64,000 nt of DNA from Mesoterricola sediminis (GTDB taxonomy: Bacteria; Acidobacteriota; Holophagae; Holophagales; Holophagaceae), in assembly GCF_030295425.1 (NCBI RefSeq), contig NZ_AP027081.1:2525001-2589000 (forward strand), written 5' to 3'. The translations under genes were made by a program, and so were the position numbers. Below the pieces are notes generated by a model. The model was not told the origin of the DNA, did no database searches, and saw only the letters and a program-made list of their open reading frames with translations. Below are positions 1 to 64,000 of the stretch, one piece after another; the stretch's first letter is position 1, and each line of letters starts with the position of its first letter.

Positions 1-2
1 CC

Positions 3-791
3 GGCGAGGCGCGCTGGTCCGTGCGCGGGACCTTCACCCGCATGGACCTGGGCGGCGGGGCCGAAGGGGCCGTCTTCCTCTATGGTCAGGCCGGGCCGGT
101 GCTCCGGGTTCCGGTCCCGGGCGCGGGGAAGCGCCCGGCGCCCCGCGAGATCGAGCTGCCGCCGGAAGCGCCCTCCGTGGACGCCCTGCTGGCCACGGGC
201 CCCTCCTCCTTCCTCGCCGCCACGCCATCGGGGCTCAGCGCCTGGAGCGCCGCCAAGGGCTGGAGCCATGTGGCCGGCCCCGCCGAGCGCGGCCTGCCCT
301 GCGCGGAGTGGCGCGGCTCCGTCGTCCAGGCCGGGCGCCGCTTCTGGTGGCAGGCGGTCCCGGGCCGCGTCGCCGAGGTCGCCAGGGACGGCAGCGTCAT
401 CGAGGACGTGGAGCCCGGGCCGCTCCCCGCCGAGGACCCCTTCGCCCGGGACGGGCGCCTGCTGCGCCTGGCCGGGGGGGACGACAAGGGCCGCCTCTGG
501 TTCGCGCCCGCGAAGCCCGCCGTCCCCGCCGACGCGGATCCTGGCGGGGAATGGGCGGCCTGGCTCGCGGCGGGACTGGACCGCGTCTACCGCTGGGACC
601 CGGCCCGCGAGGGCCTGGAGCGCCTCGCCTGGGGCCAGGCCTGGTCCCTCGTGCGGCCTCCCCAGGACATCCCGCCAGGGGCGCCCCGCCTGGATCCGGC
701 CTCCGGGTCCCTGCTCCTGGAGGGCCCCCCGGGGGCGGTGTGGTGGGCGCCGCTGACCGCCCTGCCCTTCGCGCCGGTTCAGGCCAGGTAG
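3..791 (+). CDS. Hypothetical protein, 5' end outside the window
   Basis: The reading frame is open to the left edge, so the true start lies upstream; the first in-window start codon is a GTG at 21. The visible 256 residues are rich in Gly, Pro and Trp, with short repeating beta-strand-like blocks (for example residues around GSVIEDVEPG, KGRLWFAPA, RVYRWDPAREGLERLAW). This suggests the end of a beta-propeller-like protein, but I do not recognise a family. It ends at a TAG that overlaps by 13 bases the convergent flgL stop on the other strand, so the two transcription units meet tail to tail. Codon use is typical of the surrounding genome. Confidence 0.6.
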   Translation, partial: GEARWSVRGTFTRMDLGGGAEGAVFLYGQAGPVLRVPVPGAGKRPAPREIELPPEAPSVDALLATGPSSFLAATPSGLSAWSAAKGWSHVAGPAERGLPCAEWRGSVVQAGRRFWWQAVPGRVAEVARDGSVIEDVEPGPLPAEDPFARDGRLLRLAGGDDKGRLWFAPAKPAVPADADPGGEWAAWLAAGLDRVYRWDPAREGLERLAWGQAWSLVRPPQDIPPGAPRLDPASGSLLLEGPPGAVWWAPLTALPFAPVQAR

Positions 792-1741
792 TCGAAGAGG
801 GTCTGCCGGTTGGTCTTGGCCATGGTGGCCAGGGAGGCCTGCTGGGCGACGTTCTCCTTGGTGTAGCTGGTGATGGCGTCGGCGTAGTCCACGTCCTCCA
901 CGGAGGACTCCACGGCGGCCAGGTTCGTGTTGAGGGTGGACAGGCTCGTCTTGATCTGGTCGATGCCGCTCTGCCGCCCCCCGAGGTCGGTGATGACGAC
1001 GTTCACGTGGTCGCTGATGGTCTTGAGGCTGTCGTAGGCGGTCTGCATGGCGGCCGTGTTGCCGGAGGTCAGGGCCTGGCTGAGGTCCTTGGCCACCTTG
1101 AAGATGTCGGTGGCGCTGCCCAGGGAGGTGGCCGCGGGCCCGCCGAAGAAGAGGGTGTCCCCGGCCACGTTGGTGGTGACGTTGGAGCTCGCGCCGACCT
1201 TGAAGACGATGTCCGCGTTGTTGCCGTTGTAGGTGATGGTGTTCGCAGGGGCCGTGGCGCCCTGGACGTCCTCGAAGGGCGGATGGAAGACGCCCAGGGG
1301 GTCGGTGTACCCCGTGGTCATGCTGCCGGCGAAGATGTACTTGCCCTGGACCTGCGTGTTGGCGAGGTTCATGAGGTGATCGAAGATGCCGTCCACCTCG
1401 GAGGCGATGGCCTGGCGGCTCACGGAACTCTGGGTGCCGGTCATGCCCGTCTGGGCGAGCTGCATGAGGCGGGTGACTTCCGTCTGCATGGACGAGGCCA
1501 CGTCCTCGGTGTTGGCGAGGTACGAGGTGGCCGTGTCGATCTGGGCCATGTACTGCTTGTTCTGGCCGATGGAGGCCTGGAAGTTGAGGATGGCCGCGCT
1601 GCCGCCGGGATCGTCGCCGATGTTGATGATGCGCTTGCCGGACGTGAGCTGGGAGGTGTAGAGCGACAGGCGGTCCTTGCTCCGCTGGAGGTCCAGGAGG
1701 AGCTGGGCGCTGTTCATGGGGTTGGTGCTGCGGATCGTCAT
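779..1741 (-). CDS. flgL: Flagellar hook-associated protein 3 (hook-filament junction)
   Basis: FlgL forms, with FlgK, the junction between the hook and the flagellin filament outside the cell. The 320-residue protein shows the flagellin-like N-terminal coiled coil (RSTNPMNSAQLLLDLQRSKD, then LYTSQLTSGKRI) and the matching C-terminal coiled coil (DYADAITSYTKENVAQQASL ... RQTLFDYLA), with a variable middle. There is no signal peptide, as expected for a substrate of the flagellar export apparatus. It is last in the operon, 14 bases downstream of flgK, and probably shares the sigma-28 promoter ahead of flgM. The start ATG is supported by a purine-rich stretch ending six bases upstream. Confidence 0.95.
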   Translation of the reverse strand: MTIRSTNPMNSAQLLLDLQRSKDRLSLYTSQLTSGKRIINIGDDPGGSAAILNFQASIGQNKQYMAQIDTATSYLANTEDVASSMQTEVTRLMQLAQTGMTGTQSSVSRQAIASEVDGIFDHLMNLANTQVQGKYIFAGSMTTGYTDPLGVFHPPFEDVQGATAPANTITYNGNNADIVFKVGASSNVTTNVAGDTLFFGGPAATSLGSATDIFKVAKDLSQALTSGNTAAMQTAYDSLKTISDHVNVVITDLGGRQSGIDQIKTSLSTLNTNLAAVESSVEDVDYADAITSYTKENVAQQASLATMAKTNRQTLFDYLA

Positions 1742-1755
1742 GGGTCACCCGCCTT

Positions 1756-3267
1756 TCATCGGCCAAGCTGGTTGATCATCTGGTCCGTCAGCTGGCTGAT
1801 CACCGTCAGGAAGCGGGCTGACGCCTGGTAGCCCCGCTGGTACATGATCAGGTTGGCGGCTTCGGTATCCAGGTCCACGCCGGCGATGCTGGAGCGCTGG
1901 TTCGTGAGGGCCGTGGTGATGTTCTCCTGGTTCGTGGCCGTCGTGTCCCACTGGTTGGCGTCGGTCCCGATGCGGTTGACCAGGCCGGACATGAAGGTGC
2001 TGAAGGGACCCGTGGTGGCGGCCCCCGGCCCCGCGCCGGTGGCGTCGATGACGCTGGTCTTGGTCTGCAGATCCACGAGCTGCTTGGCGATGCTGTTGTC
2101 GCCCGCGGCGGCCGCCCCGCCCGCGGCGATCAGGTCCGGGTCGGCGGCGATGGCGGCGTTCACGGAGAGGCTGAGCACCGTGCCCCGGTAGTCGTCGGCG
2201 GGGTTGGCGGAGGGCGGGACCTGCACGTTGCTGGGGAGGTGGTTCGTGGTTCCGGCGGTGCCCACGAAGAAGTCGAGGCCGTGCTGGGTGCCGTCCAGGG
2301 AGTAGCCGGTGCTGTGCAGGGTGTTGACGTTGTAGGCCAGGCCCGCGGCGAGTTCGTCGAGCTGCTGCTCGTAGCCGGACAGGAGGTTGTCCCGCAGGTC
2401 GAGCTGGGCGCCCAGCTGGCCGTTGAGGATGCCGGAGGTGACGTTCTTGTCGCTGGGGGGGGTGCCGGTCTGGATGGCGGAGGTGGTCACCTGGGTGTAG
2501 TAGGGGGACGTGGCGCCCTTGACGGCGTGGAGGTCGAAGGAGGTCAGGCCCGCCACGAGGGGGGCGGCGCCGCCGTCCAGGGTGACCGTCATCTGGTTCT
2601 TGGAGTCGATGTAGGTCTGGACCCCCACCAGCTGGGCCAGCTGATCGGCCAGGGCCTGCCGCTGGTCCATGGCGTCGTTGTCGTTCAGGGAGTTGGTCTC
2701 TCCGGCCAGCTTCTGGTTCAGCGCGGCGATCTGCTTGGTGAGGGTGTTCACCTGGTTCACGAGGGTGGGCACTTGGGCGTCCGCGTTCTGCTGGGCGGCC
2801 TGGAGGGCCTGGTACTTCACCTGCATGGTCTCGATGAGGCTCTTGGCGGCGCCCACCAGGTTGGTGCGCACCGAGGTGTCCTCGGGCTGGGCGGACAGCT
2901 TCTGGAGGGCCGTGAAGAACTGGTTGAGCTGGTAGGAGATGCCCGAGGTCCCGTCGTCCGTGAAGATGGACGCGGCCGTCTCGAGGGCCTGGTTCCGGGT
3001 CTGGGCCCCGGCCTGGCGGGAGGTGCTGTTCGTGATCTGGAGGTTGAGGAGCTGGTCCCGCACCGCCTGGACGTTGGCGAGGGAGGAGCCCATGCCGAAG
3101 AACAGGTTGCCCTCGTTGACGGAGCCGTTGCTGCTCACCACCGCGGTCTGGCGCGAGTAGCCCGTGGTGTTCACGTTGGCGATGTTGTGGCCGATGATGT
3201 CCAGCGCGGCCTGCGCCGACGTCAGGCCGGAAAGGCCGATGTTGAGTCCTGCGGTGAGTCCGGGCAC
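1756..3267 (-). CDS. flgK: Flagellar hook-associated protein 1
   Basis: FlgK is the first hook-associated protein, exported through the flagellar type III apparatus and placed at the tip of the hook. The 503 residues are within the normal family range. The N-terminus has the rod/hook signature (LNIGLSGLTSAQAALDIIGH followed by NIANVNTTGYSRQ), and the C-terminus has the conserved closing helix (AGVDLDTEAANLIMYQRGYQ, ASARFLTVISQLTDQMINQL). The gene sits between the flgN-like chaperone gene (9-base gap) and flgL (14-base gap). The chaperone next door is the expected escort for FlgK and FlgL before export. Confidence 0.96.
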   Translation of the reverse strand: MPGLTAGLNIGLSGLTSAQAALDIIGHNIANVNTTGYSRQTAVVSSNGSVNEGNLFFGMGSSLANVQAVRDQLLNLQITNSTSRQAGAQTRNQALETAASIFTDDGTSGISYQLNQFFTALQKLSAQPEDTSVRTNLVGAAKSLIETMQVKYQALQAAQQNADAQVPTLVNQVNTLTKQIAALNQKLAGETNSLNDNDAMDQRQALADQLAQLVGVQTYIDSKNQMTVTLDGGAAPLVAGLTSFDLHAVKGATSPYYTQVTTSAIQTGTPPSDKNVTSGILNGQLGAQLDLRDNLLSGYEQQLDELAAGLAYNVNTLHSTGYSLDGTQHGLDFFVGTAGTTNHLPSNVQVPPSANPADDYRGTVLSLSVNAAIAADPDLIAAGGAAAAGDNSIAKQLVDLQTKTSVIDATGAGPGAATTGPFSTFMSGLVNRIGTDANQWDTTATNQENITTALTNQRSSIAGVDLDTEAANLIMYQRGYQASARFLTVISQLTDQMINQLGR

Positions 3268-3276
3268 GGCGTCCTC

Positions 3277-3573
3277 CTACACGTGCTGCTGGATGCGGAC
3301 GGAGAGGGTCGCGGGGAGGGGCACGCCGCCGCGCGGCGCGTAGGTCCCGCCGTCCCCCAGCTTCATGAGCGTCGCCCGCAGGGGCGCCTCCAGCGAAGAC
3401 ACGAGGTTCTGGAGGTTCTGCACCCGCCGCCGGAGGGCCTGGGCCCCCTCGAGGTCCGCGGGCCAGCCGATGAGCTCCTGCCACCGCACCGTCGCCAGGA
3501 GCGGGAGCGGATCCTCGCCTGCGATGAGCTTGGCTTCAAGGTCATGGAGCAGGGCGGGCAGGGCGTGCAGCAT
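3277..3573 (-). CDS. flgN: FlgN-like export chaperone (probable)
   Basis: Small, helical, charged protein of 98 residues placed exactly where FlgN is usually found, directly upstream of flgK and downstream of flgM. It has leucine-heptad character (LPALLHDLEAKLIAGEDPLP, ALRRRVQNLQNLVSSLEAPL), typical of FlgN, the cytoplasmic chaperone that binds FlgK and FlgL. Sequence similarity to characterised FlgN is weak by eye, so the call rests mainly on position, size and predicted helicity. I chose the ATG at 3573 over an upstream GTG because a GGAGG lies six bases before it. Confidence 0.6.
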   Translation of the reverse strand: MLHALPALLHDLEAKLIAGEDPLPLLATVRWQELIGWPADLEGAQALRRRVQNLQNLVSSLEAPLRATLMKLGDGGTYAPRGGVPLPATLSVRIQQHV

Positions 3574-3618
3574 GAAAGGCCTCCGGGCCTCCTCACCGCA
3601 AACCACGTGCCAGGGCCG

Positions 3619-3930
3619 TCAGACCAGGAGATCCAGGCCGCCTTCGGCAGGAATTGCCCGTTCAGGCGCCAGGTCCTCCCCCGAAGCCGCTTCGGGGGCC
3701 TCCCCTTGCTCCGGGGCGTCCTCCCGCCCCTGGCGGCCCTTGCGCTCCTCGGTGCGCAGGGCGTCGGCCCGGGGTATCTCGGGCACGTTGTTCTGCTCCT
3801 GCGCGGTGCGGTCGTCCAGGATCCGCTTATGGGCCGCTTCCCTTGCCAGCAGGTCGTTGAACCCCTGGGCTTCCCTCAGGGCCTCCAGGTTCGCCGTCTG
3901 GAAGGACTGGCGCAGGGTGATGGGGTTCAT
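3619..3930 (-). CDS. Uncharacterised flagellar-operon protein
   Basis: A 103-residue protein with no family I recognise. It starts with a helical segment (MNPITLRQSFQTANLEALRE) and continues with an unusually acidic and Glu/Arg/Pro-rich tail (RTEERKGRQGREDAPEQGEA), so it is likely partly disordered and cytoplasmic. It lies between flgM and the flgN-like gene on the same strand with short gaps of 9 and 45 bases, so it belongs to the same late flagellar transcription unit. A role as an assembly or secretion accessory factor is possible from context only. Confidence 0.7.
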   Translation of the reverse strand: MNPITLRQSFQTANLEALREAQGFNDLLAREAAHKRILDDRTAQEQNNVPEIPRADALRTEERKGRQGREDAPEQGEAPEAASGEDLAPERAIPAEGGLDLLV

Positions 3931-3939
3931 GGCGCGCCC

Positions 3940-4242
3940 TCAGGACCCCAGCGGGAGGGGGGTGTATTCCTTGAGGAGCCCGTCCGCCACGGCGTCGGGG
4001 TCCGGATGGTAGTCCTCGGCGTCCAGACTCGCCCGGAGCGCCTCCACCCGGTCCAGCCGCACGTCGGGAATCCCGGTGATGCGGGCCCGGGCCACGGCCA
4101 CGAAGTGGGCGCCGCTGGAGACGCTGAGGGCGTCCGAGACGGGACCCGCCGGAGCGGTGGAAGCCGGCTGAGAGGGAGCCGAACTGCCAGCGCTCACCTT
4201 CGCGCCCGACCCCGTTCCCCCCGACTTGATTGAAACCCTCAT
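3940..4242 (-). CDS. flgM: Anti-sigma-28 factor FlgM
   Basis: FlgM holds the flagellar sigma factor FliA inactive in the cytoplasm until the hook is complete and FlgM is exported. The C-terminal half carries the family signature: IPDVRLDRVEALRASLDAED followed by YHPDPDAVADGLLKEY. The N-terminal half is Ser/Gly/Pro-rich and disordered, as usual for a secreted FlgM. About 100 residues is the usual length. I prefer the ATG at 4242 to the GTG two codons upstream, because the GAGG lies seven bases before that ATG. A good sigma-28 promoter precedes the gene, giving the usual feedback loop. Confidence 0.9.
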   Translation of the reverse strand: MRVSIKSGGTGSGAKVSAGSSAPSQPASTAPAGPVSDALSVSSGAHFVAVARARITGIPDVRLDRVEALRASLDAEDYHPDPDAVADGLLKEYTPLPLGS

Positions 4243-4263
4243 TTCCACACCTCGACACTCATG

Positions 4264-4290
4264 GTATCGGCAGGTGGGGATTTACCATTA
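4264..4290 (-). promoter_or_regulatory. Sigma-28 (FliA-type) promoter ahead of flgM
   Basis: Read on the minus strand this is TAAT, 15 bases, then GCCGATAC. The enteric sigma-28 consensus is TAAA-N15-GCCGATAA, so it matches 3 of 4 and 7 of 8 positions with exact spacing. The -35 element overlaps the flgJ stop codon, and the -10 element lies 22 bases before the flgM start. This would make flgM, the unknown gene, the flgN-like gene, flgK and flgL a late unit within the larger flgH-to-flgL operon. Confidence 0.75.
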
Positions 4291-4623
4291 ACTCGTGTGG
4301 CCGGAGTCCTGGGTGGTGCCCTGGGCGGCCCTGATGGAGGCCTCCAGGCGGTCCTTGAGGCCCCAGGAGGCCCCCCCCTCCATGGCGTGGTTGATCACGG
4401 CCTGGTCCAAGAGGAACTCATAGGTGCTCCGGGCCCCGGCGCTTTCCCCGAACAGGCCGGAGGTGTGGACGGTCTTGCGCAATTCCTTGAAAAGATTGGC
4501 CATCAGCAGCCCCTCGAACTGCTTGGCGGCCTCGGCGGGGTCCTTGCTCGTCGGCTCGGTTGCCGTGGCCACCCGGTCCAGGGGGGAGCCCTGGGCGGAG
4601 GCGAGGAGGGGGACGGAGCTCAC
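4288..4623 (-). CDS. flgJ: Rod-binding protein, FlgJ N-terminal domain only
   Basis: A 111-residue protein matching the rod-binding domain of FlgJ: KDPAEAAKQFEGLLMANLFK followed by ELRKTVHTSGLFGE and YEFLLDQAVINHAM. The muramidase domain found at the C-terminus of enterobacterial FlgJ is absent; this short form is common in other phyla, where a separate enzyme opens the wall. It starts with a GTG whose bases overlap the flgI stop (GTGA), so translation is probably coupled. It acts in the periplasm as scaffold or cap for rod assembly. Confidence 0.88.
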   Translation of the reverse strand: MSSVPLLASAQGSPLDRVATATEPTSKDPAEAAKQFEGLLMANLFKELRKTVHTSGLFGESAGARSTYEFLLDQAVINHAMEGGASWGLKDRLEASIRAAQGTTQDSGHTS

Positions 4624-5720
4624 AGGACCCTCAGCTCGGCGTTGAGGGCGCCCGCGTCCTTCATGGCCTGGAGGATGGCCACCAGGTCGCGGGGGGTGAC
4701 GCCCACGTTGTTGAGCATCTCGGCGAGGCGCCCGACGGTGGTGCCCGGCTCGAGGGTGAAGGACTTGGTCTTCTCCTCCTCGGCCTTCACGTCGCCGGTG
4801 GCCGTGGTCACCGTCTTGCCCTTGGAGAGCGGCGCGGGCTGGCTCACCTTCTGGACCGTGGAGACGGAGATGGAGAGGCCGGCCTGCACGATGCTCACGG
4901 CCCCGATCCGCACGTCCGAGCCCATGATGACCGTTCCGGTCTTCTCGTTCACGACGACCCGGGCCTTGGTCTGGAGGGCGATGGGCAGGTTCTCCAGGCG
5001 CGCGACGAGCTCCACGGTCCGCCCCTGGAATTCGGGGGGAATGGGGACTTCCACGGTCCGGGCGTCCAGGGCCCGGGCGGAGGCCGCCGGCAGCTCCTGG
5101 TTGATGGCCTTGACCACGCGCACGGCGGTGGTGAAGTCCTCCTCCTGGAGGCTGTAGCGGAGGACCTTGCGGTCGTTGAAGTTGCCGCCCACCTCCCGCT
5201 CCACCAGGCCGCCTTCGGGGATCCGGCCGGCGGTGGGGTGATTCTTGGTGTTGGAGGCTCCGGCGGTGGCGACGGAGAAGCCGCCCACCAGGACGGGGCC
5301 CTGCCCGACCACGTAGACCTGGCCGTCGGGGCCCTGGAGGGGGGTCATGAGGAGGGTGCCGCCGGCCAGGGACTGGGCGTCCCCGTTGGAGCTGACGGTG
5401 ACGTCGACCCGCTGTCCGGGCCGCGCGAAGGCGGGGAGCTCGGCGGTGACCATCACGGAGGCCACGTTCTTCACGTTCAGGCCCGTGGTCGCGATGCTGA
5501 TGCCCTGGCGGGCCATGAGGTTGGCCAGCGTCTGGATGGTGAACTTGGACTGGTTGGTGTCGCCGGTGCCCTTGAGGCCGACCACGAGACCGTAGCCGAG
5601 GAGCATGTTGCCGCGCACGCCCTGGAGGTTCGCGACCTCCCGGAGGGGCAGCTCGTACCGGGTCTCCGCGGCGGCGGCGCCGAGGACGGTCAGGAGGGAG
5701 AGGAGGATCCGTCGCATCAT
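4620..5720 (-). CDS. flgI: Flagellar P-ring protein
   Basis: FlgI forms the periplasmic P-ring bushing around the rod. The 366-residue precursor has a signal peptide (MMRRILLSLLTVLGAAAA) and the family hallmark after it (LQGVRGNMLLGYGLVVGLKG). Further conserved blocks include FTIQTLANLMARQGI, VTAELPAFARPGQRVDVTVS and, at the C-terminus, LNNVGVTPRDLVAILQAMKD. It lies six bases after flgH and overlaps flgJ by four bases. Length and order are standard for a flgHIJ unit. Confidence 0.97.
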   Translation of the reverse strand: MMRRILLSLLTVLGAAAAETRYELPLREVANLQGVRGNMLLGYGLVVGLKGTGDTNQSKFTIQTLANLMARQGISIATTGLNVKNVASVMVTAELPAFARPGQRVDVTVSSNGDAQSLAGGTLLMTPLQGPDGQVYVVGQGPVLVGGFSVATAGASNTKNHPTAGRIPEGGLVEREVGGNFNDRKVLRYSLQEEDFTTAVRVVKAINQELPAASARALDARTVEVPIPPEFQGRTVELVARLENLPIALQTKARVVVNEKTGTVIMGSDVRIGAVSIVQAGLSISVSTVQKVSQPAPLSKGKTVTTATGDVKAEEEKTKSFTLEPGTTVGRLAEMLNNVGVTPRDLVAILQAMKDAGALNAELRVL

Positions 5721-5726
5721 GCCGCC

Positions 5727-6407
5727 TCAGAAGGGCCAGATGTAGGCCAGGAGCCGGCTGATGTAGCCCGGCTTGAGGGTCTCGTCCACCACGCCCTGGC
5801 CGCCGTAGCCCACCCGCAGCTCGGCCACCTGGGCCGAGGCGATGGTGTTGGTGGCGTCGAGCCGGGCCGGGTCCAGCATACCGGCCACGTAGAGCCGCTG
5901 CTTCTCGTTGTTGAGGTGGATGTCCCGGTAGCCCTCGAAGATCAGGTTGCCGTTGCCCAGGACCTTCACGACCCGGGCGGTGATGGTCGTCGTGAAGACG
6001 GCGCTGCGGTCGGTGACCCCGTTGCCCGCGAACTTGTTGGTGTTGGAGGTGGTGTACCCGCTGGTGGCGGCGGCGCCGCTGCCCACGCCCGCATTGGCGA
6101 GGCGGCTGAAGAGGCTGGGGGCGTTCAGGTTGTTCGAGCCGGACCGGGCGGTGGTCACGTCGGCCTTGGAGGTGGCGGTGGTGGTCTCCGCGATCCGGAT
6201 GGTGACGAGGTCGTTCAGGTTGTGGGCCCGCAGGTCGGCGAAGGTGGCCCGGTCCTGCCAGAGGGATCCGTCGGAGAGGGCTCCCCGCGCCGGGGCGTCC
6301 TCGGGATAGGGGATGCGGGGCTGGCGGGTGAGGTTGGGATCGTGGGTCTTGGGGAGCGAGCACCCCAGGACCAGCAATCCGGATAGGATGGGCAAAAGAT
6401 ACCGCAT
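5727..6407 (-). CDS. flgH: Flagellar L-ring lipoprotein
   Basis: FlgH forms the outer-membrane L-ring. The 226-residue precursor begins with a lipoprotein signal (MRYLLPILSGLLVLGC; the Cys at residue 16 is the lipidation site). The body has the conserved FlgH blocks: SLWQDRATFADLRAHNLNDL, VTIRIAETTTATSKADVTT, VKVLGNGNLIFEGYRDIHLN and VAELRVGYGGQGVVDETLKP. Its presence shows a diderm envelope. It is the first flagellar gene of the run, 31 bases downstream of prmC on the same strand. flgF, flgG and flgA, usual neighbours, are not in the window. Confidence 0.97.
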   Translation of the reverse strand: MRYLLPILSGLLVLGCSLPKTHDPNLTRQPRIPYPEDAPARGALSDGSLWQDRATFADLRAHNLNDLVTIRIAETTTATSKADVTTARSGSNNLNAPSLFSRLANAGVGSGAAATSGYTTSNTNKFAGNGVTDRSAVFTTTITARVVKVLGNGNLIFEGYRDIHLNNEKQRLYVAGMLDPARLDATNTIASAQVAELRVGYGGQGVVDETLKPGYISRLLAYIWPF

Positions 6408-6438
6408 GACCTGCCTCCAAGGGAGGAATGGGCAGGGG

Positions 6439-7272
6439 TCATGCCAAAGCCATCAACACCCGGTCGTGCCCGGCGAAATCCCGGTGCACCGCCACCCGTC
6501 CCCAGCCGAGGCCCTCGGCCCGGGCCTGGAGTTCGGCCCCCTGCCCCGCGCCAATCTCCAGGACCACCCCGGGGGCGCTGCGGACCCGGGCCTGGCGGAG
6601 GAGGGCGGTGGCCAGGGCCAGGCCCCGGTCCTCGGCGAAAAGCGCCGACCGGGGTTCGAAGGCCAGCTCGCGCTGGAGGGTTTGCTCGTCCGCCGGATCC
6701 ACGTAGGGGGGGTTCGACACCACGAGCCCCAGGGGGTCCGGGAGGGGGCCCAGGAGGTCCCCCTTGTGGAAGGCCACCCGGGCGCCGTGGGCGGCCGCGT
6801 TCTCCCGGGCCACGGCCAGGGCCCCGCGGCTGATGTCGGAGGCCCGGACCTCCCAGTCCGTCTCCAGGGCCATGCACACGGCAAGGATCCCGGAGCCGGT
6901 GCCCACGTCGACGGCGTGGAGGACGCCCAGGCGCCGCCCCACGTCCAGGGCCGCCTCCAGGACCAGTTCGGTCTCGGGCCGGGGGATCAGGGTGTCCCGG
7001 GTGACCTTGAAGCGCCGCCCCCGGAAGGGGGCCCAGCCCAGGATGTACGACCAGGGCTCCCCGGCCCGGCGCCGGTCCAGCCACCCCGCCACCTGGTCCA
7101 CGTCCCGGGAAGGGACGGTGTCCTCCCCGTGGGCGAGCAGCCAGGTCGAGCCGAGGCCCAGGCCTTCGATCAACCACCGCCGCGCCTCCGCCCGGGCCTC
7201 CTGGACCTCCAGGAAACCGGCGAGGGCGTCGGCGAGGTGGCGCTGGAGCTGGGCGTACGTGGTTCCGTGCAT
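6439..7272 (-). CDS. prmC: Release factor glutamine methyltransferase
   Basis: PrmC (HemK) methylates the Gln of the GGQ motif in class 1 release factors using S-adenosylmethionine, in the cytoplasm. The 277 residues show the helical N-terminal domain, the linker motif TLIPRPETELVLEAAL (residues 95-110), the SAM-binding VDVGTGSGI (121-129), and the catalytic NPPYVD (187-192) that binds the glutamine amide. It is 33 bases downstream of the fumarase beta gene and 31 bases upstream of flgH, so it may be read into the flagellar genes. Confidence 0.95.
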   Translation of the reverse strand: MHGTTYAQLQRHLADALAGFLEVQEARAEARRWLIEGLGLGSTWLLAHGEDTVPSRDVDQVAGWLDRRRAGEPWSYILGWAPFRGRRFKVTRDTLIPRPETELVLEAALDVGRRLGVLHAVDVGTGSGILAVCMALETDWEVRASDISRGALAVARENAAAHGARVAFHKGDLLGPLPDPLGLVVSNPPYVDPADEQTLQRELAFEPRSALFAEDRGLALATALLRQARVRSAPGVVLEIGAGQGAELQARAEGLGWGRVAVHRDFAGHDRVLMALA

Positions 7273-7305
7273 AGGTCCGAACAGCCATCCTACCCGGAGG
7301 CGGGC

Positions 7306-7890
7306 CTATCGGGCGGCCATCAGTTCCTTGGCGCGCGCCTGGCTGGTGTTGGCCACCTCCTCGTGGAGGCTGCCGCCGTGGCTGTCCATGGTGACCACGA
7401 GGGGGAAGTCCTCCACCTCGATGATCCAGAAGGCCTCGGGGCTGCCGAACTCCTCCAGCATCTTCACGTCCACGACCCGCTTGACCCGCTCGGCCAGGAG
7501 GGCCCCGGCGCCGCCCGTGGCGTGGAAGTAGCAGGCCCCCGCCTTCCGGAGGCCGTCCGAGGTCTTCTTGCCCATGCCGCCCTTGCCGATGACGCCGCGG
7601 ACGTTGTAGGTCTCCAGGACATCCGCCTGGTAGGGCTCCTCGCGGATGCTGGTGGTGGGGCCGGCGGACACGAAGGTCCAGGACCCATCGGCCTGCCTGG
7701 CCACGACGGGGCCGCAGTGGTAGATGACGGCCTCCTCCAGGATGGGCTTCAGCCATTCGGGCTTCTTCTCCACCATGAACTTGTGGCCGATGTCCCGGGA
7801 CAGGACCACCTTGCCGTTCAGGAGGATCTCGTCGCCCACCTTGAGCTCGCGAATGACCGCTTCGGAAATGGGAGTGATGATCTTCTTCAC
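7306..7890 (-). CDS. Class I fumarate hydratase, beta subunit
   Basis: C-terminal (beta) subunit of the iron-sulfur, oxygen-sensitive class I fumarase, which interconverts fumarate and malate in the citric acid cycle. The 194 residues carry the swivelling-domain motifs: ELKVGDEILLNGKVVLSRDI, YHCGPVV, SAGPTTSIREEPYQ, and the loop VIGKGGMGKKTSDGLRKAGA. The start is a GTG with AGGAG six bases upstream. It follows the alpha gene by nine bases, as usual for the two-subunit form. Tartrate dehydratase beta is the alternative, but the neighbours and motif set favour fumarase. Confidence 0.92.
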   Translation of the reverse strand: MKKIITPISEAVIRELKVGDEILLNGKVVLSRDIGHKFMVEKKPEWLKPILEEAVIYHCGPVVARQADGSWTFVSAGPTTSIREEPYQADVLETYNVRGVIGKGGMGKKTSDGLRKAGACYFHATGGAGALLAERVKRVVDVKMLEEFGSPEAFWIIEVEDFPLVVTMDSHGGSLHEEVANTSQARAKELMAAR

Positions 7891-7899
7891 GGGAGGCTC

Positions 7900-8880
7900 C
7901 TAGCGGTAGACGGCGTTGCCGGAAGGCTCGATGACCAGGTCCATGCGCCGGGAGGACCAGCACATGTAGCTGATGCTGACGTAGAAACTGGCCGGATGGC
8001 GCCACATCTCCGAGACGTTCACGCCCAGGACGGTGGTGAGGCCGCCGTAGCCCATGGGGCCGATCCCGAGGCTGTTCAGCTCCTCCGTCAGCTGCCGCTC
8101 GAAGGCGTCCAGCTTGGGGTCGGGGTTCGGGGTGCCCAGCTTGCGGAGGATGACCTCCTTGCTGCGCTCGTAGCCGGTGACGCGGTCGCCGCCGATCGCC
8201 ACCCCCAGGATGCCCGGGGAGCAGCCCTGGCCCTGGGCCTTGGTCACGGCGTCGATGATGCACTTGCGCACGCCGCCCAGGTCGCGGCCCGCGCCGATGG
8301 CCACGTCGGGCAGGCGGTACTGGGCGCCCACGTTCTCGCAGCCGCCGCCCTTCTGCATGATGGAGATCTCGATGCCGGGGCCCTCGTGCTCCTCGAAGTG
8401 CACGACCGGGTGGGTCTCGCCGAAGGGGTCCATGTTGTTGCCGGGGTTGCGGCCGGAGAGGCTCTCCACGCAGTTGGGCCGGAGCCAGCTCTTGGCGGTG
8501 GCCTCGGCCACGGCCTTGCGCACCTGCTGCTTGAGGACGCGCTGGGAGAAGCCGAAGGGATGCCGCACCCAGAAGATGAGGGTGCCCGTGTCCTGGCAGA
8601 GGGGCGCCACGTTCTCGTCGGCCAGGGTGACGTTCTCGAGCATGGTGTCCAGGGTGTTGGCGGCCCGGGAGCCCTCGGCCTCGCGGTTCCGGAAGGCCAC
8701 CAGGGCCTCGATCACGTCCTGGGGCAGCCGGGTGGTGCTGCGCCGGATCAGCTCGAGGACGGGCAGGGTCAGGTCCACCGAAGCCGGGTTGGCCAGATCG
8801 GCCTTCCAGTCGGCGGGCAACACGGATCGGGCCTCCACCGTCTCAAGGGAGGTGAGGGAGGGTAACGGGCAGGCGGTCAT
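7900..8880 (-). CDS. Class I fumarate hydratase, alpha subunit
   Basis: Alpha subunit of the [4Fe-4S] class I fumarase; it holds the cluster and substrate site. Visible cluster and active-site blocks are APLCQDTGTLIFWVRHP, IMQKGGGCENVGAQYRLP and QGCSPGILGVAIGGDRVTGY. About 326 residues is usual for the separate alpha subunit. An upstream in-frame codon would add 18 residues without homology, so I place the start at the ATG at 8880. The next gene is the beta subunit, so both are co-expressed. The 99 bases upstream separate it from holA and probably hold its promoter, but no strong sigma-70 boxes stand out. Confidence 0.93.
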   Translation of the reverse strand: MTACPLPSLTSLETVEARSVLPADWKADLANPASVDLTLPVLELIRRSTTRLPQDVIEALVAFRNREAEGSRAANTLDTMLENVTLADENVAPLCQDTGTLIFWVRHPFGFSQRVLKQQVRKAVAEATAKSWLRPNCVESLSGRNPGNNMDPFGETHPVVHFEEHEGPGIEISIMQKGGGCENVGAQYRLPDVAIGAGRDLGGVRKCIIDAVTKAQGQGCSPGILGVAIGGDRVTGYERSKEVILRKLGTPNPDPKLDAFERQLTEELNSLGIGPMGYGGLTTVLGVNVSEMWRHPASFYVSISYMCWSSRRMDLVIEPSGNAVYR

Positions 8881-8979
8881 GGTTCCCCCGGGGAGCGTCT
8901 TCCTAGGTGTAAGCCCGTGAAATGAGATTAACAACTCTTTTTTCAGGCCCCGCCGGACCCGCCCGGCCGCCGGCGCCCT

Positions 8980-10005
8980 TCAGGCCCAGGCCCGGGCGAG
9001 GGCGGTGGTGAGGTTCAACAGGGGGGTGACGCTGCGGCTCAGGGCCATCCCCTTCAGATCCAGGTCGGTCTGGTTCACCAGGTGGAGGAGCCGGGCGGCG
9101 CCCTCGGCCCCGATGCGGTTCAGGACCTTTTCATAGCCATCCAGGAGGAAGGCCTGGTTGGGACCCAGGCCCAGGGCCGGCAGCAGGTCGTTGCGGACAC
9201 GGATGCCGTCCCGGCGTGCGTCCGCCAGCCGGCAGAGGCGTTCCACCTCCCGCCGGGCCTGGCCCAGGAGCATGAGCGGGGCGCCGCTGGGCTCGTCCTC
9301 CAGGGCGATCCGCAGGGAGGCCAGCGCCTGGGGGATGGATCCGGATTGCCAGGCCTTGGACCAGGCGAAGGCGGATTGCTCGCCGAGCCGGAAGGTGGCC
9401 TTGTCCACCAGGTCCGCCTCCACGCGACGGTCGTCAGCCAGCAGGTCCAGCACCTCCAGGCATCGCCGGAGGACGCCCGGGTTTCCGCCCATGCGGGCGG
9501 CGATGCGGCGGGCGACGCCGGAGCCCAGGCGCAGCCCCAGGGCGGCGGCCTCGGCCTCGACGAAGGCCGGGGCCTCCTTGTCGTCCAGGGCGCCCAGCTT
9601 GAGGACCCGGCCCTGCTTGGCCCAGTCGCTGAAGGGCTTGGCCCCCAGGATCCGGCCGGGGCCGGCCTGGAGGCCCGTCCGGGACACCAGGAGCAGGCGG
9701 GTGCCATCCAGGGGTTCCTGCAGGACCCGCTTCACCGCCGGCGGCAACTCCTTGGCCCGCTCCAGCAGGTTGTCGGCCTGGGGCACCACCACCACCCGGT
9801 CGGCGCCCAGGGGGGCCGTCTCCGACAGGGCGTTCAGGACCTCGGGCCAGGGGCAGCCCTCGGCGCAGAGGGTGTAGGAGAACACCTCCCATTCGGGGTC
9901 CACGTGGACGGCCTTCCAGGCCTCCACGGCCTCCCGCCGCCCATCCGCGTCCTCCCCGTGGACGAGGGCGTAGGGGGCGTCCAGCCAGGTCCGGGGGATG
10001 GCCAT
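8980..10005 (-). CDS. holA: DNA polymerase III subunit delta
   Basis: HolA is the clamp-loader wrench that opens the sliding clamp during replication. The 341 residues fit the family: an N-terminal degenerate AAA+ domain (PYALVHGEDADGRREAVEAW), a middle lid (LALGL... GVARRIAARMGGNPGVLRRC) and a C-terminal helical collar (FAWSKAWQSGSIPQALASLR). Like all delta subunits it lacks a working Walker A. The ATG overlaps the lptE stop codon (ATGA), and the lptE-holA order is a widely conserved pairing, supporting both calls. Confidence 0.9.
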   Translation of the reverse strand: MAIPRTWLDAPYALVHGEDADGRREAVEAWKAVHVDPEWEVFSYTLCAEGCPWPEVLNALSETAPLGADRVVVVPQADNLLERAKELPPAVKRVLQEPLDGTRLLLVSRTGLQAGPGRILGAKPFSDWAKQGRVLKLGALDDKEAPAFVEAEAAALGLRLGSGVARRIAARMGGNPGVLRRCLEVLDLLADDRRVEADLVDKATFRLGEQSAFAWSKAWQSGSIPQALASLRIALEDEPSGAPLMLLGQARREVERLCRLADARRDGIRVRNDLLPALGLGPNQAFLLDGYEKVLNRIGAEGAARLLHLVNQTDLDLKGMALSRSVTPLLNLTTALARAWA

Positions 10006-10559
10006 CAGTCGCTCCCTTCCAGGAGCTGGGTCAGGAAGCTCTCGGCGAAATCGTCGGCCAGGGAGGAGAGGACCCGGAGCTCCTGGTTGTTGAAGGTCGC
10101 GAAGTTCTGGTCGACCCGGTACTGGTTCGAGAAGGTCAGGCGCGGGCGCTGGATGACCACGTCGCCGGTGACGCCGTCCAGGAGCTGGACGGAGGCCGCG
10201 ACCACCACCTCCACCCGGGTGGCGGAGCCGGCGGAGGATCCGCGCAGGACCCCGGACCCCAGGGAGAGGCCCAGGGGGCGCACTTCGTAGGTCTCGATGG
10301 CCCCCTGGAGGACCCAGCGGCTGGAGGCGCTCCCGGGCACCAGGCGCCAGGGGGAGGCCGCGACGATGCGGTTCTCCAGGGCCTTCCGGAAGGTCTCCTC
10401 CGCCCCCAGCTTGGGGGTGTTGTTGCGGAAGCTGGCGATGCGCACGGTGCCGCCCTTGGCCATCCAGGCCGCGGTCCGCGGCCGCTGGTCGAGGCGCCGG
10501 TAGCCGCAGCCCAGGAGGAGGGCCCCGGCGAGGAGGGGGACGACGGGGCGGATGTTCAT
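10005..10559 (-). CDS. lptE: LptE-like LPS-assembly lipoprotein
   Basis: A 184-residue lipoprotein with signal and lipobox LLAGALLLGC (Cys 18), followed by CGYRRLDQRP, the typical G-Y-x start of mature LptE. The segment TVRIASFRNNTPKLGAEETF and the following helix are the LptE-family core (IxxFxNxT...). LptE plugs the LptD barrel that inserts lipopolysaccharide in the outer membrane. It is sandwiched by ATGA overlaps with hpt upstream and holA downstream, so it is translated in a coupled operon. Sequence conservation in this family is low; position next to holA strengthens the call. Confidence 0.85.
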   Translation of the reverse strand: MNIRPVVPLLAGALLLGCGYRRLDQRPRTAAWMAKGGTVRIASFRNNTPKLGAEETFRKALENRIVAASPWRLVPGSASSRWVLQGAIETYEVRPLGLSLGSGVLRGSSAGSATRVEVVVAASVQLLDGVTGDVVIQRPRLTFSNQYRVDQNFATFNNQELRVLSSLADDFAESFLTQLLEGSD

Positions 10560-11092
10560 CAGGCCGGGTTGTAGATGCCCACGTAGGGGAGGTTGCGCAG
10601 CTTGCCCTCCAGGTCCAGCCCGTAGCCCACGACGAAGTGGTCCTCGATGGAGAACCCGACGTAGTCCACGGGCACCTCGACCCGGCGCCGGCTGGGCTTG
10701 TCCAGCAGGGTGCAGATGCGCAGGCTGGCCGGCTCGCGGTCCATGAGGATCTTGCGGACCTTGTGCAGGGTCAGCCCGGTGTCGACGATGTCCTCCACGA
10801 TCAGCGCGTGGCGGCCCCGGATGGAGGTGTCGCAGTCGGTGAGGATCTTGACCTCCCCGGTGGACTCGAAGCCGTGGCCGTAGCTGGCGACCCGCATGAA
10901 GCTGACGTCCATGTCCAGGGCGATGGCCCGGGTCAGGTCGGCGAAGAACGGGTAGACGCCGTTCAGGAGGCCGATGACCACGAGGTCCTTGCCCGCGTAG
11001 TCCGCGGCGAGCTGGATCCCCAGCTCCTTCACGCGGGCGGCGATCTGGTCCTGGGTGAGGAGGGGGTAGATGCGGCTCAGGGACTTGGACAT
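10559..11092 (-). CDS. hpt: Hypoxanthine phosphoribosyltransferase
   Basis: Purine salvage enzyme that joins hypoxanthine or guanine to PRPP. The 177 residues carry LLNGVYPFFADLTRAI, the PRPP-binding loop HALIVEDIVDTGLTLHKVRK, and the base-binding tail YVGFSIEDHFVVGYGLDLEG. An upstream in-frame extension of 37 residues is ignored, because the ATG at 11092 has GGAG seven bases before it and fits family length. It starts the hpt-lptE-holA operon. It runs divergently from the sigma factor gene across about 100 bases that should hold both promoters. Confidence 0.95.
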   Translation of the reverse strand: MSKSLSRIYPLLTQDQIAARVKELGIQLAADYAGKDLVVIGLLNGVYPFFADLTRAIALDMDVSFMRVASYGHGFESTGEVKILTDCDTSIRGRHALIVEDIVDTGLTLHKVRKILMDREPASLRICTLLDKPSRRRVEVPVDYVGFSIEDHFVVGYGLDLEGKLRNLPYVGIYNPA

Positions 11093-11193
11093 GGTGTTCT
11101 CCGTCACCTTTATACCATTCAACCCCGGCCCGGGGCCGGGGGTCTCTTGAATGGCCCCGTTCAGGGACCTTGCCTTTTCCAAGGGGCCCCCCG

Positions 11194-11817
11194 ATGATGA
11201 CAACAGCCATGGTTCATGACGAGAGGCCGACGTCCGCTGCCCTCCAGGACTCCCCCTACCACGGGCCGGAGGTCCAGGCGTGGGTGGTGGCCGCCCAGGC
11301 CGGAGACCAGGTCGCCTTCGCCAACCTGGTGGAGCGCTTTCAGCGGGACGTCTACGGGAAGGCCTTTTCCATCCTCAAGAACCACCTGGACGCCGACGAC
11401 GTGGTCCAGGAGACCTTCCTGCGGGTGTACCGGGCCCTGCCCGGGTTCCGCTTCGAGTCCTCCTTCCGGACCTGGCTGATCACCATCACCACCCGCCAGG
11501 CCCTCAACTTCCTGGGCCGGGTCCGCTCCTCCCACGAGAGCCTGGATCCCACCCCGGAGGGGCAGGAACACCCGGCCCTCCGGGTGGAGGACAACCAGAT
11601 GTCCGCCTTCCTGGACCAGGAGTCCCGCCGGCTCCTCCGGGAGGCCCTGCCCCGCCTGCCCCAGCGGCAGCGGGAGGCCCTTATGCTCAAGATAGAGAAT
11701 GATTGGAAATATGAGCAGATTGCCGCCCAGATGAACATCTCGGTCGGCAGCGTGAAGGCCCACATCTTCCATGCGATCCAGAACCTGACCCAGCACATCC
11801 AAGGAGGGCGTCCATGA
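11194..11817 (+). CDS. ECF-type RNA polymerase sigma factor
   Basis: Sigma-70 family protein of about 207 residues with only regions 2 and 4, the extracytoplasmic function (RpoE-like) layout. Region 2: DVYGKAFSILKNHLDADDVV then QETFLRVYRALPGFRFESSF and RTWLITITTRQALNFL. Region 4: LPRLPQRQREALMLKIENDW then KYEQIAAQMNISVGSVKAHI, the helix-turn-helix that reads the -35 box. The start is the ATG at 11194, preceded by AAGGGG; longer starts are possible. Its stop overlaps the next gene by four bases (ATGA). That gene encodes a likely anti-sigma factor, which indicates signal control at the membrane. Confidence 0.92.
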   Translation: MMTTAMVHDERPTSAALQDSPYHGPEVQAWVVAAQAGDQVAFANLVERFQRDVYGKAFSILKNHLDADDVVQETFLRVYRALPGFRFESSFRTWLITITTRQALNFLGRVRSSHESLDPTPEGQEHPALRVEDNQMSAFLDQESRRLLREALPRLPQRQREALMLKIENDWKYEQIAAQMNISVGSVKAHIFHAIQNLTQHIQGGRP

Positions 11818-12314
11818 CCGGTCTGCCCAGCCCCTGCCTTGAGGCCCTGAAGGCCATCGAAGCCGATCCCCTCGCCCTGCCCCCCGCCGCCGAGGCCCAC
11901 GTGGCCCGCTGCCCCGCCTGCGCCGAGGCCCGGGTCACCTGGCTCGCCATGGAGGAGGCCCCCGGGGCGCTGGCGCCGGCCGGTTATTTCGATCGGCTTC
12001 CCGGCCGGGTCCTCCGGAAGCTGCCCGCCACCCGTCCCGCCCTTCAGCGCCCCGCCCTGCTCTGGGCCCTGGCCGCGGGCCTGATGGCCGCCATGGGCAC
12101 CGGCGGCTTCCTGTTGGGCCGTGCAAACAGGCAGCCGGTTGTGGAGGCCAGCATCAACCCCGCGGCCGTCCCCGCGGCCCAGGACCTGCCCGCCACCCTC
12201 CCCGACGCGCCCTTCCAGGAAGGCGATGAGGAGATCACCCAACTGCACAACCTCTCGGCCGAGGAAGCGAAGGCCCTCATCGACAAGGCCGATGCCCAAG
12301 GGAGCCAGCCATGA
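11814..12314 (+). CDS. Putative membrane anti-sigma factor
   Basis: A 166-residue protein with a short zinc-finger-like motif near the N-terminus (HVARCPAC, residues about 29-36) like the ZAS domains of ECF anti-sigma factors. One membrane helix follows (PALLWALAAGLMAAMGTGGF, about residues 80-100), then a periplasmic tail ending in NLSAEEAKALIDKADA. It overlaps the sigma gene and the next gene by four bases each, so the three are translated as a unit. Likely role: hold the sigma factor at the membrane until an envelope signal releases it. The ZAS histidine-cysteine pattern is incomplete, so the mechanism is inferred. Confidence 0.75.
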   Translation: MTGLPSPCLEALKAIEADPLALPPAAEAHVARCPACAEARVTWLAMEEAPGALAPAGYFDRLPGRVLRKLPATRPALQRPALLWALAAGLMAAMGTGGFLLGRANRQPVVEASINPAAVPAAQDLPATLPDAPFQEGDEEITQLHNLSAEEAKALIDKADAQGSQP

Positions 12315-12829
12315 GCCTCCGCGCCCGACTCCTGCCGTGCCTCGCGCTGGGCGCGGCCCTCTCCCTCCAGGCCCGGGAGGCGGAGCCGCTCCGCGGCCAG
12401 ACCCCCCGGCCGGGGCGCGCGGGCCGGGATCCTCGCCTGATGAGCCGGCTCTACCACTTCCGGCTCGCCCGGATCCAGCAGATCGTGGGGCTCCCCGAAG
12501 ACCGGGCCCGCCTCGTGGCCGAACGCTGGAGCCGCTGGGACCGGGAGCACCTGGAGCGGGGCCAGCAGGCCGTGGAACTGCGCCGGCAGTTCAACCAGAT
12601 CCTCATGGGGCCCGAGCGCGAGGAGGACAAGAACGCCCGGCTGCGGCCCCTGATCGACCAGTTCATCGTCCTCCGCCAGCAGCAGGAGGCGGGCCGGAAG
12701 CAGTTCGAGGAGGACGTGCGCGCCGGCCTGACCCCCGCGCAGCAGGCGCGGCTGATCCTGGCGATGGACGAGATCCAGCAGCGGCTCCGCGAAGTGCTGC
12801 GGGAAGGCGTGGGGCGCGGGGAGCACTAG
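12311..12829 (+). CDS. LTxxQ-motif (Spy/CpxP-like) periplasmic protein
   Basis: A 172-residue secreted protein with an N-terminal signal peptide (RLLPCLALGAALSLQA) and an all-helical, highly charged body. It contains LTPAQQARLILAMDEIQQRL near the end, matching the LTxxQ motif of Spy/CpxP/ZraP-type periplasmic chaperones and sensors. As third member of a sigma/anti-sigma operon it probably senses or buffers envelope stress. Its TAG stop lies inside the target sequence of both insertion sequences that follow. The gene itself is intact, because the target duplication preserved the stop codon. Confidence 0.75.
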   Translation: MSLRARLLPCLALGAALSLQAREAEPLRGQTPRPGRAGRDPRLMSRLYHFRLARIQQIVGLPEDRARLVAERWSRWDREHLERGQQAVELRRQFNQILMGPEREEDKNARLRPLIDQFIVLRQQQEAGRKQFEEDVRAGLTPAQQARLILAMDEIQQRLREVLREGVGRGEH

Positions 12830-12917
12830 GCTGTGTTCGGAATCTATAGATTAGATAAATAGTTAACTTGTACTCATACGTAAAGGCTCGTACACCACGA
12901 ATTTTCCTGGGGTAACG

Positions 12918-13673
12918 ATGCCGAGAAGTTTCCTGACCGATGCCCTGTGGGCAAAGCTTGAACCGCTCCTTCCGCCAGAGCGTGGAGGGATGGGGCGATC
13001 CCGTCACCCCAACCGTCCCATGGTGGAGGCGATCCTGTGGAGGCACAGGACTGGGGCGCCGTGGAGGGACCTGCCGGAGGAATCTGGACCTTGGACAAGC
13101 GTGTACACGCGATTTGAGGCCTGGACCAAGCGCGGCGTGTGGCAAAGGATCCTGGAGTTCCTGCGCAAGGAAGCCGACCTGGAGTGGGTCATGCCGGATG
13201 GCACCATCCTTCGCGCTCATCAACCTTCAGCAGGCAAAAGGGGGGGGCTCTGGAACCAGGCGCTCGGACGATCTCGGGGTGGATGCTCGACCAAGATCCA
13301 TTTGATCTGCGATGCCCACGGTAATCCTTTGGATTTCCTGGTCACTCCGGGGCAAGCCCATGAAAGCCGGTCTGCTGAAGGATTGCTGTGCGGTTGGCAG
13401 GCAGAGTACGTGTCCGGAGATCGGGCCTACGATGGGAACCCGGTAAGGAAGGCGATCGAGGCCATGGGTGCGACAGCCGTCATCCCACCTCATCCCCGGC
13501 GCAAGAATCCGGCGGCCTGGGACTCACACCTATACAAGGCCCGCCATGCCATCGAGCATGGGTTCGCCAAGCTCAAACAGTTCAGGGCGCTGGCCACCAG
13601 GTTCGACAAAACGGCGCGAAGTTTCTCAGCCCAGGTGGCTTTGGCCTGCATCGTGATCTGGCTGAGGCTATGA
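12918..13673 (+). CDS. IS5-family transposase (DDE)
   Basis: A 251-residue single-frame transposase. The N-terminal domain has the typical IS5/IS427-group start (SFLTDALWAKLEPLLPPERG, then HPNRPMVEAILWRHRTGAPW RDLP). Catalytic residues are visible in order: Asp in MPDGTILRAHQ, Asp in VSGDRAYDGNPV, and Glu in YKARHAIEHGFAKLKQFRAL, the Y-R-E signature of this family. The frame is intact, whereas relatives often use two overlapping frames. Codon use is less GC-skewed than in the host genes, suggesting recent arrival. Both terminal inverted repeats are present, so the copy may still be mobile. Confidence 0.93.
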   Translation: MPRSFLTDALWAKLEPLLPPERGGMGRSRHPNRPMVEAILWRHRTGAPWRDLPEESGPWTSVYTRFEAWTKRGVWQRILEFLRKEADLEWVMPDGTILRAHQPSAGKRGGLWNQALGRSRGGCSTKIHLICDAHGNPLDFLVTPGQAHESRSAEGLLCGWQAEYVSGDRAYDGNPVRKAIEAMGATAVIPPHPRRKNPAAWDSHLYKARHAIEHGFAKLKQFRALATRFDKTARSFSAQVALACIVIWLRL

Positions 13674-13705
13674 GCGGAGGGTGACAAGCGTTCCGGATCC
13701 TCATT

Positions 13706-13759
13706 GATCCTATGAAACGCGGAGGCGCGGAGGATCTCGCAGAGGGTCGCGGAGGAAAG
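13706..13759 (+). repeat. GC-rich REP-like repeat, left copy
   Basis: About 54 bases containing AACGCGGAGGCGCGGAGGAT and continuing TCTCGCAGAGGGTCGCGGAG. An inverted second copy lies at 14028-14083, with roughly 46 of 53 positions matching, so the two flank the GxxExxY remnant head to head. The internal purine-rich CGCGGAGG unit is itself repeated. Similar repeats beside GxxExxY genes are something I recall from other genomes, but I cannot search for copies here. Confidence 0.75.
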
Positions 13760-13809
13760 CGCTCCTGGAACCTGCCACCTCCCAATGACACGTCCCAACG
13801 GGAGGCGTG

Positions 13810-14027
13810 ATGGGAAGGCATTGGGGAGAGGTCGACGGGGAGGATCATCCGCACAAGGAGATCACCCAGGCCATCATCGGGGAGGCCATCGAGATCCAGA
13901 AGGCTCTGGGGCACGGACTCCTGGAAGATCCCTACAAGGTCTGTCTGGCGCACTCCCTGAGACTGGCCGGCCATAAGGTGAAGCGGGAGGTTTTCCTGGA
14001 TATCGAGTGGAGGGGGCTTGTGGGCTT
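13810..14027 (+). pseudogene. GxxExxY-family protein, 3'-truncated
   Basis: The frame starts with an ATG preceded by GGAGG four bases away and reads HKEITQAIIGEAIEIQKALG, then HGLLEDPYKVCLAHSLRLAG and HKVKREVFLDIEWRG. GLLEDPY is exactly the G-x-x-E-x-x-Y motif of this small family, which is related to PD-(D/E)XK nucleases. The family normally continues to about 125 residues with a catalytic D/E-x-K strand. Here homology stops near residue 72, exactly where the right-hand REP-like repeat begins, so the catalytic half is lost. The frame stays open to 14244 without family resemblance. Confidence 0.7.
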
Positions 14028-14083
14028 GATCCTTTCTCCGCGAGCCTCAGCGAGATCCTCCGCGCCTCCGCGTTCCAATAGGA
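14028..14083 (-). repeat. GC-rich REP-like repeat, right (inverted) copy
   Basis: On the minus strand this reads AACGCGGAGGCGCGGAGGAT followed by CTCGCTGAGGCTCGCGGAGA, an inverted copy of 13706-13759. It begins inside the GxxExxY coding frame and replaces its 3' half. With the left copy it could form a long hairpin with a 270-base loop. Confidence 0.75.
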
Positions 14084-14202
14084 TGCTGCGAATGCGCGGC
14101 GCCATCAGGCACTGCAGCACAGACTCACCATTCCAGCTCCTCCATGCTCCGGCACGGATGGGTATTAGCCATTACTATCCTAGATTACGAACACACCCTA
14201 GG

Positions 14203-15720
14203 GCCAATACTGTCGGTACAAGCCTTGCCAAGACGCCTCGGTAGCCTATAGTTGCAAGAAGAGGCGACCATGGCGAGGACTGCGGCGACGCTCCCGGCAG
14301 GGAGTCGGATCACCGATTACATGAGCTTGGGGGTAGTGGCAAAGACCTTCCCCCGAACCCACGTTGACGATGTTTTAAAACGCACAGGCAGGACCAGTGC
14401 GCGGCAACGGGACCTCCCCGCCCATGTCGTCGTCTACTACGTGATCGCTCTCGCGTTATTCATGCAGGCTTCCTACGGTGAGGTGCTGAGGTGCCTGCTG
14501 GAAGGCGTCCAATGGTTGATGGACAAGGCTGTCGAGCCGAAGGTCTCCCACAAATCCAGCATTTCCCAGGCCCGAATTCGGCTTGGTTGGGAACCGATGA
14601 AGGTGCTTCACGACGAGATCGTCAAGCCTATCGCGACGCCTCAGACACGGGGTGCCTGGTTTCGAAACTGGCGGCTGGTGAGCATTGACGGAAGCACCCT
14701 TGATGTTCCAGATGAGGCTGAGAACGAGGCAGCCTTCGGATCCATAGAGTCATCACGAGGCAAAGTCGCATTCCCGAAGGTCCGGTTTGTTTGCCTCTGC
14801 GAGCTTGGGACCCATGTGATGTTCGGGAGCTGCGTAGATTCCTATGAGGTCGGAGAGGTTGCCTTGGCGGAGGACGTGTTACCCCTGCTCGAACCAGGGA
14901 TGCTCTGCCTGGCCGATCGCGGATTCAATTGCTTCAAGCTATGGAAGTTGGCCCAAGGAACCGGGGCTGATCTCCTTTGGCGCCTGCGTAAGGACATGAA
15001 CCTGCCCAGGGAGAAGCAACTGCAGGATGGAAGCTACCTGAGCACCTTCTACGAGTATTGGTATGACCGGAAGAAGTCCACGAATGGAATTCGGGTCCGC
15101 GTTGTGGAATACACCCTGGAGGGGATGGAGGGAGCGGAACCGATCTACCGCCTGGCGACTACCATCCTCGATCCAGAGAAAGCCCCAGCCAGGGAATTGG
15201 CTGCCCTCTATCACGAGCGATGGGAGATCGAGAGTGCGTTCGATGAATTGAAGACCCATCTCCGGGGTCGCCAGGTAACCCTTCGAAGCAAGACGCCTGA
15301 CCTGGTCAGACAGGAGTTCTACGGGATGATGATGGCCCACTTTTCCATCCGCGGCCTGATGCATGAAGCGGCCCTGAAGGGGGATGTCGATCCCGATCGC
15401 TTATCGTTCCTGCACGCAGTTCGGGTGATTCGCCGCAAGCTGACGCGTTTCGCGTCTCTCCCCCCCTCGGGAGAGGCCAGCATTCCATCAGAGCGTCCTG
15501 TCTGAGCTGCTGAGCGAACCTGCAGGCTGTAGCCGCGACCGGATGAATCCCAGGGCCATCAAGAGGAAAATGAGCAACTGGCCGACCCGACTAAGAAGTC
15601 GAGCCGGGACGAGGCGAGTCGAATTCGAAATCGAGGTCCTGGAGACACCTCAGCCCCGGCACCGGAACCCCAAAGGGCATCGCCGGCGGCCTCGATGATT
15701 CATTGTACCGACAGTATTGA
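14203..15720 (+). mobile_element. IS4-family insertion sequence
   Basis: Perfect 17-base inverted repeats bound the element: CAATACTGTCGGTACAA at 14205-14221 and its complement at 15703-15719. Exact outer edges are uncertain by one or two bases. A seven-base direct repeat CACTAGG flanks it once the IS5 element is removed: the left copy is split (CACTAG at 12824-12829, then CTAGG at 14198-14202) and the right copy is 15721-15727. So this element inserted first, over the stop codon of the LTxxQ-protein gene, and the IS5 element then hit CTAG inside its left duplication. One transposase gene, frameshifted near its 3' end, fills it. Confidence 0.88.
14270..15505 (+). CDS. IS4-family transposase, frameshifted near the C-terminus
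   Basis: DDE transposase with N-terminal IS4 domain (FPRTHVDDVLKRTGRTSARQ) and catalytic core: Asp in SIDGSTLDVPDE, Asp in LADRGFNCFKLWK, and the Y-2-R-3-E-6-K signature in YHERWEIESAFDELK. I start at the ATG at 14270, preceded by AGAGG. At 15460-15466 there is a run of seven C. Reading it as six C restores PPRERPAFHQSVLSELLSEP and then RDRMNPRAIKRKMSNWPTRL, the usual C-terminal block of this family, ending at a TGA at 15696-15698. As it stands the frame leaves at the run and stops at 15505, so the protein lacks about 65 residues. Confidence 0.88.
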   Translation: MARTAATLPAGSRITDYMSLGVVAKTFPRTHVDDVLKRTGRTSARQRDLPAHVVVYYVIALALFMQASYGEVLRCLLEGVQWLMDKAVEPKVSHKSSISQARIRLGWEPMKVLHDEIVKPIATPQTRGAWFRNWRLVSIDGSTLDVPDEAENEAAFGSIESSRGKVAFPKVRFVCLCELGTHVMFGSCVDSYEVGEVALAEDVLPLLEPGMLCLADRGFNCFKLWKLAQGTGADLLWRLRKDMNLPREKQLQDGSYLSTFYEYWYDRKKSTNGIRVRVVEYTLEGMEGAEPIYRLATTILDPEKAPARELAALYHERWEIESAFDELKTHLRGRQVTLRSKTPDLVRQEFYGMMMAHFSIRGLMHEAALKGDVDPDRLSFLHAVRVIRRKLTRFASLPPSGEASIPSERPV

Positions 15721-15870
15721 CACTAGGCGCGGTCGGCATGGGGGCCGCGGCCAGCCTCAGCGCCTCCTCCGCCCGCTCCCCTGTACCATCTCCCGAACGG
15801 GGAACTGTACCCTGGCCAAGACCGGCCGAACGACTATTGTTGGGGCTGCAGACCTCTCCGGAGCCCGCAC

Positions 15871-17013
15871 ATGCGAAAACTCATCATCCTCCCGGCCGCC
15901 GCGGCCCTTGCAGGTTTCCTGGGGTGCACCTCCAATTCCGGAAGTTCCTCCTCGGGCACCCTCAGCGTGCACATGGTCGACGGTCCCACGTCGGCGTACA
16001 AGTCCGTCCTGCTGGATGTCACCTCCATCGAGATCAGCAAAGACGGCGGATCCTGGACCACCCTGGGCACCTGGACCGGCGGGCCCATCGATCTCCTCAC
16101 CCTCACCGGCGGCATCTCCCAGACCCTCGCCCAGGGCGTGACCCTTTCGTCGGGGGTCTACGGGCAGATGCGCCTGCACCTCGGCACCAACAACAGCGTG
16201 GTCCTGCAGGACGGCAGCAGCCACGCCCTCACCGTGCCCTCCGGCCTCCAGACGGGTCTGAAGCTGGTGGGGAACTTCAATGTCCAGGCGGGCACCACCG
16301 CGGACATCTGGATCGACTTCGACGCGGCCCATTCCATCCAGGTCGTGGGGGCCGGCAACTCGGGCAAGTACATGCTCCGGCCCGTGGTCTTCTGCTACGA
16401 CAAGGCCGTCACCGGCTCGGTCTCGGGCACCCTCACCGACGCCGCCGACAACTCCGCCCTCGCCGGCGTCACCGTCTACGCGGAGACCCTGGACAACGCG
16501 GGGAACGCCTCCGTCGTCCGCAGCACGGTCACGGACGCCTCCGGCAAGTACACCCTCGACCTGCTGCCGGTGGGCGGCACCTACTTCGTGGTGACGATGC
16601 CCGCCACGGCCACCAAGGTCTACTCGCCCAAGGCCAGCGCGGCCACGCCCATCACCGTGGCGGCCCCGGTGGCGACCTACAGCGCCGCCTTCACCGCCTC
16701 CCTCGTCTCGGGCACCGCCGGCGGCACCGTGACCCCGCTGGCCACCACCGACCAGAGCGACGCGGCCTACCTCCTGGCGACCTTCGCCTCCGGCGGATCC
16801 ACCGCCAACTTCATCGTCCGCCGGGACGTGGCGGCGGTGGGGGCCACGGAGACCTTCAATTTCGGCACCGTGCCCGCGGCCGCCTATTTCGTCACCGGGG
16901 TCCGGGCCACCACCGCCTCGGACGGGACCGTCACCCGCGTGGTCAGCAATCCGGCGATCGTGCCCCTGGTCGTGCCGGACGGCGGCGCCGGCACGGCGGC
17001 CCTGGCCTTCTGA
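15871..17013 (+). CDS. DUF4382 lipoprotein with carboxypeptidase-regulatory-like domain
   Basis: A 380-residue secreted lipoprotein: signal ILPAAAALAGFLGC with the lipid Cys at residue 19, then a Ser/Gly linker. Residues about 30-165 match DUF4382 (GTLSVHMVDGPTSAYKSVLL, VTSIEISKDGGSWTTL, IDLLTLTGGISQTLAQGVTL). Residues about 180-260 look like a carboxypeptidase regulatory-like beta sandwich (GSVSGTLTDAADNSALAGVT, then DASGKYTLDLLPVGGTYFVV). Function is unknown; such proteins sit on the outer face of the envelope. It stands alone between the IS elements and a hairpin terminator, with GGAG eight bases before the ATG. Confidence 0.85.
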   Translation: MRKLIILPAAAALAGFLGCTSNSGSSSSGTLSVHMVDGPTSAYKSVLLDVTSIEISKDGGSWTTLGTWTGGPIDLLTLTGGISQTLAQGVTLSSGVYGQMRLHLGTNNSVVLQDGSSHALTVPSGLQTGLKLVGNFNVQAGTTADIWIDFDAAHSIQVVGAGNSGKYMLRPVVFCYDKAVTGSVSGTLTDAADNSALAGVTVYAETLDNAGNASVVRSTVTDASGKYTLDLLPVGGTYFVVTMPATATKVYSPKASAATPITVAAPVATYSAAFTASLVSGTAGGTVTPLATTDQSDAAYLLATFASGGSTANFIVRRDVAAVGATETFNFGTVPAAAYFVTGVRATTASDGTVTRVVSNPAIVPLVVPDGGAGTAALAF

Positions 17014-17031
17014 CGGCCCGCGGCCGGAACC

Positions 17032-17072
17032 GCTCCCTGGGACAGGCGTGCAATGGGCCTGTTCCAGGGAGC
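17032..17072 (+). terminator. Hairpin terminator after the DUF4382 gene
   Basis: GCTCCCTGG at 17032-17040 pairs with CCAGGGAGC at 17064-17072, and an inner five-base stem (CAGGC with GCCTG) closes the loop. It lies 19 bases past the stop codon. There is no clear T run after it, so it may need Rho or act only as a stabilising hairpin. Confidence 0.55.
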
Positions 17073-17144
17073 TTCTCCATGTGCCTCACCCGCGGGATCG
17101 AGGGCGCCGGCGTCCCGGGAAACCCGGTCGCCTGAAGGGGCCCC

Positions 17145-18863
17145 TCATTCGGGGGCCTTGGCCTCCAGGATGACCGGCACGACGACGGGCCGGGTCTGGG
17201 TGGTCTTGCGGATGGTGCGCCGCAGGTTCTGGCGGAGGAATTCCACCAGGAGATCCCGGTCCTTGCGGATCTCCCGCGGCGCCTCGGCGTAGGCGTTGGC
17301 TACGGTGGCCCGGAGGAGCTCGCTGTAGGCCTGGTCGTCGTTCAGGACGACGAAGCCGCGGCTCAGGATGGAGGGCTCCGCGGCCAGGTCCCCGGTGTCG
17401 GGGTCCACCACGAGGGTCGCGATGACGATGCCGTCCTCCTGGAGGATGAGCCGGTCGTGGATGACGCGCGCGTCGACCCGGTGGTCCACGCCCTGGTCCA
17501 CGAAGCACTTGCCCACCGGGACGCTGCCGGCGCACTCGGCGCGGCCGTCCTTGAAGAGCCGCAGGCACTCGCCGCCGTCCAGCAGGAGGATGCGCTCCCG
17601 GGGCCAGCCCAGGCTCTCGGCCAGCTGGCCGTGGACCTTGAGGTTCCGGTAGGTGCCGTGCACGGGCGCCATCACCCGGGGCCGCACCATCCGGATCATC
17701 TCCGCCGCGTCGGGCCGGTGGCCGTGGCCCGTGGCGTGGACGGTCCCGAGGCCGTCGGTGGTCGTCTCGGCCCCGAGCCGCGCGGCCTGGTCGAGGATGC
17801 GGCTGATGCTGACCTCGTTCCCCGGGATCGCCCGGGAGCTGAGCACGAGCCGGTCCCCGTCGAGGATCTTGACGCCCTTCACCTCGCCCTTGACGATGCG
17901 GTTGAGGGCGCTCATGTCCTCGCCCTGGCTGCCGGTGCAGAGCACCATGACCTGGCGGGGCGGGAAGAGGCTGACTTCCTTGGGCTCGATGAACAGGTCG
18001 TCGGGCAGGGCCAGGCGCTTCAGGGCCCGCGCGGCGGCGATGTTGCGCTCCATGGAGCGGCCCATGACGCAGACGCGCCGGTCCTCCTCGTAGGCCAGGT
18101 CCAGGAGGATCTGGATCCGGTGGATGTTGGAGCTGAAGGTCGCCACGAAGAGCTTGCCCGGGGTCAGGCGCATGGCGTCCCGGAGCCCCTCCCGGCAGAC
18201 TTCCTCGCTGGGGGTCGGCTTGACGGCGAGCACGTTGGTGGAATCGGAGAGGAGGACGGCGACGCCCTTGTCCCCGAGCTCCCGGAGGCGCGCGGTGCCC
18301 GTGAGGCGGCCGTCGACGGGGGTGGGGTCCAGCTTGTAGTCGCCGGTGTGGACCATCGTCCCCCAGGGGGTGTGGAGCGCGATGGCGCAGGCGTCGGGGA
18401 TGCTATGGGTGACGGGGATCCACTCCGCGCCGATGCCCCCGATGTCCACGCGCTCGAAGTCCTCGACCACGTGCATGCGGGAGGGCTCCCAGAGCCCGTG
18501 CTCCCGGAGCTTGGACTCGACGAGGGCCATGGTGAAGGCGGAGCCGTAGACCGGGACGGGCCACCGCTCCAGGAAGTACGGCAGGGCGCCGATGTGGTCC
18601 TCGTGGCCGTGGGTGAGCAGGACCGCCTTGACCTTGTCGGCGAAGGGCTCGAGGTAGGCGAAATCCGGGATGACGGCGTCGATGCCGGGCTGGTCCTCGG
18701 AGGGGAAGAGCTGGCCGCAGTCCACCAGGAGGAGGGTGCGGGCGGTGTGGACCACCATGGCGTTCATGCCGAACTCGCCCAGGCCCCCGATGGGGATGAC
18801 GCGGAGCTCGTCCTTTGCGGGGGGGGTCTGCCAGGCTTCGAAGGGGGGGAAGGTGTGGTTCAT
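17145..18863 (-). CDS. rnj: Ribonuclease J
   Basis: RNase J is a metallo-beta-lactamase-fold enzyme with 5' exo- and endonuclease activity that drives mRNA decay and rRNA maturation in bacteria. The 572 residues show VIPIGGLGEFGMNAMVV at the start, the zinc-binding HGHEDHIG (85-92), later motifs LLSDSTN, the beta-CASP block (TFSSNIHRIQILLDLAYEED, VLCTGSQGEDMSALNRI) and ATGHGHRPDAAEMIRMVRPR VMAPVHGTYRN. The C-terminal domain is present. It is 16 bases downstream of rsmA on the same strand, so the two RNA-maturation genes are probably co-transcribed. Confidence 0.95.
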   Translation of the reverse strand: MNHTFPPFEAWQTPPAKDELRVIPIGGLGEFGMNAMVVHTARTLLLVDCGQLFPSEDQPGIDAVIPDFAYLEPFADKVKAVLLTHGHEDHIGALPYFLERWPVPVYGSAFTMALVESKLREHGLWEPSRMHVVEDFERVDIGGIGAEWIPVTHSIPDACAIALHTPWGTMVHTGDYKLDPTPVDGRLTGTARLRELGDKGVAVLLSDSTNVLAVKPTPSEEVCREGLRDAMRLTPGKLFVATFSSNIHRIQILLDLAYEEDRRVCVMGRSMERNIAAARALKRLALPDDLFIEPKEVSLFPPRQVMVLCTGSQGEDMSALNRIVKGEVKGVKILDGDRLVLSSRAIPGNEVSISRILDQAARLGAETTTDGLGTVHATGHGHRPDAAEMIRMVRPRVMAPVHGTYRNLKVHGQLAESLGWPRERILLLDGGECLRLFKDGRAECAGSVPVGKCFVDQGVDHRVDARVIHDRLILQEDGIVIATLVVDPDTGDLAAEPSILSRGFVVLNDDQAYSELLRATVANAYAEAPREIRKDRDLLVEFLRQNLRRTIRKTTQTRPVVVPVILEAKAPE

Positions 18864-18879
18864 GGTTCCTGGGTCTGAT

Positions 18880-19671
18880 TCAAGGTAGGCCCGCCAGCAG
18901 GGCGCGCCACGTGGAGGGGGGCACCGCCTCGGCCCGGACCGCCGGCGGCAGGCCCTGGGAGGCGAGGAGCGCCTGGATGCGGTCGGGGGGCAGGAAGCCC
19001 TGCCAGTTGTTGGCCAGGGTCTTCCGCCGGTGCTGGAAGCTGCGGTGGAGGAGGGCCAGGAGGGCCCGGCGCGCCTCCGGCGGGGGGGCGTCGGCCAGGG
19101 GCTCGAAGACCAGCACGGCGGAATCCACCTTGGGCGCGGGCCGGAAGGCGCCGGGTCCGAGCTTGAGGAGGCGGGTCACCCGGGCTGCCGTCTGGGCAAG
19201 CACCGCCAGGGGGCCGTAGTCCTTGGTCCCGGCGCGGCCGATGATCTTCTGGGCCACCTCCAGCTGGAACATGAAGACCAGGCGGTCCCAGGGCAGGCCG
19301 CCCAGCAGGAAGCGGGTCAGGATGGCCGTGGAGGCGTTGTAGGGGAGGTTGCCGGCCACCGCGAAGGGCGGGCCGGGGGGCAGGTCCTGGTGGACGGCGT
19401 CGCCGTGGACCAGATGGAAGTGGGGGGTGTCCCGGAAGCGGGCCTGGAGCACCTCGATGGCCTCCGGATCCAGGTCCACGGCCCACAGGGGGCGCCCATC
19501 CTCAAGCAGGGGAGCGGTCAGGACCCCGGGCCCCGGGCCGATCTCCAGCAACCGCACCGATGGCGCGGCCAGAGTCGCGTCCACGATGGCCCGGATGGCC
19601 GAGGCCTGGATGAGGAAGTGCTGGCCGAAGCCCTTCTTGGGTTGGAGGCTGGGGACGGGGTCGGGATCCAA
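18880..19671 (-). CDS. rsmA: 16S rRNA dimethyladenosine transferase
   Basis: RsmA (KsgA) dimethylates two adjacent adenines near the 3' end of 16S rRNA during late small-subunit assembly. Diagnostic blocks: KKGFGQHFLIQASAIRAIVD, SAM site LLEIGPGPGVLTAPLL, catalytic VAGNLPYNASTAILTRFL, and FRPAPKVDSAVLVFEP. The start is uncertain by two codons: a GTG at 19677 directly abuts the GGAGG, whereas a TTG at 19671 lies six bases after it, so I prefer the TTG. The C-terminal region RSFQHRRKTLANNWQGFLP is standard. Confidence 0.94.
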   Translation of the reverse strand: MDPDPVPSLQPKKGFGQHFLIQASAIRAIVDATLAAPSVRLLEIGPGPGVLTAPLLEDGRPLWAVDLDPEAIEVLQARFRDTPHFHLVHGDAVHQDLPPGPPFAVAGNLPYNASTAILTRFLLGGLPWDRLVFMFQLEVAQKIIGRAGTKDYGPLAVLAQTAARVTRLLKLGPGAFRPAPKVDSAVLVFEPLADAPPPEARRALLALLHRSFQHRRKTLANNWQGFLPPDRIQALLASQGLPPAVRAEAVPPSTWRALLAGLP

Positions 19672-19735
19672 GGGCACCCTCCAAGTCTACCCGCATGGGG
19701 CGCCAAAGGGTGGGCGGCGGGGATCCGTCCGGCGG

Positions 19736-20176
19736 TCACCGGCCCGGAAGGGTCCGCCAGGCGAGGAGGACGGGCGGGATGCCGGCCACCTGGAGCTGGC
19801 GCCCCTGGGTCCACCGATCGCCCCCCGGGCCCGTGAGCCAGGCGTCCAGGTCCACCTCCCAGAGGGGCCGGCCGTCCTCCAAGCAACCGAGCGGACGTAC
19901 GTGGATGCGCCCCCCCTGCCCCGGGTTCAGGAAGGCGGCGGGCGGGGCCGCCCCCTCCACGGGGGCCTCCCCCAGGTAGGCCGGCCAGCCCGTCTCCAGG
20001 AACCAGGTCCGGAGGTCCTCCGCCGCCAGGTCGGCCCGGAGCCCCATCAGGGCCTGCCCCTCCATGGCCCAGGCCCGCAGGAGGGCCCCGTGGAGCAGGA
20101 GGAGGGCCGGCGCCGCCAGGGCCAGGAGCCCCGCCACGGCCAGGAGGAGGGCCGCGCCCCTCTGCCGCCCCCTCAC
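19736..20176 (-). CDS. PilX/GspK-like minor pilin-associated membrane protein
   Basis: A 146-residue protein starting RGRQRGAALLLAVAGLLALA, a basic stretch followed by one long hydrophobic helix, as in PilX and GspK-type minor pilins (RG-AALL start). The rest is a small extracellular domain with Trp- and Pro-rich strands ending LAWRTLPGR. The GTG start overlaps the stop codon of the double-prepilin gene (GTGA), so translation is coupled. A classical Glu at +5 of the mature protein is missing, which fits the PilX/GspK side of the family. It is the last gene of the small pilin group. Confidence 0.65.
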   Translation of the reverse strand: MRGRQRGAALLLAVAGLLALAAPALLLLHGALLRAWAMEGQALMGLRADLAAEDLRTWFLETGWPAYLGEAPVEGAAPPAAFLNPGQGGRIHVRPLGCLEDGRPLWEVDLDAWLTGPGGDRWTQGRQLQVAGIPPVLLAWRTLPGR

Positions 20177-21183
20177 GGCGGGGTCCGCGGCCGGGCCGCG
20201 AGGGTCCCCGCCAGGCGGGTCCTCCCCCGCCGGACCTCCAGGCGGATCCGGACCCCGGTGCCGGCCCAGGCCTCCGGTTGGAATCGCTGGATCCCGGGCA
20301 TCCGGCCCAGGTCCCGCCCCCGCCCGGCCCGCCAACGCAGCCCGCCCTCCGGGCCTACAGGGCCCACCTCCACGACCTCCCCGCACCGCACGGGCACCAG
20401 GGCGGCTCCGACCGCCCAGGCGCCGCCCAGGGCCCCCAGGGCCTCGACCGGCCGCCCCGGCCCGGCGCCGGCTGGGAGGAGGAGGCTGCCCGGAGGGCCC
20501 GCCCAGCGCACCAGCCGGTCCCCGGGGAGGAGCCGGCCGTGGTCCCCCCCGACCCATGCCCGCCCCCCCGGTTCCAGGGCCTCCAGGCGGAGGCCGGAGG
20601 CCAGGAGGCGGTCCCGGACGAAGCAGAGCCGGCCCTCCCCCAGGAGGGGCCGGCCCCGGTCCGGTCCCGGCGCGCCGGGACCGGCCGCCCAGGGGTGGCG
20701 GTAGCCCATGCCCTGGATCAGGGGCACCAGGCCCGCCGCGGCGCAGCGGAGGTCCAACTGGGCCTCGAGCCGTTCCCCCAGGCGCCGGCCCCCCAGCCCC
20801 AGGGCGGCCAGGATCTGGAGGGTGCCCGCCAGGAGCAGCCCGGTCAGGCCCAGGGCCATCATGAGCTCGGCCAGGCAATGGCCCCGGGGTAGCCGACGGA
20901 CGAACACCAGCTCCCGGACCCGGGCGCCCTCCCGCCACCGGGCCCGGACCTCGCGCCGGCCCTCCCCCTCCCGCACCTCCAGGGCCAGCCAGTCCGGACG
21001 CTCCTCCAGCTGCCCGGCCTCCAGGGCGGCCTGGACGGCGAGGCGGGCCTCCAGGTGGCGCCGGACCTCCCCCTCCGCCCGCAGGCACCCCGTGAGGAGC
21101 CGGAGCAGGCCGAGCAGGCCCGTGCCCAGGAGGGCCGCGGCCACCAGGACCTCCACCAGGGTCGTGCCCCGCGCCCCCGCCAC
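20173..21183 (-). CDS. Double prepilin: PilV-like fused to PilW-like
   Basis: One 336-residue frame contains two complete type IV prepilin leaders. The first is ARGTTLVEVLVAAALLGTGL: cleavage after Gly 6, Glu at +5, then a hydrophobic helix as in PilV/GspI. The second begins at residue 101: PRGHCLAELMMALGLTGLLL, again Gly, then Glu at +5 and a hydrophobic helix as in PilW/GspJ, followed by a globular domain. No stop separates them, and no well-placed Shine-Dalgarno precedes an internal start. The GTG start at 21183 has GGAGG six bases upstream. The Gly-101 site would be a second, internal peptidase site. Confidence 0.75.
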   Translation of the reverse strand: MAGARGTTLVEVLVAAALLGTGLLGLLRLLTGCLRAEGEVRRHLEARLAVQAALEAGQLEERPDWLALEVREGEGRREVRARWREGARVRELVFVRRLPRGHCLAELMMALGLTGLLLAGTLQILAALGLGGRRLGERLEAQLDLRCAAAGLVPLIQGMGYRHPWAAGPGAPGPDRGRPLLGEGRLCFVRDRLLASGLRLEALEPGGRAWVGGDHGRLLPGDRLVRWAGPPGSLLLPAGAGPGRPVEALGALGGAWAVGAALVPVRCGEVVEVGPVGPEGGLRWRAGRGRDLGRMPGIQRFQPEAWAGTGVRIRLEVRRGRTRLAGTLAARPRTPP

Positions 21184-21262
21184 CGGCCACCTCCAGGCCG
21201 GCAGGATGGGACCGCGGGGGGCGGCGCGCCCGCCGCGCCAACGCCACGCCTATCCGCGGTTG

Positions 21263-21298
21263 GCCCCTCCCGCCCGGTCAACCGGGTCCGGGAGGGGC
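21263..21298 (-). terminator. Strong hairpin after the pilin operon
   Basis: GCCCCTCCCG pairs with CGGGAGGGGC around an inner CCGG/CCGG stem, forming a near-continuous GC-rich hairpin 46 bases past the stop of the pilin gene at 21345. There is no T run in either direction, so its action as an intrinsic terminator is uncertain, but it separates the large and the small pilin groups. Confidence 0.5.
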
Positions 21299-21344
21299 GC
21301 CGAGTGTTCCCCCAGGTGACAGCCGCCGTCCGGCCCTGCCGGGG

Positions 21345-21767
21345 CTACTGGAGGGTGAAGACGTTGCTGCCGTTCTGGTTGGTGGTGAAGACGACCGCGT
21401 TGGCGAGGGTCTTGTCCTTGACGTCCAGGCCGTAGGTGAGGCCGGTGGACCCGATGGTCAGCACGTAGGTCATCTGGGTGCCGCCTTTGGCCGTGAAGCC
21501 CGGCGCGGGGGAGGTCGAGGCGGCGGGGGTCGCCGCCGAACTCCAGGTGTAGGTGCCCGCCGTGCCGTAGAGGCCCACCTCGGCCTTGTGGTTCTCGAGC
21601 TGCATCCGCAGGACCTGGGCATTGGCCTTGGCGTCGCCGACGATGCGGGCGCGCCGCCGCTGGCCCAGGTACGAGGGGATGGCGATGGCCGACAGGATGC
21701 CGATGATGGCCAGGACGAGCAGGAGCTCCACGAGGGAGAAACCTTGGGCGGATTTCCTTGGGATCAT
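21345..21767 (-). CDS. Type IV pilin-like protein (prepilin)
   Basis: A 140-residue prepilin: leader MIPRKSAQG, cleavage before Phe 10, Glu at +5, then the conserved helix FSLVELLLVLAIIGILSAIA followed by IPSYLGQRRRARIVGDAKAN. The mature domain is short, with a Ser/Ala/Thr-rich loop and the ending TLANAVVFTTNQNGSNVFTL. It lacks a clear C-terminal disulfide pair. It follows pilY1 by 28 bases, the place where PilE-type minor pilins sit in pil operons, so I treat it as a PilE-like minor pilin rather than the main PilA. Confidence 0.9.
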   Translation of the reverse strand: MIPRKSAQGFSLVELLLVLAIIGILSAIAIPSYLGQRRRARIVGDAKANAQVLRMQLENHKAEVGLYGTAGTYTWSSAATPAASTSPAPGFTAKGGTQMTYVLTIGSTGLTYGLDVKDKTLANAVVFTTNQNGSNVFTLQ

Positions 21768-21795
21768 GGCTGGACTCCTGGGACGGTACCGAATC

Positions 21796-24700
21796 TTAGC
21801 GCACCACCCGCCAGTTGCGAATGCGGAAGCCCCGCGAGCTGCTGGTGTCCTTCACGGCCTGGATGTCGGGGGTGTTGGCCCCCTTGGTGCCCTCGGCCAG
21901 GGAGGCCTTGGCCCCGCCCTGCATGACGTAGTCGCCCGCGTCCACGAGCTGGCTCGACAGGGAGTTGAAGGAGAAGGCCAGACCCGAGCAGCCGTCGACG
22001 CTGGAGGCGCCGGTGCCGTTCGTGATGTCCCCCACCTTGGCGGAGGTGACGTCGATCTCGGGGTCGAAGTAGAGGGGCCGGAGCACGTCGCACTGGCGGA
22101 AGGTGCGCGTGGTGCTGAAGGGGGAGCAGGCGAAGCCCGAGGAGCCGTAGATGTTGAACAGGGAGTAGAAGACGGCCCCGTCCTTGATGAGCGGGCTCAC
22201 GAGGACCTTGTCCCGGGTCAGGTTCGGGCTGTCGCCCGCCGGGGCCAGGAGGGGGTTGGCGGTGTCGGTGTGGGGGAGGTCGATGTACCAGCCGTACTTG
22301 TAGTTGCTCCCGCTGTTGGTGGAGGGGGTGAACTGGCCCCAGAGGTAGGTGGGGGACCCCGCGTTGACCCGGGCGTCGCTGTACGAGGTCGCCCAGGCGC
22401 TGGTGATGGGCTGGAGCTGGCTGTCGGTGATGGCCGAGGCGGCGTTCTGGAGGTCGGCGAGCAGGTAGAACCGGTTGTAGGGGGCCGGGTTCCGGGTCGC
22501 GCTGACCGTGGCGCCGCTGCTGTTGGTGTAGCTGAAGTCCTCGGGGTAGTCGCCCGGGTTGTTGCGGTCGCCGGCGCCGATGGCCACCATGACGGTGACG
22601 GGCTTGACGGCCGTGGTGGCGTCCACCCGGACCATCACGGGGAAGTCGCCGGGGAGCCGGAAGGCGTCGGGGGCCGTGGTGAACCGGACACTGGGATCCC
22701 GGTAGATGAGCCGGACCTTGCTGGAATCGACCCATTCGTTGATGTTCGCCGAATCGGACCGGAAGGTGGCGACCTTGGCGACCTTGTCGGCGTTCAGGGC
22801 CCAGACGCCGCCCGTCATGTCGCCGAAGTAGACGCGGTTGGTGAGGCCCGCGGCCTGGTCGATGACGGAGACGGGGATGACGCCGCCGGGAATGGCGCCG
22901 ACGGTGGTCCCGGAGGGGGAGGTGCGGAAATCCCAGGGATAGGTCCGCACGTGGTCGCCGGTCATGGGATCGAGGGCCATCACCAGGCGCCCGAGGCCGC
23001 TCTGGAAGTAGCTGGTCCCGGCCAGGGCGTCGTCATTGAGGTAGCGGGCGTTGATCTCGTCGTTGGCGTAGCCGCCGGTGATGAAGACGCAGCGCCGGAG
23101 GGCGCTCATGGCATCCCGCACGTAGCCGAACGTGGGCACGCTGGTGCTCATGCCCATGGTCCGGAGGAGGGAGGCGTTGGAGCTGTCCGTCCCGGTCGCC
23201 TTGACGATGTCGCCCGTGGTGGGCCGGATCCACCAGGCCAGCCTGGGGTTGCCGGGGGTCACGCCGGAGAGCCCGGAATTCGAGATGTTGATGGCGAAGT
23301 AGTCCCGGGCCCCCTTGCGGAAGCTGAAGATGACGGTGGCGTCCTCGCCGCTGCCCACCCGGGTGTCCCCGGTGACGCTGCCGATGGAGGGCTTGTCCAC
23401 GTGGAAGAGCACGGCGTCGCCGTCCACCCCGTAGTGGTGCTTGTAGATCTTGGGATCCTGCTGGCCCTTCTGGTTGTACAGGTCCCAGAGCATGGGGAAG
23501 AGGTTGGGGGGCAGGAAGGTCCAGAGCTCGTAGGCCTTGGCCTTGTAGTAGCCCTCGTCGTTGCTGGTGGTGGCCTTGGCCGCCACCTCCACGAAGCAGT
23601 GGAGGTTCCCCGTGTTGGTGCCCACGATGATGAGCCGGGTGTGGGGGTCCGTGTACCCCGAGCCGTAGGCGTCCGTGTAGAACTGGTCGCCGGTGACCTT
23701 GCTGGGCAGGGTGTCGGCGAGGCTCTTGGAGAGCTCGATGGCCAGGGGGGCCGAGTCGACGATGTCGCCCATGATGTTCAGGTGGCCCAGGAGGTTGCCC
23801 GAGCTGTCGGTGTCGGTCTTGTCCCGGTTCCGCAGGTCGGTGTTGTTGGTGGCCTCGAAGGCCCCGAGCAGGAAGCGCATGAGGTTGCGGGCGTCGTCGT
23901 CGGAGGGGGCGCCGTTGGCGGCGACCCAGGAGGACAGGTAGTAGCGGCCCGTGGGGTCCTTGGCCGTCATCCAGCCCTTGATGCGCGTGAGCTGGGTCGA
24001 ACTGCCGGCGCCGTTCGCGGAATGGGTGTAGGTCTCGAGCGTGTTGACGTCGCCCAGGATGTACGCGGTCCGGCTCTTCCAGGAGAGGGGCGTGCCGCCC
24101 AGGATCTTGTCGGGGTTCCCCTGGGTCTTCTGGTAGTTCCCGAAGATGGTGTAGGCGCTCCAGAGGTTCAGGACGTCGAAGTCGGCCGTGTTGGTGCCCG
24201 TGTTGTTGATGGGGGTGAAATTGCCGGTCGAGTCGTCGATGCCGTAGAACTGGATGATGTTCTGGACGGTGCCCAGGGCGGTGCCGGGGACGGTGGCGCG
24301 CTTCAGGCCGATGGCGTACAGGTTGCCGGTCCACAGGGGGACCCGGGCCGTGGCGTCCGTGGTCGCGGTGGTCTGGAAGGTGCCGAAGTAGGCCTGGTTG
24401 GCGTTCTGGACACCCGTGGCCGGGGTCGCGGGGGCGGAGAGGGCCGCCTTGCCGTAGACCACGTAGCTGGCGGCGTCATTGATGGCCTGTTCCAGCGAGG
24501 TCGGGTCGGCCGTCGGGAAGTACCGGACGTTGTTGGAGTTGGCCGACTGGTAAAAGTAGATCAGGTCACTGGAGGGGGCCGGGTTGGAGGCGGCCCAGCG
24601 GGGGTTCTTGGGGTTGCCCCACTGGGCCACGTCGAAGAACTCCTCGTGGGGGTTCCGGCCGTTGTTGTCGCTGGCGAGCACGTAGGTGCCGGGCACGGCC

Positions 24701-26553
24701 AGGCTCACGACCATGGTCTGGATGGAGAGGGACTTCTTGGTGCCGGGGTCGTTCCAGGGCGCGTCATAGTTGGCGCTGTTGTTGGTGACCCCGTTGAGCC
24801 CGAAGGCGGCGTAGGCGGCCATCACCGCGGGATGGAAGTAGTCGCTGCCGGGAACGAAGCCCCCGCCGGCCATCTGGCTGCTGATCGCGGCGACGGGGTA
24901 GTTGGCTCCGCCCTTGCTCAGGCCGCTGTTGCCGTGGGTGTACGAGTAGTAGCCGGAACTGGAGCCGCTGTAGGCCGCAGCCTGGTCGCCGGCGGCGGAC
25001 AGGGAGTCGTTCATGGCGGTGGCCGACAGGGGCACGACCACCACGTCCCCGCCGCAGGAGCCGGAGCCGAACTTGGTGGTATCCCGGACGATCTTCCGGT
25101 ACGTGTTGGCCAGGGCCACGGCGAGGGGCCCGGGGGTGTAGGCGTCGTACGAGGCGTCGTTGGACCCCCAGTCCGAAATGGCCTGGGTCTGGGTCCCCAC
25201 CAGGTCCTTGGGGCCGATGCCCTGGAGGGCGCTGGTGCCCCCCGTCAGCAGGGCGCCCGTGAGGGACCGGAGGTCGGACAGGTAGGCGGGGTTCGTCTCG
25301 GCCCCGGACCGGTCCGCCCGGTACGTGCTGGGGGTGGCGTAGGCCGTGGCGGTCAGTTCCTCGTCGTTGGCGGGGTCCCCGTAGGCGGGGGCCAGGAAGC
25401 GGTAGTACCAGACGCCCTTGCCCCACTTGGAAATGAAGGCGTTGATGACGGCCACCTTCTCCGCCTGGAGGCGGTTCATGACGGGCAGGTGGTTGGCGTA
25501 CCCTTCCGCCAGGGCCGTGGTCTTGCCGGTACCCCCGTCCGAAACGGAGGTGGTGTCGGTGACCGAGGGCACCGCGTAGCCGTTGGCGTAGCCATAGGTG
25601 TTGGCGGCCCAGGTCACCGTGCCCGCCTTGTTCCCGGTCAGGGCGTAGACCCCCCGGATGGACTGGCCGTAGAAGATCCAGGAGAGGTAGTCCGGCGAGT
25701 AGTAGAACTGGCCGAGGATCTCGTCGTCGTAATGGTCGATCTTCCGGGCGGCGTTGGCGGACGTGTTGGAGAAGCTGTCGTAGGCGATCCCTGCATGGCC
25801 CGTCTGGTAAGTGAGCCGCCGGGAGAAATTGCGCTGGTACGGCTGGGGCACCGGGAACTTGTTGCCCGTCGTGGGAACCGGCGGTTCGGCGACGAAGCTG
25901 GGGGAGTCGAAGAGGTTCCAGGGGCACGGCAGGTCGATGGTGCGCACGATGGGCGTGGCATTGCCGCCCTTGCCGGTGGAGCCCACGGTGAGGGAGAACC
26001 GGATGTGGGTGACGGGATTGCCGGTGGCGTGGGCGAGGGTCGTCTTCGCATCCGTGGTGTAGGGCACCTCGGCCATCTTGGTGCCGGGGCCCACCAGGGC
26101 CATGGGATACCCCACCAGGTCCGTGGAGGCGCCCACGGCGGTCCGGACCGTCACGGGGCTGCCGCTGGGCCAGGTGTACATGCGCACCTCGGCGCGGCCG
26201 TTGTTGTTGCGCATGCCGAAGACGTAGCCGAGGATGGGGTTGCCGCGGCTCAGGGCGGACCCGCCGCCGGGCTTGAAGAACACGGTGGCGGCGCTGACGT
26301 CCCCGGGGTCCACGTGGGCCCCGGCCCCCAGGAAGGCGGACCGGGCCTTGTTGGTGAGGTAGTCGTAGCTCTCGAAGACGCCCCGGCTCGCGACCGTGGA
26401 GTCCAGGATGAGGACCAGCTTGCCGGACCCGGACTTGGACTTGTACACGTCGCTCAGGTCGGTGGCGGTCATGAGGTTCGGCTCCACCTGCGCCCGGAGG
26501 GCGAAGGCGACGGCGAGGCTCATCAGGTGGACTGCGGCATGCTTGAATCGCAT
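21796..26553 (-). CDS. pilY1: PilY1-like pilus tip adhesin/assembly protein
   Basis: A 1585-residue secreted protein with signal peptide (AAVHLMSLAVAFALRAQ). The N-terminal part has a von Willebrand A-like opening (KLVLILDSTVASRG) and long variable Ser/Thr/Asn-rich stretches. The C-terminal third is the PilY1 beta-propeller, seen in ARLIIVGTNTGNLHCFVEVA-type strands (DPHTRLIIVGTNTGNLHCF), FITGGYANDEINARYLNDD and RVYFGDMTGGVWALNADKVA. PilY1 caps or primes type IV pili and mediates adhesion and surface sensing. It lies between pilX and the pilin gene in one minus-strand operon. Confidence 0.92.
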   Translation of the reverse strand: MRFKHAAVHLMSLAVAFALRAQVEPNLMTATDLSDVYKSKSGSGKLVLILDSTVASRGVFESYDYLTNKARSAFLGAGAHVDPGDVSAATVFFKPGGGSALSRGNPILGYVFGMRNNNGRAEVRMYTWPSGSPVTVRTAVGASTDLVGYPMALVGPGTKMAEVPYTTDAKTTLAHATGNPVTHIRFSLTVGSTGKGGNATPIVRTIDLPCPWNLFDSPSFVAEPPVPTTGNKFPVPQPYQRNFSRRLTYQTGHAGIAYDSFSNTSANAARKIDHYDDEILGQFYYSPDYLSWIFYGQSIRGVYALTGNKAGTVTWAANTYGYANGYAVPSVTDTTSVSDGGTGKTTALAEGYANHLPVMNRLQAEKVAVINAFISKWGKGVWYYRFLAPAYGDPANDEELTATAYATPSTYRADRSGAETNPAYLSDLRSLTGALLTGGTSALQGIGPKDLVGTQTQAISDWGSNDASYDAYTPGPLAVALANTYRKIVRDTTKFGSGSCGGDVVVVPLSATAMNDSLSAAGDQAAAYSGSSSGYYSYTHGNSGLSKGGANYPVAAISSQMAGGGFVPGSDYFHPAVMAAYAAFGLNGVTNNSANYDAPWNDPGTKKSLSIQTMVVSLAVPGTYVLASDNNGRNPHEEFFDVAQWGNPKNPRWAASNPAPSSDLIYFYQSANSNNVRYFPTADPTSLEQAINDAASYVVYGKAALSAPATPATGVQNANQAYFGTFQTTATTDATARVPLWTGNLYAIGLKRATVPGTALGTVQNIIQFYGIDDSTGNFTPINNTGTNTADFDVLNLWSAYTIFGNYQKTQGNPDKILGGTPLSWKSRTAYILGDVNTLETYTHSANGAGSSTQLTRIKGWMTAKDPTGRYYLSSWVAANGAPSDDDARNLMRFLLGAFEATNNTDLRNRDKTDTDSSGNLLGHLNIMGDIVDSAPLAIELSKSLADTLPSKVTGDQFYTDAYGSGYTDPHTRLIIVGTNTGNLHCFVEVAAKATTSNDEGYYKAKAYELWTFLPPNLFPMLWDLYNQKGQQDPKIYKHHYGVDGDAVLFHVDKPSIGSVTGDTRVGSGEDATVIFSFRKGARDYFAINISNSGLSGVTPGNPRLAWWIRPTTGDIVKATGTDSSNASLLRTMGMSTSVPTFGYVRDAMSALRRCVFITGGYANDEINARYLNDDALAGTSYFQSGLGRLVMALDPMTGDHVRTYPWDFRTSPSGTTVGAIPGGVIPVSVIDQAAGLTNRVYFGDMTGGVWALNADKVAKVATFRSDSANINEWVDSSKVRLIYRDPSVRFTTAPDAFRLPGDFPVMVRVDATTAVKPVTVMVAIGAGDRNNPGDYPEDFSYTNSSGATVSATRNPAPYNRFYLLADLQNAASAITDSQLQPITSAWATSYSDARVNAGSPTYLWGQFTPSTNSGSNYKYGWYIDLPHTDTANPLLAPAGDSPNLTRDKVLVSPLIKDGAVFYSLFNIYGSSGFACSPFSTTRTFRQCDVLRPLYFDPEIDVTSAKVGDITNGTGASSVDGCSGLAFSFNSLSSQLVDAGDYVMQGGAKASLAEGTKGANTPDIQAVKDTSSSRGFRIRNWRVVR

Positions 26554-26587
26554 GGGAGACTCCGGGTGCGAAGGGTGGGGTCGTGCG

Positions 26588-27334
26588 TCACTGCCCTGGC
26601 GCGTATTCCACCAGGGCCTCCCGCTGGGCGACGAAGGCCTGGGTGGTTCCGACGATGTTGGCCCGTCCGGTGCTCCTCAGCAGGAACATGCCCCCGGTGA
26701 CCTTGGCCTTGCCGCCGCTGCCCAGGGCGGAGAGGGGCCGGCCCAGGTAGCGGACCTCCGTGTCGAAGGCCTGCTGGACGACGGAGGGCTGGAGGAAGGT
26801 GCTGGAGCCCTTGACGTAGCCCGTCTGGAAGAGTTCGGGGGCCGTGGTGGCCGTGTAGTCGACGCTCCGCAGGAAGAACCGGGTGGAGCCGGTCTGCTTG
26901 CTGAGCAGGCCGTAATCCCCCGCCCCGGGGGTGTTGGGCTGGGGATCGTCGCCGGGCACGAGGATGGTCGGGTCGTCCGAGCCCAGGGCCAGGAGGATCT
27001 TCTGCATCTGCTGCTGGACGTAGAGGCGCCCGCCCGTGAGGGAGGCCTGGGAGAGGGTGCTGGTGTTGTTGCCCAGGGCGTCGGTGGTCGCGTTGATGGT
27101 CTTGCCGGCGTCGGGGTTGCTCCAGGTGATCACCCAGTCGATGCCGCTGTCGGCGGCTTCCGCCGCCTTGCGGCCGGTGCCTTCGTTGCCGGTGATGGCC
27201 AGGTCCCGCAGGGAGGTCTGGCTCACGGCCAGGGCCGCGATGGTCATGGTGGCCAGGATGATGAAGGCGATCAGGATGACCAGGCCGCCCTGTTCGGAGG
27301 GCCGGGAGGGGATTTGGGGGCGCGGAGACATCAT
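26588..27334 (-). CDS. pilX: PilX-like minor pilin assembly protein
   Basis: A 248-residue protein with the PilX opening: basic N-terminus, then SEQGGLVILIAFIILATMTI and AALAVSQTSLRDLAITGNEG, the hallmark block of PilX in which the hydrophobic helix runs into an amphipathic helix ending in AADSGIDWVITW. The prepilin-type Glu is absent, as in other PilX proteins. The ATG overlaps the pilW stop (ATGA). It lies directly upstream of pilY1, 34 bases away, as in the Pseudomonas fimU-pilVWXY1 operon, where these proteins form the priming complex at the pilus tip. Confidence 0.88.
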   Translation of the reverse strand: MMSPRPQIPSRPSEQGGLVILIAFIILATMTIAALAVSQTSLRDLAITGNEGTGRKAAEAADSGIDWVITWSNPDAGKTINATTDALGNNTSTLSQASLTGGRLYVQQQMQKILLALGSDDPTILVPGDDPQPNTPGAGDYGLLSKQTGSTRFFLRSVDYTATTAPELFQTGYVKGSSTFLQPSVVQQAFDTEVRYLGRPLSALGSGGKAKVTGGMFLLRSTGRANIVGTTQAFVAQREALVEYAPGQ

Positions 27335-28482
27335 GGGGCACCGAGGGCGAAGTTGCGCGGAGAGACGAACAGGGTTTCCCGCCGGGTCCGGTACGCGGCC
27401 TGGTTGGGCGTCTTGGCGTACTCGGTGCGCCGGAGCTGCGTGCGCGTCTCCACATCGATCTTCAGGAGGACGGAGGCGTAGTTGAACCAGAACGGATCGG
27501 TCGCGCTGGACATGCCCCCGGGGAGGGACGCGGCCAGCGGACTCTGGGAGGCGAGGGTGGTGAAGGCCGAGGCGGTCGCGGTCTGGATCGCCGCCCACTG
27601 GCTCGTGGCGAGGTTGTTGACCTGGCGGATCCAGGTCTGGCCGCCATCCAGGCTCCAGTCGAGCTTGAAGGAGGTCACGCCCTCCATGATCACTTCCGCC
27701 GTGCCCCAGGAGCCGCCCAGGGTCCGGGTGCGGCGCACCAGGCAGGGCACGGTCGCCGCGCTGTTGGAGGGATCCAGGGCCAGGGCCTGGATGGTGTAGC
27801 TGACCACCTGCAGGGGCCGGATGAAGCCCACTTCGGCACCCTTCTTGTGGGCCTTCATCACCTGGCCGGAGATCAGCGGATTGACCACGTTGTTGCCGTA
27901 GTCGTTCTGGAGGTCGCCGCCGGTGGTGAAGCTGACCAGGCCGTCCTTGTCGGGGGCGGCCGACGCCACGAAGAGCTCCATGGCCGAGTCCTTGACGAAG
28001 ATGATGTCGCCGCTCTTCACGAGGGCGCCGCCCGACGCGAAGGCGCACCCCAGGGAGGTGCCGCCGGGGGCCGTATCGGCGGCGACCGTGGCCTGGGTGG
28101 TGAGGGGCACGTCCATGACCACCTGGAGTTCGTCGGGGTTGCCGATGGACTCGGTGGTGCCGTCGCTGTGCGTGAGGGTCACGGCATTGGCGCTGGTCTC
28201 GATGAGGATGGCCGGCTGGGTGTTGGCGAGCAGCTCGGTGACGACCCGGGGTGGCATCAGGTACCCCGCCTGCTGGACGTCGTTCTGGAGGAGGGCCAGG
28301 GCCCAGCGGGCGTTCCGCTGCATGCCGCTCAGCTCCAGGGTGGTGGAGAAGGCGCTGACGTTGGCCGTGAAGACCTTGTACATGCCCGCCATGAGGAAGG
28401 AGGTGAAGACCACGGCAATGAGGAGTTCCGTCAGGGAGAACCCCAGGGACCGGTTCCGCCGGCTCGATTCACATGCGCACAT
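27331..28482 (-). CDS. pilW: PilW-like minor pilin
   Basis: A 383-residue prepilin: leader ending RNRSLG, then FSLTELLIAVVFTSFLMAGM with Glu at +5. The helix continues (YKVFTANVSAFSTTLELSGM QRNARWALALLQNDVQQAGY), which is the PilW signature. The large C-terminal domain is variable. It overlaps pilV by 14 bases and pilX by four. It is expected to be an inner-membrane minor pilin until assembled into the pilus tip complex. Confidence 0.9.
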   Translation of the reverse strand: MCACESSRRNRSLGFSLTELLIAVVFTSFLMAGMYKVFTANVSAFSTTLELSGMQRNARWALALLQNDVQQAGYLMPPRVVTELLANTQPAILIETSANAVTLTHSDGTTESIGNPDELQVVMDVPLTTQATVAADTAPGGTSLGCAFASGGALVKSGDIIFVKDSAMELFVASAAPDKDGLVSFTTGGDLQNDYGNNVVNPLISGQVMKAHKKGAEVGFIRPLQVVSYTIQALALDPSNSAATVPCLVRRTRTLGGSWGTAEVIMEGVTSFKLDWSLDGGQTWIRQVNNLATSQWAAIQTATASAFTTLASQSPLAASLPGGMSSATDPFWFNYASVLLKIDVETRTQLRRTEYAKTPNQAAYRTRRETLFVSPRNFALGAP

Positions 28483-29032
28483 AGCGGCTCACCGAGAAGG
28501 CCCTGGACTTGGGGACGTTGGGGGACCGGGGATCGAATTCCTGCCAGGTCACGTTCACCGTGAATTCCTGGAGGGCGGTCTTGGCGTAGGGGTAGAGGTC
28601 CCCGGCCTTCCGCGACCACGTGGTGGAGAAGACGATGGACTTGTCGGCGCCGTAGCCTTGGCTGCCCTCGGTGGTGTAGTAGGGGTCGTCCTGGCGCAGG
28701 CCGAGGAGGGTGAAACCGGGCCCGGCCACCGGGGAGGCGGTCGCCGAGGCCGCGACGGGGTCGATGAAGGTGAAGGTCCGGCCTGACAGGCTGACGGTGC
28801 CGTCGGGATTGACCATCCGCTCGGCGCTCGTCACCGCCCCTTCGGCCTGGATGCGGTCCAGGAGGCCATGGGCGATGTAGGTGGCCGTGCCCATCTGCCG
28901 GGAGGTGGTGCCCTGGCTCACGGAGGCGACCTGGAGGGCCGCCAGCCCAAGCAGGCCGATGGCCAGGATGAGGGTGGCCATCAGCATCTCCACCAGGGTG
29001 AAGCCGCGCTCCCCCTCGCGCAGCCGATCCAT
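28469..29032 (-). CDS. pilV: PilV-like minor pilin
   Basis: A 187-residue prepilin: short leader MDRLREGERG, then FTLVEMLMATLILAIGLLGL AALQVASVSQG, the PilV/GspI pattern with Glu at +5 and the GLLGLA helix end. An in-frame upstream extension of 52 residues has no family resemblance. The ATG at 29032 overlaps the stop of the fimT-like gene, giving coupled translation. Part of the tip-initiation complex with the neighbouring minor pilins. Confidence 0.9.
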   Translation of the reverse strand: MDRLREGERGFTLVEMLMATLILAIGLLGLAALQVASVSQGTTSRQMGTATYIAHGLLDRIQAEGAVTSAERMVNPDGTVSLSGRTFTFIDPVAASATASPVAGPGFTLLGLRQDDPYYTTEGSQGYGADKSIVFSTTWSRKAGDLYPYAKTALQEFTVNVTWQEFDPRSPNVPKSRAFSVSRYVRM

Positions 29033-29727
29033 CAGTCCAGTCGTCGCCACGCCGCCTCCGCGCGCTCGGCCCTGGTCAAGCCAGAGTCGGCCTTGTAATA
29101 GGTCTCGATGGTCCCTCGTCCTGTGATGAAGATGACCCCGTAGGGCGTCCCCTTCTGGTTGGGGCTCCGGCCGGCCACGCCCAGCCACATGCCGCCGGTC
29201 ACATCGGTCCGGTTCCCGGTGCTGTCGACGGTCTGGGGCAGGCCGGCCGACGAGAAGCCCTGTTTGCTCGCGCCCACGGCCACGGGGGTGTCCCAGTTGG
29301 CGAACCCGAGGGTGGCCAGGGAGGCCAGGCCCTGGACGGGCTCGGCCTCCGTGCCCACCGGAGGCGGCAGGTCGCGGAAGAAGGTGGCGTTCCGCTGCCA
29401 GCTGTCCGCGAAGGTCACGTCCATGAGGGGGACGGTGTTCACGCTCCCGTCCGGCTTGAGGTCGAAGACCTGGAGGCGGACCGGATTCTCGGTGACGACG
29501 AAGTTGACGTTCTTGCCGCCCACCATGGCCAGGCCCCGGGCCTGCTTGAGGGCGGCCGCCGCTTCGATGAGCCCGGCCTTCACGGCGCCGGGGGACTTGG
29601 GCGTGAGGGCGAAGACGCCCACGAAGGCGAGGATGCCGATGATGACCAGGACCACCATCAACTCGATCATCGAGAATCCGGCTCCGGCTGACCTGCCCCG
29701 GACCGCCCCGGGCGATGACGCGATCAT
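29032..29727 (-). CDS. FimT/GspH-like minor pilin
   Basis: A 231-residue prepilin with leader ending RSAGAG, then FSMIELMVVLVIIGILAFVG, Glu at +5. The segment after the helix (GLIEAAAALKQARGLAMVGG) is the FimT/GspH pattern. It opens the fimT-pilV-pilW-pilX-pilY1-pilin operon. A strong Shine-Dalgarno (AGGAGG) lies eight bases before the ATG, and a small perfect hairpin lies just upstream of that. Confidence 0.9.
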   Translation of the reverse strand: MIASSPGAVRGRSAGAGFSMIELMVVLVIIGILAFVGVFALTPKSPGAVKAGLIEAAAALKQARGLAMVGGKNVNFVVTENPVRLQVFDLKPDGSVNTVPLMDVTFADSWQRNATFFRDLPPPVGTEAEPVQGLASLATLGFANWDTPVAVGASKQGFSSAGLPQTVDSTGNRTDVTGGMWLGVAGRSPNQKGTPYGVIFITGRGTIETYYKADSGLTRAERAEAAWRRLD

Positions 29728-29744
29728 GGCTGACGCCTCCTCTT

Positions 29745-29760
29745 CTTCTCTGGAGAGAAG
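29745..29760 (-). promoter_or_regulatory. Short perfect hairpin next to the pil operon ribosome site
   Basis: On the minus strand CTTCTCT-CC-AGAGAAG folds into a seven-base-pair stem, ending three bases before the AGGAGG that serves the first pil gene. The leader upstream is AT-richer than the surroundings and contains TTTAAATT at about 29789-29796, a possible -10 region. Whether the hairpin controls translation is unknown. Confidence 0.3.
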
Positions 29761-29863
29761 GTAGCTTTTACCGGCCGGGCGTAGCCTTGAATTTAAACAC
29801 TTGCTTTTCAGACGATTACACCGACCCGACCGGGGGCCCCCCGCAGACCGGGCGGGCTGTGAC

Positions 29864-29899
29864 TAAAAAATACACACCCCGTCCGGAGCGGCCAGGGGG
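29864..29899 (-). terminator. Possible terminator after priA
   Basis: On the minus strand CCCCC(T) and GGGG sequences around CCGCTCCGG form a modest stem 14 or more bases past the priA stop, followed within six bases by TATTTTTTAG. The T run is the best in this area, but the stem is weak. Confidence 0.4.
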
Positions 29900-29912
29900 C
29901 CCTTGCCCTCCG

Positions 29913-32198
<2,286 letters not shown>

Positions 32199-32264
32199 GC
32201 CCTGCGATCATATCGCGATAGAATCCCTGGCCAGACCCCAATGGACCACGCACCCGGGAGCCCC

Positions 32265-33020
32265 ATGGAATCCAAAGGCCGCCTTCTCCTTGCCGACGAT
32301 GAGGATGTGTTCCTCCAGGCCATGGCCCAGCTCCTCGAGATGCAGGGCTTCACCGTCGACCCGGCCGCCTCGGTCCCGGAGGCCCGCGCCCTCCTGGAGG
32401 CCAACAGCTACGACATCCTGGTCTCCGACATCGTCATGCCCGGCGGCAAGGTGCTGGACCTGGTGCGGAGCATCCCGGAGCGCAACGCCGGCCTCCCCGT
32501 CGTGCTCATGACGGGCCACCCCTCCGTGGACACCGCCCTCGAGGCCATGGGCAACGCGGTCCTGGCCTACCTGGTGAAGCCGTTCACCCTGGAGGAGCTG
32601 ATGGGGCCCCTCCAGACCGGCCTCCGCCTGCGCAAGGTGCAGTCCCTCGCCCTGGAGTCGTCGCGCCGCCTCCAGACCTGGGCGGACGAGATGCGGGCGG
32701 TGGAGGCCGATATCCGGTCGGCCCCGGCCAGCATGGGCGTCATGCCCCTGTCCGGCCTGGTCGGGCTGGTCCTGGGCAACCTCGCCGCCTCGACCCTGGA
32801 GCTCAAGCAGCTCCTGGACGTGGCCCTCCAGACCTCCGCCTCCCAGGGGGTGTGCGGCATCCGGGACTGCCCCCGGCTCGGCCTGCTCCAGGAGACCCTG
32901 CGGGAGGGGGTGGACGTGCTGGAGCGGACCAAGGGTTCCTTCAAGTCCAAGGAACTCGGCGATCTCCGCCGCCGGTTCTCGTCCGCCCTGGAAGGAACCG
33001 GGCCAACGACTGGCGCTTGA
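32265..33020 (+). CDS. Response regulator with a C-terminal helical domain of unknown type
   Basis: The first 120 residues are a complete receiver: acidic pocket LLLADDEDVF, phosphoacceptor Asp 55 in LVSDIVMPG, Thr 83 region LMTGHPSV and Lys 105 in YLVKPFTLEE. The remaining 130 residues (RRLQTWADEMRAVEADIRSA ... TSASQGVCGIRDCPRLGLLQ ...) look helical with no HTH, GGDEF, HD-GYP or AAA+ motifs; I do not recognise them. The ATG at 32265 has GGGAG four bases upstream; a start eight codons earlier has none. It lies 158 bases before the large hybrid kinase on the same strand and is a candidate phosphate acceptor for it. Confidence 0.88.
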   Translation: MESKGRLLLADDEDVFLQAMAQLLEMQGFTVDPAASVPEARALLEANSYDILVSDIVMPGGKVLDLVRSIPERNAGLPVVLMTGHPSVDTALEAMGNAVLAYLVKPFTLEELMGPLQTGLRLRKVQSLALESSRRLQTWADEMRAVEADIRSAPASMGVMPLSGLVGLVLGNLAASTLELKQLLDVALQTSASQGVCGIRDCPRLGLLQETLREGVDVLERTKGSFKSKELGDLRRRFSSALEGTGPTTGA

Positions 33021-33178
33021 CAATTTTAACCCCCTCCGCATACTGGCCTAGCTTTTCCAAGTCCCTCAGGGACGACCAGTCTTGGCGGGCAGGATCCGGT
33101 CCTGCAAGTTGAAGGCGAAATCCTGGAGCACCCGCTGCCAGCCCGAATTCGCAACGCGCTTCCGCGGCAGGCCCTTCC

Positions 33179-36100
33179 ATGGCATTCCGGCTTCTCATCG
33201 TCGAGCAGAGCGAACTCCAGGTCCAGCGCCTGGCCCAGGTCCTCCGGGAGGCGGGCCTGGCCTTCACCTGGGAGGCCGCGGCCACCGCGGCCGAGGTCCA
33301 GGGGGCCCTGGACCGGGGCGGGCAGGACCTCCTCCTCTGCGCCCACGCCCTGCCCGGCCTCAGCTACGCCTGGGTGCTGGCCCAGGCCCAGGAGCGCGGC
33401 CTGACCGTGCCCTGCATCGTCATCGGCCCCACCTCGGACGAGGACATGGTGGCCCGGGCGGTCCGGCTGGGCGCACGGGATTTCGTGTCCCTCGGCCGCC
33501 TCAACCGCCTGCCCCAGGCCGTGCGCCGGGAGCTGGAGCGCGTGGACCGCGGCCCCGTCGCGCCCACCGCCGCGGAGGCGCTGCCCCCGGCCGGGGACGA
33601 GGCCCTGCTGGACCACATGGTGGAGGCCTACGGCCTCCACGAGGCCATCCGGGACGCCTCGGGCCGGGGCGTCGACTTCCGCTGGCTGCGGGTGAACAAG
33701 GCCTATGAGCGCCTCACGGGGCTCCGGTCGGAGGAGATGATCGGCCGCACCGCCCGGGAGGTGGTGCCCGACCTGGACCCGGTCTGGATCGAGCGGTTCT
33801 GCCGGGTGGGCCTGGCCGGGGAACCCGCGGCCCTGGACAACTACATCAGCCTCCGGGGGCGGGTGTTCTCCGGGCTCGCCTTCTGCCCCGCGCCCGGCCA
33901 GTTCGCCCTCCTGTTCAACGACGTCACCGAAAGCCGGGCCCTGGCGACCTCCCAGGGGAGCCTGGCCGCGGCGGTGGACCAGGCCGCGGAAGGCATCATG
34001 ACCGCCAACCTCGGGGGCCTCATCACGTACGCCAACCCAGCCATGGAAGCCCTGGCGGAGGATCCGCGCACCCGGTCCGTGGGGCGCCCCGCGAGCGAGG
34101 TCCTGCCCGGGATTCCCACGGAATGCTGGACGGGGGGCCTCCCCTGGCAGGGCCGGGTGACCCGGACGGTGGCGGGCGGCGTCCAGGTCCTCGACTGCAC
34201 CCTGGCCCCGGTCCGGGATCCGGCGGGCCGGCCCACCTCCACCGTCGTGGTGGCGCGGGACGTGACCCTGGAGGCCGATACCGAGCGCAGCCTCCGGCAG
34301 ATGGAGAAGATGAAGGCCCTGGGCGAGGTCGCCGGGGGGATCTCCCACGACTTCAACAACCTCCTGACCGCCATCCTCAGCGCCACGGAGCTCATCGAGT
34401 GGAACCTGGCGGAGGGCAGCCCCATCCGCCTCAAGCTCCAGGTGATCTACCAGGCCGTGATGCGCGCCCGGGAGCTGAACAAGCAGATCCTCGCCTTCAG
34501 CCGCTCCCAGGACGAGAAGTTCATCCCCTTCGACCTGAGCGTCGTGGTCAAGGAGGCCGTCCACCTGATCAAGTCCACCTTCCCGCCCTCGGTGCAGGTC
34601 CGCGCCAGCCACGAATCGGGCGTCTGGATCAACGGGAACGGCGCCCAGATCCACCAGGTGGTGATGAACATCGCCATCAACGCCCTCCAGGCCATGCTCC
34701 CCGCGGGCGGCGTCCTGGAGATCGGCCTGGAGGGGGGTCCGGACGAGGCGAGGCTCACCTTCCGGGACACCGGCTGCGGCATGGACGCGGCGACCCTGGA
34801 CCGGGTCTTCGAGCCGTTCTTCACCACCAAGGAGCGCGCCGCCGGCAAGGGCCTCGGCCTTTCCGTGGTCCACGGCATCGTCACGGCCCACGGGGGGACC
34901 GTCACCGCCCGGAGCGAGCCGGGCAAGGGCAGCGTCTTCACCGTCACCATCCCCGCCGCCATCCGCCCGGGGGCCGCGCAGGAGGAGACGCCGGACGAGG
35001 TCCCCACCGGTTCGGAGCGGGTCCTGTTCGTGGACGACGAGGAGGTCCTGGCCGCCCTCGGGAAGCAGGGGCTCCAGCTCCTCGGGTACCGGGTCACGGC
35101 CCGGTCCGACGCCCACGAGGCCCTCGAGGAGATCCGGCACCATGCCCAGGACTTCGACATCCTCATCACGGACCTCTCCATGCCGGGCATGTCGGGGGTG
35201 GAACTGACCCAGCAGGTGCGCCGGATCCGGCCCGACCTGCCCGCCATCCTCATCACCGGGGCCTTCCAGGACCCCCTGCCCCTGGAGGGAATGTCCACCC
35301 CCTTCGCCGAAGTCCTCCTGAAGCCCTCCACCATCCTCGACATGGCCCACGCCGTGCGCCGGGTGATGCGGGCCGCGCCCGCCAAGGCCGCGCCGGACCC
35401 CGCCCTGGAGGCCGCCGCGCGCCACGAGGGCGACTCGGCCATCCTGCTGGCCGAGGACAGCCAGTCCACCCGGTCCCTGCTCCGCAGCTGGCTGGTCAAG
35501 GCCGGCTACAAGGTGGACGAGGCCCGCGACGGCCAGGAGGGGTGGGAGCTCTTCGAGCGCAATCCGGGCCGCTACGCCCTGGTGGTCACCGACATCGTCA
35601 TGCCCCGCCTGGATGGGCTCGGCCTGGCCCGCCGGATCCGGACCCTGGATCCCTCCATCCCCATGGTCATGCTCTCCTCCTCGGAAAGCACCGAATCGGT
35701 GAAGGAGGCCCTCCACCTCCAGGTGAGCGAGTTCCTCACGAAGCCCTTCGAATCGCGCCTCCTGGTCTCCACCGTGGAGCGCCTCTGCGCGGACCAGGCC
35801 ACGCGCCTGAAGAACCTGCGGAGCCACGAGACGGCCCAGGCCGTGCGCATGGCCCAGCGCGCCATGGAGGCCCTCCCCGAGCGGGACATGCCCATCTATT
35901 CCATCTCCGAGCCGCTCACGGACGCCGGCGGGGACGTGTTCCGGGCCTTCCGGCGCGACGACGGCTCCATCTTCTTCTGCCTGGCGGACGTGGCGGGCCA
36001 CTCCGTGATCAGCTCGTACGCCGTCGCCGCCTACCTGGGCATGCTCGCCAACTTCATCACCGGCGACCTGGACCTCCGCGGCCTGGCCTTCCGCCTCAAC

Positions 36101-36928
36101 AAGGCCATCCAGGCCGGCCCCTTTTCCGAGGTCCCCATCTGCTGCCTATTCGGGCACTGGGCCCCCGGCACGGGCCGCGTCCACCTGCTCAACGCCGGCA
36201 TCCCCCACGCCCTCTGGCACCGGGGCGGCCTCTCGGGCACCCGCGCCGTGCCCCTGAACGGCACCCCCCTCGGCATCCTGGACGAACCCCTCATCGAAGA
36301 GAAGGTCCTCCTGCTGTCCCCCGGGGACCGCCTGCTGCTGGGCAGCGACGGGTTCTTCGACGCCCTCGGCCCCGGCGGCCAGCCCTTCTCGGACCTGGCG
36401 GGGGCCATCTGGGAGAACCTGCGCTCCGCCGACATCTTCCAGGCCATCAACCTGGTGTCGGAGGCGGCCCGGACCCATGCCGGCGGCACCTTCGGGGACG
36501 ATCTCCTCGTGGTGGCCCTGGAGCAGCCCCCCCTCGACCTCGGCCCGGGCGCCTTCGCCCAGTGCCTCCCCTCCGACGCGGGCGCCATCGACCGGGCCTG
36601 CGACGCCCTCGCTCAGTGGCTCGGCAACCCGGATGCCTCCGCCTCCCAGCACTTCGACACCCTCCTCGCCGTCCGGGAGGCCCTGTCCAACGCCGTCCTC
36701 CACGGCAACGGGGCGGACCCCGCGGCCCTCTTCGGGCTGTGGGCCACCCGCCTGCCCTCCGGCGCCGTCCAGATCGGCGTGGTGGACGAAGGCCCCGGCT
36801 TCGACCTGCAGGCCCACCAGCCCCCCGACACGGCCCAGTCCGAGCGGGGCCGGGGCATCCCCCTGATCCGGCACTTCGCGGGCCAGGTGGCCATGACCGG
36901 CGGCGAGCTCAGCATGATTTTCAAATAA
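33179..36928 (+). CDS. Hybrid sensor kinase fused to PP2C phosphatase and RsbW-like ATPase
   Basis: A 1249-residue cytoplasmic protein with no membrane helix. Order seen: receiver-like domain without phospho-Asp (1-120; LLLCAHALPG at the site); PAS (about 140-255); PAS (about 260-370); HisKA with His 390 in ISHDFNN; HATPase with N box VVMNIAINALQAM and G boxes DTGCGMD, GKGLGLSVVHGI; receiver with Asp 665 (ILITDLSMPG); receiver with Asp 805 (LVVTDIVMPR, Lys 855); RsbU/SpoIIE PP2C (LTDAGGDVF, CLADVAGHS, LLGSDGFFDA, FGDDLLVV); and a C-terminal RsbW-type ATPase (REALSNAVLHGNG, VVDEGPGFD, GRGIPLIRH). A STAS protein gene follows. The layout joins two-component signalling to partner switching in one chain. 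Confidence 0.92.
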   Translation: MAFRLLIVEQSELQVQRLAQVLREAGLAFTWEAAATAAEVQGALDRGGQDLLLCAHALPGLSYAWVLAQAQERGLTVPCIVIGPTSDEDMVARAVRLGARDFVSLGRLNRLPQAVRRELERVDRGPVAPTAAEALPPAGDEALLDHMVEAYGLHEAIRDASGRGVDFRWLRVNKAYERLTGLRSEEMIGRTAREVVPDLDPVWIERFCRVGLAGEPAALDNYISLRGRVFSGLAFCPAPGQFALLFNDVTESRALATSQGSLAAAVDQAAEGIMTANLGGLITYANPAMEALAEDPRTRSVGRPASEVLPGIPTECWTGGLPWQGRVTRTVAGGVQVLDCTLAPVRDPAGRPTSTVVVARDVTLEADTERSLRQMEKMKALGEVAGGISHDFNNLLTAILSATELIEWNLAEGSPIRLKLQVIYQAVMRARELNKQILAFSRSQDEKFIPFDLSVVVKEAVHLIKSTFPPSVQVRASHESGVWINGNGAQIHQVVMNIAINALQAMLPAGGVLEIGLEGGPDEARLTFRDTGCGMDAATLDRVFEPFFTTKERAAGKGLGLSVVHGIVTAHGGTVTARSEPGKGSVFTVTIPAAIRPGAAQEETPDEVPTGSERVLFVDDEEVLAALGKQGLQLLGYRVTARSDAHEALEEIRHHAQDFDILITDLSMPGMSGVELTQQVRRIRPDLPAILITGAFQDPLPLEGMSTPFAEVLLKPSTILDMAHAVRRVMRAAPAKAAPDPALEAAARHEGDSAILLAEDSQSTRSLLRSWLVKAGYKVDEARDGQEGWELFERNPGRYALVVTDIVMPRLDGLGLARRIRTLDPSIPMVMLSSSESTESVKEALHLQVSEFLTKPFESRLLVSTVERLCADQATRLKNLRSHETAQAVRMAQRAMEALPERDMPIYSISEPLTDAGGDVFRAFRRDDGSIFFCLADVAGHSVISSYAVAAYLGMLANFITGDLDLRGLAFRLNKAIQAGPFSEVPICCLFGHWAPGTGRVHLLNAGIPHALWHRGGLSGTRAVPLNGTPLGILDEPLIEEKVLLLSPGDRLLLGSDGFFDALGPGGQPFSDLAGAIWENLRSADIFQAINLVSEAARTHAGGTFGDDLLVVALEQPPLDLGPGAFAQCLPSDAGAIDRACDALAQWLGNPDASASQHFDTLLAVREALSNAVLHGNGADPAALFGLWATRLPSGAVQIGVVDEGPGFDLQAHQPPDTAQSERGRGIPLIRHFAGQVAMTGGELSMIFK

Positions 36929-36997
36929 CTTCCCTGGCTGGTTGACATGAATCCGACCTCCCCCTCGTCCTCACCGCTCCCTGATCCGGAGGAACCG

Positions 36998-37312
36998 ATG
37001 GCTTCGAACAATCCCGCTCCCGCCGCCCCGGGCACCATCCGCATCGCCGCGGGCGGCAACCTGGTGGCCAGCACCGTCGAGGATCGCCGGCGGGCCGCGA
37101 TGGAGGCCCTCGCGACCCCCTGCGCCGAGGCCGTCCTGGACCTCGCCGGGGCCGACGTGGTGGACTCCCTGGGCATCACCCTCATCCTCGGCCTGTTCAA
37201 GACCTGCCAGCAGCGCAAGATCGCCTTCCGGGTCGAGGGGGCCAATCCCGACCTGATGCGGGTGTTCAAGCTCTTCAGCCTGCCCAAGCTGTTCCCCATC
37301 CAGGAGCGCTGA
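36998..37312 (+). CDS. STAS-domain anti-sigma-factor-antagonist-like protein
   Basis: A 104-residue STAS protein (RsbV/SpoIIAA type). The conserved Ser of the phosphorylation loop is visible at about residue 57 in DLAGADVVDSLGITLILGLF. In partner switching an RsbW kinase phosphorylates this Ser and a PP2C phosphatase removes the phosphate; both activities are present as domains of the protein encoded just upstream. I place the start at 36998, where GGAGG lies five bases before the ATG; an upstream ATG at 36947 lacks a ribosome site. cheA begins two bases after the stop. Confidence 0.9.
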   Translation: MASNNPAPAAPGTIRIAAGGNLVASTVEDRRRAAMEALATPCAEAVLDLAGADVVDSLGITLILGLFKTCQQRKIAFRVEGANPDLMRVFKLFSLPKLFPIQER

Positions 37313-37313
37313 C

Positions 37314-40013
37314 ATGGTCAGCCTGGCCGACGAAAGCATCATCGCCGAATTCGTGGCCGAGAGCCGGGAGCACCTCAGCGTGGTGGAGCCCGACCTCCTG
37401 GCCATGGAGGACCTGGGCGCGAAGGTGAGCCAGGAGGTGATCAACCGGGTGTTCCGGGCGATCCACAGCCTCAAGGGCGGGGCCGGGTTCTTCTCCTTCG
37501 AGTCCCTCAAGAAGCTCAGCCACGCCATGGAGGGCGTCCTGATGCTGGTGCGGGACGGGAAGCTCCAGCCCACCCCGGACCTCATGGACTGCCTCTTCAC
37601 CGGGGTGGACAGGCTCCGGGCCATGCTGGACGACATCCACGCCAGCGACGACGTCCCCTTCGCCAAGGAGCTGGCGGCCCTGGAGGCCATCCTGGGCGGC
37701 CAGGGCGTGAACCTCGGCGAGACCGTGAAGGGCCGGGAGAAGGGCACCAAGCGCGACTTCGACCTGGACGCGGAGAGCGTGCGCAGCGCCCTGAAACGGG
37801 GCATGAACCTCTTCCGGGCGGTGGCCTACCTGCACCGCGACATCCGCGACCAGGGCCTGGCCCCCCTGGCCTTCCTCAACAACGCGCTGTCCGTCGGCAC
37901 CTGCCTCGACGCCTTCATCGACATCGAGGCCATCGCCGACCTGGAGCACTGCCTGGAGCAGGACCTGCCCGTCACCCTCCTCTTCGCGACGGTGCTGGAG
38001 CCCGACCTGGCCGCCATGGCCCTCAAGCTCCCCACGGACCAGGTGAAGGTCCTGGAGGTGAAGGCCCTCAAGGAGAGCCTCAAGGCCCGGCCCAAGGCCG
38101 AGAAGGCCCCGGCCCCCGCGCCGCCGCCGGCCCCCGCCGCCCCGGAGGCGCCGGCCGAGGCCCTGGTCGAGGCCGAGGCGGAGGCCCGGACCCCGCGCGA
38201 GGGCGCCAAGGACACGGCCAACGAGACCCTCCGGGTCCGGGTGGACCTCCTCACCAACCTGATGAACCTCGCCGGGGAACTCGTCCTCGGCCGGAACCAG
38301 CTGGTCCGGGCCATCAACGACTACCGCCACGAGATCCCGGGCCTGGGGGCCATCCTCCAGAACGTGAACCAGGTGACCACCGAGATGCAGGAGGGGATCA
38401 TGCAGACCCGCATGCAGCCCATCGGCACGGTGTTCAACCGGTTCCCCCGCATCATCCGGGACATGAGCCGGCAGCTCTCCAAGCAGATCGAGGTCCAGAT
38501 CGAGGGGGCCGAGGTCGAGCTCGACAAGTCCATCGTCGAGATGCTGGTCGATCCGCTGACCCACATCATCCGCAACTGCGCCGACCACGCCCTCGAGACC
38601 CCCGCCGACCGCAAGCGGGCCGGCAAGAACCCCACCGGGGTCATCCACCTCCACGCCTACCACGAGGGCGGCCAGATCAACATCGCCGTCCACGATGACG
38701 GCCGCGGCATCGACGCCCGGAAGGTGCTCGACAAGGCCCTCGCCAAGGGCCTCGTCAGCAAGGCCCAGGCCGCCGAGATGACCGACCGGGAGATCGTCCA
38801 CCTCATCTTCGCGCCGGGCTTCAGCACCGCCGAGCAGGTCTCGGACATCTCGGGCCGCGGCGTGGGCATGGACGTCGTCCGCACCAACGTGGAGAAGCTG
38901 GGCGGCCACGTGGAGGTGGAGACCGAGGTGGGCATGGGCACGACGGTGCGCCTGCGCCTGCCCCTGACCCTGGCCATCATCCCCTCCATGATCGTGGGGG
39001 TGGCCGAGCACCGGTTCGCCATCCCCCAGGTGAACGTGGTGGAGTTCGTGTGGGTGAAGGCCAGCGAGGTCGCCCAGCGGATCGAGCAGGTCCAGGGCGC
39101 CCTGGTGCTCCGCCTGCGGGACCAGCTCCTGCCCCTGGTGCGCCTCGCGGACATCCTGGACATCCCCCGGACCTACCAGGACCCCGGCACCGGGGAGCCC
39201 CTGCCCGACCGCCGCAACGCCATCGCCGACCGGCGGGAGGCGGAGGAGGTTCCCGCCGGCCGCGGCGAGGACCGCCGCAAGGACTGGCGGAGCGACTACA
39301 ACATCATCGTCCTCCGGGTCGGCAAGAACCAGTACGGGATCATCGTGGACGAGCTCTTCGACATCGAGGAGATCGTCGTCAAGCCCCTCTCCAGCTTCAT
39401 CCAGAACACCAAGTGCTTCTCCGGGGCGACGATCCTCGGCGACGGCCGCGTGATCATGATCCTGGACGCCGGCGGCGTCGCCGCGGCCTCCCAGCTCCAC
39501 TTCACGGACCTCCAGGCCGAGGAGCTCCGGCGCGCGGAGGAGGAGCGCCGCCACGCCGCCCTCAAGGCCAGCCGCCGGCGCTCCGTCATCCTCTTCGAGG
39601 GGGCCCGCGGCGAACGCTTCGCCGTGCCCCAGGACCACGTCCTCCGCCTCGAGCGCATCCTCCTGGGGCGCATCGAGCACATCGGGGACCGGGAGTACAT
39701 CGAGTACCGGGGCGAGGGCCTGCCCCTCGTGCGCCTGGACCAGCACCTGGACGTGCGGCCCCTGGACGCCGCCCTCCAGGAACTCTTCCTCGTCATTCCC
39801 AAGGTCCCGGGCCAGGATTCGACGGCCCGGCCGCCGGCGGGGATCCTCATCAGCGAGATCCTGGACGCCCTGGACGTGGAGGTGGAGCTCAAGCCCGTCG
39901 AGTTCAAGGGCCCCGGCCTCCTCGGATCGGCCGTGGTCCAGGACCACCTGACCCTCTTCCTCGATCCCATCGACCTCCTGCGCTCGGCGGGCCTGGCCGG
40001 AGGTGCCGCATGA
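37314..40013 (+). CDS. cheA: Chemotaxis-type histidine kinase CheA
   Basis: An 899-residue CheA. Hpt domain with His 51 (FRAIHSLKGGAGFFSF); a middle region about 150-250 that may bind regulators; Ala/Pro linker; dimerisation helices (VDLLTNLMNLAGELVLGRNQ); HATPase with N box IIRNCADHALETPADR and G boxes VHDDGRGID, SGRGVGMDVV. The C-terminus holds two CheW-like domains instead of one (about 620-740, split by a charged insert, and about 750-895), longer than the roughly 650-residue enteric form. AGGAG lies eight bases before the ATG. Its stop overlaps the cheW start (ATGA). It should autophosphorylate in receptor arrays and pass phosphate to the CheY and CheB encoded downstream. Confidence 0.94.
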   Translation: MVSLADESIIAEFVAESREHLSVVEPDLLAMEDLGAKVSQEVINRVFRAIHSLKGGAGFFSFESLKKLSHAMEGVLMLVRDGKLQPTPDLMDCLFTGVDRLRAMLDDIHASDDVPFAKELAALEAILGGQGVNLGETVKGREKGTKRDFDLDAESVRSALKRGMNLFRAVAYLHRDIRDQGLAPLAFLNNALSVGTCLDAFIDIEAIADLEHCLEQDLPVTLLFATVLEPDLAAMALKLPTDQVKVLEVKALKESLKARPKAEKAPAPAPPPAPAAPEAPAEALVEAEAEARTPREGAKDTANETLRVRVDLLTNLMNLAGELVLGRNQLVRAINDYRHEIPGLGAILQNVNQVTTEMQEGIMQTRMQPIGTVFNRFPRIIRDMSRQLSKQIEVQIEGAEVELDKSIVEMLVDPLTHIIRNCADHALETPADRKRAGKNPTGVIHLHAYHEGGQINIAVHDDGRGIDARKVLDKALAKGLVSKAQAAEMTDREIVHLIFAPGFSTAEQVSDISGRGVGMDVVRTNVEKLGGHVEVETEVGMGTTVRLRLPLTLAIIPSMIVGVAEHRFAIPQVNVVEFVWVKASEVAQRIEQVQGALVLRLRDQLLPLVRLADILDIPRTYQDPGTGEPLPDRRNAIADRREAEEVPAGRGEDRRKDWRSDYNIIVLRVGKNQYGIIVDELFDIEEIVVKPLSSFIQNTKCFSGATILGDGRVIMILDAGGVAAASQLHFTDLQAEELRRAEEERRHAALKASRRRSVILFEGARGERFAVPQDHVLRLERILLGRIEHIGDREYIEYRGEGLPLVRLDQHLDVRPLDAALQELFLVIPKVPGQDSTARPPAGILISEILDALDVEVELKPVEFKGPGLLGSAVVQDHLTLFLDPIDLLRSAGLAGGAA

Positions 40014-40462
40014 CCCAGTTCGCGACCTTCAACGTGGGCGACCACCTCTTCGGCCTGGACATCCTCCGGGTCCGGGAGATCATCCGGGTCTCCAGCATCA
40101 CCCCCGTGCCCCGGTCCGACGCCCACCTGCGGGGCCTCATCAACCTCCGGGGGCAGATCGTCACCATCCTCGACCTGGCGGTGCGCCTCGGCCAGCAGGC
40201 CAGGCCCGTCAAGGACTCCAGCCACATCGTCATCCTGAAGCACGGCGCCGGCGCCCAGGACAAGGGCAACGGCGGGGGCCAGGACATCCTGGGCCTCCTC
40301 GTGGACGCCATCGGCGACGTCGTGGAGGCCGACGTGGCCCTGGCCGAGGCGCCCCCCGCCAACCTGTCCGGCGCCGAGGAGCGGTTCCTGTCCGGGGTCC
40401 TGAAGACCGACGCCGGCCTCCTCGTCCTCCTCAACCTCCAGGAACTCATGACCACCGGCTGA
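40010..40462 (+). CDS. cheW: Chemotaxis coupling protein CheW
   Basis: A 150-residue CheW that couples receptors to CheA. Typical blocks: FATFNVGDHLFGLDILRVRE, IIRVSSITPVPRSDAHLRGL and INLRGQIVTILDLAVRLG, ending ETDAGLLVLLNLQEL-like (KTDAGLLVLLNLQELM). A short Gly-rich loop (AGAQDKGNGGGQ) is inserted between strands. Coupled by ATGA overlap to cheA and followed by the receptor gene after 57 bases. Confidence 0.94.
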   Translation: MTQFATFNVGDHLFGLDILRVREIIRVSSITPVPRSDAHLRGLINLRGQIVTILDLAVRLGQQARPVKDSSHIVILKHGAGAQDKGNGGGQDILGLLVDAIGDVVEADVALAEAPPANLSGAEERFLSGVLKTDAGLLVLLNLQELMTTG

Positions 40463-40519
40463 GTCCGGCATCCCGACGGCCTTCGAACCCGCCCTTCCCT
40501 TCCTGCCAGGAGATACGCC

Positions 40520-43366
40520 ATGCAATTCCTCGACAACATCAAGATGGGGCCGAAACTCATCGCCTCCTTCGTGCTCACCGCCCTGGTCACGATCGTCGTG
40601 GGCACCTTCGGCGCCCTCAAGCTCCGCTCCGCCGACGAGGACAACCAGCGGATGCACGACAAGATGCTCACCCCCATCGCCGACATGGGCGACGTCGTCC
40701 AGTACAACCAGCGCCTCCGGGTGAACATGCGCGACGCCTACATCTCCGGGGACATGGAGCGCTTCCAGCGGCGCTACGACGAGTTGGCGGACCTCTCGCG
40801 CAAGGCCGAGGCGAAGGTCAAGGCCTCCTTCCTCACCGACGCGGGCAGGGCCGCCTGGGCCCGGTACGAGGACGCCAAGGCGGCCAGCCTCGAATCCAAC
40901 CGCCAGGTGTTCTCGCTCATCCGTTCCGGCAAGAAGGCCCAGGCCGAGGACCTCCTCTACGGCGACAACTTCGGCAAGGTCCAGGCGCTGAACAAGTGCG
41001 AAGCCGAAGTGCTGGGCACCAAGATCGACCTGGCGAAGAAGACCACGGACGAGGTCACCGCCAACGCCAACGCCACCATCCACACCATGCAGCTCCTGAT
41101 GCTCCTGGGGGCCGCCCTCGGCATCGCCCTCGGCGTGGTCATCGCCCGCTCCATCACCCAGCCCATGGCCAAGGGCGTGGAGATGATGAAGGAGATGGCC
41201 AAGGGCCACCTCTCCATCCGCCTCAAGATGGACCGCAAGGACGAGATCGGCCAGCTGGCCGAGGCCATGGACGCCTTCGCCGCCGATCTCCAGGGCATGG
41301 TCGTGGGTCTCCAGCAGATCGCCAAGGGCGACCTGGCCCGCGAATGGACCGCCTCCGACGCCCAGGACGAGATCGCCCCGGCCCTCAAGCTGGTCCGCGC
41401 GAACCTCCTGGCCCTCGTCGAGGACGCCGCGATGCTCAGCAAGGCGGCCGTCGACGGCAAGCTGGCCACCCGCGCCGACGTCAGCCGCCACCACGGCGAG
41501 TTCCGCCGCATCGTCCAGGGCGTCAACGACACCCTGGACGCGGTCATCGGCCCCCTCAACGTCGCGGCCGGCTATGTGGACCGCATCAGCCGCGGCGACA
41601 TCCCCCCGGCGATCACCGACAGCTACAACGGCGACTTCAACACCATCAAGGTCAACCTCAACAAGTGCGTCGCGGCCCTGGACGGCCTGATCCGCGAGAT
41701 GAACCACATGTCGGCCCAGCACGACGCCGGCGACATCGATGTGAAGATGGACGCCGCCCAGTTCGAGGGCGCCTACCGCCAGATGGCCAACGGCTTGAAC
41801 GACATGGTCTTCGGCCACATCGCGGTGAAGAAGAAGGCCATGGCCTGCGTGTCCGAGTTCGGCAAGGGCAACTTCGAAGCGCCCCTGGAGCGCTTCCCCG
41901 GCAAGAAGGTGTTCATCAACGAGACCATCGAGGAAGTGCGCGGCCACCTGAAGGCCCTCATCGCCGACGCCTCCATGCTCAGCCAGGCCGCCGCCGACGG
42001 CAAGCTGGCCACCCGCGCCGACGCCACCCGCCACCAGGGCGACTTCCGCAAGATCGTCCAGGGGGTCAACGACACCCTCGACGGCGTCATCAAGCCCATC
42101 AACGAGGTCCAGCGGGTCATGGGCGCCATGGAGCAGGGCGACCTCACCGCCCGCATCACCAACGAGTACCGGGGCGACCTGCAGGCCCTCCGGAACGCCG
42201 TGAACAACACGGCCGCCAAGCTGGCCCAGACCCTCACGGACATCAGCGGCGCCAGCAACACCCTGGCCAGCTCCGCCGACGAGCTGACCGCGACCTCCGC
42301 GACCATGAGCGGCAGCGCGGAACAGATGACTCAGCAGGCCAACACGGCCGCCGCGGGCACCGAACAGGCCTCGGCCAACGTGAAGAACATGGCCGCCGGG
42401 GTGGAGGAGATGAGCGCCAACGCCAACACCGTGGCCTCTGCCTCCGAGGAGGTGAGCGCCAACCTCCAGACCGTGGGCGCCGCCGTGGAGCAGATGTCCT
42501 CGAACATGAAGACCATCGCCGCCTCCACGGAGCAGATGACCTCCTCCGTCAACACGGTGGCCACCGCCATCGAGGAGATGAGCGTCAGCCTCAACGAGGT
42601 CTCCAAGAACTCGGGCCAGGCCGCCACCGTGGCCGGCAAGGCCGCCAAGAGCGCCACCAACACCGCCGAGACCGTGAACAAGCTGGGCCGTTCGGCCCAG
42701 GAGATCGGCAAGGTGGTGGACATGATCAAGGGCATCGCGGCCCAGACCAACCTCCTCGCCCTCAACGCCACCATCGAGGCGGCGAGCGCGGGCGAGGCGG
42801 GCAAGGGCTTCGCGGTGGTGGCCAACGAGGTGAAGGAACTGGCCAAGCAGACGGCCGGAGCCACCGAGGAGATCCGCGCCCAGGTGGAGGACATGCAGGG
42901 GAACACCCAGCAGGCCATCAAGGCCATCGACGAGATCGTCCAGGTGATCGGCGAGATCAACGCCATCTCGGCCAACATCGCGGCCTCGGTGGAAGAACAG
43001 ACCGCCACCACGAACGAGATCTCCAAGAACGTGGGCTACGCGGCCCGGGGCGCCCAGGATGTGGCCCGGAACGTCCAGCAGGCGGCCATCGGCACCAACG
43101 AGGTCTCCCGCAACGTCCAGGAAGCCGTGAAGGGGGTGACGGACATCAGCCGCAACATCAACCAGCTGGCCCTCGGGGCCACCGACGTGGCCAAGAACGC
43201 CGGGGAGGCCTCCAAGGGCATGAACGACGTCAGCCGCAACGTGGCCCTGGTGAGCGGCGCCGCCCGGGAGACCACCCGCGGCGCGGGCGACACCAACAAC
43301 GCCGCCAAGGAGCTCGCCCGTCTGGCCGAAAAGCTCCAGCAGAGCGTGGCCCGGTTCAAGCTGTAG
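40520..43366 (+). CDS. Methyl-accepting chemotaxis protein with duplicated HAMP-like modules
   Basis: A 948-residue receptor. TM1 (about 13-33, [20 protein letters not shown]), a periplasmic four-helix-type sensor domain (about 34-188), TM2 (about 190-208), then HAMP. The linker contains duplicated modules: [20 protein letters not shown] ... [17 protein letters not shown] recurs as [20 protein letters not shown] ... [18 protein letters not shown] long signalling coiled coil follows with the conserved tip [20 protein letters not shown] (about 735-755). No C-terminal CheR-binding pentapeptide is seen (ends VARFKL). A strong terminator follows, so it closes the cheA-cheW-mcp transcript. Confidence 0.94.
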
Positions 43367-43373
43367 GCTGAAG

Positions 43374-43408
43374 GGCTCCGGGGGCCCCGGCCCCCGGAGC
43401 CGACTTTT
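43374..43408 (+). terminator. Intrinsic terminator after the receptor gene
   Basis: GGCTCCGGGGGCC (43374-43386) pairs perfectly with GGCCCCCGGAGCC (43389-43401), a 13-base-pair stem, followed by GACTTTT. It begins eight bases past the mcp stop codon. Confidence 0.85.
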
Positions 43409-43458
43409 CCCCTCCCGGGCGGTTTTTTTCTGGGCCGTTCCGCTATCTTATAGGCCAT

Positions 43459-44583
43459 ATGATCCCCAAGCTCCGCATCCTCATCGTGGACGACACCGCG
43501 GTCTACCGGCGCATCCTCACGGAGGTGGTGGAGTCCGTCCAGCCCGATGCGGAGGTCTCGGCCTGTCCCAGCGGGCGCCTGGCCCTGGCCCGCCTGGACC
43601 AGGCGCCCTCGGACCTCGTGCTCCTGGACGCGGTGATGCCGGACCTGAGCGGCCTGGAGACCCTCCGCCTCCTCCGGGCCCGGCACCCGGACACCAGCGT
43701 CATCATGATCAGCGGCACCACGTCCGCCGCCGCGTCCAGCACCCTGGACGCCCTGGCCCTGGGCGCCCTCGAGTTCGTGCGCAAGCCCGAGGGCGCCGAC
43801 GCCGAGGCCAGCCGCGCGGAGCTCCGGGACGTGCTGCGCCCCCTGCTGCGCCACGTCCAGACGCGCCTCAACCTGCGGAGCCCCGTCACCCTGCCGCCCA
43901 TCCGCCGCGACCCGGAGCCGGCCCCAGCGGCGGCCCCCTCCGCCCCGGCCCCGCCCCAGCCCTCCCGCCGGCAGGGGCCCCGCCCCAGCCGCTTCGACGT
44001 GGTGGCCATCGGCGTCTCGACGGGGGGCCCCAACGCCCTGGCGGAGGTCATTCCCAACCTGCCCGCGGACCTGGGCGTCCCGGTCCTCGTAGTCCAGCAC
44101 ATGCCGCCCTTCTTCACGGCGAGCCTGGCGGAGCACCTGGACAAGACCTCGCGCCTCCGGGTGGCCGAGGCCGTGGAGGGCGAGCCCGTCCTGCCCAACC
44201 GGGTCTACATCGCCCCGGGGGGCCGCCACATGACCATCCGCCGCATGGGGGGGCCCGAGGGGCCGCCCATCATCGGCCTCAACGACAACCCGCCCGAGAA
44301 CAGCTGCCGCCCCTCGGTGGACGTGCTCTTCCGCTCCGTGGCGGCCCACTTCGGCGGCACCATCCTGGGGGTCGTCATGACCGGCATGGGCTCCGACGGC
44401 TGCGAGGGGGTGCGCGCCATGAAGCGCCAGGGCTGCCACGTCCTCACCCAGACGGAGGACACCTGCGTCGTCTACGGCATGCCCATGGCCGTGGACGAGG
44501 CCGGCCTCTCCGACGAGCAGGTCCCCCTGCCCCGCCTCGCGCCCCGCATCGCCTACCTTGTCGGCTCCGGGAGGTCCGCATGA
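43459..44583 (+). CDS. cheB: Chemotaxis protein-glutamate methylesterase CheB
   Basis: CheB removes methyl groups from receptor glutamates and deamidates glutamines once phosphorylated. The 374 residues have a receiver (LIVDDTAVYRR; Asp 57 in VLLDAVMPDLSG), a Pro/Ala linker, and a methylesterase domain with catalytic Ser in AIGVSTGGPNAL, His in VVQHMPPFFTASLA and Asp in MTGMGSDGCEGV. The ending TCVVYGMPMAVDEAG is typical. It starts a new transcript after the terminator; TTATAG at 43448-43453, six bases before the ATG, and the weak ribosome site suggest a very short leader. Confidence 0.95.
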   Translation: MIPKLRILIVDDTAVYRRILTEVVESVQPDAEVSACPSGRLALARLDQAPSDLVLLDAVMPDLSGLETLRLLRARHPDTSVIMISGTTSAAASSTLDALALGALEFVRKPEGADAEASRAELRDVLRPLLRHVQTRLNLRSPVTLPPIRRDPEPAPAAAPSAPAPPQPSRRQGPRPSRFDVVAIGVSTGGPNALAEVIPNLPADLGVPVLVVQHMPPFFTASLAEHLDKTSRLRVAEAVEGEPVLPNRVYIAPGGRHMTIRRMGGPEGPPIIGLNDNPPENSCRPSVDVLFRSVAAHFGGTILGVVMTGMGSDGCEGVRAMKRQGCHVLTQTEDTCVVYGMPMAVDEAGLSDEQVPLPRLAPRIAYLVGSGRSA

Positions 44584-45446
44584 GTCCCGAATCCATCACA
44601 GCCGCCGAGTTCCGCCTCATCCGCGACTACATCCAGGAGCACTGCGGCATCTGCCTGGGCGACGAGAAGGCCTACCTGATCGAGACGCGCCTGGCCGGGC
44701 TCATGGTCCAGCACGGCTGCACCGATTTCGGCAGCTTCTACCGCCTGGCCAAGGGCGGCGACTCCCCCCAGCTCCGGGAGCAGGTCATCGACGCCATGAC
44801 CACGAACGAGACCCTCTGGTTCCGGGACCAGCACCCCTTCTCCATCCTGGAGGAGCAGCTCCTGCCGCCCCTGGCCGAGGAGATCCTCAAGGGGAACCGG
44901 TTCCGGGTCCGGATCTGGTCCGCGGCCTGCTCGACGGGCCAGGAGCCCTACAGCATCGCCATGACCATCCAGGAGTTCTGCAAGCGGACCCCGGGACTCC
45001 AGCCGGGCCACTTCGAGATCATCGCCTCCGACATCTCCCCCTCCGCCCTCTTCCTGGCGAAGGCCGGGCGCTACGACGAGAACGCCATCCGCCGCGGCCT
45101 GCCCGACGACATGAAACGGAAGTACTTCCACCCGGACGGCCAGGTCTGGAAGGTCAACGACGACGTCAAGGCCATGATCTCCTTCCGGAAGTTCAACCTG
45201 CAGGATTCCATGGAGCCCCTGGGGCGCATGGACATCGTCTTCTGCCGCTACGTCACCATCTACTTCGCCGACGACTTCAAGCGCCGGATCTTCCAGGGCC
45301 TCGCACGGCTCCTGGGCCCGGGCGGGCACCTCCTGGTGAGCGCCGTCGAATCGCTGCGCGGCATCGCCGACGAATTCCTGCCCCTCACCCACGGCGGAGG
45401 CCTCTACTACCGCTGCGAGCCCCAGAATCCGGGAGGCGCCCCATGA
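44580..45446 (+). CDS. cheR: Chemotaxis protein methyltransferase CheR
   Basis: CheR methylates receptor glutamates with S-adenosylmethionine. The 288 residues show the N-terminal helical domain (AEFRLIRDYIQEHCGICLGD), the TNETLWFRDQHPF motif, the SAM-binding IWSAACSTGQEPYSIAMTIQ, the block ASDISPSALFLAKAGRYDEN, and IVFCRYVTIYFADDFKRRIF near the end. The ATG overlaps the cheB stop, and its own stop overlaps cheY. Confidence 0.95.
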   Translation: MSPESITAAEFRLIRDYIQEHCGICLGDEKAYLIETRLAGLMVQHGCTDFGSFYRLAKGGDSPQLREQVIDAMTTNETLWFRDQHPFSILEEQLLPPLAEEILKGNRFRVRIWSAACSTGQEPYSIAMTIQEFCKRTPGLQPGHFEIIASDISPSALFLAKAGRYDENAIRRGLPDDMKRKYFHPDGQVWKVNDDVKAMISFRKFNLQDSMEPLGRMDIVFCRYVTIYFADDFKRRIFQGLARLLGPGGHLLVSAVESLRGIADEFLPLTHGGGLYYRCEPQNPGGAP

Positions 45447-45820
45447 AGATCCTTTCCGTGGACGATTCCGCGACCATGCGCAAGATCATCGGCCGCGTCG
45501 TCGGCATGCTGGGCTACGACCTCCTGGAGGCCGGGACCGGCGAGGATGGCATCGCCGTCCTGGAGCAGAACGTGGCGGACGTGGCCCTGGTGATCATGGA
45601 CATCAACATGCCCGGCATGGACGGCATCAGCGCCCTGGAGGCCATCAAGGCCAATGAACGCACCCGCAACGTCCCCGTGATGATGGTGACCACCGACAGC
45701 GACCGGCAGCGCATCATCCAGGCCGTGCGGGCCGGCGCGGCCAACTACGTCACCAAGCCCTTCACCCACGACGACCTCGCCGCCAAGATCGCCGACACCC
45801 TGGGGGCCTCCGAGTTCTGA
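45443..45820 (+). CDS. cheY: CheY-like single-domain response regulator
   Basis: A 125-residue stand-alone receiver: acidic pair in LSVDDSATMRKIIGRV, phosphoacceptor Asp 53 in VIMDINMPGMDG, Thr in MMVTTDSDRQR, and Lys 105 in YVTKPFTHDDL. No output domain. Last gene of the cheBRY unit, coupled by ATGA to cheR; most likely the diffusible output of this array, to the flagellar motor or to pili. A hairpin follows. Confidence 0.93.
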   Translation: MKILSVDDSATMRKIIGRVVGMLGYDLLEAGTGEDGIAVLEQNVADVALVIMDINMPGMDGISALEAIKANERTRNVPVMMVTTDSDRQRIIQAVRAGAANYVTKPFTHDDLAAKIADTLGASEF

Positions 45821-45837
45821 GGGCCCTGCCGGGCCCC

Positions 45838-45857
45838 CGGGAATCCCTTGATTCCCG
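45838..45857 (+). terminator. Hairpin after cheY
   Basis: CGGGAATC and GATTCCCG form an eight-base-pair stem with a four-base loop, 18 bases past the stop codon. No T run follows (AGGAAAAACC), so intrinsic termination is uncertain. Confidence 0.45.
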
Positions 45858-45882
45858 AGGAAAAACCGAGCCAGCGAGCGTA

Positions 45883-45902
45883 GGATGGGGGCATCCCCAT
45901 CC
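45883..45902 (+). promoter_or_regulatory. Perfect hairpin in the amidohydrolase leader
   Basis: GGATGGGG-GCAT-CCCCATCC folds into a perfect eight-base-pair stem ending five bases before the GGAGG of the next gene. It may help end the che transcript or affect translation of the amidohydrolase; no known riboswitch pattern is visible. Confidence 0.35.
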
Positions 45903-45916
45903 AGTCCGGAGGTGCC

Positions 45917-47245
45917 ATGCCTCGCCGCGCCCTGCTCGCCTTCGCCCTCGCCGTCCTGCCGGCCCTCGCCCAGGAGGTCCCCCATGTGCTCTTCCAGGAC
46001 GTGCGGATCTTCGACGGCCGCAGCCCGGCCCTGTCGGCGCCCGCCCACGTCCTGGTGAAGGGCAACCGCATCGCGCGCATCTCCACGACGCCCATCCCCG
46101 TGGACCCGGGCGCCCGGACCCAGGTGATCGCCGGCGGGGGGCGGACCCTCATGCCCGGCCTCATCGACGCCCACTGGCACAGCATGATGGCCGCCGTGCC
46201 CCAGAGCCTCTCCCTCGTCGCCGACCAGGGCTACCTGTACCTCCTGGCGGGCTGGGAGGCCCGGGAGACCCTCCTGCGCGGGTTCACCAGCGTCCGCGAC
46301 CTCGCGGGCCCGGCCATCGGCCTCAAGCAGGCCATCGACGCGGGCCTCGTGGAAGGCCCCCGCATCTGGGTGGCCGGCGCCATGATCAGCCAGACGGGTG
46401 GCCACGGCGATTTCCGGTTCCCCTACGAGGTGCCCCGGGCCCCCGGCGCGCCCCTGAGCCACGCCGAGGTGACGGGCGCCTCCGCCCTCGCGGACAGCCC
46501 GGACGAGGTGCGGCTGCGGGCCCGGGAGCAGCTCATGCGCGGCTCGGTCTTCCTGAAGCTGGCCGCGGGCGGCGGCGTCGCCTCCAACTACGATCCCCTG
46601 GACGCCAGCCAGTACACCGAGGCCGAGATCCGCGCAGCGGTGGAGGCGGCGGAGAACATGGGCACGTACGTCACCGTCCACGCCTACACCCCCCGGGCCA
46701 TCCAGACCGCCATCCGCGGCGGGGTGAAGTGCGTCGACCACGGCCAGCTCATGGACGAGGCCACCGCCCGCCTCATGGCGGAAAAGGACATCTGGCTCTG
46801 CCTCCAGCCCTTCCTGGACGACGAGGACGCGGCCCCGTTCCCGCCGGGCTCCGACAACCAGCTCAAGATGCTGGCCATGCACCGGGGCACGGACACGGCC
46901 TACGCCCTGGCCAAGCGCTTCAAGCTCCGCCTCGCCTGGGGGACCGACGTGCTCTTCGACCCGCGCCTGGCGGCGCGCCAGAACGCGCAGCTGGCCAAGA
47001 TGACCCGCTGGTTCACCCCGGCGGAGACCCTCACCATGGCCACGGCCACCAACGCCGAACTCCTGGCCCTGAGCGGCCCCCGCAACCCCTACCCCGGCGC
47101 GCTGGGGGTGGTGAAGGAGGGCGCGCTGGCGGACCTCCTCCTGGTGGACGGGAACCCCCTCGCGGACCTGAAGGTCATCGCGGATCCCCGGAAGAACTTC
47201 AAGGTGATCATGAAGGACGGGAGGATCCACAAGAACGCCCTGTAG
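45917..47245 (+). CDS. Secreted metal-dependent amidohydrolase
   Basis: A 442-residue exported amidohydrolase of the imidazolonepropionase/Xaa-Pro dipeptidase-like group. Signal peptide RRALLAFALAVLPALAQ; metal ligands follow the superfamily order: HxH in LIDAHWHSMM, the likely carboxylated Lys in VFLKLAAGGGVA, His in VTVHAYTPRA, His in CVDHGQLMDE and Asp in AWGTDVLFDP. The N-terminal beta sandwich (FQDVRIFDGR, LVKGNRIARI) is closed by the C-terminal strands (GALADLLLVDGNPLADL). The substrate cannot be read from sequence. GGAGG lies five bases before the ATG. It ends convergently with nadC, eight bases apart. Confidence 0.92.
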   Translation: MPRRALLAFALAVLPALAQEVPHVLFQDVRIFDGRSPALSAPAHVLVKGNRIARISTTPIPVDPGARTQVIAGGGRTLMPGLIDAHWHSMMAAVPQSLSLVADQGYLYLLAGWEARETLLRGFTSVRDLAGPAIGLKQAIDAGLVEGPRIWVAGAMISQTGGHGDFRFPYEVPRAPGAPLSHAEVTGASALADSPDEVRLRAREQLMRGSVFLKLAAGGGVASNYDPLDASQYTEAEIRAAVEAAENMGTYVTVHAYTPRAIQTAIRGGVKCVDHGQLMDEATARLMAEKDIWLCLQPFLDDEDAAPFPPGSDNQLKMLAMHRGTDTAYALAKRFKLRLAWGTDVLFDPRLAARQNAQLAKMTRWFTPAETLTMATATNAELLALSGPRNPYPGALGVVKEGALADLLLVDGNPLADLKVIADPRKNFKVIMKDGRIHKNAL

Positions 47246-47253
47246 GGCGCCCG

Positions 47254-48099
47254 TCAGAAGCGGAGGCTGAGGTCGGCGGCGGGGGCGCTGTGGGTGAGGG
47301 CGCCGACGCTGAGGTAGTCCACCCCGGTCTCGGCCACGGGCCGGGCCCGCTCCAGGGACATGTTGCCGCTGGCCTCCAGGAAGACCCGGCTGCCCTGGGC
47401 GATCCGGAGGGCGACGGCCTCGGCCATGCGGTCCACGCTCATGTTGTCCAGGAGGATGCCGTCCACCTCGGGGATCCCCATGGCCTCGGCGACCTGGTCG
47501 AGGGTCTCGGCCTCCACCTCGATGCGCACGAGGCTGGGCGCCACGGCCCGGGCCCGGGCCACCGCGGGCCCGATGCCGCCGGCGGCCGCGATGTGGTTCT
47601 CCTTGATGAGGATCCCGTCCCCCAGGGTCAGCCTGTGGTTGAAGCCGCCGCCGCAGCGCACCGCGTACTTCTCCAGCACCTTGAGGCCGGGGGTCGTCTT
47701 GCGGGTGTCCAGGATGCGCGCGCCGGTCCCGGCCACGGCGTCCGCGAAGGCCCGGGTGAGGGTGGCCGTCCCCGACAGGCGCTGGAGGAGGTTGAGCATC
47801 ACCCGCTCCGCCATGAGGATGGCCCGGCTGGAGCCCTCGATGCGGAGGGCCTCGTCGCCGGGGCGCAGGCGGTCGCCGTCCCGGGCCGGGAGGTCCACGC
47901 GCAGGGCCGGGTCCACGGCCAGGAGCACCTCCCGCGCCACGGGGAGCCCCGCCACGGTCAGGTCCTGCTTGGCCACGACCCGGGCCGCCATGGGGCGGTC
48001 CGGCACGGCCGCCGTCGTCCAGTCCTGGGTGCCCCAGTCCTCCCGCAGGAAGGCCTTGAGGGCGTCCAGGTAGGTCAGGGGGTGGGGCGGGTTGTGCAT
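47254..48099 (-). CDS. nadC: Nicotinate-nucleotide pyrophosphorylase (quinolinate PRTase)
   Basis: NadC makes nicotinate mononucleotide from quinolinate and PRPP in de novo NAD synthesis. The 281 residues contain FLREDWGTQDWTTAAV, GSSRAILMAERVMLNLLQRL SGTAT, ILDTRKTTPGLKVLEKYAV, CGGGFNHRLTLGDGILIKEN and the C-terminal VFLEASGNMSLERARPVAET GVDYLSVGALTHS. The start is the ATG at 48099; the upstream in-frame extension has no homology. nadA and nadB are not in the window. The HIT gene lies seven bases upstream, so the two form a pair. Confidence 0.95.
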   Translation of the reverse strand: MHNPPHPLTYLDALKAFLREDWGTQDWTTAAVPDRPMAARVVAKQDLTVAGLPVAREVLLAVDPALRVDLPARDGDRLRPGDEALRIEGSSRAILMAERVMLNLLQRLSGTATLTRAFADAVAGTGARILDTRKTTPGLKVLEKYAVRCGGGFNHRLTLGDGILIKENHIAAAGGIGPAVARARAVAPSLVRIEVEAETLDQVAEAMGIPEVDGILLDNMSVDRMAEAVALRIAQGSRVFLEASGNMSLERARPVAETGVDYLSVGALTHSAPAADLSLRF

Positions 48100-48106
48100 G
48101 GCTCCA

Positions 48107-48457
48107 TTAAACCATCTTGCCGGCCATGGGCCGTCCGCCCAGCACATGGAAGTGCAGGTGGAACACGGTCTGGCCCGCGTCGGGACCGCAGTTGGAAACG
48201 AGCCGCCAGCCGTTCGCCGCGCAACCCTGGGCCTCGGCCAGCTCCTTGGCCACCAGGGCGATGCGGCCCACGAGGCGGGCCCGGTCCGGGGTGAGCTCGT
48301 TCAGGCCGGCGAAGTGCTCCCGGGGCACCAGGACGAGGTGGACGGGGGCCTGGGGGGCGATGTCCTTGAAGGCCACCACGTCCGCGTCCTGGTGGACGAT
48401 CGTCGCGGGGATGCGCCCCTCCGCGATCGCGCAGAAGATGCAATTGCTGTCGGCCAT
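48107..48457 (-). CDS. HIT-family nucleotide hydrolase
   Basis: A 116-residue histidine-triad protein of the HinT type. N-terminal zinc/cysteine motif NCIFCAIAEGRIPA, the block FKDIAPQAPVHLVLVPREHF, and the catalytic triad H-x-H-x-H at residues 100-104 (TVFHLHFHVLGGRPM). HinT proteins hydrolyse nucleoside phosphoramidates and adenylates. The AGGAGG five bases before the ATG is a perfect ribosome site. It is divergent from trmL and directly upstream of nadC. Confidence 0.95.
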   Translation of the reverse strand: MADSNCIFCAIAEGRIPATIVHQDADVVAFKDIAPQAPVHLVLVPREHFAGLNELTPDRARLVGRIALVAKELAEAQGCAANGWRLVSNCGPDAGQTVFHLHFHVLGGRPMAGKMV

Positions 48458-48512
48458 GGGTCCTCCTGGACGGTATTGTGCGCCCGGGGCGCCGTGGATG
48501 CCATCATGGAGC

Positions 48513-48971
48513 ATGGCCCTGCACATCATCCTCGTCCACCCCGAGATCCCCCAGAACACCGGCAGCATCGGGCGCCTCTGCGTCTCCACCGACACCCGGC
48601 TGCACCTGATCCACCCCCTGGGCTTCGATACCTCCGACTACTACCTGCGCCGCGCGGGGCTGGACTACTGGGAGCGCCTGGCCCCCGAGCACCACGCCAG
48701 CTGGGAGGCCTTCCGGGCGGCCTACCCCAACCTGCCCCTGTGGCTCTTCACCACCAAGGGGGAGCGCCGCCACACGGACGTGGCCTGGCGGGAGGGGGAC
48801 GGCCTCGTGTTCGGCCGGGAGACCCAGGGCCTCGAACCGGAGATCCTCGCCGAGCTCCCGGACCGGCACGTGCGCATCCCCATGCGGGGCACCTTCCACC
48901 GGAGCCTGAACCTGGCCCAGGCCGCGGCGGTGGGCCTCTACGAGGCCCTCAGACAGATCGAGGCCTGGTAA
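48513..48971 (+). CDS. trmL: tRNA (cytidine/uridine-2'-O-)-methyltransferase TrmL
   Basis: SPOUT-class enzyme that 2'-O-methylates the wobble base 34 of certain leucine tRNAs. The 152 residues match the family end to end: ILVHPEIPQNTGSIGRLCVS, LHLIHPLGF, the SAM-knot GLVFGRETQGLEPEI, and IPMRGTFHRSLNLAQAAAVG LYEALRQ. It overlaps the tail of a small opposite-strand frame by 23 bases. Length is typical. Confidence 0.94.
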   Translation: MALHIILVHPEIPQNTGSIGRLCVSTDTRLHLIHPLGFDTSDYYLRRAGLDYWERLAPEHHASWEAFRAAYPNLPLWLFTTKGERRHTDVAWREGDGLVFGRETQGLEPEILAELPDRHVRIPMRGTFHRSLNLAQAAAVGLYEALRQIEAW

Positions 48972-49185
48972 AGGCCCGGGGCCGGGCGAGGATCCGCAGG
49001 CCTTCCCCGGCCCGCAACCGGGCCTCCCGCAGGCCCCGCCGCCGGTCCCAACCCTGGAGGCGGGCCGAGGCCCGGACCCGCCGGGGAGCGTCCGTCCGAA
49101 CGCCCCGGGGCGCCCGCACCCCCAAGGCCGCCGCCGTCGCGGCGAAGGCGAGGACGATGCCGCGGAGCAGGGTTCGGAGGGGCAT
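48949..49185 (-). CDS. Small Arg-rich membrane-anchored hypothetical protein
   Basis: A 78-residue frame starting MPLRTLLRGIVLAFAATAAA LG, one N-terminal hydrophobic helix, then a very basic tail with about 25 arginines (PRGVRTDAPRRVRASARLQG). Third positions are nearly all G or C, as in true genes, but also as expected by chance in DNA this GC-rich. The start has a weak AAAGG upstream, and the end runs into trmL on the other strand. I do not recognise a family. The 264 bases from 49186 to 49449 hold no gene. Confidence 0.35.
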   Translation of the reverse strand: MPLRTLLRGIVLAFAATAAALGVRAPRGVRTDAPRRVRASARLQGWDRRRGLREARLRAGEGLRILARPRAFTRPRSV

Positions 49186-49449
49186 GGGACTGCCTTTCGG
49201 GCGGGGCCGGACGGCCGGTGTCCAGGATGGACCCGCCGGCCGGGAGAAACGTTGAGCCGCCGGTGAGGGCCAAAGGGTTGGGAAGGCCCGGCGTCCCCGC
49301 TTCCAGGCCCGGCCTGTCCCAGGGCTTCCCGCTTCGAAGCGGAAACCCAAGCGCTGCGCCAAGGGCCGGGGCTCCTCCGCGGGCCTCAGCGCCTCTCCAA
49401 GGGCATCGACAGACGCCTGCGCGGCTTGGACCCCGCGCTGGTCCGACGC

Positions 49450-50397
49450 TCAGGCGAAGGGGCACTCGGGGGTGACGCGCATGCGGAAGGCGCCCGGCTC
49501 CACGGTGAGTTCGGCCCGGTCCCGGGCCGGGGCGGGTTCGCCGTCCATGTGCCAAGGGCTGGGCCGGTCCAGGCGCAGGGTGGCGCGGAGTAGGCGGCCT
49601 TCCTGGCGCAGGGGCGTCCGGCCCCCCTCCCGGAACAGCTGGGGCACCTCGGAGAGGGCGTCCCACACCCCCGGCCGGGCCAGGGTCACCCAGCTCAGGA
49701 GGCCGTCGGCCGGATGGGCCCCGGGGGCGATCCAGAGGCCGGACCCGTACTGGGGGAGGTTGGCGAAGCACAGGCTCCAGGCGGTTTTCGGCAGCCCAGG
49801 CTCGGTCCCGCGCCAGGCGGCCCGGAGCCTGTCCATGCGGGTCCCGGGTTCGGGCACCGCCGGCAGATCGGCCTCCCACCGGAGACCCAGGGGGGTGTGC
49901 CGGCGCCAGAGGCCGAGGCAGGCCCGGGCGTAGGTGGAGAACCCGCGGCCAGGCGCCTGGTCGAAGGCGTGGGCGACCTCGGCTTCGAAGCCGGTCCCGC
50001 AGAGGTTCAGGAAGGGGTCCCCATCCAGGCGGGGCAGGTCCATGGCCAGGTCCCGGCCCTCCAGGAGCCGCAGCACGGCCCCGGCGGGGTCCAGGGGGGT
50101 GCGCAGGCCGCGCACGAGCCCGTTGCCCGAGCCCCCGGGCACGGCGGCCAGGGCCACGGGGCAGCCGGCCTCGGCCAGGGCCCGGCCCGCGTGGTGCAGA
50201 GTGCCGTCCCCGCCCCATACGAACAAGGGGCCGCCAGCCGCGGCGGCCTGCTGGATCCACGGGGAGTAGTCGAAGGGGGGCGCCAGGGGGACCGGCTCCA
50301 GGCGCGCCGCCAGATCGGCGGGGAGCCGGGCCAGGAGGGCGTGCGGGTCGAGCCGTCCGTGGCCGGACCGGGGATTGAAGACGAGGGGCAGCTTCAC
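49450..50397 (-). CDS. Diacylglycerol kinase-family lipid kinase
   Basis: A 315-residue member of the DAGK/LCB5/YegS family. Residues LPLVFNPRSGHGRL at the start, the nucleotide-binding GGDGTLHHAGRALAEAGCPV and LAAVPGGSGNGLVRGLRTPL (the usual form is GTGN) identify the catalytic domain; the C-terminal beta sandwich carries VDGEP-like WHMDGEPAPARDRAELTVEP. Such enzymes phosphorylate diacylglycerol or sphingoid lipids at the inner membrane. The GTG start overlaps the stop of the pseudouridine synthase gene (GTGA), so expression is coupled. Confidence 0.9.
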   Translation of the reverse strand: MKLPLVFNPRSGHGRLDPHALLARLPADLAARLEPVPLAPPFDYSPWIQQAAAAGGPLFVWGGDGTLHHAGRALAEAGCPVALAAVPGGSGNGLVRGLRTPLDPAGAVLRLLEGRDLAMDLPRLDGDPFLNLCGTGFEAEVAHAFDQAPGRGFSTYARACLGLWRRHTPLGLRWEADLPAVPEPGTRMDRLRAAWRGTEPGLPKTAWSLCFANLPQYGSGLWIAPGAHPADGLLSWVTLARPGVWDALSEVPQLFREGGRTPLRQEGRLLRATLRLDRPSPWHMDGEPAPARDRAELTVEPGAFRMRVTPECPFA

Positions 50398-51266
50398 GCC
50401 GGACCTCCCAGGAACCGCAGGGGGGGCGCCACCAGGTCCAGCCGCACGCCGGTGACGGGGTGCTCCAGGCTCAGCTTCCAGGCGTGGAGCCACAGCTGGT
50501 CCGCCGGGACCCCCCCGTAGAGGTTGTCGCCCCAGACGGGGGCGCCCAGGTGGAAGAGGTGGACGCGGATCTGGTGCGTCCGGCCCGTGTGGGGCGTGGC
50601 CACGACATAGAACCCGGGGGCGAGGCCGGGGACCTCGTCCGGCGCCAGGGGCCGGAAGTCGGTCCGGCTCGGCCGGGGCTCCAGCAGGTCCCCCGTGCAC
50701 CCGAACCGGGCCGGGGTCGCGCCCCGGAGGCGGCCGATGGGCAGGTCCACGGTGACCGGCTCCACGTGGCGGGGCACGCGGGCCAGGTAGGTCTTCTCCA
50801 GGGTCCTCGCCTGGAACTGGCTGCCCAGGTGGGCCCCGGGATGCTTGGCCAGGACGATCACGCCCGAGGTGCCCTGGTCCAGCCGATGCTGGAGGGCCAG
50901 GAACTGGCCCGGCCGGCGCCGCTGGAGCAGGGCGAGCAGGTCGTGGCGGTCCGAGGCCTGCGTGCCCTGGGAGGCCATGCCCCCGGGCTTGTCCACCACG
51001 AGGAGGAAGTCGTCCTCGTAGAGCACGGGGACGTCGGCGTCGGGCGGATCCCCCAGGGCGTCGTCCACGGAGACGCGCACCTCCACGCCCGGGCGCACCA
51101 CGCGCCCCGCGACCTTGACCCGGGCCCGGGCCACCTGGACCCCGCCCAGCATCAGCACTTCGCGGGCCTTGCGCCGGCTCAGCCCCGTCCGCGAGGCGAC
51201 GAGCTGGTCCAGGCGGAGACCTTCCTCCGCGGGATCCACGATGAATTTCCAGGTGCGCGTCGCCAT
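50394..51266 (-). CDS. RluA-family pseudouridine synthase
   Basis: A 290-residue RluA/RluD-type enzyme. N-terminal S4 RNA-binding domain (LRLDQLVASRTGLSRRKARE VLMLGGVQV), then the catalytic domain with VLYEDDFLLVVDKPGGM, the catalytic Asp in LQHRLDQGTSGVIVLAKHPG, and ATPHTGRTHQIRVHLFHLGA PVWGDNLYGG near the end. It isomerises uridines in rRNA or tRNA; the target site cannot be assigned from sequence. Divergent from mlaE across 41 bases. Confidence 0.92.
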   Translation of the reverse strand: MATRTWKFIVDPAEEGLRLDQLVASRTGLSRRKAREVLMLGGVQVARARVKVAGRVVRPGVEVRVSVDDALGDPPDADVPVLYEDDFLLVVDKPGGMASQGTQASDRHDLLALLQRRRPGQFLALQHRLDQGTSGVIVLAKHPGAHLGSQFQARTLEKTYLARVPRHVEPVTVDLPIGRLRGATPARFGCTGDLLEPRPSRTDFRPLAPDEVPGLAPGFYVVATPHTGRTHQIRVHLFHLGAPVWGDNLYGGVPADQLWLHAWKLSLEHPVTGVRLDLVAPPLRFLGGPA

Positions 51267-51307
51267 CTCTTTAGCTTACCGTGGCACGGATTGGGTAGGG
51301 TGGAGGC

Positions 51308-52135
51308 ATGGAATCCCAGGAGGCCGCCAGGAGGGTGCTCACGCTGCCCGCGCAGGCCGCGCGCGGGCTGGGGGAGAGCGTCCGGAGCCTCCTCGCCCAC
51401 ACGGGATCCGTGGCCTGGCTCCTGCACGCGTGCACCGGCGGCCTCCTGCGCCTCGACCGGAGCCGCTTCCAGGTGGTCCGCGAGGTGACCCGGACCCAGA
51501 TCCGATTCACGGCCCTGGACGCCCTCCCCCTGTGCACCCTGGCGGCCCTGCTCCTCGGGGGCCTCACCCTGCTCCAGGTCTTCGGGCAGCTCTCGGGCTT
51601 CGGCATGGAGACCTACCTCTGCCAGGTCCTCGCGCAGCTGGTCATCCGCGAGCTGGGGCCGCTCCTCGTGGGCGTGGTCGTCATCAGCCGCAGCGGCACC
51701 GCCATCGCCACCGAGATGGCCTCGCGCCAGCTGAGCGGCGAGATCGACGCCCTCCACCTGGCCGGGATCGACCCGGCCCAGTACCTGCTCCTGCCCCGGC
51801 TCCTGGGCGGCGTCATCAGCCTGTTCACGCTCATCGTCTACGTCGACACCGTCGCCCTCCTGGGGGGCTTCGCGGTGGCCTGGCTGCGCCTGCCCCTGTC
51901 CCTCACCGCCTTCCTCGACGCCCTGGGGCGCGCGGTGGGCCCGCGGGAGCTGGCCATCACCGCCTTCAAGGCCCTCGTCTTCGGGGCCGCCATCCCCCTG
52001 CTCTGCTGCTCTTGCGGGCTGCGGGTCCGCCGCAGCACCACGGAGATCCCCCAGGCGGTCACCCGAGCCGCGGTGGGCTCCCTGGCGATCCTCCTGCTGG
52101 CCGGCGCCTTCCTGTCGGTGCTCATCTATGCCTGA
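51308..52135 (+). CDS. mlaE: MlaE-family ABC transporter permease
   Basis: A 275-residue inner-membrane permease of the Mla/MCE phospholipid transport type. Characteristic blocks: QVLAQLVIRELGPLLVGVVV ISRSGTAIATEM, SGEIDALHLAGIDPAQYLLL PRLLGGVISL and TAFKALVFGAAIPLLCCSCG. Four or more membrane helices follow an amphipathic N-terminus. It is followed with eight bases of overlap by the ATPase-like gene and then the MCE-domain gene, the usual E-F-D set for moving lipids between inner and outer membranes. Confidence 0.92.
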   Translation: MESQEAARRVLTLPAQAARGLGESVRSLLAHTGSVAWLLHACTGGLLRLDRSRFQVVREVTRTQIRFTALDALPLCTLAALLLGGLTLLQVFGQLSGFGMETYLCQVLAQLVIRELGPLLVGVVVISRSGTAIATEMASRQLSGEIDALHLAGIDPAQYLLLPRLLGGVISLFTLIVYVDTVALLGGFAVAWLRLPLSLTAFLDALGRAVGPRELAITAFKALVFGAAIPLLCCSCGLRVRRSTTEIPQAVTRAAVGSLAILLLAGAFLSVLIYA

Positions 52136-52799
52136 GCCCCTGCTCCTCCTGGAGGGCGCCACCCTCGACGCCCCCGACGGCCGGCCCATCTTCTCGGGGC
52201 TGGACGCGATCATCCTGCCAGGGGAGCGTTGGCGCCTGCGGGCCGCGCCCGGCACCGGGGCCACCGCTCTCCTCCGCCTCTGCGCGGGCCTGGTCCAGCC
52301 CGACCGCGGCCGAGTCCGCCTGGCCGGCCAAGCCCCGGACGTGGACGCGCGGCACCCCTTCGTGGAGGCCGGCCACCTGGGGTGGGTCCCCACGGACGGC
52401 GGCCTGGCCGTGAACCTGACCCTCCGGGACAACGTGGCCCTGCCCCTGCGCTTCGTGCGGGGCCTGGACCGGGAGTCCGCCCAGGCGGAAGCCGCCCGGT
52501 GGCTGGACCTGGCCGGCCTCGGCCGCGCCCAGGACCTGCGTCCCCCGGTACCGGCGGACCGCGGCTGCTGGCTGGCGGCCCTGGCCCGGGCGGGCGCCAA
52601 GGGAGCGCGGCTCTGGTTGGTGGACCGCCCTGCGGGCGACCTGGATCCCGCGGCCGCCCGCGCGGCCCGGACCCTCCTGGCCGCGGCGGCCCGGGACCCG
52701 GAGGCCGCCTTCCTGGTGGTGGGCGGCGATTGGCTTGAGGGTCCGGTCCAGGACCTGGGGCTCATGGATGGACGCCTGGCGTCCGGGAGCGGCGCATGA
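52128..52799 (+). CDS. MlaF-like ABC subunit with degenerate ATPase motifs
   Basis: Position between mlaE and mlaD, and the ABC fold order, mark this 223-residue protein as the MlaF counterpart. Key motifs are altered: Walker A is AAPGTGATALL, with Ala 45 where the ATP-binding Lys belongs; the Q-loop region reads HLGWVPTDGGLAVNLTLRDN without Gln; the signature LSGGQ is replaced by VPADR (141-145); Walker B ends LWLVDRPAGDLD with Arg 167 for the catalytic Glu; the switch His is replaced in LVVGGDW. So it probably cannot hydrolyse ATP. The frame is intact and overlaps both neighbours, so it looks maintained rather than decaying. Confidence 0.85.
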   Translation: MPEPLLLLEGATLDAPDGRPIFSGLDAIILPGERWRLRAAPGTGATALLRLCAGLVQPDRGRVRLAGQAPDVDARHPFVEAGHLGWVPTDGGLAVNLTLRDNVALPLRFVRGLDRESAQAEAARWLDLAGLGRAQDLRPPVPADRGCWLAALARAGAKGARLWLVDRPAGDLDPAAARAARTLLAAAARDPEAAFLVVGGDWLEGPVQDLGLMDGRLASGSGA

Positions 52800-53779
52800 A
52801 ACTCGAGAAGGATGATGCCAAGATCGGGCTGCTCGTTTTCCTGGCGCTGGCCGTCTTCGCCGGCTTCGTCTTCCGCCGGGGGGTGTCCGCCCTGGTGACC
52901 AAGGAGGCCCCCTACGAGGTGGCCCTGGAGGCGGCCTCGGACCTGGCCGAGGGCACCGAGGTGCAGCTGCAGGGGCTGCGCGTGGGCCGGGTGCGGCGCA
53001 TCGCCCTGGAGCGGGACGGCGTGGCCTACCGCTTCCTGGCGACCCTGGCCCTGCGCACCGACATCGTCCTCTGGAAGGGAACCCGGGCGGTGGCCGTGGC
53101 CAAGCCCCTGGGCGGCGCCTTCGTGGACCTCCAGCTCCCGCCTCCGGCCCTTCGCCAGGAAGTCCTCCCGCCCGGGAGCCGCCTGGCGGGAGGCGCCACG
53201 GCCTCCCTGGCCAGCCTCCTGGACACCGCCGATCATGTGCTCCACAACCTGGATGGCCTGGTGGGGGAGGTGCACACCACGTTCAAGACCCGAGGGGCGG
53301 GCGTGCTCCTGGACGATCCGCGAATCGCCCGGGTGCTCACCCAACTGGAGGCCACCCTCGCCACCTTCCGGGACCTGGCCCGGGACGGCCAGGGGCTCGT
53401 CCAGCATGGGGAGGCGGCGGTGGGCACCGCGGACCGGACCCTCGCGGACCTGGACCGGAGCCTCGTCACCGTCCAGACCCTCCTGGACACCCACCGGGGC
53501 GACCTGGACGCCATTCTCGTCCACCTGGCCGGCACCCTGAAGGCGAGCGAGGCCCTGCTCCAGGAGACCCGGGCCCTCGCCGCGGAGGCCGGCCCCGAGG
53601 CAACCACCGTCCTCAAGGCCCTGGACCGGAACCTGCGGAGCACCGAGGAACTGCTCGAACTCCTCAAGGCCAAACCGAGCCGGCTCGTCTGGGGGCGCCC
53701 CGGCCAAGCCGAGCGCGACGCCGCCGCCCGCCGCGTCCAGGAGGCCCGGGAGGCCCAGCGGAAACCCCAGGAACCCTGA
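52796..53779 (+). CDS. mlaD: MCE-domain protein, MlaD-like
   Basis: A 327-residue periplasmic lipid-binding protein anchored by one N-terminal helix (IGLLVFLALAVFAGFVF, about 10-26). The MCE domain spans about 35-120 (YEVALEAASDLAEGTEVQLQ GLRVGRVRRIAL, GTRAVAVAKPLGGAFVDLQL), followed by a long helical tail (about 135-310) ending in a charged coiled coil. The start overlaps the previous gene by four bases. It completes the E-F-D operon; no MlaC or MlaB gene follows, since the accessory island begins here. Confidence 0.92.
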   Translation: MKLEKDDAKIGLLVFLALAVFAGFVFRRGVSALVTKEAPYEVALEAASDLAEGTEVQLQGLRVGRVRRIALERDGVAYRFLATLALRTDIVLWKGTRAVAVAKPLGGAFVDLQLPPPALRQEVLPPGSRLAGGATASLASLLDTADHVLHNLDGLVGEVHTTFKTRGAGVLLDDPRIARVLTQLEATLATFRDLARDGQGLVQHGEAAVGTADRTLADLDRSLVTVQTLLDTHRGDLDAILVHLAGTLKASEALLQETRALAAEAGPEATTVLKALDRNLRSTEELLELLKAKPSRLVWGRPGQAERDAAARRVQEAREAQRKPQEP

Positions 53780-54080
53780 CCCCGGGACACCCTCCGCCGG
53801 CATCCCATGGGGGAAGGCCGCCAGGGCGCCCGCGAGGATCCCGTCCGGCGCGAGATCCCGGGAACGATCCGCGCCCTCATGCACCGCTACCCGCGCACCG
53901 GGGCCCTCCAGCGACCGTCGCGGCACCGACGGCCTGGCACGATTGGCCATCCGCAGGTCGCCGGCGAGCCGGGATAGAGATACACGAACCGCCCTTGCAG
54001 TCCTCCATGCATGTGGGGCCGGTGCTCCAACACCGACACATTCATGGGGACCCAGAGGTTGCTGCTGTTGCTGTTTGCGA
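53780..54080. other. Gap between mlaD and the accessory island; no clear gene
   Basis: The first 200 bases keep the GC-rich host character; composition turns AT-rich near 54050. On the minus strand a short open frame (53887-54153) includes the protein-like stretch LWVPMNVSVLEHRPHMHGGL QGRFVYLYPG, possibly a remnant of an older gene, but it has no ribosome site and I recognise no family. No tRNA or attachment-site duplication is seen. Confidence 0.4.
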
Positions 54081-54459
54081 CTATACGCGAACGCAGTGGA
54101 ATGTCAGGCTGACAAGCAAAGCTAATAGTAGGAATACCCCTCCCAACCCCCATTGGATTCGGCTTGAAAGTCTTTCAATTCGTCCAAAGCCAGGCAGTTT
54201 TTGAACACTCCTTATTATCAAATTTGTCCCAACCCCACAGAAGACAATCTGAATCACCAAGGCGAAATCGCGATCCACGAACAACCGGACAGGACTTGAC
54301 ACTATTGCCAATACTGAAAATACTAACAGATCTGATCCCGAGAATTTGTTCATAGGACTCCCCGCTTGTTCCAAATTTCAAACCAAGACCCACAGCAATG
54401 ACCAATATTGATTCAATGCCTATACACGTGATTAAAGTAAATATTTCCAAAGCCTGCAA
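54081..54459 (-). pseudogene. Possible immunity membrane protein, frame-broken
   Basis: Two overlapping frames together look like one small polytopic membrane protein. The first (from a TTG at 54459) reads LQALEIFTLITCIGIESILV IAVGLGLKFG and ends its hydrophobic sense near 54330; the other frame then gives LLVFSVLAIVSSPVRLFVDR, ALVIQIVFCGVGTNLII and WGLGGVFLLLALLVSLTF to a stop at 54081. Joined by a one-base shift near 54330 they make about 126 residues with four helices. The TTG start overlaps the end of the toxin-tip-like gene by 47 bases, the usual toxin/immunity layout. The join is inference. Confidence 0.4.
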
Positions 54460-54808
54460 TCGTCTTACCTATAGGCACACTCAACATTAATCCCCAGCCT
54501 AGCGGCGTAGCGAGACCGCCCAAAGCCGCTGAGTTCTGAGCAGCAAGACTTCCTGGTCCACCAACACCTGCCCCTAATCCCCATCTTGCAGCCGCACCTG
54601 TTGCCAACCCACCAGCCGCACTAGAGATAATTCCAGCTGCATCACCCAAAGGAGGACTGTTATATCCTCCAATAGATGCATTTGAATACCCTTCTTTAAA
54701 GAGATCCCACGCACTTTCTTTTTTTCCATCACCACCACCATCTGCCATTTCCCCAGAATCATCATAGGAAGGAGACGAATCGGCAAGTGGCTGACCGCCG
54801 TTCGGCAT
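54413..54808 (-). CDS. Orphan toxin-tip-like protein (131 residues)
   Basis: The frame starts MPNGGQPLADSSPSYDDSGE, a hydrophilic, Gly/Asp-rich linker, continues with KKESAWDLFKEGYSNASIGG and then a long Gly/Ala-rich, membrane-active-looking stretch (GIISSAAGGLATGAAARWGL, ALGGLATPLGWGLMLSVPIG), ending NIYFNHVYRH. The sense continues upstream in frame to a TAG at about 54866 (PPPQTNGGDLPSVPSSVT), so this may be a displaced C-terminal tip of an Rhs-like protein that lost its core. The glycine-rich hydrophobic part resembles pore-forming tips. I recognise no specific family. Codon use is AT-richer than host genes. Confidence 0.45.
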   Translation of the reverse strand: MPNGGQPLADSSPSYDDSGEMADGGGDGKKESAWDLFKEGYSNASIGGYNSPPLGDAAGIISSAAGGLATGAAARWGLGAGVGGPGSLAAQNSAALGGLATPLGWGLMLSVPIGKTIAGFGNIYFNHVYRH

Positions 54809-54944
54809 TGTTACCGAAGATGGAACCGAAGGGAGATCCCCTCCATTTGTTTGCGGCGGAGGCTATTTAGTCTGCCCTGCAATACGTACAACCAGCAAAT
54901 AAATCAGTAACTTGATGAAACTTTTCAAGTATAAGGTACACAAG

Positions 54945-55082
54945 ACACGACGGCGTGGGGCGCGCTTGATCACGGGCGCCCAGCTGCAAGGGACGTGCTG
55001 CAGCGCAGCAACCCGGAGCGGAGGCGCGGACCTTGCCCTGGGCGAGCCGGCCGGCGCCTCCGATGGGGTGGGTCGGCGCCAA
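54945..55082. repeat. Isolated GC-rich block with an imperfect inverted repeat
   Basis: Inside an AT-rich stretch these 140 bases jump to very high GC. CGCCCAGCTGCAAGG (54974-54988) pairs imperfectly with CCTTGCCCTGGGCG (55031-55044), with an inner GCTGC/GCAGC hairpin. The block looks like a separate structural element or a fragment of another mobile element, not a gene. Confidence 0.4.
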
Positions 55083-55094
55083 AGTCGTTTGCAG

Positions 55095-55820
55095 CTACCT
55101 CTTAAAGTTAACCATTCCTTCGCTTATGTCAGAAGATGCATTGAGAAATTCGCAAGCCTTTTGATAATGTTTTACCGCAGATCTCCTTATCCAATAGGTA
55201 CCCCGAAGAATGTCGGGTTCGAAATGCTTATCTTGAAGGAGTAAGCCATATTCAAACATGCACTCCAGACTTCCATTTTGCGCACCAATCCTAGCCCAGC
55301 GATATTTTAATGCCTTATCTGATTTATTTAATTCAAATAATGCCCTTGCAGATTCCGCATCCCCTAACATTGCCGAAACCTCCAAGTCGGCCAAAGGCAT
55401 GTCCTTATGGTAGTTGAATCTCTTGGCATAGCCTGTTCCCAATGCCAATTCCAGTTTGTTTTCCAATCTTGGAATATTATTCGGGTAAATTATTAGCCCG
55501 AGATCTTTCGCTCGATAGAACCAGAACAACGATCTTGCTAATTGCTTAATTTCTGGACCATTGGAAAGCAAAACCCCCATATTATGGGTTTCAATTTGGT
55601 CTCCATTTTCAGCAGCAATCTCAACCCAGTATTCATTGTCTCCAGAGCACAAGATGCGCGCGGCTGAAACATCTCCCGACAGCGCAGCAGACATTGCGCT
55701 CGCTGCTCCAAATGAATTTTTAAGCATTTTGTGAGTTTCGCCTGAATCCTTGACCATACCATTTCCCCAAGAACAAGAGATGGACGAAATCATCAAAAAC
55801 ATCAGCCCAGATCGAAACAT
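55095..55820 (-). CDS. Sel1-repeat-like putative lipoprotein beside the Rhs gene
   Basis: A 241-residue protein with a secretion signal ending in a likely lipid Cys (LMFLMISSISC). The body contains Sel1-like helical repeats: AMLGDAESARALFELNKSDK ALKYRWARIGAQNGSLECMF EYGLLLQDK and YWIRRSAVKHYQKACEFL. I chose the ATG at 55820 because AAAGG lies six bases upstream; a longer frame exists without support. It starts 44 bases after the Rhs stop on the same strand, the place of immunity genes in polymorphic toxin loci. A Sel1-type immunity protein is plausible but unproven. Confidence 0.65.
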   Translation of the reverse strand: MFRSGLMFLMISSISCSWGNGMVKDSGETHKMLKNSFGAASAMSAALSGDVSAARILCSGDNEYWVEIAAENGDQIETHNMGVLLSNGPEIKQLARSLFWFYRAKDLGLIIYPNNIPRLENKLELALGTGYAKRFNYHKDMPLADLEVSAMLGDAESARALFELNKSDKALKYRWARIGAQNGSLECMFEYGLLLQDKHFEPDILRGTYWIRRSAVKHYQKACEFLNASSDISEGMVNFKR

Positions 55821-55863
55821 TTTTGACCTTTCACAAAAAAGCCCCATTGCAATAGAAGCCAGA

Positions 55864-58800
55864 TCAACGTGAAGTAAACGGCGTGGACAAATTAACATTC
55901 CATGGGTTAATATTCCCGTTATAGCCAAAAACAACGGTTCTTGCGCCTGTCATTGCATACATTCTATCCGCAACTTGTTGAGCAAAAGCTGTATGACCAT
56001 ATTTATCATCCGCGCCCCCACACATCACCAAAGTGATTGGCATCCCGGCAGAGTAATACGAAGAATCATGAATAATTTGACATACGCTATCAACGTCATA
56101 GTATGCGCCCCCACTGCCCGTCCCGGCAAAATCAACCCAACCCTGATTGGAGTTAACGCCATGGGCGCCAAACATAAACGTTGGTGATTCTGGAGCATTT
56201 AGGGCGAGATAATCTATTGCGGAAGAATTACCCGGATCCTCGGGATCAAATACAGAAGCGTAATTCGTTCCGTTAACAACATAATTCTTCATTGCGGGCG
56301 ACAAAACAGTCGGAGAGACTCCTAGGTTATTCGAATCTGTTTGCGACTGCGTTATCTGGGTCGGCGGTGGTGCCGGATTCATCCACGCACTCCAAGCGAA
56401 GTTGTCAACCTGCTTCCCGGAATATCCGAATCCTGGTCGGACAAAGGTGACCCCCCAGCCAGGAGGAAGGACGGGGCTGTCGAAGTTGGACCAATTGGGC
56501 GTCTGCGTCTTGTCACCCATGTTGACAAACATGCCTGAAGGGTCCTTCGCCATCATCGGGCTTCCGACGCAATAACCGAATTGGTTGCGCTGGGCCGGGT
56601 CGACGCCACCATCGCTGTTCAGGAACCGGTGCCATACCGGGCTGTAGAATCGCCCCCGCATGTACACCAAGCCATTCGGTTCCTGCTGCAGGTGCCCGGT
56701 GAACCCTGTCGTCGGGACGTACGTGCCGCTGCTCTGGAGCCATTCTCCATAGGGGCCATAGTACTGGGTGCCTTCCGTCTGCCCCGTGGCCCCCGCTGTC
56801 ACGACCAGGGGCGTCCCGAGGTGATCCGAGTGGAGTTCATGGACATCCCCACTGGCGTCCACTTCGGCGATGGCCAGATTGCCCAGGTAGAGGATGTCCC
56901 GCCCCTCGAACGCCCCTGAGGGGTTCTTGCGGAATTCGGACAGGAGTTGGCCGGAGGCCCCATAGGCGTAGATGCGGTTCTGCGTGAGGTCTGCACTGTT
57001 GGTCCGGCTTGCCCGGAGCCCGTTGGGCAGGTAGCTGTAGGTGTCCGTGTCCGCCCCCTGGAGGCGCCCGAAGCTGTCCCAGGTCAGGCCCAGTTGCACG
57101 GTCCCCGTTCCCGGCGCCCTGCCGACGGTCTGGGCCTCGCCGTTGGCCGCATAGGACCATCCCGTCACCGCCCCGTTGGTGGCGGAAGGCGGCATGCGGT
57201 TGGTGGCGGGGGGAATGGCCAGGGAAACGTTCGTCATCGCGGCACTCTGGGCACCTGAGGTGGACGTGTTGTTGCCAAACCCATCATAGCCATAGGTCAC
57301 GGGTCCATCTCCCGCGGGAAGCGGCAGGCCTGCCATCTGGGCCAGGGTCGCCCGGGTCAGCCGCCCCAGGTTGTCGTGGACCAGGCTGGTCCATTCCCCT
57401 GCCTTCTCCAGGCGATTCATGGCGTCGTAGGCATAGGACCGGACGATGCCCGTGGTCTGGCTCGGCTTGATCGTCTGGCTCACCCGCTGCAACCCGTCCG
57501 TGGACCATGCCCAGGTGTTGGAGGCGCCGGAGGCGAAGGTGAGTCCGGTCCGGTTGCCCCAATCGTCGTAAGTCACGGAGGTGACCACATTCCGCGCGCC
57601 CAATTTGAGGCCGATCACCCTGCCATAATCCGAGGCCCCACCCCACACCGTGGTGGCCACCCGGCCGGAGGGGGAGTAGGTGACCGTGGACCTTCGCCCG
57701 AGCGAATCATAGTCATAGCTGAAACCCCATGTCCCCATGCCCAGGCCCGTGAGGGAAGCCGTTTCCTGGGTCAGGCGGCCAAAGCCATCGTGCTGGAAGG
57801 TGATGCCCGTCTGGATCCCGCTGCAGCTGGAGGTCATGGAGGTGAGCCGAAGCCCCACATAGGCCGTCGATAGGAAATCACCTCCCTTGGACACCCTCCG
57901 GACCCGCCCAAGGCCGTCGATCTGCAGGGTCTGGACCCTTCCCGTGGCGTCGGAGATGATCGTCGGGCGGCCCTGGATGTCGAACCCCGAATAGGTCGTC
58001 GTTCCTGTTTCGGGCTGCGTGGAAGCCGTGAGGAAACCCATGCCGTTGTACTCCCAGCTCCGGGTCTGGGTGCTTCCCAGGGAGGTCACGGTCATCGTCA
58101 AGGGATGGCCCTGGACGTCATAGGTGGCCTGGGTCACGGTTCCCACGGCGTCCGTGGACGAAACGACCTGGCCCCAGAGATCGGTGGTGCTGGAGGTGGT
58201 GAACGGGGTTCCGCCCGCGGGTGAAACCGTCGTCGTAACCGTCTGGAATACGTCATCGGAGGTGTAGGCGTAGGCGACGGAAGGCCCGACCATAGGCTGG
58301 AGAGCCGTCACCCGGCCGAGGGCATCATACCTGCGGGTCGAGGCGCGGACATCGCCCTTCGGGTTGGTCTCCGTCACCTTCACCTGGAGGCCGTTGGCAT
58401 CATAGGTATAGGTTTCGGTCACCCCATCCCCGCCCCGCACCCGGGACCTCACCCGGCCGAAGCCGTCGAAGGTCGTCGTGGTCGTCAGGCCGAGGAGGGT
58501 CACCGCGACTTGCCGCTCGGATGGATAGGCGGTGGTGACCGGACTCTGGCCGCCCGTGGAACTGCCGGTCATCCGGCCCCTCGCGTCCCAGGAGGTCGTG
58601 GTCGTCACCTCGTGCTCGGCCCCTTGGTCGTCGATGAGCACAGCCTTGGACTCCAGGATCCGGTCCGCGGAATCGTAGCTCGTCCACCGGGTCGTGATCG
58701 TGTCCGTCCCACCGGGAACATCGAAGGTCGTCTGTTCGGAGGTGGGGAGGCCCGACGTGGCCTCGCGCGTCAAGGTGCGCGTGGCGTTCCCGCTCATCAG

Positions 58801-59334
58801 CAGCGGGGCCGTGCCATAGGTGGAACTGCCCGTGGCGCGCCCGGAGGCGGCGTCATACGTGAGGTTGGTGCCTTGATACGCGCCTCCGGACCAGGGCGTC
58901 CGGTAGGCTCGCGACGGGAACCAGGTCGTCGGATCCCAGTTGAGCGCCTGCATAGGCGCATGGAAGGTCCCGGCCGGGGTCGTTCGTTCATAATCGGAAC
59001 TACTCTTCCGGGCCGGGTCCAGGATTTCCGGATGGAATATCGTCGAGGTGGTCGATTTATCCGAGTACGCTCCCGCCGTGCGGGTGACGATGATCGGCAG
59101 GCCCGTGGTGTTGTCGATCACGTTGGTCACCGTGATGCGAGGTCCGCCGGCGGACCAAATGACCTCCCCAGTCACGCTCGTGAGGGAGTTGTCCACCCCC
59201 GCCTCATCCGTGCTCGTCGTCGTCCGGGAGGACACGACGCGCCCCCGATCGTCGAGCCGGCTCTCGCTGATGGGCACGGCATTGCCGTATTTCGGGTCCG
59301 TGGGCGGGTAGAACGCGATCTGGGTGGAGCCCAC
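55864..59334 (-). CDS. Rhs/YD-repeat protein, C-terminal part with caspase-like tip
   Basis: About 1157 residues of YD-repeat shell strands (for example TFDGFGRVRSRVRGGDGVTE, YDALGRVTALQPMVGPSVAY), then the Rhs-associated core ending YGPYGEWLQSSG, GRFYSPVWHRFLNSDGGVDP and MAKDPSGM. After DPSGM the DNA becomes AT-richer and a new 220-residue tip begins. The tip has FMFGAHGVNSNQGWVDF, then MPITLVMCGGADDKYGHTAF AQQVADRM, TVVFGYNG: a His (codon 56161-56163) and a Cys (56020-56022) spaced as in clan CD (caspase/C80-type) peptidases. This frame continues, through one amber codon at 59368, the upstream signal-peptide-bearing part; its nominal GTG start at 59334 has no ribosome site. Confidence 0.8.
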   Translation of the reverse strand: MGSTQIAFYPPTDPKYGNAVPISESRLDDRGRVVSSRTTTSTDEAGVDNSLTSVTGEVIWSAGGPRITVTNVIDNTTGLPIIVTRTAGAYSDKSTTSTIFHPEILDPARKSSSDYERTTPAGTFHAPMQALNWDPTTWFPSRAYRTPWSGGAYQGTNLTYDAASGRATGSSTYGTAPLLMSGNATRTLTREATSGLPTSEQTTFDVPGGTDTITTRWTSYDSADRILESKAVLIDDQGAEHEVTTTTSWDARGRMTGSSTGGQSPVTTAYPSERQVAVTLLGLTTTTTFDGFGRVRSRVRGGDGVTETYTYDANGLQVKVTETNPKGDVRASTRRYDALGRVTALQPMVGPSVAYAYTSDDVFQTVTTTVSPAGGTPFTTSSTTDLWGQVVSSTDAVGTVTQATYDVQGHPLTMTVTSLGSTQTRSWEYNGMGFLTASTQPETGTTTYSGFDIQGRPTIISDATGRVQTLQIDGLGRVRRVSKGGDFLSTAYVGLRLTSMTSSCSGIQTGITFQHDGFGRLTQETASLTGLGMGTWGFSYDYDSLGRRSTVTYSPSGRVATTVWGGASDYGRVIGLKLGARNVVTSVTYDDWGNRTGLTFASGASNTWAWSTDGLQRVSQTIKPSQTTGIVRSYAYDAMNRLEKAGEWTSLVHDNLGRLTRATLAQMAGLPLPAGDGPVTYGYDGFGNNTSTSGAQSAAMTNVSLAIPPATNRMPPSATNGAVTGWSYAANGEAQTVGRAPGTGTVQLGLTWDSFGRLQGADTDTYSYLPNGLRASRTNSADLTQNRIYAYGASGQLLSEFRKNPSGAFEGRDILYLGNLAIAEVDASGDVHELHSDHLGTPLVVTAGATGQTEGTQYYGPYGEWLQSSGTYVPTTGFTGHLQQEPNGLVYMRGRFYSPVWHRFLNSDGGVDPAQRNQFGYCVGSPMMAKDPSGMFVNMGDKTQTPNWSNFDSPVLPPGWGVTFVRPGFGYSGKQVDNFAWSAWMNPAPPPTQITQSQTDSNNLGVSPTVLSPAMKNYVVNGTNYASVFDPEDPGNSSAIDYLALNAPESPTFMFGAHGVNSNQGWVDFAGTGSGGAYYDVDSVCQIIHDSSYYSAGMPITLVMCGGADDKYGHTAFAQQVADRMYAMTGARTVVFGYNGNINPWNVNLSTPFTSR

Positions 59335-59367
59335 CGGCGCGCTGACGATGTCGGCCCCGGTCCAGGT

Positions 59368-60726
59368 CTAGGAGAAGCTGTTGTTCCAATGCGCCAGGTC
59401 CCCCTTGGACGGCAGCGCCCAGGTCCACGTCCGGTTCAGGGAGACCTGGGTATCCTGGTCGGTCGAGACGGCCGTCGCGACGCACCGGTAGAGGTTGTTG
59501 GCATCGGCCAGGGGATGGTACAGGGAGCAGGTCTGCCAGCCCAGGGTCGTCGCAACATTCCGGGGATCGGTGAAGCCTGTCAATTCCGCCAGGGTGGGGT
59601 CATACCGGAAGGTCCAGACCTGATCGTCCGTCCAGGGGGCGTTGAAACCGGACGTACTCGGCGGATTCAGGATCCGCCAGGCCGGGGCCGCCAGCGTCGA
59701 TGGGTTTCCGAAGCGGACCTCGGTGGGCCGGAGGACGGGACCCGCCGCCACGGGCTGAATCAGGCCTCCGACCGTGCCTGAATAGCCCGTGATCTGCATG
59801 GACTGCGCCTGGATGCCCACGTAGTCGAGCTGGGCGAGCACCTGGGCGGGAGCGGCGGATCCCGCCGCAGGTTCGACCCATTGGAGCTGGAAGCCCCTGC
59901 CGCGGTCGTTCAGGACGGTCACGGCCCGGACGGCCTTGAGGTTGGCCGGAAGCCCTGTCGTCACGGTCTGGTAGGCGAAGGTCACCGCATGGTTGAACCG
60001 GTCGATCCAGAGGACCGGCACCCAGCTTCCGCCCGTCCCAAGGGGCGCCAGGATCCGGGCCCGGTCCCGGCCCAGGAGCACCTGGAAGGTGGTCACGTCC
60101 GGCGCCAGGAGTCTGGCTTTGGATGACCACGTGCCCAGTTCCGCAAGGGAGGCGGCATAGACGCCGAGGGCCCCGTTGGAACTCACCCGCACGTCGGCAG
60201 CGGCCTTGTCCTGCAGCCCGAAGGCGCCAGCCAGGGTGAAGGAGGTCCCCAGGGCGTTCGTGAACGGCGTGAAGTCGCTCGCCAGCAATTGGGTGCCGCC
60301 CTCCAGCACGGTGCAGACGGGGGCCGCATAGAGGTCCGCCCGGGTGGTGGCACCGGTGGGGGGGAGATTCTGACTCGTCCCGGACGTGATGAAACCAAAA
60401 TGGATCGTCCCGAAGATGGGCCGGACCAGTGCTTCCCAATTCTGGACATAACCATAATGGGTGCGCCCCTGGTCATTGACCTGCTCGGTCCACACCCCTA
60501 CGGATTGCATCTCTGTCGCCTGGGAGGCATTGAACCGGAAGACGACGGGAACGTTGATATCCCCCGGTACGGTCAGGGCCGGCAAGGTCATCGCCAGGGC
60601 GCCGGTGGCCGGGCTCACAGCCCAGCCCTCCGACAGCCCTGAAGCCTGCAGGGGATCCATGACCCTCAGGCGCACCTGGGCCTGGGCGGGCAGGAAGAGG
60701 GCGGCCAGCAGGGTCAGATGTTTCAA
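59368..60726 (-). CDS. Rhs/YD-repeat protein, N-terminal part ending at an in-frame amber codon
   Basis: Starts at a TTG (60726) with AGGTG five bases upstream and encodes a signal peptide (KHLTLLAALFLPAQAQ), then the beta-rich N-terminal domain of secreted Rhs-like proteins (GWAVSPATGALAMTLPALTV PGDINVPVVFRFNASQ). It ends DLAHWNNSFS-stop; the same frame then resumes TWTGADIVSAPVGSTQIAFY and runs into the YD repeats. The TAG differs from CAG (Gln) by one base. Without the stop the protein would be about 1620 residues. The 452 residues made alone would lack repeats and toxin tip. Treat the two parts as one interrupted gene. Confidence 0.8.
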   Translation of the reverse strand: MKHLTLLAALFLPAQAQVRLRVMDPLQASGLSEGWAVSPATGALAMTLPALTVPGDINVPVVFRFNASQATEMQSVGVWTEQVNDQGRTHYGYVQNWEALVRPIFGTIHFGFITSGTSQNLPPTGATTRADLYAAPVCTVLEGGTQLLASDFTPFTNALGTSFTLAGAFGLQDKAAADVRVSSNGALGVYAASLAELGTWSSKARLLAPDVTTFQVLLGRDRARILAPLGTGGSWVPVLWIDRFNHAVTFAYQTVTTGLPANLKAVRAVTVLNDRGRGFQLQWVEPAAGSAAPAQVLAQLDYVGIQAQSMQITGYSGTVGGLIQPVAAGPVLRPTEVRFGNPSTLAAPAWRILNPPSTSGFNAPWTDDQVWTFRYDPTLAELTGFTDPRNVATTLGWQTCSLYHPLADANNLYRCVATAVSTDQDTQVSLNRTWTWALPSKGDLAHWNNSFS

Positions 60727-61195
60727 TGGAACACCTGGGCGGATGAGCCGAAGGAAGCTGGAGAAATGAAATTTGGCCGTGGTTTTTCTCCAGCGCCCAT
60801 GCTGGGACGAGCTCGAAAACTCAGGAGGTAGTTCGCTTTCTGGGGAGTTGTGGTCTACAGAATCCCAGAAGAAACACCCGAAGCCAAGAAAGGATTGCAT
60901 GAATTCACTAACACCAGATTCAACAATAAAATGCGTCCTAACAAATCAAGTATTAATGACTACCTGATCAATGGCCCTCCCATCCCGATGCACCGACCTT
61001 CACCTCCGCCAGAGGCGCATCATCGGGCTCCACCTCCTTCTTCAAGGGGTGGGGGTTTTATTCTTCCCCCCCATGCTGGCGAAGGGTCTTCCTCCATCCC
61101 CAGTTTGGATGCACTGACCGAAGGCCGGATCTCAGGGATTTCCTTTCCTCCGCGCGCGCTGCCGCCTCGGCCGCCTCTGGGACAAGCCCTTCGCT
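60727..61195. other. Upstream region of the Rhs gene; no gene seen
   Basis: About 470 bases of mixed composition: AT-richer near 60890-60960 (possible Rhs promoter on the minus strand), then a pyrimidine-rich stretch. GGTGGGGG and CCCCCCC around 61050-61072 can pair around an AT-rich loop. A plus-strand frame (60850-61245) encodes a low-complexity Pro/His/Ser sequence without a ribosome site, so I do not call it. This is probably the right-hand edge of the accessory island. Confidence 0.45.
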
Positions 61196-61888
61196 TCAGC
61201 GTCCCCGCATCTCGGTGGAGCGGTCCATGCGGCGGGCCTGGATGAAGCGCTGCAGGGTCTCCCGGGTCTCCACCGGCAGGTCCACGAGGACGAGGCCGAC
61301 GCGGGTGGGGAGGTCGTCGTCCTCCAGCGCCTCGGCGTGCCGCACGTCCCCCTGGACGGTAAGCGTCCCGTGGCCCGGCAATTCCGTCGTCACCTCCATG
61401 GGATCCCGGTAGCCGAAGGCGAGGGTTTCCGTCAGGCCGAGGCCCATGCCCATGTCCGTGAGGTTCAGGAGCTTGGCCTGATGGCGCTGGCCGTGCCAGG
61501 TGATGGTGGCCTCCAGCGGGGGCAGGTCCGGGGTGGCCACCCGCACGGCCCGGCGGGGGTGCACCTGGAGGGGCTCGGTGGGCCAGGCGGCCTGCACCAC
61601 GGGCGGCGCCTTGGGCTCGTGCTCGGCCAGGATCGGCTCCAGGAGGTGGGTGCGGATGGTGATGACCTCCTCGCCGTGGACGAGGGTGAGGGTGACGGGG
61701 GTCCCCGCCGGGGGGAGCACGTCGCGGAGCTTCAGGCCCTCCAGGCGGATGACGGCCCCGCTTTCGAGGCTCCGCACGTGGAGATGGCCGAGCATGCGGA
61801 CCTCGCCCTCGGCCCGGAGGCTGGCGGAGGCTCCGGACTTGAGCGCCGCGTTCAGGATCGTCTCGAGGTGCTTGTCGTCTTGGGTCAT
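61196..61888 (-). CDS. PilZ-domain (cyclic-di-GMP-binding) protein
   Basis: A 230-residue protein with an N-terminal YcgR-like beta domain (about 25-100, GEVRMLGHLHVRSLESGAVI) and a C-terminal PilZ domain beginning at the c-di-GMP-binding RxxxR motif in VHPRRAVRVATPDLPPL, followed by the second motif KLLNLTDMGMGLGL (D/N-x-S/T-x-x-G type). This two-domain layout is that of flagellar brake proteins and other c-di-GMP effectors. With flagella and pili both encoded nearby, either could be its target. It lies seven bases downstream of the phosphoesterase gene. Confidence 0.85.
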   Translation of the reverse strand: MTQDDKHLETILNAALKSGASASLRAEGEVRMLGHLHVRSLESGAVIRLEGLKLRDVLPPAGTPVTLTLVHGEEVITIRTHLLEPILAEHEPKAPPVVQAAWPTEPLQVHPRRAVRVATPDLPPLEATITWHGQRHQAKLLNLTDMGMGLGLTETLAFGYRDPMEVTTELPGHGTLTVQGDVRHAEALEDDDLPTRVGLVLVDLPVETRETLQRFIQARRMDRSTEMRGR

Positions 61889-61895
61889 GGCGGCC

Positions 61896-62636
61896 TCAGA
61901 TGCCGTGGTGGAGGCGTTCGGCGAGGTGCGGGTGGAGGCCCGCGGCCTGGATGGCCCGGGCGGCCCCCGCGTGGTCGTAGTCCAGCCGGTGCAGCTTGAG
62001 GCGCCGGTGGACGGGATCGTAGGTCATGAAGGAGAGCCGGCAGTCCCGGTCCCGGGGCTGGCCCACGGAGCCGGGGTTGATGAGGTAGCGGCAGTCGTCC
62101 CGGAGCTGGAACCAGCTGCCGGGTTCGAAGCCCAGCATGCTGAGGCTCTGGGCGGCCTCGTCCAGCTCGTAGGCCCCGGGCAGGTGCGTGTGCCCGAAGA
62201 AGCAGACCTGGGTGTCGAAGCCGTCGAAGGCCATGAGGGCCTCCCGCGGGTGGAGGAGGTAGTCGTCCTCATCCACGGGGCTGCCGTGGGCGATGGTGTA
62301 GCCCGCGTCCAGGAGCCGGGGGCCCCGGGGCAGGTTCTCCAGGAACCAGGCGTTCTCCTCCGTGAGCTGCCCCCGGGTCCAGCTCACCGCCATGCGCGCG
62401 GGAAGGCTGAAGCTGGGGTCCGGCACGGGCGAGGCGCAGGCGCGGTCGTGGTTGCCCCGCACGAGCACCCGGGGCTCCATCTGGCGCACCAGGTCCAGCA
62501 CCTCGTTGGGGTTGGCGCCGTATCCGACCAGGTCTCCGAGGAGCACGTACCGGTCGATGTTGCGCTTCCTGGCATACCGCATCACGGCCCGCAGGGCGTG
62601 CAGGTTCGCGTGGAGGTCGGAGAGGATGAGGTCCAT
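61896..62636 (-). CDS. Calcineurin-like metallophosphoesterase
   Basis: A 246-residue two-metal phosphoesterase of the YfcE/ApaH-like group. Metal motifs in order: LILSDLHANLHALRAVM, YVLLGDLVGYGANPNEV, VLVRGNHDRACASP, AHGSPVDEDDYLLHP and FFGHTHLPGAYE, with LINPGSVGQPRDRDCRLSFM typical of the family. Substrate unknown; relatives act on phosphodiesters or diadenosine tetraphosphate. I start at the ATG at 62636, three codons after a TTG alternative; neither has a strong ribosome site. Confidence 0.9.
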   Translation of the reverse strand: MDLILSDLHANLHALRAVMRYARKRNIDRYVLLGDLVGYGANPNEVLDLVRQMEPRVLVRGNHDRACASPVPDPSFSLPARMAVSWTRGQLTEENAWFLENLPRGPRLLDAGYTIAHGSPVDEDDYLLHPREALMAFDGFDTQVCFFGHTHLPGAYELDEAAQSLSMLGFEPGSWFQLRDDCRYLINPGSVGQPRDRDCRLSFMTYDPVHRRLKLHRLDYDHAGAARAIQAAGLHPHLAERLHHGI

Positions 62637-62775
62637 GGAAGGCAAGTGCTGCGGTAGTGTCGCAGATTTCCGGCAAGCCGGTGCGACGCCGGAGGGGGTA
62701 GACGAAAAGGTACGTTGGGGTTGCCTGGAAAGAGCTTAACCCATGCCAGGACCGCAATTGTCACGAAATGGTATG

Positions 62776-63912
62776 TCAACGGTAATTGACAAGCGCCTCC
62801 GCCAGCGCATCCACCGGTCTGCCGAGGGGGAGCACCATGGGGGCGGTCCACCAGGCCTCGCGCCGCTGCCGGTACCGGGCCAGGAAGGTGGCCCGCGCCG
62901 CCGCCAAGGGCCGGTTGGGATCACCCCCCACCCGCGCCCACGCCGTCTCGGGCCGCTCCGCCAGCCACAGGGCCGTGAACCCCGCCGCCGCCACCCGGGC
63001 CCGGGTCCCGGCGTCCTCCCAGGCGCCCCCGCCCAGGGCCAGGACGCAGGGCGCCCCCAGGCAGCGGGCGATGGTTTCGGCCTCCCGGGCGCGGAAGCCC
63101 GCCTCGCCGAGGTCCCGGAACAGGGCCGGGATATCCGGGCCGATCTCCCGGTCCGCGTCCACGGCCGGCAGGCCCAGGCGCTGGGCCAGGGCCACGGCCA
63201 GGGAGGACTTGCCCGCGCCGCTCCCGCCCACCAGGGCCACGCCCCGGCCGCCGGCCAGGGGGGGCTGGGCCGCCCAGCGATCCAGCTGGGCCCGCCAGAG
63301 CAGCTCCCGGGGATCGGCGGCCCGCTGGAGTTCCCCCACCATGGCCAGGGAGGCCGCCCCCGCGGCGAAGCAGGCCGGGGCATCCGCCAGGGTGAGCCCG
63401 CCGATGGCGATGGGGGCCACGCCCCGCGCCCGCAGGGCCGCCGCGCCGGCCCGCAGGCCGTCCAGGCCCACGGGGGCGGCGTGATCGCCCTTGGTGGCGG
63501 TGGCCCGGAAGGGGCCGATGCCCGCGTGGTCACAGGCCGGATCGGGCGCCTCCCACTCCGCGGGCGCGTGGGTGGAGGTGCCCAGGTGCAGGGCCCCCAG
63601 GCCCGGCAGGCGCCGGGCTTCGGTGGGCGGCAGGTCCCCCTGCCCCAGGTGCAGGCCCCAGGGGGGCAGCCCGGCTTCGGCCGCCAGCACGGCCAAATCA
63701 GCCCGGTCGTTCACGACGAGGGCCGGCCAGCCCCCCGCGGCCTCGGCGGCTTCCAGGGCCGTCCGCAGTTCCCGCGCCTGGGCCTGGGCATCCAGGGGCT
63801 TGCCCCGGAACTGGACCAGCGGGAACCCGGCCTCGCCCAGGCGCCGCACCTGCTCGGCCAGGGGCACGGCGCTCCGGGCATCGGTGATGGCGTAGAGGGG
63901 GGGCAGGTGCAT
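62776..63912 (-). CDS. Fused thiamine-phosphate synthase and shikimate kinase
   Basis: A 378-residue two-enzyme chain. Residues about 1-205 are ThiE-like: LYAITDARSAVPLAEQVRRL, VQFRGKPLDAQAQARELR, VVNDRADLAVLAAEAG, GLHLGQGDLP, and GIGPFRATATKG then IAIGGLTLADAP; this domain joins the pyrimidine and thiazole parts of thiamine. Residues about 222-378 are shikimate kinase-like: Walker A VALVGGSGAGKSSLA (226-240), VDADREIGPDIPALF, FRAREAETI, LALGGGAW and NRPL in GGDPNRPLAAARATFLARYR. No stop or internal start separates the domains. Thiamine and aromatic pathways are not normally fused. Confidence 0.85.
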   Translation of the reverse strand: MHLPPLYAITDARSAVPLAEQVRRLGEAGFPLVQFRGKPLDAQAQARELRTALEAAEAAGGWPALVVNDRADLAVLAAEAGLPPWGLHLGQGDLPPTEARRLPGLGALHLGTSTHAPAEWEAPDPACDHAGIGPFRATATKGDHAAPVGLDGLRAGAAALRARGVAPIAIGGLTLADAPACFAAGAASLAMVGELQRAADPRELLWRAQLDRWAAQPPLAGGRGVALVGGSGAGKSSLAVALAQRLGLPAVDADREIGPDIPALFRDLGEAGFRAREAETIARCLGAPCVLALGGGAWEDAGTRARVAAAGFTALWLAERPETAWARVGGDPNRPLAAARATFLARYRQRREAWWTAPMVLPLGRPVDALAEALVNYR

Positions 63913-63940
63913 GCGGGGCCTCCAGGTTCCAGGGGGACGG

Positions 63941-64000
63941 TCAGGCCTCGCCTTCGAACTGGAGGCGCACGAGCTTGGCGTACATGCCCTCCCGGGCCAT
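63941..64000 (-). CDS. ABC exporter (MsbA-like), C-terminal end only
   Basis: Only the last 19 codons are inside the window: ...MAREGMYAKLVRLQFEGEA. This matches the usual closing residues of fused permease-ATPase ABC exporters such as MsbA (G-x-Y-A-x-L-x-x-L-Q-F). The rest lies beyond the right edge. The gene is 28 bases upstream of the ThiE-shikimate kinase fusion on the same strand. Confidence 0.55.
   Translation of the reverse strand: MAREGMYAKLVRLQFEGEA

Follow-up and report, generated by a model that had tools for sequence, protein, structure and literature searches.

A single open reading frame in the 64,000-nucleotide stretch of DNA analysed here (the window) encoded a protein, which we have designated HHK, in which a PAS-containing hybrid histidine kinase is joined to a PP2C-type phosphatase and an RsbW-type Ser kinase domain (Table 1). 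We consider it probable that HHK as a whole is a two-component-gated partner switch, in which the REC2-PP2C-RsbW part sets the phosphorylation of S74 of a STAS protein. REC-PP2C-RsbW proteins with a STAS partner are already known; the novelty lies in the fusion of a histidine kinase in cis. One chain, co-inherited with a chemosensory CheA, unites four components that elsewhere are divided among several proteins: histidine kinase, receiver, Ser phosphatase and Ser kinase.

Table 1. Features of the HHK operon, its upstream region and selected genes of the window (positions in the window)
Feature	Position	Strand	Evidence or remark
flgM	3943-4281	-	
ECF sigma	11170-11817	+	
REC + conserved C-terminal domain response regulator (RR266 family)	32265..33020	+	Pfam Response_reg; orthologues
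Sigma-70-type promoter, TTGACA-N16-CATACT	33017..33044	+	motif; conserved
Structured RNA leader element, two hairpins, in 5′ UTR	33054..33125	+	conservation
Hybrid histidine kinase-PP2C-RsbW fusion protein (HHK)	33179..36928	+	1249 aa
Pseudo-receiver, residues 6-104, without phosphoacceptor Asp	33194..33490	+	Pfam Response_reg E 1.7e-9; motif alignment
PAS x2, about residues 166-364	33674..34270	+	Pfam
HisKA (H390) + HATPase_c, residues 381-594	34319..34960	+	Pfam; motif alignment
REC1, residues 615-726, D665	35021..35356	+	Pfam; motif alignment; intact only in window's genus
REC2, residues 755-866, D805	35441..35776	+	Pfam; motif alignment; intact in 13/13 compared sequences
PP2C/SpoIIE-type phosphatase, residues 927-1115	35957..36523	+	Pfam; motifs; fold match
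RsbW-type GHKL Ser kinase domain, residues 1131-1243; E1167, N1171, DEGPGF, ERGRGIP	36569..36907	+	Pfam HATPase_c_2; motifs
STAS (RsbV/SpoIIAA-like) protein, 121 aa, S74	36947..37312	+	Pfam STAS, STAS_2; alignment
cheA: Hpt H51, two CheW domains, no REC	37314..40013	+	Pfam
cheW	40013..40462	+	Pfam
Poly-HAMP methyl-accepting chemoreceptor (MCP)	40520..43366	+	Pfam
cheB	43459..44583	+	Pfam
cheR	44580..45446	+	Pfam
cheY	45440..45820	+	Pfam

Domain organisation of HHK and its STAS partner

Pfam analysis of HHK revealed three REC stretches, two PAS domains, HisKA (381-445), HATPase_c (488-594) and, in the C-terminal part, SpoIIE/PP2C and HATPase_c_2, all above cut-off. The N-terminal REC and REC1 were each re-confirmed when searched alone. 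The domain search and a motif alignment agreed with the preliminary description of this DNA, which had read a pseudo-receiver, two PAS domains, a histidine kinase (H390), PP2C and RsbW in one 1249-residue chain. The N-terminal receiver is a pseudo-receiver because its Asp and Lys are missing. HisKA with H390, HATPase_c and C-terminal receivers with D665 and D805 give HHK the make-up of a hybrid histidine kinase.

The PP2C metal-ligand motifs (GGD, AD.AGH, DG.F and DDLL) and the N and G2 boxes of the RsbW domain were invariant across relatives sharing 45-83% identity; the GGD motif, with D919, begins N-terminal to the start of the Pfam match (927). The invariant RsbW-domain motifs were REAL.NA..HG, D.G.GF and SERGRGI, the G1 box being DAG or DGG in two relatives with the G1 Asp retained. 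E1167 and N1171 aligned with Glu46 and Asn50 of SpoIIAB, residues whose roles are known from that protein. The predicted fold (pLDDT 83, pTM 0.72) was nearest, among the matches listed, to the RsbU-RsbW part of Rv1364c (3ke6; Z 24.7 over 310 residues), with an rmsd of 16.5 because the domains are arranged differently. Other near folds among the matches listed were those of SiaA, SpoIIE and P. aeruginosa RssB phosphatases. The solved structures of RsbV and SpoIIAA did not appear among the best 50 fold-search matches, which were filled by PP2C.

The STAS protein, encoded by a separate gene 18 bases 3′ of the HHK gene, consists of a STAS domain alone, and its match to TIGR00377 was under the cut-off of that model. 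The conserved Ser previously ascribed to it was borne out, as S74 aligned with Ser58 of SpoIIAA and was invariant across relatives. The adjoining cheA starts one base past the STAS stop codon, not two bases after it as first described. The window genome also encoded eight other SpoIIE and nine other STAS matches, and these proteins could have cross-talk with the HHK-STAS switch.

Conservation and genetic context of the operon

The order HHK-STAS-cheA-cheW-MCP was kept across five genera wherever contigs allowed. HHK and the CheA orthologue were found in an identical set of 14 of the 77 Holophagaceae genomes (hypergeometric 1.2e-15, a value that ignores genome relatedness). This neighbourhood survey of homologues upheld the earlier claim that an opposing Ser kinase and phosphatase share one chain linked to cheA, an arrangement conserved in the 14 genomes. 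RR266 orthologues were located 5′ of HHK in L031-L036 (the window's genus and genus g7), and TTGAC(A/T) with a -10-like hexamer was kept in L031-L034. The conserved structured RNA leader 5′ of the HHK gene, which was also seen 5′ of other signalling genes, had no Rfam counterpart.

In another family of the class, HK-REC-PP2C fusions without RsbW were found (L101-L103), so the joining of kinase and phosphatase is not unique. A contig scan beyond Acidobacteriota returned nine Holophagaceae-type loci and two weak partial Eremiobacterota matches; as the scan used exact peptide patterns from close relatives, distant fusions could go undetected. Spread on plasmids was rejected, as a tblastn search of plasmids gave no match. 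A literature search, to which subscription papers were mostly inaccessible, found no description of an HK-REC-PP2C-RsbW fusion.

The receivers and the proposed mechanism

The preliminary description gave HHK two intact receivers. D665 and D805 are both present in the window sequence, but REC1 was not intact in other genera: motif alignment showed its Asp to be missing outside the window's genus. The same alignment showed the acidic pair, D805, Thr/Ser and Lys of REC2 to be intact in all copies whose sequence could be read. A His-Asp-His-Asp relay via REC1 was ruled out as a general mechanism by the loss of the REC1 Asp. The fused histidine kinase was intact in four of the five genera, and in the fifth, g9 (L039, L040), it was without H and N boxes although REC2-PP2C-RsbW, STAS and CheA were retained. 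Because only REC2 is intact in all readable copies and the kinase is degenerate in g9, the working core, as read from sequence, appears to be REC2-PP2C-RsbW with the STAS protein, which is of the CrsR/CrsA and HsbR/HsbA kind. The earlier proposal that phosphorylation of the receivers could set the state of the STAS protein is kept as a gating reading and narrows to REC2, the only conserved working receiver.

In the mechanism that we infer, the RsbW domain would phosphorylate S74 of the STAS protein and the PP2C domain would strip the phosphate from it. Phosphorylation of REC2 at D805 would shift the balance, by analogy with HsbR toward dephosphorylation, and control of the PP2C dimer by REC2 would probably be exerted via the helical linker; PPM phosphatases are controlled through a linker (PMC12143880). 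Within the chain, the fused PAS-histidine kinase would relay signals from the cytoplasm to REC2. A second phosphate donor is likely to be CheA, encoded in this operon, so that a single STAS switch would integrate input from the PAS sensor and from the chemosensory array. The form of the STAS protein that is free of the RsbW domain would act on another partner. As one purifiable protein, HHK is suited to asking how phosphorylation of a receiver decides between a Ser kinase domain and the phosphatase domain that opposes it. The system also makes it possible to test directly whether partner switches are driven by chemosensory arrays, a step that has only been suggested for Shewanella Che1.

Output of the switch

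As previously noted, no sigma factor gene adjoins HHK, but flgM and an ECF sigma gene were encoded within the window, with FliA (L066) and L065, a group 2 sigma resembling RpoS, elsewhere in the genome. A sigma output is not excluded by gene distance, because CrsR acts on RpoS and the ten genes of che1 include no sigma gene (PMC9855816). By analogy with CrsA and HsbA, the output of the STAS protein is most likely a sigma or anti-sigma partner, and CheA is the less likely target. More specifically, the STAS protein may pair with the RsbW domain or with a separate anti-sigma (FlgM, or the holder of L065), giving a chemosensory-controlled motile/sessile sigma switch. The presence of FlgM, FliA and L065 in the genome is consistent with this, as is the binding of FlgM by HsbA and of RpoS by HsbR (PMC6482189). 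We favour it only tentatively, as the conserved operon is without a sigma or anti-sigma gene, the flg genes are ~28 kb off and L065 scored under the RpoS cut-offs.

It is rather unlikely that the STAS protein, in one phosphorylation state, instead binds CheA or the array and alters CheA activity or phosphate flow, in which case HHK would tune the array rather than transcription. The single base between STAS and cheA, the inheritance of HHK and CheA as a block, and the location of a STAS gene directly 5′ of cheA in L096, from a distant family that does not have the fusion, all point in this direction; additionally, CheS of S. meliloti, a STAS-only protein from a che operon, binds CheA (PMC12654446). 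However, no RsbW/PP2C pair is described as controlling CheS in that report, and CrsR/CrsA of che1, the nearest characterised system, targets RpoS (PMC9855816). A closed loop, in which the cytoplasmic PAS kinase in cis and the CheA array in trans both write to REC2, which sets the Ser phosphorylation of the STAS protein, and the STAS protein feeds back on CheA or the array, seems improbable; if true, it would unite His-Asp phosphorelay with Ser partner switching in a single chemosensory unit.

Phosphate donors of REC2

That the fused histidine kinase is the sole input, with CheA an operon passenger, is doubtful. The kinase is intact in four of the five genera and private transfer is usual for a cis fusion, but the fusion was present in every genome with the CheA orthologue, and g9 kept REC2-PP2C-RsbW, STAS and CheA after losing the H and N boxes. 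The g9 genome G013 encoded a free-standing PAS-HK with 39% identity to the fused kinase, downstream of an RR266 gene and the same RNA leader as that of HHK; as this could be the donor in place of CheA, the sole-input reading is weakened at most. For the partner switch proposed here, CheA is as plausible a donor as the fused kinase, since g9 retains the module although its fused kinase is dead. The linkage and the g9 case are the two grounds for regarding CheA as a likely donor, and REC2 can probably receive phosphate from both kinases.

The fusion is real and probably functional: an annotation or assembly artefact was ruled out by its presence as one open frame in the window genome, which is closed, in several drafts and in G001, G004 and G013, relatives each assembled as a single contig, and, with catalytic motifs invariant, artefact or gene decay has a negligible probability despite decayed receivers and kinases in some genera and a frameshifted copy in one draft assembly (L034).

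Comparison with known systems

The full fusion, and its location beside cheA, had been called unusual. This holds for the cis histidine kinase but not for PP2C-RsbW proteins with a receiver and a STAS partner, which are known from HsbR/HsbA, CrsR/CrsA and SypE/SypA, nor for the location, as CrsR/CrsA is already encoded in the Shewanella che1 operon.

In Rv1364c of Mycobacterium tuberculosis, PP2C and RsbW are in tandem in one chain, with PAS input, a fused RsbV and no receiver or histidine kinase; HHK differs in its separate STAS gene and in having REC2 before PP2C. In Bacillus cereus, the hybrid kinase RsbK signals to RsbY, a REC-PP2C phosphatase acting on the STAS protein RsbV, with RsbW opposing (PMC4574943), but these are four separate proteins with a sigma-B output. 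SypE of Vibrio fischeri also has opposing Ser kinase and phosphatase domains and one receiver per chain, with the STAS protein SypA as substrate (PMC12826045), whereas its order is RsbW-REC-PP2C, which HHK does not share, and it is without a histidine kinase, with no cheA in the described system. CheS of Sinorhizobium meliloti, compared by description, resembles the HHK partner as a STAS-only che-operon protein; CheS binds CheA, and no RsbW/PP2C regulator is described for it (PMC12654446).

HHK has the features of the CrsR/HsbR type: the REC-PP2C-RsbW (HATPase_c_2) order, a phosphorylatable REC by the PP2C domain, catalytic motifs and a nearby Ser-bearing STAS protein. In the HptB pathway of Pseudomonas aeruginosa, HsbR has the same order and acts on a STAS Ser, phosphorylated HsbR dephosphorylating HsbA, and it is fed by hybrid histidine kinases (PMC6482189). 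These kinases are separate and act via the phosphotransfer protein HptB, whereas the kinase of HHK is in cis and the sole Hpt of its operon is CheA's own. CrsR/CrsA of Shewanella oneidensis is likewise a REC-PP2C-RsbW protein with a STAS partner, in an operon with cheA1, cheW1, cheB, cheR, cheY and MCPs (PMC9855816; domain order, PMC6482189). CrsR differs from HHK in being without a histidine kinase, PAS domains and a second receiver and in belonging to another phylum; its output is RpoS.

Domain architecture and operon

The open reading frame between 33179 and 36928 translated to a 1249-residue protein in which Pfam identified REC (three stretches), two PAS domains, HisKA, HATPase_c, a SpoIIE-type PP2C domain and an RsbW-type HATPase_c_2 domain (E-values for the whole protein 4e-55 to 3e-7). 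The PP2C and RsbW domains proposed in the preliminary description were thus both recovered. Its pseudo-receiver was also correctly named, as the N-terminal receiver, tested separately, gave its own match (E 1.7e-9) and lacked the Asp and Lys in a motif comparison. There was no obvious membrane segment in the fusion protein; the best 19-residue hydropathy was 1.48 compared to 2.35 for the MCP.

The fusion gene is immediately preceded by a sigma-70-type promoter whose -35 and -10 elements were retained in four relatives. The STAS gene started 18 bases past the fusion gene and cheA one base beyond the STAS stop; cheW, a poly-HAMP MCP gene, cheB, cheR and cheY followed in that order, with several genes overlapping. 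Elsewhere in the window, adjoining IS5-type and IS4-type transposase genes (12918–15505, + strand) lay in a lower-GC stretch and a 1156 amino acid RHS-repeat protein (55864–59334, - strand) in a lower-GC region.

Table. Features in the window and RNA leader copies at other loci
Feature	Position	Strand	Remarks
Structured RNA leader, ~71 nt	33054–33125	+	upstream of fusion gene
Leader copies, L031	10645–10715 and 6701–6771	-
Leader copy, L115	1501–1570	-
Leader copies, L127, L129, L130
Response regulator (RR266 type)	32265–33020	+	C-terminal domain conserved: CxIxxCPR, TKxAFKSKELGxLR
flgM	3943–4281	-	between flgI and flgK orthologues
Flagellar cluster (fliC-like, flgK, flgI, flgH)	779–6407	-	same window as flgM

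Catalytic motifs and predicted fold

Across 11 relatives there was no variation in the metal-ligand motifs of PP2C, in the N box (REAL.NA..HG), G1 Asp and G2 box (SERGRGI) of RsbW, or in STAS S74 within LVASTVE. Comparison against solved structures showed that S74 coincides with SpoIIAA Ser58 and the RsbW-domain E/N pair with the catalytic Glu and Asn of SpoIIAB. The fold was predicted for a read-through PP2C-RsbW-STAS chain, both genes being in frame if the TAA is counted as a residue (pLDDT 83, pTM 0.72). Among solved structures Rv1364c matched it best, through its RsbU-RsbW portion (Z 24.7, 310 residues), and the high rmsd of 16.5 indicates that the two domains are differently placed; the next matches were the single PP2C domains of SiaA, SpoIIE and P. 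aeruginosa RssB (rmsd near 2.5–2.9).

Conservation of the fusion and its domains

A neighbourhood survey bore out the association seen in the window: fusion homologues co-occur with STAS and cheA, and the order fusion-STAS-cheA-cheW-MCP was found again in all relatives with long enough contigs. The PP2C-RsbW profile and the CheA orthologue matched the identical 14 of 77 family genomes, spread over five genera, and neither matched in the other 63 (hypergeometric 1.2e-15, kinship among genomes ignored). Within each of genera g1, g4 and g7 the two were present together or absent together. Among 396 genomes of the phylum the fusion protein was restricted to Holophagaceae. When 84,980 species genomes were scanned with exact peptide patterns, which remote fusions could escape, only family members matched, apart from two weak partial matches.

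REC2 was intact in 13/13 sequences by motif comparison. The REC1 Asp was kept in the window's genus only, with Glu, Ser, Thr or Ala elsewhere, a comparison that leaves out the g9 copies as the alignment there was not confident. The histidine kinase was intact in g1, g4, g5 and g7, and the g9 copies (L039, L040) lacked its His/Asn boxes; Pfam detected no HisKA or kinase HATPase in L039. These copies retain REC2-PP2C-RsbW, STAS and CheA. One g9 genome, G013, encodes a sensor kinase, an RR266-type regulator, an RNA leader, a PAS-HK and an MCP in succession, and this free-standing PAS-HK was 39% identical to the fused kinase. The row from regulator to MCP (L142, 3422–7092, - strand) may represent the input half of the fusion in split form, the fused g9 kinase being degenerate. 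Taken together, the intact REC2, decayed REC1, g9 kinase loss and G013 PAS-HK indicate, at sequence level, that the conserved working unit is REC2-PP2C-RsbW and STAS with CheA, and that the N-terminal sensor kinase is an input that can be exchanged.

RNA leader and RR266-type regulator

The leader hairpin (GCCUUGACGGGCAGG..CCUGCAAGUCGAAGGCGCAA) was conserved, with 97% of cells paired and 5/13 pairs changed on both sides, counts that lean towards the model because the relatives' alignment was fitted to it. Pairing and covariation were far above slid controls. Single-sequence folds showed a second, variable hairpin 5′ of the conserved one. The leader precedes the fusion gene in g1, g4 and g7 and occurs a second time before STAS in four g1 genomes; Holophagaceae leaders also precede MCP, PAS-HK, RR266-type regulator and HTH regulator genes. 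It had no Rfam match, and we regard it as a candidate new cis-regulatory RNA. The RR266-type regulator repeatedly adjoins the leader together with a PAS-HK or the fusion; its C-terminal domain had no Pfam match.

Proposed mechanism and output

In HsbR, phosphorylation of the receiver results in removal of phosphate from the STAS protein, and HsbR with an unphosphorylated receiver brings about phosphorylation of that protein (PMC6482189). By analogy, REC2 would select PP2C or RsbW activity upon S74; in related phosphatases, control is documented to pass through a helical linker that leads into the PP2C dimer (PMC12143880). REC2 could receive its phosphate from the fused kinase, from CheA or from both, and the g9 copies without kinase boxes argue that the fused kinase would be dispensable. 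RsbK carries an inhibitory receiver (PMC4574943), and REC1 may act likewise in the window's genus.

For the STAS output, a sigma-type target is placed slightly ahead because CrsR/CrsA, the closest characterised system, is encoded within a che operon and targets RpoS (PMC9855816). The genome encodes FlgM (inside the window, among flagellar genes), FliA and an RpoS-like group 2 sigma, the kinds of target that HsbA/HsbR use. Action on CheA is also allowed by the evidence: STAS and cheA are tightly paired in the window, they are also paired at L096, a locus from a distant family of the class where the fusion is absent, and CheS is a precedent for a STAS protein that binds CheA (PMC12654446). As read directly from the sequence, a PilY1-like large ORF and several ORFs with prepilin-like N-termini adjoin the chemosensory operon (21796–29727, - strand), and a pilus output may be possible.

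Comparison with known systems

Two further protein types were observed. Loci L101–L103, from another family of the class, encode 1558–1592 amino acid proteins with HisKA/HATPase_c, REC and PP2C and without RsbW; L101 additionally carries a Reg_prop propeller and a Y_Y_Y domain. The window's genome encodes a second REC-PP2C-RsbW protein of up to 951 amino acids (G000:C1 861774–862808; L075 3724–6576, - strand), in which approximately 390 residues at the N-terminus matched nothing in Pfam; TIGR00377 gave no STAS match nearby.

STAS genes within che clusters are known (CheS, PMC12654446; gene orders in PMC9239204). SypE has equivalent domains in another order, and Rv1364c has PP2C-RsbW-STAS fused in one protein. 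No description of the architecture with added histidine kinase, receivers and PAS domains was found in the literature searched. The full fusion, initially described as unusual, is so in carrying, in addition, a histidine kinase, PAS domains and two more receivers, but not in REC-PP2C-RsbW with a STAS partner, as receiver, PP2C and RsbW in a single chain with such a partner are already known from CrsR and HsbR.
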